A DNA stretch of 44,122 nucleotides from the NCBI GenBank assembly GCA_019913005.1, contig JAIOHL010000087.1, positions 1-44,122 of the forward strand, written 5' to 3'. Origin of the DNA: Anaerolineae bacterium (GTDB lineage: Bacteria > Chloroflexota > Anaerolineae > Aggregatilineales > J027). Made by a program: the position numbers and the translations under genes. The notes beneath the pieces were generated by a model. It saw nothing but the letters and a program-made list of their open reading frames with translations. It was not told where the DNA came from and searched no databases. Every line of letters begins with the position of its first letter. Position 1 is the first letter of the stretch. This document shows positions 1-44,122 of this stretch, one piece after another.

Positions 1-259
1 CTCCTATACCATCGCCAGCCCCACTGGTGAGGGCCTCACCACTTGCCGGAGTTTCTCACGGCTGCGGCGGTGCGCCTTGAAGGATGCCTTCAGGATCACG
101 TAATCTCGTCCAAAAGGCGGATTTTTTTCATATCCCCTATCAAAATCTATTAACCTCTGCTAAAATACACTTAACACTCGTTAAGTTAGTTTTGGCAGTT
201 TTCATTTTCCAAGAAATTTGAGATAAATTTTTCGCAACGCCGTAACTTATTGACACGTA
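1..259. other. Left-edge stretch without a supported gene
   Basis: No convincing gene is seen here. On the minus strand a run of about 52 codons stays open from near position 160 down to a TAG at positions 4-6. Its peptide is rich in Arg and Lys (it includes GRDYVILKASF) and has no ATG. It could be the 3' remnant of a truncated gene, but I do not recognise a family. The right half is AT-rich and probably holds the promoter of the following gene. Confidence 0.3.
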
Positions 260-334
260 TTGAATTATAGCCTTTCAAGAAGCAAAGATTTTATACGTCT
301 GCCAATCAGAAATTATTGTTGTATGGGGGGCCAC

Positions 335-1150
335 ATGCTCTACACCCTCTGGCTAAAACTCAGGGAGTTATTGACGGGTACCAATAACCTACAATTTCAA
401 ACCGAAGCGATGAGCGCCAGTCCCAGTTATGAGCAGTTTCGCAATTTATTCCGCGAGCGGGTCTGGTATCGAGACTGGTTTGGCAATTCACTGCGTGAAC
501 GGTGGCCTTTGCTGCTGTTTTTGCTGGCCTTCCAATCGCTCTATTTCCCGATTAATCAAGTCGTGAGTGGCGGTGTCCATCTCTATATCCCACAAATTGA
601 TGGGAATATTCCGCGCCTCTCTATCTTTGTGATTCCCTATGCGATGGGATTCATGCTGATGCCGATTTTTCCGGTGTTAGCGGCATGGAAATTTTCACGT
701 CAGGTGTTCCAAGAGTATGCCATCGCATTTTTTAGCGTCATGGTAATCGGCTTCATCATCTGGTTAGCGATGCCTGCCTATATCATCAAGCACTCATTCG
801 AACCAAATGGGTTTTTCGATCAACTGCTGTATCAACTGCATGACGGCGATTCATCGTATGGCACGCATAATTCCTTCCCCAGTAGCCATGTTTATTATGT
901 CACGGTAGCGATGGTCTACTTCTGGCGCAAATGGCCCAAGCAGTGGATTTCGTGGGCCACCTTTACCGTCGCCAATGCTGCCAGCACACTGTTTACCCAT
1001 CAGCATTATTTCGCGGATGTCGTTGCGGGGTTTGTGCTGACATGGTTTGCAGTTTGGCTGACTCGTCGCCATCTATTGCCCTTCATTCGACGCCGCGAAG
1101 TGCAATTTGGGGTCGCGGATGTACACGGCACGAGTGTGCGCCGCCATTAA
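335..1150 (+). CDS. PAP2-superfamily membrane phosphatase/phosphotransferase
   Basis: Integral membrane protein of about 271 residues with several hydrophobic segments after a charged N-terminus. Near the C-terminus it carries the PAP2 signature: FPSSH (His about residue 185) and, about 40 residues later, HYFAD (H224, D228), the His-x3-Asp pair of the catalytic centre. The spacing and the GTHNSFPSSH context resemble the Aur1/inositol phosphorylceramide synthase-like branch (PAP2_3). That suggests a lipid phosphate phosphatase or a phospho-head-group transferase acting at the membrane; the substrate cannot be told. The reading frame is open back to a TTG at 260, and an ATG at 323 is possible. 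I prefer the ATG at 335 because GGGGGG lies just upstream. The next gene is about 190 bp downstream and has its own promoter, so this is probably a single-gene unit. Confidence 0.8.
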   Translation: MLYTLWLKLRELLTGTNNLQFQTEAMSASPSYEQFRNLFRERVWYRDWFGNSLRERWPLLLFLLAFQSLYFPINQVVSGGVHLYIPQIDGNIPRLSIFVIPYAMGFMLMPIFPVLAAWKFSRQVFQEYAIAFFSVMVIGFIIWLAMPAYIIKHSFEPNGFFDQLLYQLHDGDSSYGTHNSFPSSHVYYVTVAMVYFWRKWPKQWISWATFTVANAASTLFTHQHYFADVVAGFVLTWFAVWLTRRHLLPFIRRREVQFGVADVHGTSVRRH

Positions 1151-1271
1151 AAGGGCTGAAACTTTTGAACACGGGCTAAAGCCGCCGTGCTGAATCTAGT
1201 CTAAAGTACAAGTTACTCACATGAAAACCCCTATAGATGGTAGGTATGATGCTTCCTGCCTTTTTGCTGTC

Positions 1272-1300
1272 TTCACGCTCCCATGCAATTCCGCTATAAT
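1272..1300 (+). promoter_or_regulatory. Sigma-70-type promoter for the queuosine-transporter/era unit
   Basis: TTCACG (1272-1277), a 17-bp spacer and a perfect TATAAT (1295-1300), placed 42 bp before the ATG of the transporter gene. The -10 box is consensus and the -35 matches four of six positions. This is a sequence match only. Confidence 0.5.
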
Positions 1301-1341
1301 CAACTTCATCCCATTTAATCAGACCATTAGAAACCGACATC

Positions 1342-2070
1342 ATGCAACCATCCTCTCGCATTCAATATCGCTATTATGATCTTGTCATGGCAACGTTTGT
1401 GACGGTGCTGCTCCTCAGTAACCTCCTCAGCAGTGCCAAAATTATTGACATCGGCCTCGGCAGCGTTGGCTCATTGAGCTTCATTTTCGATGCTGGCACG
1501 ATTGTCTTTCCGATTTCGTACATTTTTGGCGACATCCTAACCGAAGTGTATGGCTACAAACGTTCCCGCCGCGTCATTTGGATGGGTTTCGGCGCATCCA
1601 TTTTGATGGCATTCTGCGTTTGGATTGTTGGCCTGCTCCCCGGCGAATCCTATTGGGTCGAAAGCACGGGCCAAAGTGCGTATGATGCCATTCTCAGCGG
1701 CATCCCTAATTTGATTGTCGCTAGTCTCAGCGCTTATTTCGCAGGCGAGTTTTTGAACAGCTTTGTGCTAGCAAAATTAAAGGTCGCTACTGAAGGTCGC
1801 TATTTGTGGATGCGTACCATCGGCAGCACACTGATTGGCGAAGGCGCAGACTCGATTATTTTTGTCGGGATCGCCACGCTGCTCGGCACGCCGGGGTTTG
1901 TGCCCGAAATCATGCTTTCGCTGATTGCCACCAATTACATTTTGAAGGTGGGCATTGAGGCCGCCATGACCCCCGTCACGTACAAGGTAGTCAATATCCT
2001 CAAACGTGTTGAAAACGAAGATTACTTTGACCGGGATACGAACTTCAACCCATTCAAGTTAGGTATATAA
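1342..2070 (+). CDS. yhhQ: Queuosine precursor transporter (YhhQ/VUT family)
   Basis: A 242-residue membrane protein of the VUT/DUF165 family; the E. coli member YhhQ imports queuosine precursors (preQ0/preQ1). Family features visible are an N-terminal helix around VTVLLLSNLLSSAKI, the FPISYIFGDILTEVYGY block (about residues 55-72) with the conserved acidic pair, the paired FAGEFLNS and GEGADSIIF helices, and a basic C-terminal end. The length is typical. It starts at the ATG about 42 bp after a good promoter, though the ribosome-binding site is weak. era follows after 14 bp and is probably co-transcribed. The function is assigned from the family; substrate choice between preQ0, preQ1 or queuine is not visible. 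Confidence 0.85.
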   Translation: MQPSSRIQYRYYDLVMATFVTVLLLSNLLSSAKIIDIGLGSVGSLSFIFDAGTIVFPISYIFGDILTEVYGYKRSRRVIWMGFGASILMAFCVWIVGLLPGESYWVESTGQSAYDAILSGIPNLIVASLSAYFAGEFLNSFVLAKLKVATEGRYLWMRTIGSTLIGEGADSIIFVGIATLLGTPGFVPEIMLSLIATNYILKVGIEAAMTPVTYKVVNILKRVENEDYFDRDTNFNPFKLGI

Positions 2071-2084
2071 AGAAGGATTTTCGA

Positions 2085-3056
2085 ATGACTGATGACGAAA
2101 ACATGCTCAATTCCGACCATCTGACAGATGATGAACCCGAACTACCGGAAGATCATCGCAGCGGCTATGTTGCGGTTATTGGGCGGCCCAATGTTGGCAA
2201 AAGCACCTTGATGAACGCCATCCTTGGAGAAAAAATCGCCATCGTCAGCCCGAAACCCCAAACCACCCGTCTGCGCCAATTGGGGATTTTGACCCGGCCC
2301 GATGTGCAAATTGTGTTTATTGATACGCCCGGTATCCATCAACCGCGTAACGCCCTCGGTGAATTTATGGTTGAGGTGGCAGTGGCGGCCCTGCAAGAAG
2401 CGGATGTCGTGCTGTTCGTGACAGACGCCAGTGAACCCGCTACTGAAGAAGACAAAAACGTGATCGAGATTTTGAATCAGGCGAATGACGGCAACCATCT
2501 CAAAGTGATCCACGTCGTCAATAAAGTGGATCGGGCCCGCGACCCCGAAAAATATCAGCAACATTTTGAGGGTCAACGCGCCCTTGTGCCGGATGCCGTT
2601 TGGACAACAACCATCGCTACCGACAACACGGGCATTGAGGCATTGGTCAAACTGATTATCGAGCGATTACCGCTGGGGCCACGTTTTTATCCTGAAGATC
2701 AAATCTCTGACCTGCGTACCCGCGATATTGTAGGCGAGATGGTGCGTGAGGCGGTTTTGTTGCATACTGAACAAGAAGTGCCCCATGCCGTCGCAGTCGA
2801 GGTGGAAGAGTTTTCGGAGCGAGAAAACGGGGTGGTCTATATCAATGTGACCATTTACGTCGAGCGCGACAGCCAAAAAGGGATTATCATCGGGCAAAAG
2901 GGGCAGATGCTCAAGAAAATTTCGATACACGCCCGCCGTGAAATTGAACGGTTTTTGGAGACACGGATTTATTTGGAACCGCATGTCAAGGTGCTTAAAA
3001 ATTGGCGCAAGGATGAAAATGCCCTCCGTCGTCTCGGCTATCGAATTCAACGCTAA
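2085..3056 (+). CDS. era: GTPase Era, 30S ribosome assembly factor
   Basis: Era binds 16S rRNA near its 3' end and assists 30S maturation. The protein (323 residues) has an acidic N-terminal extension of about 25 residues, then the GTPase domain with G1 GRPNVGKST, G3 DTPG followed by IHQPRNALG (typical of Era), and G4 NKVD. The C-terminal KH domain contains GIIIGQKGQMLKKI and the end WRKDENALRRLGY. AAGGA lies 7-8 bp before the ATG. It is slightly longer than the usual ~300 residues because of the acidic head. It sits between the queuosine transporter and a small membrane protein gene, all on the same strand with short gaps. Confidence 0.97.
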   Translation: MTDDENMLNSDHLTDDEPELPEDHRSGYVAVIGRPNVGKSTLMNAILGEKIAIVSPKPQTTRLRQLGILTRPDVQIVFIDTPGIHQPRNALGEFMVEVAVAALQEADVVLFVTDASEPATEEDKNVIEILNQANDGNHLKVIHVVNKVDRARDPEKYQQHFEGQRALVPDAVWTTTIATDNTGIEALVKLIIERLPLGPRFYPEDQISDLRTRDIVGEMVREAVLLHTEQEVPHAVAVEVEEFSERENGVVYINVTIYVERDSQKGIIIGQKGQMLKKISIHARREIERFLETRIYLEPHVKVLKNWRKDENALRRLGYRIQR

Positions 3057-3089
3057 ACAATAACTTTTATCAAAAGGCCATAGAAACCC

Positions 3090-3809
3090 ATGCAGCAACC
3101 CTTTCAACCCTACCAGCAACCGTCGATGTATACGATGCAGCCTGCCCCCAAAAAGCGCCCTTGCTTAGGTTCAGGCTGTGGGTGCTGTCTTGGCCTCGGG
3201 TTATTGGTCTTATGTCCTTTAATTGCAGTCGTTGCATGTATTGGAATTGTTTTGCGAGGCAATCCCGACCCGCTCTATTCAGATTATCGGGCTGACCCCA
3301 CTGCCGCCGCTGAATATGACGTGTTGTTTGATAACGCGATAGCCCAAGCCCGGAGTGATGGTCAGTTTAATGTCGGTATTGAAGATCGTGATTTCGAGTC
3401 GTGGCTCAATGTGGAATATCGCAACAATTTGGCCGAAAACAATGAAGGGAACACGGAAGACCTGCCTGATTGGGTCAAGGACATGAAGTTCCAAACGAAA
3501 TTTGATGATAATGAGGTGACGCTGTTCGGAACCACCGAATTTTCGGGTATTACATTTAATATGCTGGTGGTGTCGGAAGTCAGCATTAATACCGATCCGG
3601 TTACGCACCTCACCAGACCGCTGAATGTGGAAGTATCCAAATTTCAGGTGGGCAGTCTGAATATGCCGGAGAGCTTCCGTACCGAAATGGCGGACAGCAT
3701 CGCAGATGGGTTAAGCGAAGAACTGACCCAAGTCAATCAGCGTTATGAACTGACTTCACTCAGTATCGAAGATGGGATGATGCGGTTTAGCGGGCACGTG
3801 GTTCGATAA
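3090..3809 (+). CDS. Single-pass membrane protein of unknown function
   Basis: A 239-residue protein I do not recognise. The N-terminus is rich in Gln, Pro and Tyr (about residues 1-22) and is followed by a Cys/Gly-rich stretch (CLGSGCGCCLG) that runs into one hydrophobic segment (about residues 33-52). The remaining ~185 residues are soluble, acidic and beta-prone with regular alternation, so the likely topology is a short cytoplasmic tail, one membrane helix and an extracytoplasmic domain. It starts 33 bp after era and may share its transcript. Its last 23 bp overlap the end of the convergent ribF gene, so no space is left for a dedicated terminator. Confidence 0.75.
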   Translation: MQQPFQPYQQPSMYTMQPAPKKRPCLGSGCGCCLGLGLLVLCPLIAVVACIGIVLRGNPDPLYSDYRADPTAAAEYDVLFDNAIAQARSDGQFNVGIEDRDFESWLNVEYRNNLAENNEGNTEDLPDWVKDMKFQTKFDDNEVTLFGTTEFSGITFNMLVVSEVSINTDPVTHLTRPLNVEVSKFQVGSLNMPESFRTEMADSIADGLSEELTQVNQRYELTSLSIEDGMMRFSGHVVR

Positions 3810-4734
3810 TCTTCTCCAAAATCACCCGGCCTTCCTCCACATCCTGTCGGATTCGGGCAATCAGGTCGTCAATACTGGTGAATTTGGCCTCACCGCGTAG
3901 CCATGCCACAAAATCGAGGTCAAGGCGCTGCCCATAAATATCACGGTCAAAATCCAACAGATAGGGTTCAACCGTGATATTGTGTCCATTAAAGGTGGGG
4001 CGTACCCCGACATTGGTCATCGCCATAAAGGTCTCGCTGCCCAGATGAGCTAAAGAGGCGTAGATGCCGTTTTTAGGAAGCACCTGCTGTTCCCAATAGG
4101 CCATATTAGCAGTAGGAAAGCCAATCTGCCGACCCCGTTTTTCACCATCTACCACAATCCCACTGACACGATAATAACGACCTAAATCCGAGGCAACCTT
4201 TTGCACATCCCCCTCGGCCAACGCTGCCCGAATGCGTCCGCTGGAAATGCGTTCGCCATTGCCATCGGTAAACAACAAATCAATCGTCTCGACGGTGAAG
4301 CCTTTTTGATGACCCTGTTCGATCAGATAGGCCACATTACCTTCACGCTTATAGCCCAATGCAAAATCAGGAGTGGCCCACAACGAAGCCATTTTCAAGT
4401 GTCGGGTCAGTAAATCTACAAAATCGGCGGCACGAATCTGGCGGGTCTGGTCGTTAAAGGGATGGGTAATGACCACATCTACCCCCAATTCACCCAACAG
4501 CGCGGCCCGTTCGTCGGGGGTGGTCAAATAATATGGCCCTTGAATGCCACGAATGACGACATCGGGATGCGGGAAAAAGGTTAGAACGACAGCGAGACGA
4601 TTAGAAGCGTGAGCGGCCTGCACCAAATGAGAGATTAAGTGCTGATGTCCACGATGGACGCCATCAAACACCCCGACTGTGACAATACTGGGGTGGTCAA
4701 GGTGGGCATTTTCCAGCGATTGAATGTGTTGCAT
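3787..4734 (-). CDS. ribF: Bifunctional riboflavin kinase / FAD synthetase
   Basis: Makes FMN from riboflavin and then FAD (315 residues, normal length). The N-terminal nucleotidyltransferase domain shows FDGVHRGH (HxGH at residues 27-30) and the ISSGRIR motif near residue 160. The C-terminal flavokinase domain shows GRQIGFPTANM and the GVRPTF...VEPYLLDFD segment. It is the last gene of the minus-strand nusA operon, 23 bp after truB; the truB-ribF pairing is common in bacteria. The gene end overlaps the convergent membrane-protein gene by 23 bp. Confidence 0.96.
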   Translation of the reverse strand: MQHIQSLENAHLDHPSIVTVGVFDGVHRGHQHLISHLVQAAHASNRLAVVLTFFPHPDVVIRGIQGPYYLTTPDERAALLGELGVDVVITHPFNDQTRQIRAADFVDLLTRHLKMASLWATPDFALGYKREGNVAYLIEQGHQKGFTVETIDLLFTDGNGERISSGRIRAALAEGDVQKVASDLGRYYRVSGIVVDGEKRGRQIGFPTANMAYWEQQVLPKNGIYASLAHLGSETFMAMTNVGVRPTFNGHNITVEPYLLDFDRDIYGQRLDLDFVAWLRGEAKFTSIDDLIARIRQDVEEGRVILEKIIEPRAR

Positions 4735-4757
4735 GAAATATCAAATCCAGTGCAAGA

Positions 4758-5660
4758 TCAGCGATTAAAAACTTTCAGTGGTTTCCAGCGACCCGGCTGC
4801 TCGGCAATCGGTTCCAGAATCGCCAAAAATTTACCCCCGTCGTTATAGGCCCGCAACAACCCGGTAGCATTTAGCGAAATCTCATTCAACCACACACCAT
4901 TTTGTACAGCGCGACTTTGCGGCTCATCGAGGTCAATGCGGGGGAATTCTTGGAGGGCTATTTCCGGGGACAACAAATACTGCTGCCATGTATCCTTTCG
5001 GATAGCCTCGCGTAATATCTCAAGGTCAACCGCGTCGGCAGTCGTAAATGGCCCACTCGCCACGCGCCGCAGCCCTGCCAGATGTGCCCCGACGCCTAAT
5101 ATCCGTCCCAAATCAAAAGCCAGACTGCGGATATACGTGCCCGGTGAGCAATGCACGCGCAAGAGAAAGGTCGGGAAATCCCATTTCATGATCTCGAGAT
5201 CATAGATAGTCACAAGGCGCGGGGTCAATTCCACCGTATCACCCTGCCCTTGCCGTGCAATCTCATACAGTTTTTTGCCCCCCTGCTTAATCGCGCTGTA
5301 GATGGGCGGGATTTGTAAAATATCGCCGCGAAATTGGGGCAATATGGCTTCGGCCTGCTCGCGTGAAATCGGGGAGTCGTTGGTGGCGACAATCTCGCCC
5401 TCGGCGTCATAAGTGGTGGTTTCGATGCCCAAGCGCACCTGCGCCTTATATATTTTGGGGTGGCCCATCACATATTCGCTTAGGCGGGTGGCTTGGCCGA
5501 GACACAACATTAAAACCCCTGTCGCCAACGGGTCAAGGGTTCCGGCGTGGCCGATTTTTTTGATGTGGGTCTCGCGGCGCACAATCGCCACGACATCATG
5601 GCTTGTCCACCCTAGCGGCTTGTCTATATTCAGCAGAGCAAATTCAGGGGAGTGGTTCAT
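4758..5660 (-). CDS. truB: tRNA pseudouridine(55) synthase
   Basis: Converts U55 in the T-loop of tRNAs to pseudouridine. The 300-residue protein has the N-terminal motif NIDKPLGWTSHDVV, the catalytic loop GHAGTLDPLATG with Asp43, and HCSPGTYIRSLAFDLG in the second half. A C-terminal PUA-like part follows and is weakly conserved. It lies between nrnA and ribF in the conserved translation operon. The 58-bp gap to nrnA holds a short inverted repeat. Confidence 0.96.
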   Translation of the reverse strand: MNHSPEFALLNIDKPLGWTSHDVVAIVRRETHIKKIGHAGTLDPLATGVLMLCLGQATRLSEYVMGHPKIYKAQVRLGIETTTYDAEGEIVATNDSPISREQAEAILPQFRGDILQIPPIYSAIKQGGKKLYEIARQGQGDTVELTPRLVTIYDLEIMKWDFPTFLLRVHCSPGTYIRSLAFDLGRILGVGAHLAGLRRVASGPFTTADAVDLEILREAIRKDTWQQYLLSPEIALQEFPRIDLDEPQSRAVQNGVWLNEISLNATGLLRAYNDGGKFLAILEPIAEQPGRWKPLKVFNR

Positions 5661-5679
5661 AAGGTTTCGGATTCACACC

Positions 5680-5710
5680 CCTCTCCCTCAGGTGACAACA
5701 TCGGGAGAGG
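5680..5710. repeat. Short inverted repeat between nrnA and truB
   Basis: CCTCTCCC (5680-5687) and GGGAGAGG (5703-5710) can form a perfect 8-bp stem with a 15-nt loop. It lies in the only sizeable gap within the downstream half of the operon. There is no T-run, so it is not an obvious terminator; an RNA processing or stability element, or a copy of a small dispersed repeat, are possible. Confidence 0.4.
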
Positions 5711-5718
5711 TGATGGTT

Positions 5719-6735
5719 CTATCGGCTGTAGACGGGTTCGCCACGTGCAACTTCGGCTTTTAACATCGGTAGCACCCGTGCGAGGGCTTGGTCAAGCGTC
5801 ACGCCACGTAGGGTTGCGCCACCTGCCGCCACATGCCCGCCCCCGCCCAGCGCCAATGAAATTTCGGCGACACTATAGCCGGGAATGGAACGGAAACTAC
5901 ATTCAACATCTGGCCCGATTACGGTAAAGGCGGCAGAGACTTTGGCATCATCGGCTTGAATCAGATAGCCGGAGAGTCCAGTATAATCGCCGACCTGCAT
6001 TCCACAAGCAACGATGTCCGACTCATCAATGGCGGCCCACACAAGCCCGTCATCCAACTGCATCCGCGAGACCGCCAACGCCTGCAAACGCATCAGGCCC
6101 GTTGGAATCCGCGCCAATGTCAACTGCACGACTTGGGTCAAATTCGCTCCAGCAGCAATTAACCGCTGCCCCGTTTTCAGGGTGTAGGCGGAGACATTGG
6201 AGGTACGGAAACACAGCGTATCCGTCACCAAACCCGTCAGCAGGGCTTGCGCAATATCGGCGGTCAAGGGAATTTCCAATTGATCGAGCCAATCCAAGAC
6301 CCCTTCGGAAGCGGCGGCTGTGCGGGCATCCACCAAGTTGACATCACCAAACATTAGATTCGTCTGATGATGATCCAGTTGGATGAGAGGCCGACCTAAC
6401 GCCAACAGTGCCGCGCCGATTTCTCCCAAACGTTCCGTATCGCTGGAATCGGTGCTGATGACCAAATCCGGCAGAGGGTTTTGTAAGGTAGATTGAATAT
6501 CAGCACTATTTGGCACAAACGCAAACCGCTCAGGCAGTCCGCCTTCGACATAGGGGGTGACATGCTTACCCCGACTACGAAGGGCCATTGTGAGGCCCAT
6601 CATCGAACCAATCGCATCTCCATCGGGTTGTAGATGGGTGACGACAGCGATTTTTTGCGCCGTCGCCACCAATTCTGCTGCTTTATCCCATTCCAACTGC
6701 ACGAGTGGTGCGGGATTATTCTTGCTCGTCGTCAT
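5719..6735 (-). CDS. nrnA: DHH-family oligoribonuclease / pAp phosphatase (NrnA)
   Basis: A nanoRNase/pAp phosphatase that degrades 2-5 nt RNAs and removes the 3'-phosphate of pAp. Members are common next to rbfA. The 338-residue sequence shows VVTHLQPDGDAIGS (metal-binding Asp residues), the ISTDSSD block, the DHH motif itself (LDHHQTN) and the C-terminal DHHA1 domain with GGGGHVAAGG. All usual motifs are present. It overlaps the end of rbfA by 20 bp, which suggests translational coupling. Specificity could instead be toward cyclic dinucleotide products (GdpP-like soluble forms), but the length and synteny favour NrnA. Confidence 0.93.
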   Translation of the reverse strand: MTTSKNNPAPLVQLEWDKAAELVATAQKIAVVTHLQPDGDAIGSMMGLTMALRSRGKHVTPYVEGGLPERFAFVPNSADIQSTLQNPLPDLVISTDSSDTERLGEIGAALLALGRPLIQLDHHQTNLMFGDVNLVDARTAAASEGVLDWLDQLEIPLTADIAQALLTGLVTDTLCFRTSNVSAYTLKTGQRLIAAGANLTQVVQLTLARIPTGLMRLQALAVSRMQLDDGLVWAAIDESDIVACGMQVGDYTGLSGYLIQADDAKVSAAFTVIGPDVECSFRSIPGYSVAEISLALGGGGHVAAGGATLRGVTLDQALARVLPMLKAEVARGEPVYSR

Positions 6736-7105
6736 TCACTCCATCCAGTGTAGAGGCGGGCTGTTCCCGTTCCGCCAGCGCATCCAAGACTTCTTCGATG
6801 TGATTGGCTTGTTGCAGGACCACATCCCATTTGAAGTGGAGTTGGGGCATCCGGCGCAAACGCAGACGAGATGCCAGTTCTTTCCGCAAAAAGCCTTGTG
6901 CCTGCCGCAAGCCTTCCATCACTTCATCGCGGCGGCTTTCATCCCCCAGCGCATTGACGAAAATCTCAGCGTGTTCAATCTCTCGATCCAACCGCACCTC
7001 CATAATCGTCACCCCATGCAACCGGGGATCACGCACTTCGGTGAGCATCAGTTGGCTTAGGTGGGACAAAATCAAATCTGCCACCCGTTCCGATTTGATG
7101 GTCAT
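6716..7105 (-). CDS. rbfA: 30S ribosome-binding factor A
   Basis: A small KH-like protein needed for 30S maturation and 16S rRNA 5'-end processing. Its 129 residues start with SERVADLILSHLSQLM, contain VTIMEVRLDREIEHAEIFV and end in the typical RLRRMPQLHFKWD strand, followed by a short acidic tail. The gene is 25 bp downstream of infB, and its 3' end overlaps nrnA by 20 bp. The order infB-rbfA-nrnA-truB-ribF is a classic bacterial arrangement. Confidence 0.95.
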   Translation of the reverse strand: MTIKSERVADLILSHLSQLMLTEVRDPRLHGVTIMEVRLDREIEHAEIFVNALGDESRRDEVMEGLRQAQGFLRKELASRLRLRRMPQLHFKWDVVLQQANHIEEVLDALAEREQPASTLDGVNDDEQE

Positions 7106-7130
7106 GGCGTTTCTCCTTCCTTGAATACGC

Positions 7131-8933
7131 TTAGTTCACGCGCTCCTTGACCAAAAATTCAATCTGATCGCCTTCTTGGAAATCATTGAATCTATCAAGG
7201 GACACGCCACATTCGAAACCCTGACGTACTTCTTGCACATCGTCTTTTAGATGTTTGAGGCTGCCAATCGTCAGGCCATCGGCGATAATCTTGCCACGCC
7301 GCACCACCCGCGCTTTGGACTTACGTCGAATGGTGCCGGTGCGCACATAACATCCGGCAATCTGGCCGACCCGCGAGATATTAAAAATCTGGCGGACTTC
7401 GGCCATGCCGATGACTTTATCTTCATACACCGGATCGAGCATCCCTTTGAGGGCTTTTTCAACATCTTCCACCATCTTATAGATGATGTCATAGGTGCGA
7501 ATATCTACCCCGGTAGAGGAAGCTACACGTTCAGCGGCGGTATCGGCAGTCGTATTGAACCCGATGATGACGGCATGGGAGGCACTGGCGAGGTTCACAT
7601 CGTTTTCGGTGATGTTACCCACATCGGCGTGCAAAATCCGTACTTTGACCTCATCCGACGCCAAATCTTCAAGCGAGTTGACGACGGGTTCAAGGCTGCC
7701 ATGTACATCGGTTTTGACAATCAGCAGCAGTTCTTTGTTCTCGCCCTGCCTAAAGCGATTGAAGAAATCTTCCAACGTCATCACAGGGGTAGCCTGTGCA
7801 TTGGCCTCTTGTTGGGCTACCTGACGACGGTTATCCGCAATGCTAGCAGCGGCTTTGATATTCGGTACAACCTCAAAACGATCCCCCACCTGTGGGGCAA
7901 TATCCAAGCCCATGACTGAGACGGGGAACGATGGCGGTGCTTCATCTACTTTACGGCCACGCTCATCAAACAAGGATTTCACGCGACCATAGGAGAGTCC
8001 GGCGACAACGACATCGCCTGTATGCAGCGTACCATTCTGCACCAGCAGGGTTGCCAATGGACCGCGTCCTTTTTCAGTGCGGCTTTCCAAAACAACTCCA
8101 CCGCCCTTGCTCTTTGGATTCGCTACAATTTCGGCTTCTTCCGCGACCAGCAAAATCGCTTCGAGCAGGTTTTCGAGGCCCATTTTGTTTCGAGCCGACA
8201 CCGGAACGACCAGCGTATCCCCACCCCATTCATCGGGAGTCAGGCCAACATCGGATAGTTCTTGTTTGACTAAATCCGGATTGGCGTTGGGTTTATCCAC
8301 TTTGTTGAGGGCCACCACAATCGGCACCCCGGCAGCTTTGGCATGGTTGAGCGCTTCGCGGGTGGTTGGCATCACACCGTCGTCGGCAGCTACCACCAAA
8401 ACCGCTACGTCCGCGCCCTGTGCGCCACGTGCCCGCATCGCGGTAAAGGCCTCGTGGCCGGGGGTATCAATAAAGGTGATTTTCTGGCCTTTATATTCGG
8501 TCTGATAGGCACCGATGGCCTGCGTAATCCCACCCGCCTCACCATCGGCTACATTCGTCTTGCGGATGACGTCGAGCAGCGAGGTCTTACCATGATCCAC
8601 ATGGCCTAAAATCGTAACCACCGGGGGACGGCGTTGTAACTGGGCAACTTCTTCAGTCCCATACAACTCCCGACGCCACTGGGGTTTTTGCGCTTCCATC
8701 TCAGCGCGTTTTTCCTCTTCCTGCACTTCACGCAGGGGGCGCGGCTGGAAGTTCATTTCTTCAATGATGATGGCAGCCGTGTCATAATCCAACTGCTGAT
8801 TGATCGAAGCCATGATACCGTTGGCAATCAACTTCTTCATGACTTCAATCGGGCTGACTTGCATCAATTCAGCCAATTCACGCACCGTGACAAAATCCGG
8901 TACATTTAAAATTTGTCGCTCTTGTTGCGTCAT
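7131..8933 (-). CDS. infB: Translation initiation factor IF-2
   Basis: GTPase that places initiator tRNA on the 30S subunit and promotes subunit joining. It has 600 residues, a short form: one IF2 N-terminal module (VTVRELAELMQVSPIEVMKKL, about residues 15-35) is followed almost directly by the G domain (VTILGHVDHGKTS near residue 110, DTPGHEAFTAMRARGA, NKVD). Domain II, the IF2-specific domain and the C-terminal fMet-tRNA-binding domain (ending in GDQIEF) follow. The long charged linker found in proteobacterial IF-2 is missing. A strong AGGAGG lies 9 bp before the ATG. The 185-bp leader to ylxR is longer than the other gaps in this operon and contains nested inverted repeats. Confidence 0.98.
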   Translation of the reverse strand: MTQQERQILNVPDFVTVRELAELMQVSPIEVMKKLIANGIMASINQQLDYDTAAIIIEEMNFQPRPLREVQEEEKRAEMEAQKPQWRRELYGTEEVAQLQRRPPVVTILGHVDHGKTSLLDVIRKTNVADGEAGGITQAIGAYQTEYKGQKITFIDTPGHEAFTAMRARGAQGADVAVLVVAADDGVMPTTREALNHAKAAGVPIVVALNKVDKPNANPDLVKQELSDVGLTPDEWGGDTLVVPVSARNKMGLENLLEAILLVAEEAEIVANPKSKGGGVVLESRTEKGRGPLATLLVQNGTLHTGDVVVAGLSYGRVKSLFDERGRKVDEAPPSFPVSVMGLDIAPQVGDRFEVVPNIKAAASIADNRRQVAQQEANAQATPVMTLEDFFNRFRQGENKELLLIVKTDVHGSLEPVVNSLEDLASDEVKVRILHADVGNITENDVNLASASHAVIIGFNTTADTAAERVASSTGVDIRTYDIIYKMVEDVEKALKGMLDPVYEDKVIGMAEVRQIFNISRVGQIAGCYVRTGTIRRKSKARVVRRGKIIADGLTIGSLKHLKDDVQEVRQGFECGVSLDRFNDFQEGDQIEFLVKERVN

Positions 8934-9118
8934 ATAACTGGAATCCTCCTGAACTTAAACAACAACACACGCCGCAGGTCAATAACTGCTCCGGAAAGAA
9001 AATTCGCTGCGCGAGACTTGCGATGGCGACTCCCCGGAGACCCTGCGACGTGTGCTGGGTACTTCCTCAAAATTTTGCATCTCCCTCTGGCTGAAGGAGA
9101 TGGTCAATGGGGTCGCCC
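8934..9118 (-). other. infB leader with nested inverted repeats
   Basis: This 185-bp gap separates ylxR from infB. Read on the minus strand, two 6-bp complementary pairs are nested: the outer CGCAGG/CCTGCG (plus positions 9042-9047 and 8973-8978) and the inner CTCCGG/CCGGAG (9034-9039 and 8989-8994). A separate 7-bp stem CATCTCC/GGAGATG lies at 9078-9102. No open frame of interest is seen. A structured mRNA leader or processing site is possible but unproven. Confidence 0.35.
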
Positions 9119-9451
9119 TTAACTCTGGTCGTCGTGCATCGGGAACATCGCTGCTCTTATCCGGTTCCGGTCTTCAGGTGTCAAGGTCGTTTTGAGTGCT
9201 TTCTCCAACGCATTCAAGGCCAATTGAAAGGCTTTCTCAGGGTTCTCGATATGCAGATGTTCTTGCCAACAAGCCACATCATTGCACATATAGGCCCCGC
9301 GCCCATTTTTCTTGCCCGTAGGGTCAACCTGTACGCCATCTTCTGATGTGCGGACAAGGCGCACCAACGCCCGCTTGTTATCTACCTTACGGCAGACGAC
9401 ACACGTGCGCTGGGGAGTTCTTTTGCGTGGAGATTGCTGCTGCTTGCTCAT
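9119..9451 (-). CDS. rnpM: YlxR/RnpM family RNA-binding protein
   Basis: A small basic protein (110 residues) of the YlxR family (DUF448). B. subtilis YlxR has been reported to bind and modulate RNase P (name RnpM). Visible hallmarks are PQRTCVVCR near residue 15, LVRLVRTSEDGVQVD and the GRGAYMC block, followed by an amphipathic helix (NPEKAFQLALNALEKAL). The short basic head (SKQQQSPRKR) is typical. It sits directly after nusA (25 bp), as in most bacteria. Confidence 0.92.
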   Translation of the reverse strand: MSKQQQSPRKRTPQRTCVVCRKVDNKRALVRLVRTSEDGVQVDPTGKKNGRGAYMCNDVACWQEHLHIENPEKAFQLALNALEKALKTTLTPEDRNRIRAAMFPMHDDQS

Positions 9452-9476
9452 CCTTCCCTACTTAGTACACTGACTA

Positions 9477-11441
9477 CTAAAAATTGTCATCTGTATCGAA
9501 TTCATCAAATTCGCCCCGGTCACGGTTACCCTTGCGGCGGCGCTTGGCAACGACTTCGCCCATATCTTCATCAAAAACCAATTGGACACGGCTTTGTTTG
9601 GGCTTCTTGACCTTTGACTTCTTCTTGCGGCCAGACCGCTTATCACTTAGGCGCTCATCGCCTTCTTCGTCAAGTTCTTCCCACTCGACAACAGGAACAA
9701 CGGGGATTTCCGCGACTTCTGGCACAGGAATCTTATCTGTACGGCGTTTTTCACGGGGCGGCGCTTCTTCGGCCACCAACGCAGGCATATCGGGGAAGGC
9801 GGGACGAACCACATCTTCTTCCTCTTCGACCACTGGCTGCACCCCTTCGGCGGCGGCCTCAATCGCTGGGGCAGGTTTGGCAACCTCTGGCTCGGAGGGA
9901 ACAGGTTCTTCGGCTGGGGCTTCTTGGGCCTGCAAGATTTCAGGAATTACCAAGTCATCGAGCGCATATTGAATCGCTTCCATCGCATCATCGCCAGCTT
10001 TATTCGCCACCAGCATCCGCGCCAAGCCTTCTTCATCAGCCAAAACCCGCACCATCAATTCGCCAACCGTCTCGATTTTGCCAAGGGCCTTCACAATATC
10101 TTCGGCCAGTTCCAAAACCGCAATCGGCATATTGAAGGCTTCGACGGGCACGAGAGGCCGCACCGAGTCCAACAGCGATTGTCGTTCGCGTTTGACCGCA
10201 TCACGCTGATCTAAGATCAAGCGTTGGGCGACATTCACAAAATTGGTCAGGGTCGTATATTCTTCGGGGTTCACCGGACGGTTGGTGCGTTTCTTTTCAA
10301 GGATACGCTCCACATCGGTCACCAATTCGCGGTTTTTGATCTTCATAATGCTGAGAGGCGCGGTACTGACGGCAGCCACATTTTCAATCGCGGCTTCGGT
10401 CACACTCTTGATGTCAATACGCCAGCCCGTCAGTTTGGCGGCCAAGCGTGCATTCTGGCCTTCGCGTCCAATTGCCAGCGACAAATTATCTTCCGGCACT
10501 ACGACGAGAGCCGTCCGCACTTGGTCAATATCTTCGTGCAGATAGACCCCACTCACACGGGCAGGCGAGAGCGCCTTCGAGATAAATCGGGCGGGATCGG
10601 GGTCCCACTCAATTACGTCAATCTTCTCGTCATGTAGTTCTTTGATGATGTTCTGGATACGCATCCCGCGCATCCCAACACATGCACCAACTGGGTCAAT
10701 GCCTTCTTGTAAGGCCGCTACCGCCACCTTGCTGCGATAACCCGCTTCACGAGCAATGTTCTTGATTTCGACCTGCCCGTTATAGATTTCGGGCACTTCG
10801 TATTCCAGCAGGCGGCGCAACATATCTTTGTGGGCACGGGAAACGATGATCTGCGGCCCGCGTGTACTCTTGTTCACTTCGGCTACAAAGGCACGAATCT
10901 TGTCATGAGCCTTATAGCGTTCATTAGGCATCTGGTGTTGTTTGGGCATAATGGCTTCAGCCCGGCCCAAACTGAGTGTCACCACCCCATGCGCCGTACT
11001 TTGGACTGTGCCTGTCACCAAATCGCCTTGACGGTCAATAAATTCGTCATAGAGGGAATCGCGTTCCGCTTCTCGAATGCGCTGCAAAATCACCTGCTTG
11101 GCGGTCTGGGCGGCGATACGACCAAAGCTGGCGCTGGTAGGAGTGACCGGGGCCATCACCATATCCCCAACTTTACAATCGGGGTCTTGTTTTTGGGCTT
11201 CATCCAGCAGCACTTCGGTACGGTTGTCTACGATGCTGGTCACGACTTCTTTTTCGACAAAAATCTGGGGTTTTCCAGTCGGATCAATATGTGCTTGAAT
11301 CCGCTGCTGGTTCGACCCGATATTGGCATCTCGCCGATAAGCCGAAACAAGTGCCTGTTCCAACGCCTCTAGGACGACTTCTTTGGACAGGGAACGGGTT
11401 TCTAAAATTTCATTGAATGCCAGTGTAAAATCGCTCTTCAT
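9477..11441 (-). CDS. nusA: Transcription termination/antitermination protein NusA
   Basis: Binds RNA polymerase and nascent RNA to control pausing, termination and antitermination. The 654-residue protein has the N-terminal RNAP-binding domain ([17 protein letters not shown]...), an S1 domain around residues 135-200 ([16 protein letters not shown]), and two KH domains with [16 protein letters not shown] and [16 protein letters not shown]. After about residue 350 comes a helical region, and then a long low-complexity tail rich in Glu, Pro and Ala that ends in strongly basic and acidic blocks ([17 protein letters not shown]). This tail makes it longer than the ~350-500 residues usual outside Proteobacteria. 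It is the first gene of the operon. No rimP is found upstream. Confidence 0.97.
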
Positions 11442-11541
11442 GGCACTTTCTTTACTCCAACAAATTGACTAGCACTGATAATGGGTGATTTTCTGGCAAC
11501 TTTTCGGCGATAGATTCTTCCTGCATTCTGACCTTAAACAA

Positions 11542-11568
11542 CTAGAAGTGGGGGCTGCCCACTTCTAG
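11542..11568 (-). terminator. Perfect 11-bp stem-loop between ndh and nusA
   Basis: CTAGAAGTGGG (11542-11552), the 5-nt loop GGCTG and CCCACTTCTAG (11558-11568) form a perfect hairpin. On the minus strand it is followed by TTGTTT, a weak T-run. It lies after the ndh stop and 100 bp before nusA, so it most likely ends the ndh transcript. It could also act in the nusA leader. Confidence 0.55.
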
Positions 11569-11724
11569 GAAACGTTCGATATGAGAATTGAGCCTAGCTC
11601 ATTTAGGATTTTAGCATGGGTTATTATTGGAATCAAGCCTGATTCCCACATCCAATAGAACTCTAATTCACCTCTTTGAGAATTCTATGGTGCAATCCCT
11701 TTCACCCATCGGCAATATCGCTGG

Positions 11725-13062
11725 TTAGTCCGGCTCAGTAACCCATTCGGCGGGGGTTGACTCCGCTTCAGTCGCAGTTAGGTCAACGGCCCATTCATTG
11801 GTAATCAGGCGAGCCGAGCGGTTGCGCGTGAAGTAGTTAAAGACCCACTGCACAAAAATGACCACCCGATTTTCGAATTCGACCATCTTCATGAGATGGA
11901 CAAATACCCAGAACAACCAGCCCATAAATCCCCATAGGCGTATTCTAAAAGGTAAATCCGCTACCGCCGATGACCACCCGATGGTCGCTAAGTTGCCGAA
12001 ATTGGTGTAACGGAAGGGCTTATCCATTGATGTACCCTGCAAGCGTTTTTGGATGACCTTTGCGGCATAGGCCCCACCCTGAATGGCGACCTGCGCTACC
12101 CCCGGCAGCAGTTTGCCATCCATTTCCAGATGAGCAAGGTCGCCGACCACAAAAATTTCGGGATGGCCCGGTATAGTTAAATCCGGCTGCACCATCACCC
12201 GTCCAAATCGGTCAAGGGTTGCTCCGGCTTTTTCGGCTAAGAACTTACCCAATGGTGAGGCCAATACTCCTGCCGCCCACAGTACCGTCTCAGCTTCCAA
12301 CGTTTCGACCTGATCCCCATGCTTCAGTGTGACGCGCCCCGGCTGAATATCAGTGACAAAGGTCTGGGTTCGCACTTCGATATGGTGGTTTTGCAGCGTG
12401 TTAAGTGCCTTATGGGATAAAGACACAGGATAGCTCGGCAGGACATTTTCGACCCCTTCAACCAACAAGATGCGTGTGTCGGCGGGGTTGATGTTGCGGA
12501 AATTGTCTTTTAGGGTTAGATGGGCAATTTCACTAATTGCGCCTGCCATTTCCACTCCGGTGGGGCCAGCCCCCACAACGACAAAGGTCAGCAACGATTT
12601 ACGCTTCTGCGGATCGGTTTCCAATTCGGCACGCTCAAAGGCAGAAAGAATTCGGCTACGAATGTTGGTGGCATCTTCAATCGTTTTTAGTCCCGGCGCA
12701 TGGGCTTCCCACTCGTCGTTGCCAAAATAATGATGGCGTACCCCGGCGGCGATGATCAGGGAATCGTACCTGAACCGTTTTTCATCCATCACGACTTCAC
12801 GAGTCTGAGGGTCAATATCCGTGACCTCGGCCATCAAGACTTGGACATTTTTGGCCTTCTTCAAAATCCCACGCAGAGGGGAGGAAATATCGGCAGGTGA
12901 AAGTGCCCCAGTAGCAACTTGATAAAGTAGCGGTTGGAAGAGGTGGAAATTACGGCGGTCAATCAAAGTAACATGGGTGGGTGTTTTTTTGAGCTTTTTG
13001 GCGGCGCTCAGTCCTCCAAAGCCCCCACCAATAATGACAACACGATGCGGCTGCATACTCAT
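11725..13062 (-). CDS. ndh: Type II NADH dehydrogenase (NDH-2), FAD-dependent
   Basis: A non-proton-pumping NADH:quinone oxidoreductase bound to the inner face of the membrane (445 residues). It has an N-terminal FAD-binding Rossmann motif VVIIGGGFGGLSAAKKL, an internal NADH-binding motif VVVGAGPTGVEMAG near residue 170, AAGVRHHYFGND and the flavin motif EIFVVGDLAHL near residue 310. The C-terminal ~60 residues are hydrophobic and aromatic (FMGWLFWVFVHLMKMV), fitting the amphipathic membrane anchor of NDH-2. Its promoter region carries an 18-bp palindrome of Rex or CRP type. A sulfide:quinone reductase is less likely because the catalytic Cys residues are not seen. Confidence 0.9.
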   Translation of the reverse strand: MSMQPHRVVIIGGGFGGLSAAKKLKKTPTHVTLIDRRNFHLFQPLLYQVATGALSPADISSPLRGILKKAKNVQVLMAEVTDIDPQTREVVMDEKRFRYDSLIIAAGVRHHYFGNDEWEAHAPGLKTIEDATNIRSRILSAFERAELETDPQKRKSLLTFVVVGAGPTGVEMAGAISEIAHLTLKDNFRNINPADTRILLVEGVENVLPSYPVSLSHKALNTLQNHHIEVRTQTFVTDIQPGRVTLKHGDQVETLEAETVLWAAGVLASPLGKFLAEKAGATLDRFGRVMVQPDLTIPGHPEIFVVGDLAHLEMDGKLLPGVAQVAIQGGAYAAKVIQKRLQGTSMDKPFRYTNFGNLATIGWSSAVADLPFRIRLWGFMGWLFWVFVHLMKMVEFENRVVIFVQWVFNYFTRNRSARLITNEWAVDLTATEAESTPAEWVTEPD

Positions 13063-13145
13063 GACAATATCCCCCTTTGGATAGCCATAGATACTTTCTA
13101 AGTATAGGTGGACTCAGCCTTGAAACAAAGTTTCGACGTTGTATA

Positions 13146-13163
13146 TTGTGACAATTTTCACAA
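13146..13163 (-). promoter_or_regulatory. Rex/CRP-like operator upstream of ndh
   Basis: TTGTGACAATTTTCACAA on the + strand is a palindrome with TTGTGA/TCACAA ends and a 6-bp centre. It fits the Rex consensus (TTGTGAA-N4-TTCACAA), with one mismatch in the inner arms, and also the CRP core TGTGA-N6-TCACA. On the minus strand it is followed at once by a possible -10 TATACA (plus 13140-13145), so a bound repressor would block the ndh promoter. ndh is a known target of the NADH-sensing repressor Rex in Gram-positive bacteria. The regulator gene is not in the window. Confidence 0.55.
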
Positions 13164-13230
13164 CGTAATATTTGAACGAGACATCACCTCATGGGGCAAA
13201 AAGGCCTTAGTATACGATTTCCTGATATAT

Positions 13231-13317
13231 GCGAAAAATTTCGCACATACCTCTTGACAGGAATTGTGATTATAGGTTACGCTGTTGATGCGAAAAAATT
13301 CGCGCGAAGAATTTCGC
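13231..13317 (+). promoter_or_regulatory. Promoter with three BlaI-type operator palindromes
   Basis: Three 14-bp palindromes share the form GCGAA-N4-TTCGC: GCGAAAAATTTCGC (13231-13244), GCGAAAAAATTCGC (13290-13303) and GCGAAGAATTTCGC (13304-13317). The last two are directly adjacent. Between the first and second lies TTGACA (13254-13259) with a weak -10 (TACGCT, 13278-13283) 18 bp later, so two operators sit at the start of transcription and one just upstream of the -35. They lie 76-163 bp before the repressor gene's ATG, which suggests autoregulation of the repressor/protease pair. The sequence differs from the TACA-N2-TGTA BlaI/MecI operator. Confidence 0.65.
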
Positions 13318-13393
13318 AGAACGCTTCCAAATCGGGTAGGCAGAATGAACGTACACAAATCCGCCTGCCCGCTCCCATTGTGAGGACAACCGC

Positions 13394-13792
13394 ATGGCAG
13401 ACAATATGTATGACCAGCTTTCTCGGCGCGAACGCCAAATTATGGACATCATCCTTGAGATCGGGGAGGCCACGGCTGCTGATATTCAACAGCGGCTGCC
13501 TGACCCACCCGGTAATTCCAGTATTCGGGTGATGCTGCGAATCTTGGAAGAAAAGGGACATTTGACGCACCGTGAAGAAGGGGGTCGCTATCTCTATGCA
13601 CCCACTGTTGAGCCAGAAAAGGTGCGTCGTTTTGCGCTGCGCCATCTTATCAAAACTTTTTTTGGTGGCTCGGTTCCCAATGCGGTCTCAGCACTGCTTT
13701 CTACGGAAGGCCTCTCCAAAGCTGAACTAGACGCGCTGGCCCAATTGATTGAGACAGCCCGTCACGACAACCAAGAAAATGATGAGGCATAA
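13394..13792 (+). CDS. BlaI/MecI/CopY-family transcriptional repressor
   Basis: A 132-residue winged-helix repressor. Recognisable parts are the start LSRRERQIMDIILEIGEATAADIQQRLP, the recognition-helix region SSIRVMLRILEEKGHLTHREEG followed by RYLYAPTV, and a C-terminal dimerisation helix bundle (LIKTFFGGSVPNAVSALLSTEGLS...ELDALAQLIE). Proteins of this family are inactivated when a membrane M56 protease of the BlaR1 type is triggered; such a gene follows after 2 bp. GAGGA is 7 bp before the ATG. It probably binds the three palindromes in front of the gene. Its signal is inferred to be whatever the unusual sensor downstream detects. Confidence 0.92.
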   Translation: MADNMYDQLSRRERQIMDIILEIGEATAADIQQRLPDPPGNSSIRVMLRILEEKGHLTHREEGGRYLYAPTVEPEKVRRFALRHLIKTFFGGSVPNAVSALLSTEGLSKAELDALAQLIETARHDNQENDEA

Positions 13793-13794
13793 GC

Positions 13795-16700
13795 ATGAAT
13801 ATCCACATGAATCTCAACACCGAACTCTTGGAATTTACGGGCATGATCGCCCTGCGCGTGACGTTTGTTTTGATCGCAGCGGGGATTGTCTCACTGCTAC
13901 TGCGTCGTTCTTCGGCGGCGCTGCGTCATTGGGTCTGGGTGTTGGCGATGTGTGCAGTGTTGTTGATGCCTGCTTTTGTGATGATTGCACCGCGTTGGAA
14001 CGTGGAACTGCCAACTAAACCGTCAACAACAGACGCCCCTTATCGGGACGACAGTAAGGGCACTTCGGTTAAGCCTTTTATGCGTCCAACCGTCAATCCT
14101 TTACTTCCGACTACCAACAATCAAACTGATGCCGACCCACAGGTGACGATGGTCAGCAATTCGTCTGGTGTAACCATAACGCCGACTCTCGCATCCCAAC
14201 CAAACACCAATAAGCGGCCTGATACTCGAATCGCGTGGCCGAATTTTGCAACGCTGCTGCTGATAGTATGGGCAATCGGGGCTGTCGGTATTCTTTGGAT
14301 GGGCATACGGCATTATGGGAAATTTCGACGGGTAACGACCCACACCCATACCTATGCGCTAGAAGTGCCACAAGGCATTACCGAACTCGCCGCCGAAATT
14401 CGCCAGACTTTGGCTATCCGTCGGCCTATCCGGTTAATGATGACACCAGCCATTCGCATCCCTATGACAATTGGGGTGGCGCGTCCAATTATTTTGCTGC
14501 CTGCTGAAGCGACGGCTTGGGATGCAGAACGACGACGTGTGGTGCTGCTGCACGAAAGCATCCATATCGCGCGGTGGGATGCGCTGTTGGGTTGGCTGTC
14601 GCTGTTTGTGGTGGCGCTGCATTGGTTTAATCCATTGGCATGGGTGGCTACGCGCCGTCTGGCGATTGAAAGCGAAAACGCTTGTGATGACCGCGTGCTG
14701 CAACTAGGCACGGCAGGCCCAGATTATGCCGCGCATCTGGTGGCAATCGCTCAAAATTTCTTGGGTAGTCTGCGCCACAAAACACTGGTTACCCCCGGCC
14801 TAGCGCAAATGACGCAAATTGGTAATCTTCCCAGCCGCGTCCATGCCATTTTGGACAAGCAGCGACGACGCAGTGCTTCACGCTGGCAAAAAGCGATGGG
14901 GCTACTGCTGGTACTGAGCTTGATTACGCCAGTCGCTACGATTGCCGGGGGGCAAAATACACCGATAGCCCAACCCAACCGCGCCTATGCGGATGATGCC
15001 ATTACCTTAACCGTCGGTCTGCCGGAAGACTTTCTGAATTCCTTCAACCGCACTAGGTTAAGCCTCGACGAATTCGAGGCCGCGCATCCGGGTGTGAAAG
15101 TCGTACTGCGTCGGGATAATTCGGGTTGGCTCGAAAACCCAGCCCCCTCTGACCCTGAAGCATATCTGAACGACATGGCCGATTTTGCTGATACTGCCGA
15201 TGTGGTGTTTATCTGGACAAATGAGTATCTAAACCCAATTGCGACACGGGCTGGTATGTTTCTTGATCTTGCCCCTGCTATCGCTGTTGATCCGGATGAT
15301 TATAGTAGTCGCTATTTCCCGGCGGCGTGGTCGTCCTACCAGTGGGATGGAGGCACATGGGCGTTGCCAACGATGCTTGACCCCGTGTTCGTCAGCTACA
15401 ATCGCCCCGCCTTTGACGCAGCGGGATTAACGTATCCTGACGATAATTGGACGATGGATCAATATGCGGCGGCGGCCCGTACCTTAACGACGACCAGTGA
15501 CAATGGCGTTACCACGCCCGGTTTGTCTGGCGATCCGACATTTTTGTTTCAGGCACTATTGGGCCGGCCTTTGGACAATATGCTGTCCCTCGGCGATTCC
15601 ACCAGTTTTGCGTGGGACAATGATCTTTTGGTGCTGGCCGAAACATGGGTGGCCTTAGCGATGGAAGGCGCGGCAAGTATAGTCCCAAGTTACGAAGCAT
15701 ATAGCCCGCTGCAAATTGGCGGATCATGGGCGCTACAGGGGGATTACCAAAATACCAATGATGATCGAGATTGGTCAGCGGCTTTGCTACCCAATGGAGT
15801 AGGGGGTCTTGTCAATGTCCCCGGTTTCGCGGTCAGTGCTGGCACCGCCGCACCCGAATTGGCCTATGAATTAGCCAAGCATCTCAGCCTGATTAACACC
15901 TACCTTGATACCAATCCTATCGCGGCAATGTCGGCGGTATTGGATGAAGCGGGCAATCCGTCCTTCTATTTTGGCAAACCTGAAGAACAAAAAGCTGCTG
16001 ATTTGATGGCTGCGGAGAACGCAATGCCACTCGCCAATCGCACTATGAGTGGATTTTTGGTACAAGCGCTCTATACCAGTACCCAAAATGGGGGCGATCT
16101 CGTCACCGCACTAGGCGAGATGAGCAACCGAGCGACAGAAGCCCTCGTCTTGGCTGAAAATCTGCGGCCCAATCTTGTCGTCTCCATTCCCCCAGAAGCA
16201 CCGCCCGTCGAAGTCCCGCCCGGCCAAGTTGCCCTACAATTTCATCTACTCAATAACGCCGACAGCATCCGAAATATGGAGCAGTGGGAGCGTGCTGCCG
16301 CAGAATTTGCCGAGGCCGAGCCGGATGTATTCAGTGTAGATTTACTGACGGGTTATAACATCCAAGAGGGGCAGCAGGTAGATTGTTATGTCTCGGATGC
16401 AGCACTTTTTGACGCTCCACCCCTTGATCTTGCGCCTTTGATGGCGGCTGACCCAGCTTTTGATGCCGATAACTTCGCGCCGGGGATATGGGATGCCACG
16501 CGCTTTGACGGGCAACCCGCTGCCTATCCATTAGCCATTCAGCCCGAATTGATGTGGGTGGATACCTCCTTTATGCAGCAGGCCGGGGTCAATTTGCCAA
16601 CAAGCGATTGGGATATCACCACTTTTGAAGAAGCCATTCGCACTGTCAAAGATCAAGGGTTAGCTGATTTTGGTATGACGACGAGCTTTAACCAACGGCT

Positions 16701-17514
16701 CTACTTGATGATGTTAATCGCCGTACATGGAGGTCTACCAATTGACTATCGCACGACCCCGGCCACGATTGACCTGACCAACCCACAAAATCTTGATGCT
16801 ATGCAGCATGTGTTAGATTTGGTCAAACAGGGATACATTGCGGATGACATCAGTGGTGTTCCCACATCGGGGGATGCCCCCATCCGAGTGCAGAACCCCT
16901 ATGGTCTCGATTATCTACTGCTTGAACCCGTCACTGATGCGACAGGGATGCCATATCGCCCGATGCTTTACCCCACAGGTCAAGACTTCACCCCGATAGC
17001 TTATCGTGTTACGTCGGGCTATGTTTCGACCAATGCCCAAAACGCTGAGGCGTGTTATCGCTGGCTGAGTTTTGTAGCGCAACAGCCGGGTCTGGTCATC
17101 GGTGTGCCTGCCCAAAAGTCGGTACTCGATAGCCCTGCTACCGAAGCGTTTTATGGGTCTACAGTTGCCCAAACGTGGCGCGATTTTTATGACCGCCTCG
17201 AATCGCCAAATACCCTTATCATACCCGTTTATTGGGCCAGCAATGCCCAAGTTGAAACGGCGGCGGGGGTCTGGATCAATGAGGCCTTTACCAGCTATCT
17301 CAATGAGAATACCGATCTAGTAGCAGTCATGACCCAAACCCAAGAACGCATTGACACCTATACCGCGTGTCTGGCAGATCTGCCGGAATTGGCCGAAACT
17401 GGCACTGAGGAGGATTGGCAAGCCTACTTTGACGCCACGCTCGATTGTGCGGTAGGGGCTGACCCGGACATCATGAGTAAAGAGCCGTTCAGCTATATGT
17501 ACAGTTCAAATTAG
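13795..17514 (+). CDS. BlaR1-like M56 metalloprotease fused to two solute-binding-protein modules
   Basis: A 1239-residue membrane sensor. The first ~380 residues match the BlaR1/MecR1 transducer: hydrophobic segments at about 15-36, 45-65 and 150-172, the zinc-protease motif HESIH (residues 253-257) and the third-ligand region ESENACDD (residues 292-299). A membrane helix follows near residues 360-380. The rest is not a penicillin-binding domain. Residues ~400-800 read like an extracellular solute-binding protein of the sugar ABC type (FNRTRLSLDEFEAAHPGVKV, ALPTMLDPVFVSYNRPAFDAAG, WTMDQYAAAARTL). Residues ~812-1239 read like a second, more divergent one (FAEAEPDVF, ELMWVDTSFMQQAGVNLP, WDITTFEEAIRTV). 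Inference: binding of a small solute outside activates the protease, which relieves repression by the BlaI-type protein. No introduced stop or frameshift is seen, so the fusion looks real. Confidence 0.88.
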   Translation: MNIHMNLNTELLEFTGMIALRVTFVLIAAGIVSLLLRRSSAALRHWVWVLAMCAVLLMPAFVMIAPRWNVELPTKPSTTDAPYRDDSKGTSVKPFMRPTVNPLLPTTNNQTDADPQVTMVSNSSGVTITPTLASQPNTNKRPDTRIAWPNFATLLLIVWAIGAVGILWMGIRHYGKFRRVTTHTHTYALEVPQGITELAAEIRQTLAIRRPIRLMMTPAIRIPMTIGVARPIILLPAEATAWDAERRRVVLLHESIHIARWDALLGWLSLFVVALHWFNPLAWVATRRLAIESENACDDRVLQLGTAGPDYAAHLVAIAQNFLGSLRHKTLVTPGLAQMTQIGNLPSRVHAILDKQRRRSASRWQKAMGLLLVLSLITPVATIAGGQNTPIAQPNRAYADDAITLTVGLPEDFLNSFNRTRLSLDEFEAAHPGVKVVLRRDNSGWLENPAPSDPEAYLNDMADFADTADVVFIWTNEYLNPIATRAGMFLDLAPAIAVDPDDYSSRYFPAAWSSYQWDGGTWALPTMLDPVFVSYNRPAFDAAGLTYPDDNWTMDQYAAAARTLTTTSDNGVTTPGLSGDPTFLFQALLGRPLDNMLSLGDSTSFAWDNDLLVLAETWVALAMEGAASIVPSYEAYSPLQIGGSWALQGDYQNTNDDRDWSAALLPNGVGGLVNVPGFAVSAGTAAPELAYELAKHLSLINTYLDTNPIAAMSAVLDEAGNPSFYFGKPEEQKAADLMAAENAMPLANRTMSGFLVQALYTSTQNGGDLVTALGEMSNRATEALVLAENLRPNLVVSIPPEAPPVEVPPGQVALQFHLLNNADSIRNMEQWERAAAEFAEAEPDVFSVDLLTGYNIQEGQQVDCYVSDAALFDAPPLDLAPLMAADPAFDADNFAPGIWDATRFDGQPAAYPLAIQPELMWVDTSFMQQAGVNLPTSDWDITTFEEAIRTVKDQGLADFGMTTSFNQRLYLMMLIAVHGGLPIDYRTTPATIDLTNPQNLDAMQHVLDLVKQGYIADDISGVPTSGDAPIRVQNPYGLDYLLLEPVTDATGMPYRPMLYPTGQDFTPIAYRVTSGYVSTNAQNAEACYRWLSFVAQQPGLVIGVPAQKSVLDSPATEAFYGSTVAQTWRDFYDRLESPNTLIIPVYWASNAQVETAAGVWINEAFTSYLNENTDLVAVMTQTQERIDTYTACLADLPELAETGTEEDWQAYFDATLDCAVGADPDIMSKEPFSYMYSSN

Positions 17515-17522
17515 GAATGCCG

Positions 17523-17568
17523 CCCCCAGCTACTTGACTTGATGGGCGAGGAGTTGGGGGTAGTTTTT
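17523..17568 (+). terminator. Rho-independent terminator after the sensor gene
   Basis: CCCCCAGCT (17523-17531) pairs with AGTTGGGGG (17552-17560), a 9-bp stem with one G-U pair, followed by TAGTTTTT. It begins 8 bp after the stop codon. It may end or attenuate transcription before the small membrane-protein gene. Confidence 0.7.
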
Positions 17569-17588
17569 AGGAAGGAGGGTTGTACCCC

Positions 17589-17924
17589 ATGAACCGATCT
17601 AAAAGCCAATTATTTGAGCGCTTTACACCCGTCCTTTTTTTGAGTATCGCGGTACTGGCGTGGGCCTTGATTCAACATGCGATGGCTGTACAGCTAGAAG
17701 ATACTACTCAACCTTCAGCACCCTCGATAGCGATACCAGATTCGATCCAGATGAGCAGCGAGGCGGTATTAGAGTGGGCTGCACAGATACAGCGATATGG
17801 GTATCAGGTCAATGTTAGGTTGCAATCTTTTGGGACAACGGTCTGGCTACGGCATCCTAACAGTCCACACTGGGAGGTGATGTTCTTCACACTGCCATCC
17901 GCGTCATCGCCCACCCATGATTAA
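17589..17924 (+). CDS. Small single-pass membrane protein of unknown function
   Basis: About 111 residues with no recognised family. A basic N-terminus (NRSKSQLFERF) is followed by one hydrophobic helix (VLFLSIAVLAWALIQHA), giving an N-in membrane anchor or uncleaved signal. The remaining ~75 residues contain a possible helix (SEAVLEWAAQIQRYG) and a beta-rich end (VNVRLQSFGTTVWLRHP, HWEVMFFTLP). A TTG at 17580 is in frame, but AAGGAGGG at 17572-17579 is well spaced only for the ATG at 17589. It follows the sensor gene and a terminator-like hairpin. A partner role in the sensor system is possible but unsupported. Confidence 0.65.
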   Translation: MNRSKSQLFERFTPVLFLSIAVLAWALIQHAMAVQLEDTTQPSAPSIAIPDSIQMSSEAVLEWAAQIQRYGYQVNVRLQSFGTTVWLRHPNSPHWEVMFFTLPSASSPTHD

Positions 17925-17946
17925 GAGGCCAGCATGAACAAGCTGG

Positions 17947-19152
17947 TTAATTTGATGCTGCCGGTCGGTCTTTGAGTTGAGTAACAATAATACCGCCTGC
18001 AATCAATAACCCCGTTGCCAGCAGCAGGCTTGGCGTAAATGAACCGCCATCGGTTTTTAGGGCGTCCATAATGTAGACAAAAACCACCGACCCCTGACCA
18101 AAAAGCTGAATCAGGCCGTTGGATGTACCTTCTGGTGTGGGGTGGGTAATTTCAGCAGCGTATTGCATTCCGATAGGGCTGGTGCTGACCAAAAAGAACC
18201 CCAATCCAAAACCGGATACTAGAAGCAAAAGGAATGAGGTAGCAAAGGTCACTCCGATAAGGCCGGGGATCGCCAACAGAATGCCCATGAGCAGATAGGG
18301 CTGGCGTTTATGCTGTTTATCTGAGAAGGGAGGAATAATCACCGCCCCCAGCACCCCGCCGACTAACATCACCGCCCCTAACGTGCCTGCATCGGTAGGC
18401 GTAAAACCGCGTGGCCGAACGATATTTTCGACCCATGTAGTAATTCCATTAAAAATGCCCAAACCCACAAAGGACACCAGTAGATAGAGCCAAAATGACC
18501 GTACTTTGAGGGCGTGTTTTAGGCCATCCAGCATTAAGGCACGCGCTTCCATACCGGGAGGACAGGGTGGCGTTGGGGGATGCTCACGGGCCAAGCCTAA
18601 AAACAAAACTGACGTAATAGCCGCGATACCGCCGTAAAGAAGCTGCACTGAGGGGATGGAGATTTCTTCAATTAGAATCGGGGTCAGCACCAAACCCAAT
18701 GCCGTTCCGACCAGATTGGCAAGTGTCACCAAACCAACTGCTGTCGCGCGTTCCTCGATGGCAAACCAATTGGCGGGTACTTTTGTCCACGCATTCAGCA
18801 AAAAGGGTTGGGCGATGGCAATGCCAATCGAACTGACAAGCACTATCGGATAATTCGTGCCAACCAACCCACGCGCCACCCCAAAGACACCCATTAAAAT
18901 GACGCCGATGCTCACGGCTACACGGAATCCATAGGTGTCAATGACCCAAGAAACGGGAAGGGAAAGCGGGATAAAGGCCAGCATAAAGACCATAGCCAGC
19001 AGGCCGATTTCTAGATCACTGACATCATAATATTTGGCGGCGGGGCCGGTAATCGGGGCATAACTAATCCACAACATTTGAATGGTTAGGTTGACCAGCA
19101 TAAACACCGCCAACACGACCCAGCGATAGCGATATACGGTGTAGTTCGTCAT
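17947..19152 (-). CDS. Major facilitator superfamily transporter
   Basis: A 401-residue membrane protein with about 12 hydrophobic segments in two halves. The loop between TM2 and TM3 carries a D-x-x-G motif (VIDTYGFR, the MFS A-motif region), and a central hydrophilic loop separates the halves near residue 195-215 (HPPTPPCPPGMEARAL). The sequence style (WISYAPITGPAAKYYDVSDLEIG) resembles the FLVCR/YjiJ-like MFS branch, but the substrate cannot be assigned. The first four bases overlap the stop of the TetR gene (ATGA), so the two are one operon. The divergent aldolase-aminotransferase-kinase operon suggests that its substrate or product belongs to that pathway. Confidence 0.88.
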   Translation of the reverse strand: MTNYTVYRYRWVVLAVFMLVNLTIQMLWISYAPITGPAAKYYDVSDLEIGLLAMVFMLAFIPLSLPVSWVIDTYGFRVAVSIGVILMGVFGVARGLVGTNYPIVLVSSIGIAIAQPFLLNAWTKVPANWFAIEERATAVGLVTLANLVGTALGLVLTPILIEEISIPSVQLLYGGIAAITSVLFLGLAREHPPTPPCPPGMEARALMLDGLKHALKVRSFWLYLLVSFVGLGIFNGITTWVENIVRPRGFTPTDAGTLGAVMLVGGVLGAVIIPPFSDKQHKRQPYLLMGILLAIPGLIGVTFATSFLLLLVSGFGLGFFLVSTSPIGMQYAAEITHPTPEGTSNGLIQLFGQGSVVFVYIMDALKTDGGSFTPSLLLATGLLIAGGIIVTQLKDRPAASN

Positions 19153-19769
19153 GGATGGCCGTCTCCATCGGCATGGGATATAAGTAATTGATTGAGTTGG
19201 GCTAGGAGCATTTCACGGGCAGAATAACGTGTTAGGACAGCACCGGGTAGCTGATTGCCGAGCAAGAGATGAATTAGGCCATGAATCCCCGACCAGATGC
19301 CGATGACAAGTAACTCGGTATCCCCTTGCGGCAGGAGTTGATGGGTTTGGCAGGCGGTTACGACTTCGACCATCAACGCGAAATTCTTTTTGGCCTGTTC
19401 CAAATAATGGGGGTAATCATGTTCGTGTTCAACCACACCCGAAAATGTGATTTTAAAATGATCGGGATATTGCAGGGCAAATTGTATATAGGCCCATGCG
19501 GTTTCGATCAGTTGGGTGCGCGGATCATCAGCATTGGCTTGGGCGGCGGCACTGACCTGCTCATACAGCTTTTTATAGCCCTCGGCAGCGATGGCAGCAA
19601 CCAGCGCCTGCTTATCGGGAAAATGGGCATAGGGCGCGGCGTGGCTTACCCCAACGTTCTTAGCGACTTTACGCAGGCTAAGAGATTGAATCCCCTCCTG
19701 TGAGAGGATCGTCAATCCAGCTTGAATAAGCGCATTTTTGAGGTCGCCGTGATGGTAGTTGTCGGTCAT
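19149..19769 (-). CDS. TetR/AcrR-family regulator with WHG-type C-terminal domain
   Basis: A 206-residue repressor. The N-terminal HTH shows GDLKNALIQAGLTILSQEG and LSLRKVAKNVGVSHAAPYAHFPDKQALVAAI. The ligand domain has the IWSGIHGLIHLLL segment typical of WHG-domain TetR proteins. The gene lies divergent from the aldolase operon with 88 bp between start codons, and that gap contains a perfect palindrome. It is translationally coupled (ATGA) to the MFS gene downstream. It probably controls both its own MFS operon and the divergent catabolic operon. Confidence 0.92.
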   Translation of the reverse strand: MTDNYHHGDLKNALIQAGLTILSQEGIQSLSLRKVAKNVGVSHAAPYAHFPDKQALVAAIAAEGYKKLYEQVSAAAQANADDPRTQLIETAWAYIQFALQYPDHFKITFSGVVEHEHDYPHYLEQAKKNFALMVEVVTACQTHQLLPQGDTELLVIGIWSGIHGLIHLLLGNQLPGAVLTRYSAREMLLAQLNQLLISHADGDGHP

Positions 19770-19796
19770 GGATTCTATCTTATCGCAGAATCTTGA

Positions 19797-19841
19797 CGGT
19801 GTAAAGTTTGCGCGATACCATTATCTTTACAGTGTAAAGTT
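19797..19841. promoter_or_regulatory. TetR operator palindrome between divergent operons
   Basis: CTTTACAGTGTAAAG (19825-19839) is a perfect palindrome with 7-bp arms and one central base. A further half site with the same context (GGTGTAAAGTT) lies at 19798-19808, 33 bp upstream of its copy (AGTGTAAAGTT). Both lie in the 88-bp gap between the TetR gene and the aldolase gene, the normal place for a TetR-family operator. Confidence 0.65.
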
Positions 19842-19857
19842 ATTCTTGGAACGACCT

Positions 19858-20550
19858 ATGAGCGAATATGATACGATTCGTCAGCAAGTTTTGGATTACA
19901 GCCAGCGCTTGGCACATGAAGGATTTTTCAAAGGGACGGGCGGCAACGTCTCCATCCGCCTGCCCAATCAAGACATCCTAGCGATTACGCCCTCCAATCA
20001 AGATTATTTCGCCATCACCCCCAATGACATCTGTGTGTACCGCTTTGACCAGAGCAAAGTCGAGGCTGATTTGAAGCCGTCTATCGAGATGGGCTTTCAT
20101 ATCGCGGTGTATCAAGCACGGCCCGATGTCGGCTGTGTGATGCACACCCATCAGGATTTTGCCAGTGCGATTGCCCTTATTGGCAAACCCATCCCGGCCC
20201 TATTTGACGAGCAGGTGCGCTTTTTGGGCCGCTCGGTGGAAATCATCCCTTACGCCCCGTCCGGTACAGGCTTTCTTGTCAAGCAGGTACGCAAAGCCGT
20301 CAAAAATCACCACAACGCCTATATTTTGAAGAATCATGGGGTGCTGTGTCTTGGGCCAGACCCGGAACGTACTTTTCATAATGTCCTCCTGCTCGAAAAA
20401 GCCGCCTTGAGTTATCTGCTGGCCCTGTATACCGAAGAAAAAATCAGCAAAATTCCGCTGGTGATTCGAGAAATAGCCTTTGGCAAACTGCGGAGTGAAC
20501 AGAAGAAGATTGAAGAGCGTTTAGTAACGCTATCTGAAGGAGATGTGTAA
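19858..20550 (+). CDS. Class II aldolase/adducin-family protein
   Basis: A zinc-dependent aldolase-type enzyme related to L-fuculose-phosphate and L-ribulose-phosphate enzymes (230 residues). Key segments are GFFKGTGGNVSIRLP, ITPSNQDYFAITPNDIC, the catalytic acidic position in DLKPSIEMGFHIAVYQ, the zinc ligands in VMHTHQDFASA and the third His in ILKNHGVLCLG. The expected role is cleavage of a sugar 1-phosphate into dihydroxyacetone phosphate and an aldehyde; epimerase or decarboxylase activity cannot be excluded. The frame is open from further upstream, but the ATG at 19858 starts the family homology and leaves the TetR operator outside the coding region. The stop overlaps the next ATG by one base (TAATG). 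Confidence 0.88.
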   Translation: MSEYDTIRQQVLDYSQRLAHEGFFKGTGGNVSIRLPNQDILAITPSNQDYFAITPNDICVYRFDQSKVEADLKPSIEMGFHIAVYQARPDVGCVMHTHQDFASAIALIGKPIPALFDEQVRFLGRSVEIIPYAPSGTGFLVKQVRKAVKNHHNAYILKNHGVLCLGPDPERTFHNVLLLEKAALSYLLALYTEEKISKIPLVIREIAFGKLRSEQKKIEERLVTLSEGDV

Positions 20551-22046
20551 TGGAAGTCATGGAAATAATGGAACAAACAGCGACAGTCGTCCCCCAAGAA
20601 CAGACCTATGCCATTTCGCAGTGGCATGATACGGATGAAATTTATCGCCGCCTGTACGCCTTAATCGGTCAACCGATGCGGCCTATTCGACGGGATAAGA
20701 TGCAGGAATTTTTGCGTTATTTTGATGAACAGTGCCAGCGTTCCAAAGCATTGACCGACGAAGCCAAGCAAGTGATTCCCGGCGGGGTGCAGCACAATCT
20801 GGCCTTTAATTACCCCTTTCCCATCGCCATCCGTAAAGCGGACGGTGCGTATTTATGGGATGAAGACGGGCATCGCTATATAGACTTTTTGCAGGCAGGT
20901 GGGCCAACCCTGCTCGGCAGCAATTACGCCCCAGTGCGCGAAAAAGTCGAGGCACTCATTCGAGAATGCAGTCCGGTGACAGGTCTGTTCCACGAATACG
21001 AACTGAAGCTGGCAAAAAAGATTCAACAGCACATGCCCAATATTGAGATGTTCCGCATGTTGGGGTCAGGCACTGAAGGCGTCATGGCGGCGATTCGGGC
21101 GGCACGGGTACACACCGGACACCGCAAAGTGATTAAGGTCGGCGGGGCGTATCATGGGTGGAGCGACCAGATGGTGTATGCCCTGCATATTCCGGGGACG
21201 GGTCGTCTGGAGGCGAAAGGCATCCCACGCAAAGCCAATGCCCATACCCAAGAGTTTTATCCCAACAATCTCGACAAACTGTGCCGCAAATTGCAGATGA
21301 ATCGTCTGCGTGGGGGGACAGCCGCTGTCATCGTGGAACCCATTGGGCCGGAAAGCGGCACTCGCCCCATTCCATTCGATTTTAATCAACAGGTGCGTGC
21401 TCTCTGCGACGAATTTGGCGCACTGCTCATTTTTGATGAGGTGGTCACGGGATTCCGTTTGGGTTTAGGTGGGGCACAGGGTTATTTTGGTGTCAAACCC
21501 GACCTGACCATATTTGGTAAGTGCATCACAGGCGGGTATCCAATGGCGGGGGGTGTCGGCGGGCGCAAAGACATCATGCTGCATTTTGCGGCAGGTATTG
21601 GCGGCACGGGCGAACGGGCCTATATCGGCGGCACCCTCTCAGCCAATCCGATGAGTTGTGCGGCGGGGTATTTTGCAATTGAAGAGATGGAGCGCACCAA
21701 TGCCGCTGTGATCGCGGGTCAAGCGGGAGATCGTTTGACCAAAGGCTTGCAGGAAATTATTGAACGGCTGCGTCTACCCTTCGTCGCGTATAATCAGGGG
21801 TCAATCGTCCATTTGGAAACCTCTGGCGTTATGCTGTTGGATTTCAAGAACCCACTGAAATTGATGCGCGAGGTCAAACCGCGCAAACATATGATGGAAG
21901 AAATGGGGGCGGCCTATCTCGCCAACGGCATGATTACCCTTGCAGGTAGCCGCCTCTACACCAGTTTGGCCGATACGGATGAGGTGGTTGATGAGGCACT
22001 CAATCGTTTTGAGACGGTCTTTTCGGTGGTAGAGGGCGTCAGGTAG
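20550..22046 (+). CDS. Class III (PLP) aminotransferase, glutamate-1-semialdehyde mutase-like
   Basis: A 498-residue PLP enzyme of the class III aminotransferase/GSA-aminomutase group. Conserved blocks are VIPGGVQHNLAF, GAYLWDEDGHRYIDFLQAGG, MLGSGTEGVMAAIRAAR, KVIKVGGAYHGWSD, the PLP-binding acidic motif LLIFDEVVTGFRLG and the Schiff-base lysine in TIFGKCITGGYPMAGG. An N-terminal ~70-residue extension precedes the fold. The context (aldolase before, sugar kinase after, TetR control) argues against haem biosynthesis and for amino-group transfer in a catabolic or modification route for an amino sugar, amino alcohol or aminoaldehyde. That role is inferred. Confidence 0.88.
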   Translation: MEVMEIMEQTATVVPQEQTYAISQWHDTDEIYRRLYALIGQPMRPIRRDKMQEFLRYFDEQCQRSKALTDEAKQVIPGGVQHNLAFNYPFPIAIRKADGAYLWDEDGHRYIDFLQAGGPTLLGSNYAPVREKVEALIRECSPVTGLFHEYELKLAKKIQQHMPNIEMFRMLGSGTEGVMAAIRAARVHTGHRKVIKVGGAYHGWSDQMVYALHIPGTGRLEAKGIPRKANAHTQEFYPNNLDKLCRKLQMNRLRGGTAAVIVEPIGPESGTRPIPFDFNQQVRALCDEFGALLIFDEVVTGFRLGLGGAQGYFGVKPDLTIFGKCITGGYPMAGGVGGRKDIMLHFAAGIGGTGERAYIGGTLSANPMSCAAGYFAIEEMERTNAAVIAGQAGDRLTKGLQEIIERLRLPFVAYNQGSIVHLETSGVMLLDFKNPLKLMREVKPRKHMMEEMGAAYLANGMITLAGSRLYTSLADTDEVVDEALNRFETVFSVVEGVR

Positions 22047-22067
22047 CATCGTTTGGAGAAAAATACT

Positions 22068-23654
22068 TTGGAAACTTATATTTTAGTGCATGACATTGGC
22101 ACAACCCACAGCAAAACCTGCCTATATCGGCTGGATCAAAATCTGGAATTGGTGACTTCCGCGTTGGAAGAATACCCTCTCTATGTGATGCCGAACGGGG
22201 GTGTGGAGCAAAATCCCGATGATTGGTGGGGAGCGATTTGTCGCGGGACGGCGGCGGTGATGGCAGGCCGTGCCCCCAGCAGTATCAAAGGAATGGCGTT
22301 TTGTGCCCAGATGCAAAGTTTTATTCCGGTGGATATGTCCGGCAAAGCGCTCTATCGGGCTATGACCTATATGGATAATCGTGGCATTGCCCAACTTCAA
22401 CGCGGTTTACAGAGTGGTTTCCCAAAAATTGAGGGCATGAACGCCTTCAAGTTGATACAGGCGCTCCGTATCACAGGGGGTGCATCCGCATCTGCCAAAG
22501 ACCCGGTGTGGAAATACCTCTGGCTGCGCGACAACGAACCCGTCATCTTCCAAGCCATGCACCAATGGATGGATGTCAAAGATTATTTGGTGCTGCGCTG
22601 CACCGGGCAATTTACCTTTGGCCTTGATTCGGCCCATTCCACCTTCCTATTTGATACCCGCCCCAGTCAATTAAAGTGGCATACGGGCCTATGCAAAACT
22701 TATGACGTGAATCCAAGCCATCTGCCTTCCGTCATTCGGGCCACCGATATTGCTGGAACACTCACCGTGCAGGCCGCCGCTGAATTAGGCTTGTTGGAGG
22801 GGGTGCCAATTTTTGGCGGGGGCGGCGACCTCTCGATGATTACGTTGGGGTCGGGCAGCATGGCAAACCATTCGGTGCATGTGTATATCGGAACCTCCGG
22901 CTGGGTCGTGGCGACGGTAGATAAACGCATGACCGACATTAACGGTATGGTCGCTTCGATTTTGGGAGCCGTGCTGGGTAAATATAACTATATTTCCGAG
23001 CAAGAAACATCGGGCCGCTGCCTGCAATGGGTACGCGACCATTTGGCAATGGATGAGATCGGGATGTATCTGGAACAGCGCACCGTCGTGGACAAAGAAG
23101 CCGAATTCCGGTCTCTGTATGATTACCTGAGTCAAGTAGTGGCAGAAGTCGAACCGGGGGCGGGTGGGGTCATCTTTACGCCTTGGCTGCATGGCAATCG
23201 CTCCCCATTTGAAGACCCCTATGCTCGCGGCATGTTTTTGAATATCAGCCTCGCCACCCGCAAACGTGACCTGATTCGCGCCGTTTTGGAGGGGGATGCC
23301 TATCACAAACGCTGGATGCTGGAAACCATTGAACGCCGTGTACCGTATGCCGAAAAGCTCCGACTAGTCGGTGGAGGGGCACGTTCCGACACATGGAGTC
23401 AGATTTTGGCGGATGTCACCGGGCGTACCATTGAGGTCATTGAACATCCTGAAAATGCGGGAGCCAATGGGGCGGCGTTGGTGTGTGCCATCGGATTAGG
23501 CCAGATTAGCTTTGAAGACGTAAATCGTGTGGTGCAGGTCACCAAGACGTTTACCCCCCGTCCGGCGGTAAAGGCCATTTACGATAAGCAATATACGGTC
23601 TATCGAAAAATCCACCATCAGATGAAGCCGCTGTTTAAGACTTTGAATGGCTAA
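22068..23654 (+). CDS. FGGY-family carbohydrate kinase
   Basis: ATP-dependent sugar or polyol kinase of the xylulokinase/gluconokinase type (about 528 residues). The N-terminal ATP-fold signature ILVHDIGTTHSKTCLY, the substrate-loop region FCAQMQSFIPVD, the FGGY-like GGGDLSMITLGSGS block and the second signature LVGGGARSDTWSQILADVTG are present. There is no ATG: a TTG at 22053 is possible, but GGAGAA (22055-22060) is placed correctly for the TTG at 22068. It follows the aminotransferase by about 20 bp and closes the operon. It likely phosphorylates the ketose or polyol that the class II aldolase then splits; the sugar is not known. Confidence 0.88.
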   Translation: METYILVHDIGTTHSKTCLYRLDQNLELVTSALEEYPLYVMPNGGVEQNPDDWWGAICRGTAAVMAGRAPSSIKGMAFCAQMQSFIPVDMSGKALYRAMTYMDNRGIAQLQRGLQSGFPKIEGMNAFKLIQALRITGGASASAKDPVWKYLWLRDNEPVIFQAMHQWMDVKDYLVLRCTGQFTFGLDSAHSTFLFDTRPSQLKWHTGLCKTYDVNPSHLPSVIRATDIAGTLTVQAAAELGLLEGVPIFGGGGDLSMITLGSGSMANHSVHVYIGTSGWVVATVDKRMTDINGMVASILGAVLGKYNYISEQETSGRCLQWVRDHLAMDEIGMYLEQRTVVDKEAEFRSLYDYLSQVVAEVEPGAGGVIFTPWLHGNRSPFEDPYARGMFLNISLATRKRDLIRAVLEGDAYHKRWMLETIERRVPYAEKLRLVGGGARSDTWSQILADVTGRTIEVIEHPENAGANGAALVCAIGLGQISFEDVNRVVQVTKTFTPRPAVKAIYDKQYTVYRKIHHQMKPLFKTLNG

Positions 23655-23697
23655 AGCCACCCATCTTTATTCGGGGAAGTTATCGCAGGTCAATCGG

Positions 23698-23714
23698 CAA
23701 GCATAAATTGCTTG
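23698..23714 (+). promoter_or_regulatory. Possible operator in front of the GH3 gene
   Basis: CAAGCA-TAAAT-TGCTTG, 6-bp arms around a 5-bp centre, lies 115 bp before the GH3 start in the 174-bp gap after the kinase gene. The regulator is unknown and the match could be chance. Confidence 0.25.
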
Positions 23715-23828
23715 TTACAATTAACGTTCTGAATATGCCAAGTCAGGGGATTGCAACTCTCGCAGGTCTGTATTGAACCTCGCTGTATTTTTCCGCAGTG
23801 GGGCAGTACAAGGATAAAGGATTCTGAT

Positions 23829-26096
23829 ATGACCGATAAAAAAATTGCCGACCTTATTTCCAATATGACACTTCAGGAAAAGGCTGCATTATGCACTGGT
23901 GCAACGCCTTGGCGTACTGTTGCCATTGAGCGGTTGGGGCTTAAGTCCATTATTGTATCCGATGGCCCGCACGGATTACGTCGCTCACAAGATATTGAAT
24001 CGTTGATTACAGAAAGTTTTCCAGCGACTTGTTTTCCGGTTGCTGCCGCACTTTCCGCCTCATGGGATACTGACTTACTCTATGAACTAGGCCAAGCATT
24101 GGCAGAGGAAAGCATCGCCCTAGCGGTAGATATTCTGCTCGGCCCCGGCTTGAATATCAAGCGCTCGCCTTTGTGTGGTCGCAATTTTGAATATTTTTCT
24201 GAAGACCCGGTTCTCGCGGGTGAAATGGCCGCCGCACTCGTCCAAGGGGTACAAAGCAAAGGGGTTGGCACTTCCATCAAACACTTTGCGGTCAACAATC
24301 AAGAAACCCGGCGCTTTACGGTAGACGCCATTGTAGACGAACGCACGCTGCACGAAATCTATCTAAGGGGATTTGAGATTGTTGTCAAAAAAGGGCAACC
24401 GTGGACGGTCATGTGTGCCTATAACAGTGTGAACGGCCATTTTTGTGCCGAAAACAAATATCTCCTGACCGAAGTTTTACGGGATCAATGGGGCTATGAT
24501 GGTTTCGTGATGTCGGACTGGGGAGCCGTGCATGACCGGGTAGCTTCCTTGCAAACAGGGCTAGAACTTGAGATGCCGGGGCCATCGCCGCACCGCACCC
24601 AAGCAGTGATTGAGGCGGTTGAATCAGGCGAATTGGATGAGGTGGTACTTGATGAAGCCGTCGAGCGATTACTAAAGATCATATTCCGAGCACAAGCAAC
24701 ACCCAAGGGCCATCAATCCATTGATATTGACCGTCATCATGCCCTTGCCCGTCATATTGCGTCCGAGTGCATCGTGCTGTTGAAAAACGATCAGCATATC
24801 TTACCCTTAACCGGAAATGAAACCCTTGCGGTTATTGGGGAAGGAGCTGCAAATCCTGTTTATCAAGGTGGGGGTAGTTCTCACATTAATGCAACCAAAG
24901 TGGATGCCGCGCTGGAATTTTTGAAAACCCGCGCCGAAGTGCAATATATTGTGGGAGACAGTTCAACCGCCGTTAATCCGGTTGCAACGGCTGAGGCGGT
25001 GGCGATTGCGAAAGATGCCGATGTCGCACTCCTATTTATTGCTTTGCCCGCCAGCATTGAATCTGAAGGGTATGATCGTAACAATCTTGACCTCACACCT
25101 CAACAAATCGCTCTTATAAAAGCCATTGCCCATACTAATCCGCGCACTGTTGTGATTTTGAATAACGGCTCGGCGATTGATATGCGCGAATGGATTGACG
25201 ATGTAGATGCGGTGATCGAGGCATGGTTGCCCGGTCAAGCAGGCGCAGGTGCGGTGGTGGATATTTTGTATGGGGATGTCAATCCATCTGGCAAACTGGG
25301 CGAGACATTTCCACTTCGGCTTAGTGATACCCCTTCATATCTCAACTTCCCCGGTGAAAACAACCAAGTACGTTATGGCGAAGGGATATTTGTGGGATAT
25401 CGCGCTTATGAGGCACTGGGGCGGGATGTGCTGTTCCCATTTGGTTTTGGCCTAAGTTATACCCAGTTTGAATATAACGATTTACGTGTATCCGCGTCGG
25501 ATTTCACTTTCAAAGATACCCTTGAAGTGATGCTCGACGTTACGAATGTGGGGCTAGTGGCGGGTAAGGAAGTCGTTCAGCTTTATGTCCGAGATTGCCA
25601 AGCACGTTTGCGGAGACCAGCTAAGGAACTCAAGGCCTTCGCAAAGGTACATCTTGCCAGCGGTGAAACGAAGCGTGTTACCTTAATACTCGACGAACGG
25701 GCCTTCAGCTATTATGACCCGGCTTATGGTCGGTGGGTGGCGGAACCCGGTGAATTTGAACTGTTGATCGGCAGTTCATCAGGCGATATTCGGCTGACAC
25801 AGGGGGTTCGGCTGACGCAGGGGACACCGCTCCCATCTATCATCCATAGCGAAAGCACCTTAGGAGATTGGATAGAAGACCCTGTGGCCTCAAAAGTGGT
25901 TCAGCCGCTGCTGGCCTCGATATTTGGCCTCAATGAAGGCAATACCCTCGGTGTAGACGCGACCACCTTCTTCAAGGATTTACCCTTAACGGTTCTACTG
26001 GGTTTTCAGGGGGAACAATTAGGTGCTTCGTCCCAGCAAATTGTCGCTGATTTACTCAAAAAGCTCCATTCCGTAGAAACCAGACAACCGGCTTAG
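23829..26096 (+). CDS. Glycoside hydrolase family 3 beta-glucosidase-type enzyme
   Basis: A 755-residue GH3 enzyme that removes beta-linked glucosyl or xylosyl residues by a retaining mechanism. The N-terminal TIM-barrel part shows IVSDGPHGLRR, GPGLNIKRSPLCGRNFEYFSEDP, KHFAVNNQETRR and the nucleophile motif VMSDWGAVHD (Asp230). The C-terminal sandwich domain (about residues 310-550) includes GGGSSHIN and LPGQAGAGAVVDILYGDVNPSGKL. A fibronectin-III-like domain follows (NVGLVAGKEVVQLYVRD), and then an extra ~80-residue tail. No signal peptide is seen, so it is probably cytoplasmic. The frame is open further upstream, but the ATG at 23829 has AAAGGA at a good distance. It probably supplies sugar for the adjacent pathway. 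Confidence 0.93.
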   Translation: MTDKKIADLISNMTLQEKAALCTGATPWRTVAIERLGLKSIIVSDGPHGLRRSQDIESLITESFPATCFPVAAALSASWDTDLLYELGQALAEESIALAVDILLGPGLNIKRSPLCGRNFEYFSEDPVLAGEMAAALVQGVQSKGVGTSIKHFAVNNQETRRFTVDAIVDERTLHEIYLRGFEIVVKKGQPWTVMCAYNSVNGHFCAENKYLLTEVLRDQWGYDGFVMSDWGAVHDRVASLQTGLELEMPGPSPHRTQAVIEAVESGELDEVVLDEAVERLLKIIFRAQATPKGHQSIDIDRHHALARHIASECIVLLKNDQHILPLTGNETLAVIGEGAANPVYQGGGSSHINATKVDAALEFLKTRAEVQYIVGDSSTAVNPVATAEAVAIAKDADVALLFIALPASIESEGYDRNNLDLTPQQIALIKAIAHTNPRTVVILNNGSAIDMREWIDDVDAVIEAWLPGQAGAGAVVDILYGDVNPSGKLGETFPLRLSDTPSYLNFPGENNQVRYGEGIFVGYRAYEALGRDVLFPFGFGLSYTQFEYNDLRVSASDFTFKDTLEVMLDVTNVGLVAGKEVVQLYVRDCQARLRRPAKELKAFAKVHLASGETKRVTLILDERAFSYYDPAYGRWVAEPGEFELLIGSSSGDIRLTQGVRLTQGTPLPSIIHSESTLGDWIEDPVASKVVQPLLASIFGLNEGNTLGVDATTFFKDLPLTVLLGFQGEQLGASSQQIVADLLKKLHSVETRQPA

Positions 26097-26163
26097 TGCT
26101 TGGATTGGTTGTCCCGCAAATACGAAAACCCACTGTACGCTAGCAGTGTCCGACACAGCGGGT

Positions 26164-26198
26164 AAAAAAATCCGATATTGGAATCATCCAGTATCGGA
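26164..26198 (-). terminator. Terminator following the tRNA 3' fragment
   Basis: An 11-bp stem, TCCGATATTGG (26171-26181) with CCAGTATCGGA (26188-26198), contains one G-U pair and a 6-nt loop. On the minus strand it is followed by seven T residues. It ends 13 bp after the tRNA 3' fragment, as expected for the original terminator of the tRNA gene that served as integration target. Confidence 0.7.
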
Positions 26199-26210
26199 AA
26201 AACTGCTCAT

Positions 26211-26240
26211 AGTCGGGGTACTGGGATTTGAACCTAGGGC
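26211..26240 (-). other. tRNA 3'-end fragment, candidate attachment site of the element
   Basis: On the minus strand the sequence contains CTAGG-TTCAAAT-CCCAG, a tRNA T-arm with one A-C mismatch and a canonical GTTCAAATC loop, followed by TACCCCGA, an acceptor 3' strand. Upstream there is no D-arm, no matching anticodon arm and no CGGGGTA 5' strand at the proper distance, so this is not a whole tRNA. A terminator follows and an integrase gene lies 195 bp upstream. This is the usual picture of the tRNA 3' end left at one side of an integrated element. The intact tRNA would be expected at the other end, beyond the window. Confidence 0.5.
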
Positions 26241-26379
26241 CTCTTGTTACTTCAGTCCGTTTACCCCACTTGAAGCCCTCTACGTCACGGTCAAACATCC
26301 GGCGAAGGCTTCATAAACTTATTTCAAATGAGAGATTAGTTTTAGTATAGCTATTCTCTTCGAATTGGCAAAATTAAGA

Positions 26380-26426
26380 AATCCAGAGCTTTGAAACCTC
26401 CTTAGGAAGTTTCGCCGCTCTGGATT
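26380..26426 (-). terminator. Stem-loop terminator of the integrase gene
   Basis: AATCCAGAGC (26380-26389) and GCTCTGGATT (26417-26426) form a perfect 10-bp stem around a loop that can itself fold (GAAAC/GTTTC). It lies 9 bp after the integrase stop. T-rich bases follow on both strands (TTTTTG on plus, TTCTTAATTTT on minus), so it may work in both directions. Confidence 0.65.
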
Positions 26427-26434
26427 TTTGTTTT

Positions 26435-27457
26435 CTACTTCTTGAAGCGCTTGCGCTCTTCGGCGAAGGAAACAATTTTCTCCTCGGCAGGTGGATCGCT
26501 CGGGGTTGTTGTCCCCGCGTCGGATCGAGCCGAGGCTAGTGCCAGCCGATCGGTTGCTTCACGCAAGCGGGTCTCATCTTGATTAAAGTAGTTCTCCAAG
26601 GTGATGAGAACACTCGAATGGCCCAACTTACTCTGCACTAACGTAGGCGACATGCCAGCATCAGCCCAAGCCTGACCCACCCGATGGCGAATGGCGTGAG
26701 GCCCCCAACGACGAATCCCGGCCCGCTCACATAGGCGTTTGATCACCTCGCCCACTGTTTCCGCATTGAACGGCCCGTGTTCGCCACGCACCACAAATAG
26801 GTAGGGATGGGAGGTCTCCGGGCGCACTTCAAGATAGTCTCGTATGGCCTCAGCGGTTTCGCTGCCGAACATAACCTTCATATAATGATCCCCTTTTTCA
26901 TGAATCAGGGCCTCACGTTTCTCAAGGTTAATGGTATCCATTCGCAACGAAGCCGCACCACCCGCCCGACATCCCGTATCCGCCAAAAACAGCATCAAGG
27001 CTTTATCTCGATAGCGCAGGAATTCAGAGGTGTTTAAGAGAGCGATATCAATCAATTTCTGCAGATCTTCCGCCGAAATAGCTTTGGATGAAGCCGGAGG
27101 GCGACGATAGTGCCGAACATAAACATTGTCGACTGGCGACTTCACGATCCACCCCTGTCGTACACAGTAATTGAATAAGGCCCGAATCATCTTGAAGTTC
27201 CGCGTGATGGTAGCAGGTGAAAGAGGCTCGTCAACCTCCGGATGATTGGGGTGCCCTTGGTATTTCACTTGGGTGGTACGCATGACATAGATGAAATCCT
27301 CAATTTGAGCCTGCGTGATGGTGTCAACGAAATTCTCTGGGCCGATGGCAGGCACAAATTTACGCCCCAAAAAGGACTCATACGATTTCTGACTATTAGG
27401 CGAACGATCAGTCCGCATGAAACGCAAATAAGCATCAATCAGTTTGATGCGTTCCAT
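26435..27457 (-). CDS. Tyrosine recombinase / integrase
   Basis: A site-specific recombinase of the XerC/D-phage integrase family (340 residues). The N-terminal SAM-like core-binding domain spans about residues 1-100 (YLRFMRTDRSPNSQKSYESFL). The catalytic domain has Arg164 in DTGCRAGGAASLR, a Lys near residue 189, HAIRH (His254, Arg257), LGHSS (His280) and Tyr290 in LENYF. All catalytic residues are present, so it should be active. A charged tail follows (EEKIVSFAEERKRFKK). It faces the tRNA 3' fragment and is taken as the integrase of the element that continues to the right. Confidence 0.95.
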   Translation of the reverse strand: MERIKLIDAYLRFMRTDRSPNSQKSYESFLGRKFVPAIGPENFVDTITQAQIEDFIYVMRTTQVKYQGHPNHPEVDEPLSPATITRNFKMIRALFNYCVRQGWIVKSPVDNVYVRHYRRPPASSKAISAEDLQKLIDIALLNTSEFLRYRDKALMLFLADTGCRAGGAASLRMDTINLEKREALIHEKGDHYMKVMFGSETAEAIRDYLEVRPETSHPYLFVVRGEHGPFNAETVGEVIKRLCERAGIRRWGPHAIRHRVGQAWADAGMSPTLVQSKLGHSSVLITLENYFNQDETRLREATDRLALASARSDAGTTTPSDPPAEEKIVSFAEERKRFKK

Positions 27458-27507
27458 AGGAAACTCCCGTCTAAATTGGTCAAAAGCAGTTGGGTGCTAT
27501 GCGGCGG

Positions 27508-27513
27508 ATTATA
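27508..27513 (-). promoter_or_regulatory. -10 box of the integrase promoter
   Basis: TATAAT on the minus strand, 50 bp before the integrase ATG. The -35 region (TTTCGA, 18 bp upstream) is poor. Confidence 0.35.
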
Positions 27514-27690
27514 CAAGAAAACCGAGCAAGTTCGAAAGAGATGTTGAGTCAGCACTTCCTTTCTGAGATGCACTTGCCACAGGCAAGCGAAATAAACGCG
27601 CCTAAGCGCGAGCGAACCGATACAGACATTCACAGTTTTGGCTCCCTGCAATGTTGATAGGTACAGAGTTTAAACACTAAAGAAGGCTCT

Positions 27691-27822
27691 ATGAATAACA
27701 CGAACAAAAACCTAATTCCACTACGACTACTCAACGCTGGCGAAGCTGAGTTCAACCTTCTATTAATGGGTGCGGTAGCCGAGATCGCCCCACCCCATCG
27801 AGCGAGGCATGGGGTGTTATGA
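27691..27822 (+). CDS. Small leader ORF (43 residues) coupled to the next gene
   Basis: A 43-codon frame starts at ATG 27691 after AGAAGG and ends with TGA inside the ATG of the next gene (ATGA overlap, 4 bp). The peptide begins MNNTNKNLIPLRLLN and shows no known motif. The exact stop-start coupling and the Shine-Dalgarno site argue that it is translated, perhaps as a leader peptide that sets translation of the following gene. It could also be a chance frame. Confidence 0.4.
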   Translation: MNNTNKNLIPLRLLNAGEAEFNLLLMGAVAEIAPPHRARHGVL

Positions 27823-28109
27823 AACCGATGGAGGATTTCAATCAACGGCTCGCGGCAGCCCAAGACTTGCCGCTGGAAACACGCATCAACGCCCTACTGG
27901 AAGTGGTGCGGGCCTATCGTCCGATCCTGATGCTGATGCATGAAACCCTGTATGAGTTGGAACGCGCCATTGATCAACTCCACCCACTCCGGACACGCCT
28001 TGAGTACATGCGTCAGCTGGAAGTGGTCATGCAGCAGTGTGGCTACAGTCGCATTGCGCCTTATCTCGACAAGCTGGATTTTGTTCGCCGCGCTTTGGAT
28101 GAGGAGTAA
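27819..28109 (+). CDS. Conserved-paralogue small protein A (96 residues)
   Basis: Unknown family. The 96 residues are mostly helical and amphipathic, with the core ALLEVVRAYRPILMLMHETL and the end VVMQQCGYSRIAPYLDKL. The same pattern (ALLEVVR, HETL, RxRL, VMQQxGYSR, YL) recurs in the 96-residue protein encoded at 29282-29572, so the two are paralogues within one gene cluster. The composition suggests a helical dimer or a small structural or DNA-associated protein of the element; nothing more can be said. The start is coupled to a preceding small frame. Confidence 0.7.
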   Translation: MKPMEDFNQRLAAAQDLPLETRINALLEVVRAYRPILMLMHETLYELERAIDQLHPLRTRLEYMRQLEVVMQQCGYSRIAPYLDKLDFVRRALDEE

Positions 28110-28266
28110 ATGCCCTAAACCTGAGCGTTCGTTATGTCGGCAACACCAACGATTCATCAGTTTGAATAAAAGAAATCAGTTCTTGAAAAATTTTGTTCCG
28201 AGGGATTAGCCATTGGCGCTTTAAAAAAAGGTCAACCGTTTAATTTTCGATAAAGAAAGGCAGGTC

Positions 28267-28362
28267 ATGATGTGTGAACCCAAGTGTCCAATGCCCCCAC
28301 CCAATCCGGTGCCGGGAACTGGGTCGTGTCCAAAGGAAGGAGATACAGATGACTCTTGCTAA
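28267..28362 (+). CDS. Possible small Cys/Pro-rich peptide gene (31 residues)
   Basis: ATG at 28267 follows GAAAGG at a 6-bp distance. The 31-residue peptide contains four Cys residues and a Pro-rich centre (CEPKCPMPPPNPVPGTG...). Its end overlaps the start of the next gene by 14 bp in another frame. Cys spacing (CxxxC...C...C) could bind a metal. No homologue is known to me, so this is a tentative call. Confidence 0.3.
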   Translation: MMCEPKCPMPPPNPVPGTGSCPKEGDTDDSC

Positions 28363-28705
28363 TGCACTTGTGCCGATGACTCCAGCCATGTTACACGCCA
28401 GCAACCAGTGGTATGCCGCCCAGCAGGAAGCCGCCATGCTGGAACAGACGAAGGCCGTCTTAAATCGCCTCGTCCATCCGTCGAAGCCATTTGTTTATCG
28501 CACGGCAGCCCGTGAATGCCCATCACCGAAGCCTCTGCCGTCCGACGTCACCCTCATTCTGCCGGGCAGTCCGGAGTCGTTTGAAAAGGTACAGGAGCGT
28601 CACATCGCCGCGCTCTTTACCGAGCAGTTTGTTGACCCACTCGATCAAGACCTTTTTGAGCGGGTACAAGCCCGCCGCCAAGCAAGGAGAGCTGCTGCCC
28701 AATGA
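28349..28705 (+). CDS. Unknown element protein (118 residues)
   Basis: Not recognised. The frame is open from 28274, but the very strong AAGGAAGGAG at 28334-28343 points to the ATG at 28349. The N-terminal third is helical (ASNQWYAAQQEAAMLEQTKAVLNRL), a Pro-rich middle follows (CPSPKPLP), and the end is basic (ERVQARRQARRAAAQ), which may mean nucleic-acid contact. The stop overlaps the next start (ATGA), so this gene and the next are translationally coupled. Confidence 0.65.
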   Translation: MTLANALVPMTPAMLHASNQWYAAQQEAAMLEQTKAVLNRLVHPSKPFVYRTAARECPSPKPLPSDVTLILPGSPESFEKVQERHIAALFTEQFVDPLDQDLFERVQARRQARRAAAQ

Positions 28706-29298
28706 ACACCTTAGATGACCATCAGTTAGCCATTGTGGTGGATGACGTGTTTGGTCAACTCGTCGCCGCCCTGCAAACCACGCCTGACGACACGGCCTAT
28801 AACACAGGGATCGCGGCACTGGAGGAATTACAAACGCGCATCTTCCAAGCACTGGACGACGCCAAAGACATCATTCTCGCGGTGGTCGAGCAGCGCAATG
28901 AAGCCGTCGCCACCGCCAACGCCGCACTGGATCGTCAAGCCGAACTCGAAGACGAGTTATCCGAAGTCAGTGTTGACCTCACCACTCTCACCGAAGCGCT
29001 GGAGCATTGGTACATCACCACCGACGAGCGCGTGCGGGATGTGGTTGAGGAAATTACTGAACAATCCACCGAAGAGGCCGAGGTCTACGCGCTGGACTAT
29101 GCCTTTGAAGTCACCAGTGACAACCTCACCAATGCCGTGCGAACCATCACCGGTTGTTCTGGCATCGAAGCGATGCAGGTCGCCGCACTCATCAACGATG
29201 AATTCGAAGGGCCGGTGAATGCCCGCACCCTTGAACTGCTCCAGCAGGTCGTGGCCCATCTGGAAAAAAGTGTGGTGGACGATGCCGAAACCAGTTGA
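28702..29298 (+). CDS. Acidic, coiled-coil-prone unknown protein (198 residues)
   Basis: Not recognised. It is strongly acidic and almost wholly helical, with a likely coiled coil around residues 45-100 (LEELQTRIF...DRQAELEDELSEVSVDLTTLTEAL). A C-terminal helical part contains SGIEAMQVAALINDEFEG. It overlaps the genes on both sides (4 bp before, 17 bp after), so it belongs to a compact operon of small element genes. A scaffold or adaptor role is possible but not shown. Confidence 0.65.
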   Translation: MNTLDDHQLAIVVDDVFGQLVAALQTTPDDTAYNTGIAALEELQTRIFQALDDAKDIILAVVEQRNEAVATANAALDRQAELEDELSEVSVDLTTLTEALEHWYITTDERVRDVVEEITEQSTEEAEVYALDYAFEVTSDNLTNAVRTITGCSGIEAMQVAALINDEFEGPVNARTLELLQQVVAHLEKSVVDDAETS

Positions 29299-29572
29299 AC
29301 ACCTCGACAGGTTGGTCACGGCGGCGTGGGAGCTGCCCGACGACGAGCGTGTAACCGCCCTGCTGGAGGTGGTGCGCCTCTACAGCCCGGTGATTGCCCG
29401 CCTCCATGAAACCCTCCACGAAGCCGAACAAGTCGCCGATCGGATTGTGCAGCCGCGCGTGCGACTCGTGTTGATGAACAAGGTGCTGATGGTCATGCAG
29501 CAGGCGGGGTACAGCCGCGCCGAAAAGTACCTAGTGAAAGTCCAAAAGGAACACCATATACAGGAGTTATGA
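29282..29572 (+). CDS. Conserved-paralogue small protein B (96 residues)
   Basis: The same length and pattern as the protein encoded at 27819-28109: a helical core ALLEVVRLYSPVIARLHETLHEAE, then RVRLVLMNKVLMVMQQAGYSRAEKYL. No known family. I chose the ATG at 29282 because it gives the same N-terminal length as the paralogue; it overlaps the preceding gene by 17 bp. The pair probably arose by duplication within the element. The genes between them are unrelated in sequence. Confidence 0.7.
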   Translation: MPKPVEHLDRLVTAAWELPDDERVTALLEVVRLYSPVIARLHETLHEAEQVADRIVQPRVRLVLMNKVLMVMQQAGYSRAEKYLVKVQKEHHIQEL

Positions 29573-29573
29573 A

Positions 29574-29894
29574 ATGAAACGTTTAGTTGTGCGGTGTGTG
29601 GGCAATGGTGAGATGGTCGTGGTGGAACTGCGCTATCACGCCCTCAAAGATCAGTTGGTATTGGCTGAAATCGTGCCAACTTCAGACCCCATCGTCAAGC
29701 GGCGGGTCAATCATGAAGTGCTGAATCTGGCGGAGTATCCGGAACTCGCTGAGTTATTTGTCATGCCCGTGAATGGCGAGTGTTGGGACATGGAGGCGGT
29801 TGAGGCGTTGGTACTGGGTTATCTCAATCGCCAAAGTGAAGCGCGGGTGCGGCTGCGTGAGGACTGGGCCATTGAATTGGGTCTGGCCGTTTAA
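29574..29894 (+). CDS. Unknown element protein (106 residues)
   Basis: Not recognised. It begins one base after the preceding stop. The N-terminal half alternates beta strands (KRLVVRCVGNGEMVVVELRYHALKDQLVLAEIV), and the second half is helical and acidic (LAEYPELAELF, MEAVEALVLGYLNRQ, LREDWAIELGLAV). It is the last gene of the small-gene operon before parA. Confidence 0.65.
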   Translation: MKRLVVRCVGNGEMVVVELRYHALKDQLVLAEIVPTSDPIVKRRVNHEVLNLAEYPELAELFVMPVNGECWDMEAVEALVLGYLNRQSEARVRLREDWAIELGLAV

Positions 29895-29914
29895 CACAGT
29901 GCCTATAAACGGAA

Positions 29915-29934
29915 AACACGGGAAACCCCGTGTT
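29915..29934 (+). terminator. 8-bp hairpin before parA
   Basis: AACACGGG-AAAC-CCCGTGTT, a perfect 8-bp stem with a 4-nt loop, lies in the 124-bp gap between the small-gene operon and parA. No T-run follows. It could be a weak terminator or a partition-related site. Nothing else is seen in this gap. Confidence 0.35.
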
Positions 29935-30018
29935 CATCCGCATCTAGCAGGGAGCCAGACACCCGCAAGAGTAACACAAAATCAGTCGAAAAATAAGTGG
30001 TGGGGGTTGGGAGAATAG

Positions 30019-30894
30019 GTGGGTTATATGGAAAACATGAAAAACTTGGCATTACCCAAACAGAATGAAGCCATCACGATTGCCGTCGTGCAGGAAAAAG
30101 GTGGCGTGGGCAAAACCACCACTGCCGCGACCGTATCCGCTGGTCTCGCCGCACTGGGCTATGACGTGGCAGGCATTGATACCGATATGCAGGGGCATTT
30201 CATCAGTACCCTGCGGGTGTTTACCAGCGCCGGGTATCCACCGGATCTGCTGTTTGATGTGGTCAGCCGTCGCCGTCCGGTGCATGAGGCCTTGACTCCC
30301 ATCCCACCGGAAAAGATCACACTGGAGATTCCCAGCGACATGACTCCGACTGGCCCACCGGGACGGCTGGATATTCTGTCGGGTTATCTGGATACCACCC
30401 TCATTCCCGGTTGGATACGAGCGCACAACAATAACTGGGAAGCGCTGCGGGAGGTGATTGCTCCCCTACACCAAACACATGACTTCATCATCATTGATAC
30501 CCCGCCCACCAAATCGGAAATGACCCCGGCGATTATCGCGGCCAGCGACTATGCCCTCATCCCCACCCTCCCGGAGGCACTCAGTGTGCGCCAAACCAGC
30601 GACACGCTGGAAAGCATCGCCAATCTGTCGAAGTATGGCGACATTCGACTGCTCGGCATCATCCCGACGATGGTGCGGGACGGGGTGCTGCTGCATGAAG
30701 AAAGCCTCGATGAACTCACCACCGCCTTTGGCGAGTCGGTTTGGAATGAAGCCTATACCAGCCTCTCCATTATTTGGGGTGAGGCCTCAGCCGTTGGCAT
30801 GTCGGTGATGCAATATGCACCGGGGCACAAAGCCGCGTGTCAAGCGTGGCGCATCGTTCACAAAGTTCTGGAATCAGTAGGAGTGAAAGCATAA
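30019..30894 (+). CDS. parA: ParA-family partition ATPase
   Basis: A Walker-type (MinD/ParA) ATPase of 291 residues that would move the element's DNA by ATP-driven gradients on the nucleoid. The deviant Walker A motif KGGVGKTT (residues 27-34) has both lysines. Other motifs are AGIDTDMQGH (A') and FIIIDTPPTKSEM (Walker B), followed by ALIPTLPEALSVRQTSD. No N-terminal HTH is present, as in type Ib or chromosomal-type ParA. GTG at 30019 follows GGGAG; ATG at 30028 is an alternative start. The stop overlaps the ATG of the ParB-like gene by one base. Confidence 0.93.
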   Translation: MGYMENMKNLALPKQNEAITIAVVQEKGGVGKTTTAATVSAGLAALGYDVAGIDTDMQGHFISTLRVFTSAGYPPDLLFDVVSRRRPVHEALTPIPPEKITLEIPSDMTPTGPPGRLDILSGYLDTTLIPGWIRAHNNNWEALREVIAPLHQTHDFIIIDTPPTKSEMTPAIIAASDYALIPTLPEALSVRQTSDTLESIANLSKYGDIRLLGIIPTMVRDGVLLHEESLDELTTAFGESVWNEAYTSLSIIWGEASAVGMSVMQYAPGHKAACQAWRIVHKVLESVGVKA

Positions 30895-32960
30895 TGGGCA
30901 GCAGTTTAGCAGCACGTCGAGCCAAAGCCGGGGCTGGCAGTCATACCGCCATCACCGCCACCGAATCCCTGTCGCGCATGAATGAGCGTCCGCGTGATGT
31001 CCCCCTCAAGGACATCACGTTGGATTGGCGGCTTCAATTTCGGATGGATGTCAAGAAGTCGGGTCTGGATGAAAAACACCTGACGGACTTGATGCACGTT
31101 ATTGCTGACGGGCAGGATACCGAGCCTGTGATTTTGTACCGGGTGGATGGCGACTTATTGATGGCAGATGGTTTTCATCGAATTGAGGCTTATCGCCGTT
31201 CCGAACGCACAACCATCCCGGCGATTGTCCGCGATGGCAGTTATGAAGACGCAGAGGAATGCGCCGAAAACGCCAATCTTCAATATCGCAAACGACTATC
31301 TGATGAGAGTAAAAAATATATTTTTGCTCGGCGCGTGCAACGTGGGTATCTGACGAATGGCATTTCGTGGCTTAACCTCTCGGATAAAGCCATTGCCGCA
31401 CAATTGGGAGTCAGCTATCAAGCTGTCAATGATTGGTTTGAGGAGCTTCAATCAGGTGTCAAGTTCCTGACACCTGACAGTCAAGAAGTTTCTATCCAAG
31501 TATCCGTAGACCGGTCAGTGGTTTATGGACGCGACGGCAAACGCTACGAGGTCGAAGCCATCCGGGAGGCCAATACCAAACGCGCCGCCGAGCTTGCTGA
31601 ACGCCGGGTCGCTGAGGAAGCCGAGCGCAAAAGGAACCTGCCCGCCGTCGAGAAGATTCGCATCGTCACCCAATACCTTCTCGCCAAATACCGGGACGAT
31701 TACGCCAAGAAAAAGAACCCACTCATGGATGACCCCAAGCGCGGTTTTGAATGGTGTTACCAAGTCAGCAACCCGGCCTCGTTTGTGGTGGATATTGACT
31801 GGGAACGTCAATTCCTGCATGAGTACGGCGCGAAACCCATCCATGTCTATCGAGAGTTTTTGCGGTTGGCCGATCGGGAGGTCTTTACCCGTGCGGACAT
31901 GGACGGATGGACGGATATCCAGTTAGAAGACTGGGTGCGTGAGATGGGTCGCCGCCCACCGCGTCAACCCAACACTACGACCTTCCAGCAAACGGGCATG
32001 GCCCAGCCCAAACATCCCGATGCCCCGTATCAACCCTCTCCCGCGACAGGCCGTCATCGCTTGACCGACCCACCCGCCGCGCCGGAAACTGACGAGCCGG
32101 AGCTAGACACCATCCCTGCACCGTGCCCCTTCAAAAAAGGCGACAAGGTGGTCTACCACAACGGACGACCCTACGCGGTACTCGGCGTCAAGTGGGACGG
32201 CCAAACATGGCAGCTGCATGTGCTCAACGAACACGGGTTGGATTTTTATGACAGCGCATCCCAATTTGTGCCTGCCTGCACCTTCAAAACGGGTGACCTG
32301 TTGGTCTTTAAGCCCACCGGGGAGCACTGGCAAGTGGTGGGTGGTCAATGGAATGGTCAGGGTTGGACGCTGGAGGTCACGAATCAAGAAGGCCAACAAC
32401 TCAGCGAGGACGCCTCCTATTTTGAGCTATCCACTGCGGTGGTGGCTGAAGAGCAGGCCGTCGCGCCGTTCCACACCGGAGACATCGTGCGTGATCTTCA
32501 ATCCGGGGAGCTAGTTGAGGTCATCGGCTCTAACTCGGATGGCAGTCTCCGGGTCGAGGGGGATGACGAGGAGGATGAGCCACATCAGTACGAGGGGCGC
32601 GTCGAGGACTTTGCGAAGTACGATACTCACGCTGACCCACCATCGAAGGCTGCCACATCCAATGGCAAACGCCAAGCCGAGATCATGGTCGAGGATGCGC
32701 GATCTATCATGCCGCGCCTGCTCGTCAATACCGCCGACGCCTGTGTGGATTTCCGCATGACCACCCTAGTACGGTGGGAATCCTTTAAGAGCATCCAAAC
32801 CATTTTGGCAAACGGCGACGCAAACGAAATTCACCTGATTGAACGGGATCTGCGCCGTGCCCAAGGCGAGGTCAGTATCGTTGCCACCTTGGTCAACACC
32901 ATCCTCAACAACCTTGATGCCATGCTTGCTGAAATCGAGGGGTGGGCACAACGCGCTTAA
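30894..32960 (+). CDS. parB: ParB-like partition protein with a long C-terminal repeat region
   Basis: A 688-residue protein that follows parA directly (TAATG overlap). The ParB/Srx-like N-domain starts near residue 30 (RPRDVPLKDITLDWRLQFR), contains MADGFHRIEAYRR and AECAENANLQYRKRLSDE, and is followed by an HTH (LSDKAIAAQLGVSYQAVNDWF). After a Lys/Glu/Ala-rich helix come an unusual globular part (residues ~250-360) and then three similar beta-rich units of ~45-50 residues: PCPFKKGDKVVYHNGRPYAV, ACTFKTGDLLVFKPTGEHWQ and VAPFHTGDIVRDLQSGELVE, each starting with F-x-x-G-D. These look like SH3/KOW-type small barrels. Plasmid ParB proteins are usually ~300-350 residues, so this is about twice as long. 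DNA binding and partition are inferred from the first half and from synteny. Confidence 0.83.
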   Translation: MGSSLAARRAKAGAGSHTAITATESLSRMNERPRDVPLKDITLDWRLQFRMDVKKSGLDEKHLTDLMHVIADGQDTEPVILYRVDGDLLMADGFHRIEAYRRSERTTIPAIVRDGSYEDAEECAENANLQYRKRLSDESKKYIFARRVQRGYLTNGISWLNLSDKAIAAQLGVSYQAVNDWFEELQSGVKFLTPDSQEVSIQVSVDRSVVYGRDGKRYEVEAIREANTKRAAELAERRVAEEAERKRNLPAVEKIRIVTQYLLAKYRDDYAKKKNPLMDDPKRGFEWCYQVSNPASFVVDIDWERQFLHEYGAKPIHVYREFLRLADREVFTRADMDGWTDIQLEDWVREMGRRPPRQPNTTTFQQTGMAQPKHPDAPYQPSPATGRHRLTDPPAAPETDEPELDTIPAPCPFKKGDKVVYHNGRPYAVLGVKWDGQTWQLHVLNEHGLDFYDSASQFVPACTFKTGDLLVFKPTGEHWQVVGGQWNGQGWTLEVTNQEGQQLSEDASYFELSTAVVAEEQAVAPFHTGDIVRDLQSGELVEVIGSNSDGSLRVEGDDEEDEPHQYEGRVEDFAKYDTHADPPSKAATSNGKRQAEIMVEDARSIMPRLLVNTADACVDFRMTTLVRWESFKSIQTILANGDANEIHLIERDLRRAQGEVSIVATLVNTILNNLDAMLAEIEGWAQRA
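31452..31477. repeat. Perfect 10-bp inverted repeat inside the parB-like gene
   Basis: TCAGGTGTCA (31452-31461), the 6-bp centre AGTTCC and TGACACCTGA (31468-31477). It lies right after the part encoding the HTH. It could be a centromere-like site (parS), an operator or an RNA hairpin. It is the longest perfect inverted repeat I noticed inside a coding region of the window. Confidence 0.45.
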
Positions 32961-33126
32961 TCGGGTGGGCCAGCTCACGCGGGTGGCCCGGAATGAACGC
33001 CTTGCAATCAAGGGCTTCTGAGGTAGGATGTGCCTCAGACAGACGGGCATGGAAAAGCCCCACTGCGGGAAACAGTAGGGGCTTCAGACAGACGGCTTGA
33101 GGGCCGTCAGAAGTGGATTATAGCAG
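32961..33126 (+). promoter_or_regulatory. Repeat-rich gap before the initiator gene
   Basis: In 166 bp there are a 6-bp inverted repeat GGGCCA/TGGCCC (32967-32989), a 12-bp direct repeat TCAGACAGACGG (33035-33046 and 33084-33095), a hairpin AAGCCCC.ACTG/CAGT.GGGGCTT with one bulged A between the repeats (33055-33084), and a hairpin GACGGC-TTGAGG-GCCGTC (33091-33108). This density suggests a control region: promoter or operator of the initiator, countertranscript-type copy control, a partition site, or a terminator for the par operon. No ORF is seen. Confidence 0.45.
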
Positions 33127-34176
33127 ATGGCTAAAAAATTCGATTGGAGCGCACCGCTCTACTGCAATCCCTACATCGCTGTCGCGGTGGGGGCTGAGGC
33201 AGGGATTGTATACGAGCGTCTGCGCTGGATGATTCAGGACTCCAAAGGTAAAAAGACTGCGTTTGGGTCTATTCGTAAGGACGGACGGCGCTGGGTGGAT
33301 TTCACCTATGCCCAGCTACTCGAATGGTTACCCATCTTCAAAAGCACGAAGGCGCTGCGGGATGTCATCACGAAACTGGAAAAAGCGGGCTTGATCGACT
33401 CCGAAACCTTCCCCAGCGGTAAGTGGTACACCGTTAGCAACCTTGACCCGGCTACCCTGACGAAAATCGTCACCCCTGAGACTGACGAAATTTGTCAGGG
33501 GGATGACGAAAATCGTCAGTCACGAGTGACGAAAAATGACACCCCCCCTGACGAAAATCGTCAGCCCCTTATATATATGGAATCCGAATCAACTTCCGAA
33601 TCAACTTCCGAAGCGGTAGCCGATTCTTTTTCTTCCACCGCCCCGCCCGCTACGCCGCCCGCCATCGAAGAAAAAGAAATTGTTCCTGACTCTCCGGTTT
33701 CAGGTTTAGATCAACGCCTCCTCGATGTCTTCGCCAAATTGGTCGGGGTCTATGGTGGCTCGTCGGAACAAACGAAGGCCGAGTTAGCCGGGGGGTTGCG
33801 GACGATCCTCAAAGATTACCCTGACGCGCAGCCGTCCCATTTCCGGCATTTCAACGAGTACCACCAAGAACAGAATCAAAACCGCAAAACTGGGCCGCGT
33901 TATGCTCTGCCCACCATCAATTACGTGGTCGGCGGCTGGGGGCAGTTTATGCAGTGGTGGGAGTCGCACCGCAACGCCTCGCAATGGGGGTTTATCCCCG
34001 GCACAGATCACTACCTCGGCATGGCGCGTTGGGAGTGGGATGAACTCTCCGACATGGAGTCAGGCGCGATGATTCAGATTCGTGGGCAGTGGGTCTATCG
34101 CAAACAGGCCGATGGTGCGTTTACCGAAGTGCCGTGTGAACAGTGGCCTGATGAATGGAAGCGGGAGAGTGCGTGA
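33127..34176 (+). CDS. Replication-initiator-like protein with iterons inside the gene
   Basis: A 349-residue protein. The first ~115 residues look like a winged-helix DNA-binding domain (YERLRWMIQDSKGKKT, WVDFTYAQLLEWLPIFKSTKALRDVITKLEKAGLI, then a beta wing SGKWYTVSNLD), the style of phage O-like and plasmid initiators. Residues ~111-185 form a hydrophilic, low-complexity linker; its DNA carries five near-palindromic repeats and an AT-rich tract. The C-terminal part (about residues 190-349) is helical and Trp-rich and I do not recognise it. It may recruit helicase, like the C-terminus of lambda O. It follows the par genes and is coupled to an exonuclease gene (TGATG). The initiator role is inferred from the domain layout plus the iterons; a phage-type transcription factor is the alternative. 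Confidence 0.7.
   Translation: MAKKFDWSAPLYCNPYIAVAVGAEAGIVYERLRWMIQDSKGKKTAFGSIRKDGRRWVDFTYAQLLEWLPIFKSTKALRDVITKLEKAGLIDSETFPSGKWYTVSNLDPATLTKIVTPETDEICQGDDENRQSRVTKNDTPPDENRQPLIYMESESTSESTSEAVADSFSSTAPPATPPAIEEKEIVPDSPVSGLDQRLLDVFAKLVGVYGGSSEQTKAELAGGLRTILKDYPDAQPSHFRHFNEYHQEQNQNRKTGPRYALPTINYVVGGWGQFMQWWESHRNASQWGFIPGTDHYLGMARWEWDELSDMESGAMIQIRGQWVYRKQADGAFTEVPCEQWPDEWKRESA
33458..33563. repeat. Five iterons, putative replication origin
   Basis: Five 15-bp units of the type TGACGAAAATCGTCA. Perfect palindromic copies start at 33458, 33504 and 33549; variants are TGACGAAATTTGTCA (33483) and TGACGAAAAATGACA (33527). Start-to-start distances are 25, 21, 23 and 22 bp, about two helical turns. 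The units fall in all three codon phases and encode different peptides (LTKIVT, TDEICQ, DDENRQ, VTKNDT, PDENRQ), so DNA sequence rather than protein sequence is being kept. They would be bound by the initiator encoded by the same gene. Confidence 0.8.
33569..33607. other. AT-rich tract and tandem repeat beside the iterons
   Basis: TTATATATAT (33569-33578) begins 6 bp after the last iteron, the expected place for a duplex-unwinding element. It is followed by two tandem 12-bp copies of CCGAATCAACTT (33584-33607). The tandem repeat is in phase (peptide SESTSEST), so it could reflect protein or DNA. Confidence 0.5.
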
Positions 34177-35075
34177 TGGCTGAATTCAACGGCGTGCCGA
34201 TCTACCAGTGGGATCCTTGGCCCGAACCTTTGGTAACCAAGAGCCAACTCTCCAAGGCTGGATACCAACCCGGCCCGCTGCGTGCCGTCGTCCGGTACTC
34301 GAAAAGTTCAACGGGTGACGGCTTCCTACACCTGTTCTCCCCGGATGAAGGGATTCGTCGGAAGCCACCCACCGAGAAACAGCTCGCAGCACAGGTCAAG
34401 CGCAAAGCGGATGAACTCAAGGCACGTACCTGTACCCGCTGCGGAGCCGTCCAGTATTTCAAGCGCGACCTGAGTGGTGGATGGTGTGAATGTTGCTGGT
34501 TGGCGGTCAAGACAGCGGATGACCGCCATGCGGCCGCAGAGTGGGCCAAGCAAGTGCTCGCGGACGGCTGTGTCATCTTGGACATGGAAACCACTGGGTT
34601 GTACGACGCCGAGCCAGTCGAGATTGCCGTCCTCGACCACACCGGGGCAGTGCTCTTCAACTCGCGGGTGAAGCCACTCCGACCGGGGCGGATAGTGGAG
34701 CGTGACCCGGACACAGGTGTCGCGGCAGTCGATATTCACGGTATCCGGCCTGAGGATTTGGCGAATGCGCCGTCCTTCGGTGAGATTTACCCAGCGCTCT
34801 ATAAGGCACTGCATGGCAAACATGTGGTCGTCTACAATAAGGATTTTGATCTTCCCATTCTGCGGGCCACCTGTGAAGAATGGGAATGTGCAGCGTTTGA
34901 ATTTGAGAAGGCGTCGTGTGTGATGCGGTGGTATACCCAGTTTTGTGGGGACTGGTCGGATTACTGGGGATCCTATCGGTGGCAGCCGCTGCCGGGTGGT
35001 GACCACACGGCGCTCGGTGATGCGCGGGCGACGCTGGTCTTGTTGAAGGAAATGGTAGCGAGTTTGAGTGAGTGA
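34176..35075 (+). CDS. DnaQ-type 3'-5' exonuclease with N-terminal zinc-ribbon region
   Basis: A 299-residue protein. Residues ~1-75 are of unknown fold, then there is a four-Cys zinc-ribbon-like segment (CTRCGAVQYF...GGWCECCW, about residues 86-108). The second half is a DEDDh exonuclease: ILDMETTGLY (Asp/Glu pair), VVYNKDFDLPIL (Asp) and GGDHTALGDAR (His and Asp). All five catalytic residues are present. The frame is open to an ATG at 34155, but the ATG at 34176 overlaps the stop of the initiator gene (TGATG) and has GGGAG upstream. The context suggests a role in replication or DNA processing of the element; a proofreading or RNA-trimming role cannot be separated. Confidence 0.85.
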   Translation: MAEFNGVPIYQWDPWPEPLVTKSQLSKAGYQPGPLRAVVRYSKSSTGDGFLHLFSPDEGIRRKPPTEKQLAAQVKRKADELKARTCTRCGAVQYFKRDLSGGWCECCWLAVKTADDRHAAAEWAKQVLADGCVILDMETTGLYDAEPVEIAVLDHTGAVLFNSRVKPLRPGRIVERDPDTGVAAVDIHGIRPEDLANAPSFGEIYPALYKALHGKHVVVYNKDFDLPILRATCEEWECAAFEFEKASCVMRWYTQFCGDWSDYWGSYRWQPLPGGDHTALGDARATLVLLKEMVASLSE

Positions 35076-35104
35076 AAGACGATAGAGAATACAGGCGAAA
35101 GATC

Positions 35105-35203
35105 ATGCAATGTCCCGTGTGTAAAAAGGAAGTCTTGAAAGCTTTTGAAGTCGCCTCCAATAACGGGGAGCCGTTCACTTCAGCCCCACATAACATGGGC
35201 TGA
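35105..35203 (+). CDS. Possible small CxxC protein (32 residues), perhaps truncated
   Basis: A short frame starting MQCPVCKKEVLKAFEV has one CxxC pair, as at the start of a zinc-finger protein, but the second pair is missing. It ends inside a perfect 12-bp inverted repeat. It may be the 5' remnant of a longer gene cut where the minus-strand defence genes begin. The ribosome-binding site is weak. Confidence 0.3.
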   Translation: MQCPVCKKEVLKAFEVASNNGEPFTSAPHNMG

Positions 35204-35208
35204 AGTGA
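35175..35208. terminator. 12-bp perfect stem-loop between convergent genes
   Basis: TCACTTCAGCCC (35175-35186), a 10-nt loop and GGGCTGAAGTGA (35197-35208). It lies between the end of the + strand replication block and the end of the minus-strand TIR-WD40 gene, so it may act as a terminator in either direction. T-runs are poor. The 120 bp between it and the TIR-WD40 stop show nothing else. Confidence 0.5.
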
Positions 35209-35328
35209 TTGAACCAAAAGCCGAAATAAATCTGCTTAACCTTTATTGGGACTAGGGCTAGGTAGACGGTATTCTTAGGCGCGATGCACGAGAAGATCGA
35301 TATGTTCAGGAACGAGCTAATGGGAGGC

Positions 35329-38202
35329 TCAGCCTTCGCTTCTCTCTGGACAAATAAGAGCACTAGGTTCCAATTGATATGTTTCACGGAAATAGGTGAG
35401 ACTCCCGAGTGAAATTCTTGCACAAGCCTCTGTTACAATATCTTGCCAATGTGTCCGCCACAACCGGGCAGTATTATCTCGGCTTCCCGTAAGTACATAT
35501 TTCCCATCTGGGGAAAATGCTACCCCCATAACCCAGTCGGTATGGCCTGAATAGGTGTGGATCAGCTCTCCAGTTTCAACGCTCCACAGTCGGGCCAGTC
35601 CGTCCATGTCACCGGCAAGGATGTAACGGCCATCTGGGGAAATCTTCACATCAAAGATCCAAGCGTCATGGGTCGCAAATTGGCGAAGTTCTTCCCCAGT
35701 TTCAATGTCCCATAACCGTATTGTGTCTGTGCCGCCCGTTACTAGATACTTTGAATCAGGAGAAAATTCGGCTCCCCATATACCACTGGTGTGCCCGATG
35801 AAACTACGAACCTCTTCTCCCGTTTCCACCTTCCACATGCGTGCGTTACCACCATCACAAACTAATATATACTGGCCGTCGGGCGAATAAGCGACGCACT
35901 TGATGAATTGGTCAGAAACCTCAAAGGTACGAATTTTCTCGCCTGTGCTAATATTCCATAGTCCAGCTGTATTGGATTCAACCGCTAACAAATACTGGCC
36001 GTCGGGCGAGAATCTTAGGCTATTTCCACCATAAAGGATACGACTGTCAAGAGAAAATATCGTATCACCGCGCGGAATGCTCCGTACCTCTACACCCTCT
36101 ACGCCGCCAAGGGCGATATATTGACTATCATCTGAAAAGGCTACGGTGATGAGATCAACGTTGTAGAACGAGCGTACCTCATCTCGACTGTTCGCGTCCC
36201 ATAAGTGTCCAATGGTTGCACCATCTATTGTAAAGATGTATTGCCCATTGGCTGAATATGCGACCCCGGTAATGGCCTCAGTGTCAAACCCAGTGGCAGT
36301 GCTTTTGAACACGTAAGGTTCAGCGAAATTCAATTGCCACACGCGAATTGTCCCCCAAGATGCCGTGAGAATGTACCGACCGTCTGGTGCAAAGATTGCC
36401 GTTGTTACATCAGTGTCATGTTGGAATATCCTAATGGCCTCACCACTGGTAATGTCCCACAGTCTTGCTGTCCGATCAGGGCTACCTGTTAGTACATACT
36501 TGCCATCGGGCGAAAAAGCCACATCTGTAACAAAGCCTTCAATCACATGGTTTCCTGACTCCGAGGCCCGTGTGCTATGCCCGGCAAAAACCATTAGCTC
36601 AGTGCCGATTTGGGCATCCCACAAACGGGCGAGGTTATCCCAGCCTCCACTCAAGACGTAGCGTCCATCTGGAGAGTATGTTGCACTCATGGTGCTTCCT
36701 GAATGCCCAGCTAACGACAGAAGTTCTTGACCCGTCTGGGCATTCCAGATATGAATTCTATCCACATATCCACTGGTTAAAATTCTCCGCCCATCCGGCG
36801 AGAATTGTACATTGTCCAGACAGCCGCTTACGGTGTGTGTAAATGCTAGGATTTCCCTACCATTGCTATTCCATAATCGTGCAATCCCATCACATCCACC
36901 TGTGAGCATAAACTGTCCGTCCGGAGACCAAGCCACAGTACGGACTTCCGCCCCGTGGTATAGCTCTAATAAGTTTTGCCCCGTGTTAATGTCCCACACC
37001 CATCCCGAACTACCACTACTCGTGAGGATAAACAGACTATCGGGCGAGACGGCTATATCAAAGGTGTATGAGGCATGATTGCCAAAACTCTTTATCAGGT
37101 CACCGGTGAGGGCATCCCTCAATACAATAATGCGATCCTCAGTGTTGTTCTCGGCTGCTCTACGTTCTACATAAGCAATGAAGCGGCCATCGGGTGAATA
37201 GGTTATATCGGTGACGGCGTCGGTCTCGTAGAACATCACGGGTAACTGAGAAAATGCCGTCCTTAGGGCCGTGTCGCCCTCTTGGGTATAGGCGGTATTG
37301 AGACTGGCAATCGCAAGTAAGGTTGCCGCCTGCGGATCAGCCAAGTTTACTAACGCAGTATTAGACTGGGCGGCAAATTCGCTCGCCTGAGCCAGAATCG
37401 ATTGATTTTTAGCGATAGCTTCCTGAGTATTCCGAGCAATAGCCTCTTGCTCTGCAATGGTCTGTTGCTCACGTCTACCGCGAAATTGAGTTAGCGCCAC
37501 CCCCAAAAGGATTAAAGCTATCAGTAGGCCGCCAACCACAGCACTAGCGATGCTATTTCGCTGGGTTGTCGCCGCCTTACGGCTCGCTTGGATATATCTA
37601 TAATGCAAAGGCGCTGGCTGTGGATCTTTATCCTTGCTGATTGACAGCCATTTTTCCGCTTGAGTGAGGGTAGCACCACGCAGTGTATCGGCGTGCTTAC
37701 AACCTCTTTGTTCCCAACTCCGGGCACTAACCAGCAGGTTTTTGTGCATACGATTGTGGTCATAATAACGCTCGATAGATTTCAGTAGCGTTTCGTAAGA
37801 AACCTTAAAGTCATCCGTTTCTCGAAAAAAAATCCAGTGGATTTTGTTTAACATTTGCCAAGCTTCAACGGTTATTCCTTCCCAACCTAACTGCACAATG
37901 GTTTCGAGGAATTTATCCGGGTCAACTTCCCGTAGAACGATAGGGATGAGGCGTTTATTGTGTTTTAGAGCATGGTTGATTTCCCAACCACACACTTGCG
38001 ATGATAGAGAGTCGGGACTGATGACTAAAACAAAGTTATCCGCTCCTTCAATTCCGTCGTAAATCTCTTTCAGCCATTCGGTTGTAGGGGGAATGTCTTT
38101 GAGGTCAATCCAAACTTCTTTTTTACTCGCTTTGAGCTTGGTCAACAGTTGCTGAACAAACGCCATATCTCGACGAGAATAGGAAATAAACACATCAGTC
38201 AT
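35329..38202 (-). CDS. TIR - transmembrane - WD40 repeat protein
   Basis: A 957-residue protein. The N-terminal TIR domain (residues 1-~140) has VFISYSRRD, the VWIDLKDIPP loop and the NADase-type helix SQVCGWEINHAL with the putative catalytic Glu74. A linker (~140-215) leads to one membrane helix (about 217-239, SAVVGGLLIALILLGVAL) and a Gln/Glu/Ala-rich helical stretch (~243-310). The rest consists of WD40 units of the type FSPDGKYVLTGSRDNTARLW. I count 14, enough for two seven-blade propellers. AAGGAGGG precedes the ATG. With the TIR before the single helix and the propellers after it, the two parts lie on opposite sides of the membrane. By analogy with bacterial TIR proteins it may cleave NAD+ once the propeller part senses a target; that is inferred. 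It lies downstream of the DUF4062-NTPase gene. Confidence 0.92.
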   Translation of the reverse strand: MTDVFISYSRRDMAFVQQLLTKLKASKKEVWIDLKDIPPTTEWLKEIYDGIEGADNFVLVISPDSLSSQVCGWEINHALKHNKRLIPIVLREVDPDKFLETIVQLGWEGITVEAWQMLNKIHWIFFRETDDFKVSYETLLKSIERYYDHNRMHKNLLVSARSWEQRGCKHADTLRGATLTQAEKWLSISKDKDPQPAPLHYRYIQASRKAATTQRNSIASAVVGGLLIALILLGVALTQFRGRREQQTIAEQEAIARNTQEAIAKNQSILAQASEFAAQSNTALVNLADPQAATLLAIASLNTAYTQEGDTALRTAFSQLPVMFYETDAVTDITYSPDGRFIAYVERRAAENNTEDRIIVLRDALTGDLIKSFGNHASYTFDIAVSPDSLFILTSSGSSGWVWDINTGQNLLELYHGAEVRTVAWSPDGQFMLTGGCDGIARLWNSNGREILAFTHTVSGCLDNVQFSPDGRRILTSGYVDRIHIWNAQTGQELLSLAGHSGSTMSATYSPDGRYVLSGGWDNLARLWDAQIGTELMVFAGHSTRASESGNHVIEGFVTDVAFSPDGKYVLTGSPDRTARLWDITSGEAIRIFQHDTDVTTAIFAPDGRYILTASWGTIRVWQLNFAEPYVFKSTATGFDTEAITGVAYSANGQYIFTIDGATIGHLWDANSRDEVRSFYNVDLITVAFSDDSQYIALGGVEGVEVRSIPRGDTIFSLDSRILYGGNSLRFSPDGQYLLAVESNTAGLWNISTGEKIRTFEVSDQFIKCVAYSPDGQYILVCDGGNARMWKVETGEEVRSFIGHTSGIWGAEFSPDSKYLVTGGTDTIRLWDIETGEELRQFATHDAWIFDVKISPDGRYILAGDMDGLARLWSVETGELIHTYSGHTDWVMGVAFSPDGKYVLTGSRDNTARLWRTHWQDIVTEACARISLGSLTYFRETYQLEPSALICPERSEG

Positions 38203-38593
38203 TTTAATTTCCCTCCTTGAGAGATAACTTACACATAAAATATCTGATGTTCATTGTTACCCTGATTGCTAGAGGACATGGCATCCATATTCGCCAGCGA
38301 AGACAATGGAAGATGCGAAACAGCCGTCAGAAAAAACGCGACATGGACGACACCTATCCTGTTACTGTATTCATGATATTATGTGACTCCTTAAAAACCA
38401 TGTCGAAAGTGGATCATCAGCGTGCCTACGTAAAAACGAGTGAAATCTGACAATAGCGATGCTGGCAACCAAACATTTTGTAAATGGGTATGAACAGGCG
38501 ATGATCACGCTGTAACGATGAGTGACTCTAGTCCAATCATCAACCACCCCTAAAGAGTACAGACCCGCCTTGCCTCAAAGACATTATTTCACA
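38203..38593 (-). other. 391-bp gap between the two minus-strand defence-type genes
   Basis: No supported gene. A frame of 77 codons on the + strand begins with TTG and lacks a ribosome-binding site. The right edge of the gap is the end of the DUF4062-NTPase gene, and the left edge holds the Shine-Dalgarno AAGGAGGG of the TIR-WD40 gene. The length suggests a separate promoter for the latter; a TAATAT-like -10 lies near 38377-38382 on the minus strand. Confidence 0.4.
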
Positions 38594-41500
38594 CTATAAG
38601 TCACGGATCTGATCAATCCAATCCGGATCAGGTACGGCCTTTAACAGGTCTTCTAGACGAATGGTGTCAACCCCATTCGCCTTCTCAACTTTAATCCATT
38701 CTGTAAGCAAGCCACGTTTTTGCCGTTGAATATTTCGCTGTTGAACCCGATACAAGCCTTTTTGGGCACGTTGTTCAGCCTCGTCAAGAAGAGCGACGGC
38801 TTCTTGGTACCGAGTCATTCGCTGCAATACTTGGGCCATGAACATGTGACTGTTGAGAATGCCATAAGCATCATCAATTATTTCATAGAGAGCAAGCAAT
38901 TCTTTAGTCAACCACAACGCGGTTTCGTCGTCATCTCCTCCCTGAAGACATGCGAAGAAAGCGTTTTGATAAACTGCAATTTGGCCCATTAAAGATTGAA
39001 ATTTCCAAGATCGACTCTGTAATTTTTCAGCCTTTGTTTCCATCTCTTGTAGAACCCCAAGGGCTTTTGGTATATCTCCTCGATCAAACAGATCCAAGGC
39101 TTGATCACGCATGCTTTCCAGCACAAGCGATTCAGCTTTGTCCAAGCCCCTTTGGAAATCCATTTCCAATAGCAGCTTAGATAGATGGGTCTCGCATCCC
39201 CCTAGGTATTCTGCCAACTCATCTCGATAGGGTGAAAAACGTTCAGCCGCTTGGGAGAAACACCGTGCTGCCATTTCGAGATCACCACTCGCCTCATAGC
39301 CGAACCCCTGCACCCATAGGGCAAATCCCAGCCCATCTTCACGTGTTTCGGGCCACATCTCCAGCGCGAGACGCTGATAACGCTCGGACTTTTGGGCAAC
39401 AGACAGCGCACCCAACCAGTCCTGTTTTTGAAACAAAAATGATGCCTGATTTTGAATTAATAAGGCGAGTATTCCAAAGTCACTGGTCTCGAACCAAGGG
39501 TGACTTTCATATCTAGAAATGATTTGTTCCATCAAGCGCGTCAGCTCATCCGCACGGGCAGGATTCCGGTTAGGATAGTCAAGGTCGGTCATCTTTTGGT
39601 GCATGCGCGTAGCCTGACGAATCATCCTCAGTTCCGCATGCAGAATACCTGCTTCACGGTAGATGTCTGCGGCGCGATTGAAGCTATCAAAGGCGGTTTC
39701 GCAGTCTTCCGCTTGTCCTTGTAGGTAACCTTGTAGTTCAAAAAGCGATCCGCGAAGTTGGGTGTACATACCCCACTCGGAAGACTCCTCTAATATGTCT
39801 GCATACTTTTGGACCCGATTCAGAATTGAATTGGCTTGCTCGACTTGTCCTAGTCGTATGGCTTGATGCGCTTTAGGGAATGCACGTTTCGTCTCATAGA
39901 CCGCGTGTCTAGCCCTAGCGAGTTTTTGACTAATAAGTGGGATGTCTTGAGCATAATCTGTGTTCGCCACAGCCTGAATCGCTCTATGTTTCATAAGGGT
40001 CAAAACATACAATTGACCTTCTAATGATTTAATCCAGTGCTGAATGGACAAGGGAGTGGGGGTGGTTTTTTGTTGTTGGTAAAGTTTTTCCAGATCAGCA
40101 AAATAAACAAGTGCCGCTTGATAGCCCTCCTTGCTGAACCGAAACCGTTTGCTATAGCGGCCAACTTGTAGGCTTCCTAATACATCGTAGATCCTCGCCA
40201 GCGATTCAATTGACCCATTGGTGAAACAAGCGTGCGCTAGTTGCCGGATATTCGGCTCGCCCTCAATAAAAGCTTCGCCCCCCAGTGCCGCTCCAGTACG
40301 GACAAGGGCCACATAACTTTCTACATATTGGCTCGACGATTGTAGCATTTTTGCCACCTCAACGGCCCGCGTATAGACTGGGACAATCTTTTTTTCATGT
40401 AGCCTCTCAAGCGCTCGCCCCAAGCCCATCAAGGCTTCCCACTGTGCTTTAAGGGCCTCCACCTCTTGCACATCTTCCAGAAGGGACAAGGCGGTATGAA
40501 AGTCTTTCCGAGCCTCATTCCAACGTTTTAACTCTAGATACAAGCTTCCTCTTCTAACAAGCGCCGCTGCATAGTGTGGTCGAGCATTGGCCCGCCGAAA
40601 AGACTCCAAAGCATCCGAGTTAAACTTCAATGCCGCAGTGGTTTCATCCATAATGTATAGAATGGTACCGATGGCATTGCAGGCACTCCCATGGCTTAAC
40701 TGATGATCTTGAGAACCACCAAATAGAGAGACGGCTCCTCCCTCAATACGTTCTTGCTCCTGCAAATTCATGAGGGCGTGCATAAAATCGCCAACAGCTA
40801 ATGCGGTCACCCCAATATTCCCAAAAGTCGTGGACAACCAAAGCGGATCCCCCTTTTGTTGGCAATAGCGTAATTTTTCGTTAAAGGCACGCATGGCATC
40901 AGCGTACTGCCCCTTGTTCAGATAGGTAAGCCCCAATTCATTGAGTATCGGAATGAGCCGATAGTAGTTCTGTTCTTGTCGCAGGTTTTTTTCCTGACGG
41001 CTCCGCAGCAGTTGAGCCTCGCTGACATGTCCGAGTTCTGCCAGTAGAAGCCCAACGTCATCGGCGACACTCTTAAAATCTCGATCTGACCCGATATGTC
41101 CATATTTTTCGGGTTCATCAATGATGGCACGATATGCATCGCTCATTCGATAGGAGGAGTGATCTTCAAGGTTTTTCCAGATGGTCTTGACCAGCAGCCT
41201 ATCCGTAAGCCATGTTAACGAGAAGTTTTGGGGTACGGCGATCCAATCGTAAAGGGCATCCCACGCCTCGAGTTTGGTGTAAAGGTGCGGCAGCTCGATG
41301 ACCTGACGTTCATCAAGGGGGCGACGGGCAAAAAATTCCGCGAGGCCTTGATAGGCGGACTGTTGTTCGCTCAGTTGAGGAAGATAGCGATCTTGGATCG
41401 CCTGAAACAAGTCCGAATAAGCGAGGGTATATAATCCGCCGCGGTTGACAAGCATTTCACGTAGCGCAGCAAAAAATGGCGACCAGACGATGCTGGTGGG

Positions 41501-43048
41501 GCGACTAAGGAAGTCCAACAATTCATCCTCAGAAAGTCCCTGATGGGCTGCCCACAACGCACAGACGGTCTCTTTCACAAGGTCAGGCCGTTGATACTCA
41601 TAGTCGGTTTCAAAACGGGCTAGGATACGTTCAAATAAATCATCAACGGTTTGAGCCGTCAGGTTTTCGTCAATTCTTAGTTGTAACCATTCGACCGGTT
41701 GGCCTGTGCCCAATGCAAAGAGCCGGAGATCATTTAGAAGAACCCGCAAAAATAAAGGGCTTTCCGTTTGAGAGGCACTGATCACTTTGGAAAGTAGCGT
41801 GGTATCCAGTCGTTTGCCATACAGTTCAAGATAGGCGGTTGCAATAGCGCGTTTTTCATCGGTTGACAAGGCTGGCAACACCAGTGTTTTAATAGTGCGC
41901 TGGCGGAGTATTTCGACGGCTTGGCATTCACGGCTGGCGATGATCAGGTGGATGTTAGCAGGCAATGGATTGGGTAGCCATAATAGACTTTGTGCTTCGT
42001 TATCCAGTTTGTCCAGACCATCCAGTATGAGCACCACAGAACCCAGATGACTGGCCCTCGTTAAAGTAGCAACGAGCTTTGCGTGGGGTGAGAGCACTAG
42101 TTCCTCCTGCGGCGGCTGCAAACCGAAGAGGTGCTCTAACTGACGAATTAGCCCGTCCAGAATGTTGTCGGGTTGTGTGGTTTCGGGTCGGCTTCCAATA
42201 AACACAGCCGCGACTTTGTGTTGTGGATGGGCGGCAACCCAATTAACTAGCAGAGCCGATTTCCCGTTGCCTGAAGGCCCAATCAGCGCCAATATAACGT
42301 TGGTGTCATGAGCAGTTAAATCCAATTGCTTGGTAGTGCGTGCGAGAAAATCATCTAATTGACTCATGACCGCGGGACGAACAACAAATCCGCGCAGCTG
42401 ATCATCCATATCGCTTAAAGGGCCTTCGTCAGGGGACCGATCTGCTTTGGACGTAAAATCCTGTTCAATGGCCTTCTGTAAATCTTCCGTGATCCACTCG
42501 GCGAACTGTTCGGCACTTTGATAATTTTCGCGGAGATGTACCCCCGCTACCTCAATTGACTGTTTTAGCGCGGCCTGCTTGTGGCGTTCCTGTTCGTCCG
42601 CCGCTCCGTGGGTTTTGCTTGGGGGGTGATCCGGGGAGCGGAAGTAGAAGAAGGCCTGTTCAATCCGCCGGGGGCTGTTGAGCACTGCATAAAGCATTTC
42701 GAGTTCGGTATAACTTCGGTCTTCATAAGCCGCTAACCAAGGATACTGATCCAGCACGTGGGGCATAAACTTCTGGGCGGTTGTGCCGTAGCGTTCCCCC
42801 AGAATGCCGATGAAGTAATTACAGGCCTCAATCTCAGCAAAACAGGTCGGCAGAATCTCACCGCTTTTGACTTGTTCCTCCGTGACGCCCCATCGCAAGT
42901 CGACATCACTGAAAAAGATTCGATGTTCTCGGCACACTGCTCTCAATTTAGGAAAAACAAATTTTTCAAGCTGTTCGCGTTCTTCAAACATGTCACGAAA
43001 GGTCGAGGAAATAAAAACCCGCATTACACGTCCACTTGTAGTTTTCAT
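38594..43048 (-). CDS. DUF4062 - NACHT-type NTPase - TPR protein (STAND family)
   Basis: A 1484-residue protein. N-terminal DUF4062 domain (about residues 9-110): MRVFISSTFRDMFEERE, LRWGVTEEQVKSGEIL and CNYFIGILGERYG. This fold is TIR-related and found at the head of TEP1-, NPHP3- and NWD1-like proteins. A STAND NTPase follows with Walker A IGPSGNGKSALL (near residue 258) and Walker B VVLILDGLDKLD (near residue 340), then a winged-helix/arm region to ~600. The C-terminal ~850 residues are helical repeats of TPR type (YLNKGQYADAMRAFNEKLRY, LYLELKRWNEARKDFHTALS). Such proteins are ligand-triggered oligomerising switches, and in bacteria many act against phages. An alternative start is the second Met eight codons later. 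It is probably the sensor/effector of the cargo module; its function here is inferred. Confidence 0.93.
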   Translation of the reverse strand: MKTTSGRVMRVFISSTFRDMFEEREQLEKFVFPKLRAVCREHRIFFSDVDLRWGVTEEQVKSGEILPTCFAEIEACNYFIGILGERYGTTAQKFMPHVLDQYPWLAAYEDRSYTELEMLYAVLNSPRRIEQAFFYFRSPDHPPSKTHGAADEQERHKQAALKQSIEVAGVHLRENYQSAEQFAEWITEDLQKAIEQDFTSKADRSPDEGPLSDMDDQLRGFVVRPAVMSQLDDFLARTTKQLDLTAHDTNVILALIGPSGNGKSALLVNWVAAHPQHKVAAVFIGSRPETTQPDNILDGLIRQLEHLFGLQPPQEELVLSPHAKLVATLTRASHLGSVVLILDGLDKLDNEAQSLLWLPNPLPANIHLIIASRECQAVEILRQRTIKTLVLPALSTDEKRAIATAYLELYGKRLDTTLLSKVISASQTESPLFLRVLLNDLRLFALGTGQPVEWLQLRIDENLTAQTVDDLFERILARFETDYEYQRPDLVKETVCALWAAHQGLSEDELLDFLSRPTSIVWSPFFAALREMLVNRGGLYTLAYSDLFQAIQDRYLPQLSEQQSAYQGLAEFFARRPLDERQVIELPHLYTKLEAWDALYDWIAVPQNFSLTWLTDRLLVKTIWKNLEDHSSYRMSDAYRAIIDEPEKYGHIGSDRDFKSVADDVGLLLAELGHVSEAQLLRSRQEKNLRQEQNYYRLIPILNELGLTYLNKGQYADAMRAFNEKLRYCQQKGDPLWLSTTFGNIGVTALAVGDFMHALMNLQEQERIEGGAVSLFGGSQDHQLSHGSACNAIGTILYIMDETTAALKFNSDALESFRRANARPHYAAALVRRGSLYLELKRWNEARKDFHTALSLLEDVQEVEALKAQWEALMGLGRALERLHEKKIVPVYTRAVEVAKMLQSSSQYVESYVALVRTGAALGGEAFIEGEPNIRQLAHACFTNGSIESLARIYDVLGSLQVGRYSKRFRFSKEGYQAALVYFADLEKLYQQQKTTPTPLSIQHWIKSLEGQLYVLTLMKHRAIQAVANTDYAQDIPLISQKLARARHAVYETKRAFPKAHQAIRLGQVEQANSILNRVQKYADILEESSEWGMYTQLRGSLFELQGYLQGQAEDCETAFDSFNRAADIYREAGILHAELRMIRQATRMHQKMTDLDYPNRNPARADELTRLMEQIISRYESHPWFETSDFGILALLIQNQASFLFQKQDWLGALSVAQKSERYQRLALEMWPETREDGLGFALWVQGFGYEASGDLEMAARCFSQAAERFSPYRDELAEYLGGCETHLSKLLLEMDFQRGLDKAESLVLESMRDQALDLFDRGDIPKALGVLQEMETKAEKLQSRSWKFQSLMGQIAVYQNAFFACLQGGDDDETALWLTKELLALYEIIDDAYGILNSHMFMAQVLQRMTRYQEAVALLDEAEQRAQKGLYRVQQRNIQRQKRGLLTEWIKVEKANGVDTIRLEDLLKAVPDPDWIDQIRDL

Positions 43049-43297
43049 AGGAGAGCCTTGGGATCAGATTGTTTTTCGCCTAATTCTAATATGCAAGCCC
43101 TTTAGGGCGAGTAGCAAGTGTCATCAGTTCAGTATTCATTATGATATGGGCCGTGGGTTTTGCGTTTGTATATCCCGATGTCGGGATGGGGAGAGGGGTA
43201 TTTGGCAGAAATCGGGATGACACCGGATAATTAGTAGATATTCCCACAGAGCGTTGTTGGGAGCATGGCGATTATTTTGAAACGGCGGGAGGGTGGT
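43049..43297. promoter_or_regulatory. Divergent promoter region with a 7-bp palindrome
   Basis: This 249-bp gap separates the minus-strand DUF4062-NTPase gene from the + strand pentapeptide-TIR gene. ATCCCGA-TG-TCGGGAT (43172-43187) is a palindrome with 7-bp arms, and the half ATCGGGATG recurs at about 43208-43216 and again inside the next gene near 43367. It may be an operator or a small dispersed repeat. No clear -35/-10 pair was found. Confidence 0.35.
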
Positions 43298-44122
43298 ATG
43301 GCGAACGAAGAACATGTGGCGATTTTGAAGCAGGGGGTGGAGGCGTGGAATCAGTGGAGGAAAGAAAATCGGGATGTAAGGCCAGACCTGAGTGGGGCAA
43401 ACCTGAGTGGGGCAAACCTGTGGAGGGCAGACCTGAGTGAGGCAAAGCTGATTGAGGCAGACCTGAGCGGGGCAGACCTGAGCGGGGCGTACTGTGGATT
43501 TACCATGTTTGGGGACGTGGATTTATCGGAAGCGAAGGGATTAGAAACGATAAGGCATGACGGGCCGAGTACAGTGGGGATTGATACACTGGTAATTTCC
43601 AAAGGGAAGATACCAGAGGTGTTTTTGCGGGGGTGTGGTGTACCAGAGGAGTTGATTGCCACTTTCCGATATTTCTTTGCTACGGCGGTGATTGAGTTTT
43701 ATTCGTGTTTTATCAGCTATAGCCACGCGGATAAGGCGTTTGCGCGGCGGGTGCATGATACGTTGCAGGCACGGGGCATTCGGTGTTGGTTGGATGAGAA
43801 ACAAGTCTTGCCGGGGCATGACATTCTGACAGAAGTAGATCGGGGAATTAAGCTGTGGGATAAGGTGCTGCTATGCGCCTCAAGAGAGTCGCTGCACAGT
43901 GGTTGGGTGGATACCGAACTCACCAAAGCGTTGGAAAAAGAACGAGAATTGACCAAAGAACGTAGCCAACGGGTATTTGCACTTATTCCATTGGATATAG
44001 ACGGCTATTTATTGAGCAGGGATTATCAGAGTCCGATTAAAAGCGAAATTATGCGGCGGTCAGTGGCGGAGTTTAAGGGGTGGGATGGGGACGGCGGGAA
44101 TGCGATCTTTGACGAGCAGATG
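43298..44122 (+). CDS. Pentapeptide-repeat - TIR protein, cut by the window end
   Basis: The frame runs from ATG 43298 to the last base without a stop (275 residues seen). Residues ~1-27 form a helical head (EEHVAILKQGVEAWNQW). About eight pentapeptide repeats of the A(D/N)LSG type follow (~28-68), then a linker, and from about residue 137 a TIR domain: CFISYSHADKAFARRV, the GIRCWLDEKQVLPG loop and GWVDTELTKAL with the putative catalytic Glu207. This head-pentapeptide-TIR layout is frequent in Chloroflexota and Cyanobacteria, often as a toxin-like or immune protein with further domains. It is divergent from the DUF4062-NTPase gene and may share its regulation. Anything after the TIR domain lies outside the window. 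Confidence 0.85.
   Translation, partial: MANEEHVAILKQGVEAWNQWRKENRDVRPDLSGANLSGANLWRADLSEAKLIEADLSGADLSGAYCGFTMFGDVDLSEAKGLETIRHDGPSTVGIDTLVISKGKIPEVFLRGCGVPEELIATFRYFFATAVIEFYSCFISYSHADKAFARRVHDTLQARGIRCWLDEKQVLPGHDILTEVDRGIKLWDKVLLCASRESLHSGWVDTELTKALEKERELTKERSQRVFALIPLDIDGYLLSRDYQSPIKSEIMRRSVAEFKGWDGDGGNAIFDEQM

Follow-up and report, generated by a model that had tools for sequence, protein, structure and literature searches.

Does the rep gene of an integrated Chloroflexota element carry, within its own coding sequence, the origin at which its product would act? The question is raised by a stretch of 44,122 nucleotides (the window; contig C342 of an Anaerolineae genome of 7.6 Mb in 365 contigs), in which an earlier note had described a lambda-O-like layout with an origin inside an initiator gene. 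From comparison of sequences, we put at roughly 0.87 the probability that rep (33127-34176) encodes the initiator of an integrative element and that 33451-33630, within its linker-coding part, is the origin.

The integrated element and the repeats within rep

Up to 26,246 the window consists of chromosome, and from there on of an integrated element. Neither exact att repeats nor a tRNA were found within the window, and attL was located by comparison with relatives, as homology to the empty sites in genomes G003 and G004 stops at 26246. An intact tRNA-Pro(GGG) is present at the empty sites and at a putative attR (G000:C3:12354-12429); at the latter, the sequence again matches the G003 chromosome (93% over 7.5 kb). 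The element probably runs from 26211 through the contig end to G000:C3:12388, a span of at least 30 kb, provided that the two contigs are parts of a single insertion at tRNA-Pro. Its main features in the window are as follows.

26211..26246, minus strand: attL, a 36-bp copy of the tRNA-Pro(GGG) 3' end; left end of the element
26435..27457, minus strand: tyrosine recombinase (integrase); Pfam PF00589, E 5.3e-29; phrog_1 integrase
30019..30894, plus strand: ParA-type partition ATPase; Pfam AAA_31, 3.3e-23; phrog_164, 4e-38
30927..32960, plus strand: ParB-like protein; phrog_1033, 9.1e-14; TIGR00180, 1.4e-4, under its cut-off
33127..34176, plus strand: rep, 349-aa predicted winged-helix replication initiator with a putative origin inside
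33169..33435, plus strand: winged-helix-coding part, residues 15-103; AlphaFold2 model, pLDDT 46-74 by block
33712..34173, plus strand: C-terminal-domain-coding part, residues 196-349; domain modelled alone, pLDDT 89
34176..35075, plus strand: DEDDh exonuclease, adjoining rep; Pfam RNase_T, 1.5e-9

Family matches agree with the earlier placing of parA and parB beside the initiator gene; the start codon of the ParB-like gene was picked by eye (its longest open reading frame begins at 30837). The exonuclease is a conserved neighbour of rep, with an 82% identical gene in L010 and a 75% identical one in L016. The latter belongs to a second element in the same genome (C310; L016:4243-6071, minus strand), which carries, at the contig end, a truncated rep with a repeat unlike that of the window (TTGCAAATGGAAATGCAA type), and a DndC-like gene (PADLOC, 2.9e-40). 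Also adjoining the window's replication module are two minus-strand genes for a TIR-WD40 protein (35329-38202) and a DUF4062-NACHT-TPR protein (38594-43048), which resemble defence cargo.

An AlphaFold2 model of Rep, built on 3 sequences, predicts a winged helix at about residues 15-103, a disordered stretch at 106-191 and then a C-terminal domain in which beta-strands come after helices. Searches against Pfam and NCBIfam models gave no match. Among PHROGs it matched phrog_11233 (replication initiation protein; 5.1e-8), phrog_6493 (DnaD-like loader; 9.6e-6, residues 10-257), phrog_428 (replication initiation; 3.7e-5) and, weakly, the O-like phrog_678 (0.004). A fold search with the N-terminal domain ranked RepA N-domains first (4pql, Z 10.8, rmsd 4.5, 107 aligned; 4pt7, Z 10.4, rmsd 2.7, 97 aligned; 5kbj, Z 9.8; 4pta, Z 9.6), ahead of CAP at Z 8.5 as the first non-RepA row, a modest margin at middling model confidence; the list contains many CRP rows, and Foldseek gave an E of only 6e-3. 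For the C-terminal domain the fold search returned no structural match and nothing above Z 6.5, the best VIA row being Rubisco activase (Z 6.5), with a lambda P loader row at 5.8.

Five 15-bp semi-palindromes lie at 33458-33563, at spacings of 25, 21, 23 and 22 bp, in the linker-coding part of rep, and they are encoded exactly within the predicted disordered stretch. These iterons and the features around them are listed here, none of them being assigned a strand.

33458..33472: iteron 1, TGACGAAAATCGTCA
33483..33497: iteron 2, TGACGAAATTTGTCA; 6/7 pairs
33504..33518: iteron 3, TGACGAAAATCGTCA
33527..33541: iteron 4, TGACGAAAAATGACA; right half degenerate, 3/7 pairs only
33549..33563: iteron 5, TGACGAAAATCGTCA
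33553..33602: least stable 50-mer of rep, containing TTATATATAT; candidate unwinding site
33583..33606: tandem pair of 12-mers, TCCGAATCAACT, directly past the AT tract; same in L008 (family D7)
33451..33630: DNA-constrained stretch, codons 109-168; candidate origin

Coordinates and shuffles thus bear out the original description of five 15-bp near-palindromes, 21-25 bp apart, in the linker part of a winged-helix gene, with corrections of detail. The three copies called perfect (iterons 1, 3 and 5) are identical, with perfect 6-bp arms around AAA (6/7 pairs). The copies had been assigned to all three codon phases; their codon offsets in the window rep (1, 2, 2, 1, 2) give two, and copies in three phases occur in the arrays of some relatives. 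The AT tract said to begin 6 bp past the last copy is present as TTATATATAT at 33569-33578, but the gap is 5 bp, the tract is only 10 bp long, and it is broken in two of the four homologues, L005 and L008 (CCTATAGATA). The tandem 12-mers sit in the stretch with frozen synonymous sites and possibly belong to the unwinding region. No DnaA box with one mismatch or fewer was found across 32.9-34.3 kb.

Such repeats could be a product of chance, or a peptide repeat mirrored in the DNA, as the sharing of one codon phase by copies 2, 3 and 5 might suggest. The best 15-mer family within 150 bp of rep had 5 members; only one of 300 protein-keeping shuffles reached 4 and none reached 5, and the maximum in 300 codon-order shuffles was 2. 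Because the protein-keeping shuffles never reach 5, a chance origin is excluded. The peptide at the copies varies with phase, and synonymous sites are frozen (see below). We therefore rejected both forms of this explanation, whose probability is negligible, and agree with the earlier note that the repeated feature is DNA and not peptide.

Constraint on the repeat block as DNA

A single-protein search found close Rep homologues in four of the five genomes of the genus, the source genome included, and none in the remaining 149 genomes of the order (154 in all); none were present in 399 further genomes drawn from the phylum. Relatives were likewise absent from the phage and plasmid collections and, by single-protein search, from viral contigs. 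Two public homologues lie on Chloroflexi MAG contigs (JABFGB010000028.1 and JACRBG010000055.1), which fits the Chloroflexota-like character previously given to the element.

All four close genes carry the five iterons at equal spacing, except for one L005 spacer that is 3 bp shorter, and the degenerate variant at iteron 4 is identical in all four. Across codons 111-146, same-residue codons differed from those of the window at 1/32 (L005), 1/27 (L004) and 1/28 (L008) positions, versus 30/90, 36/91 and 39/89 in the winged helix (Fisher, 3.2e-4, 2.5e-4 and 2.7e-5, respectively). Five 12-codon windows covering codons 109-168 held 13 synonymous differences in 258, as against 0.21-1.00 in other rep windows, and the constraint extends past iteron 5 to cover the AT tract and the two TCCGAATCAACT copies. 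Within the block, variable columns were fewer in iterons (7/75) than in spacers (13/31; Fisher, 2.4e-4), and amino acids changed more readily than silent sites. The check that had been proposed, whether the block is conserved as DNA while the linker peptide varies, thus came out in favour, with 77% amino acid identity beside nearly fixed silent sites. Recent exchange alone would not leave the spacers more variable than the iterons, and on these alignments the repeat block is under constraint as DNA and not merely recently exchanged. Nine copies of the exact repeat are present across the five genus genomes, each in a rep gene (9/9), with none in G003, a genome without a window-type rep; one-mismatch copies (n = 8, five genomes) were divided between rep genes (4) and other places (4).

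The same data bear on whether the block is a former origin, now a relic, in an element that has become a permanent resident, copied solely along with the chromosome. Integration in this genome and a cargo that includes TIR-WD40 and NACHT-like genes would suit a resident; however, synonymous constraint persists in four homologues whose reading frames are open, and decay would have kept neither. We regard a relic as unlikely, and a working origin within rep as the better account of the constraint.

Putative initiators and arrays that change together

A profile search recovered a second type of Rep, about 419 aa long and present once per genome in 5/5 genomes of the genus (the core type), as well as distant winged-helix relatives in G047, G095 and G385. 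Of a set of eight remoter winged-helix relatives, with 23-30% identity in the aligned parts, seven are intact and carry linker arrays of 5-8 palindromes or repeats other than those of the window. The core-type motif is approximately CCCATCGAGTGG, partly palindromic in form, with copies 21-23 bp apart, and the linker arrays of G047 (GGACAAAATCTGTC), G095 (TGGCCAAAATGGCCA) and G385 (CTCGTCAAGTTGACGAG) are built from quite different palindromes, that of G047 being partly a DNA duplication that repeats the peptide too. Codons 133-192 of the core gene showed synonymous change of 0/100, 9/77, 5/76, 12/68 and 0/73 per window, and the rest of the gene mostly 0.17-0.46; low values also occur in two windows at either end of the gene and in one linker window (205-216).

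We scanned these genes for chains of phased 13-mers spaced 19-27 bp. Chains of 5-8 were detected in 12/12 full-length genes: 5, 6, 5 and 5 in the window type, 5, 6, 5, 8 and 6 in the core type (orthologues, counted as one independent case), and 6, 5 and 6 in G047, G095 and G385. The maximum among 90 non-rep control ORFs was 4 (94 ORFs, less four rep orthologues with chains of 8, 6, 6 and 5, the sole ones reaching 5). As positive controls, all four iterons annotated in lambda were recovered by the scanner, as was an array of 5 copies in pLS32 repN. Homologues lacking a repeat block had been named as the finding that would speak against an origin; the full-length homologues examined all keep arrays (4/4 close, 5/5 core, 3/3 distant), and those without one are C216 (chain of 3), truncated at a contig end, and the linker-less proteins of 163-171 aa in G433 (chain of 2) and G255 (chain of 3). 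The rep fragment of C310 gave a chain of 4, equal to the control maximum, and a 141-base C-terminal fragment (G000:C114) was left out of the scan. The relatives at G433:C10:234194 (L103) and G255:C23:439481 (L104) are stand-alone winged-helix proteins from genomes of a different family within the phylum; upstream of each gene, a small helix-turn-helix-like ORF was noted by eye.

Exchange of the whole gene is seen in a sister element (G001:C3), which is 90% identical to the window at 26211-32065, 92% at 32957-33122 and 90% at 34161-35067. Integrase, ParA and half of ParB, from its start, fall within the stretch of about 90% identity. In place of rep, the region separating the last two blocks has other genes, among them the following.

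L120:4939-6225 (G001:C3), minus strand: initiator-like gene in the rep slot, 428 aa, starting with DnaA domain I, unrelated to Rep

DnaA domain I was matched above cut-off (PF11638, 1.4e-8). The gene has five 17-bp palindromes of its own, at gene positions 706, 748, 804, 835 and 877, followed by CCCCTATATA. They are irregularly spaced (42, 56, 31, 42) and escaped the phased scanner (chain of 3); five 17-bp copies within 220 bp occurred in 0/45 control ORFs and in 1/200 synonymous shuffles. We read the alignment as one self-contained initiator-plus-origin having been swapped for another. A natural swap by an unrelated gene in an otherwise matching element would show the use of the layout, in which protein and site are inseparable. 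No matching description of DnaA-domain-I initiators in plasmids or prophages was found in the open-licence literature.

The sister element also bears on a different function for the palindromes, as parS, the centromere sites bound by the neighbouring ParB and embedded in rep. The ParB gene adjoins rep, and parS sites are palindromic and clustered. A parS array directly after repA is described for mycobacteriophages in excerpts of PMC7157519. The array nevertheless tracks Rep and not Par: the four elements that have it share ParA at only about 29-33% and ParB at 28-30% (main alignments), and the sister element, although its identity of about 90% takes in ParA and half of ParB, is without the repeat, all G001 copies being at C28. 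An element that keeps its Par genes and loses the repeats argues against parS, and we rejected this very improbable reading in favour of an origin belonging to Rep.

Equally improbable, in our estimate, is a purely regulatory role, in which the repeats would serve Rep or another regulator as operators inside the gene for the control of transcription, with no origin involved. Winged-helix domains are common in repressors, CRP rows abound in the fold list, and initiators often repress their own genes; against this, the five phased copies sit downstream of the gene start, 330 bp into the coding sequence, the array has been swapped together with the whole initiator gene, and the family matches are replication initiators. 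The characterised look-alikes are also origins, as described in parts of PMC5703833 and PMC7466680. Autoregulation may be a second role of the iterons.

The lambda-O-like layout first proposed, with the origin inside the initiator gene, is well supported by constraint at the DNA level, by differing arrays at the same place, that is, co-variation of array and protein, and by gene replacement in the sister element. On such an arrangement, dimers of the Rep winged helix would bind the iterons, a dimer on each of the five palindromes, all on one DNA face because the palindromes are about two helical turns apart. Bound Rep would bend the DNA and open, by melting, the less stable stretch immediately downstream, and its C-terminal domain would then recruit the host helicase/primase machinery to replicate the excised form, with ParA/ParB segregating the excised circle. 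Initiator and origin would move and swap as one cassette because the origin lies in the gene. The comparison provides assay-independent evidence for an origin hidden in coding sequence, and frozen synonymous sites together with phased linker palindromes offer a signature for finding origins missed by family models.

The core paralogue may extend this arrangement beyond mobile elements.

G004:C19:123112-124371 (L036:9113-10372): core Rep paralogue; orthologues on G000:C173, G001:C33, G002:C38 and G003:C57

Core Rep, ParA and ParB are adjacent in four of the five genomes, with core ParA 96-99% identical; in G000, the core rep lies at a contig end next to a transposase-like ORF, and contig C164 carries the ParA gene (98% identical). 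GC skew on G004:C19 (387 kb) reaches its minimum at 119,285, with core rep at 123,112; on G003:C57 (218 kb) the two lie at 69,251 and 58,454-59,713. The dnaA contig G004:C8 has a separate minimum at 59,043, with dnaA at 62,148, and DnaA was found in 5/5 genomes of the genus. Third-position GC-skew minima (C19, 110,716; C57, 75,809) are 12-17 kb off rep, farther than those of plain GC skew. We rejected TA skew as an origin marker: on C19 and C57 it is lowest close to rep, but on C8 the minimum falls at 194,090, versus dnaA at 62,148. A piecewise scan, which a gene spanning a joint could escape, found no tRNA on C19 or C57 and three on C8, and a search for ParS-like consensus sites around the core locus gave nothing convincing. 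This suggests that core Rep starts a second replicon, from a weak skew on two orthologous, non-independent contigs of draft assemblies. Excerpts of a study of Ktedonobacteria place parA near the GC-skew extremum of large, chromid-like second replicons, similar to the core paralogue here, and those excerpts report neither a canonical Rep by Pfam nor parB there (PMC13289182), unlike the Pfam-invisible Rep, ParA and ParB of this genus. The core paralogue is thus a concrete candidate initiator of a second large replicon in the Chloroflexota, a phylum whose chromid-like replicons had no recognisable Rep in those excerpts (PMC13289182). More broadly, and with slightly less than even confidence, we propose that one genus of the Chloroflexota uses winged-helix initiators, invisible to Pfam and with in-gene origins, for its mobile elements as well as for a conserved second chromosome or chromid (with the core paralogue as origin). 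The replication modules of the mobile elements would evolve by exchange of the initiator-plus-origin gene as a whole, and the incoming initiator may even be an unrelated one, with DnaA domain I (helicase-recruiting) and its own in-gene iterons.

Comparison with known initiators

Lambda O shares with Rep the order of binding domain, linker iterons and C-terminal domain, with a candidate AT tract after the iterons here as in lambda, as well as a comparable iteron spacing (20, 24 and 23 in the lambda annotation; 25, 21, 23 and 22 here), and its mode of action, as given in excerpts of PMC7466680, is the one presumed for Rep. Membership of Phage_rep_O was rejected: PF04492 did not match Rep (lambda O control, 5.7e-36) and the hhalign probability was 0.1%, in line with the earlier view that Rep is no obvious O homologue. 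In the element, moreover, an exonuclease and no P-like loader lies downstream of rep, and the AT tract is weaker than in lambda.

RepA_N proteins are likewise built of an N-terminal winged helix, an origin-encoded linker and a C-terminal domain, with semi-palindromic iterons in the gene. According to excerpts of PMC5703833, the N-domain binds boxes within rep, the C-domain is host-specific, and exchange of N-domain plus origin has been described for pPR9; in pSK41 Rep and pLS32 RepN the semi-palindromic iterons converge on an A tract (PMC5703833 and PMC7145576, in part). Our scanner found the array of pLS32 repN to consist of 5 copies at 23-24 bp, and RepA N-domains come first by fold (Z 9.6-10.8). 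RepA_N differs in sequence: PF06970 gave no match at E 10 in six Rep family members (control pLS32 RepN, 7.7e-14), and the hhalign probability against Rep was 5.7%. The C-terminal domain of Rep, with its beta-strands past the helices, is without structural match, and Rep belongs to an integrative element of the Chloroflexota; the RepA_N census excerpted from PMC7145576 placed 723 of 742 proteins in Firmicutes or their phages. No description of RepA_N initiators or of integrative replicons of this kind in Chloroflexota was found in the open-licence literature.

RepA of the PLE satellites of Vibrio phages was assigned to RepA_N structurally, without sequence similarity, and the PLE origin is noncoding and outside the gene (both from excerpts of PMC7145576). 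PLE is an integrated element too, and 4ro3 appears in the fold rows of Rep (Z 7.8, rmsd 3.4, 97 aligned), but the candidate origin of the window is within the gene. On the predicted structure, fold sets Rep nearer to RepA_N than to lambda O, and sequence models join it to neither; we therefore call it RepA_N-like, a family of its own and not a member of RepA_N. Of the new family of self-contained replicons first supposed, what stands is that Rep lies outside the RepA_N and O models; the kind was already known, as RepA_N genes have in-gene iterons (PMC5703833, in part). The layout is thus one known from other phages and plasmids, and the protein itself escapes the usual family models.
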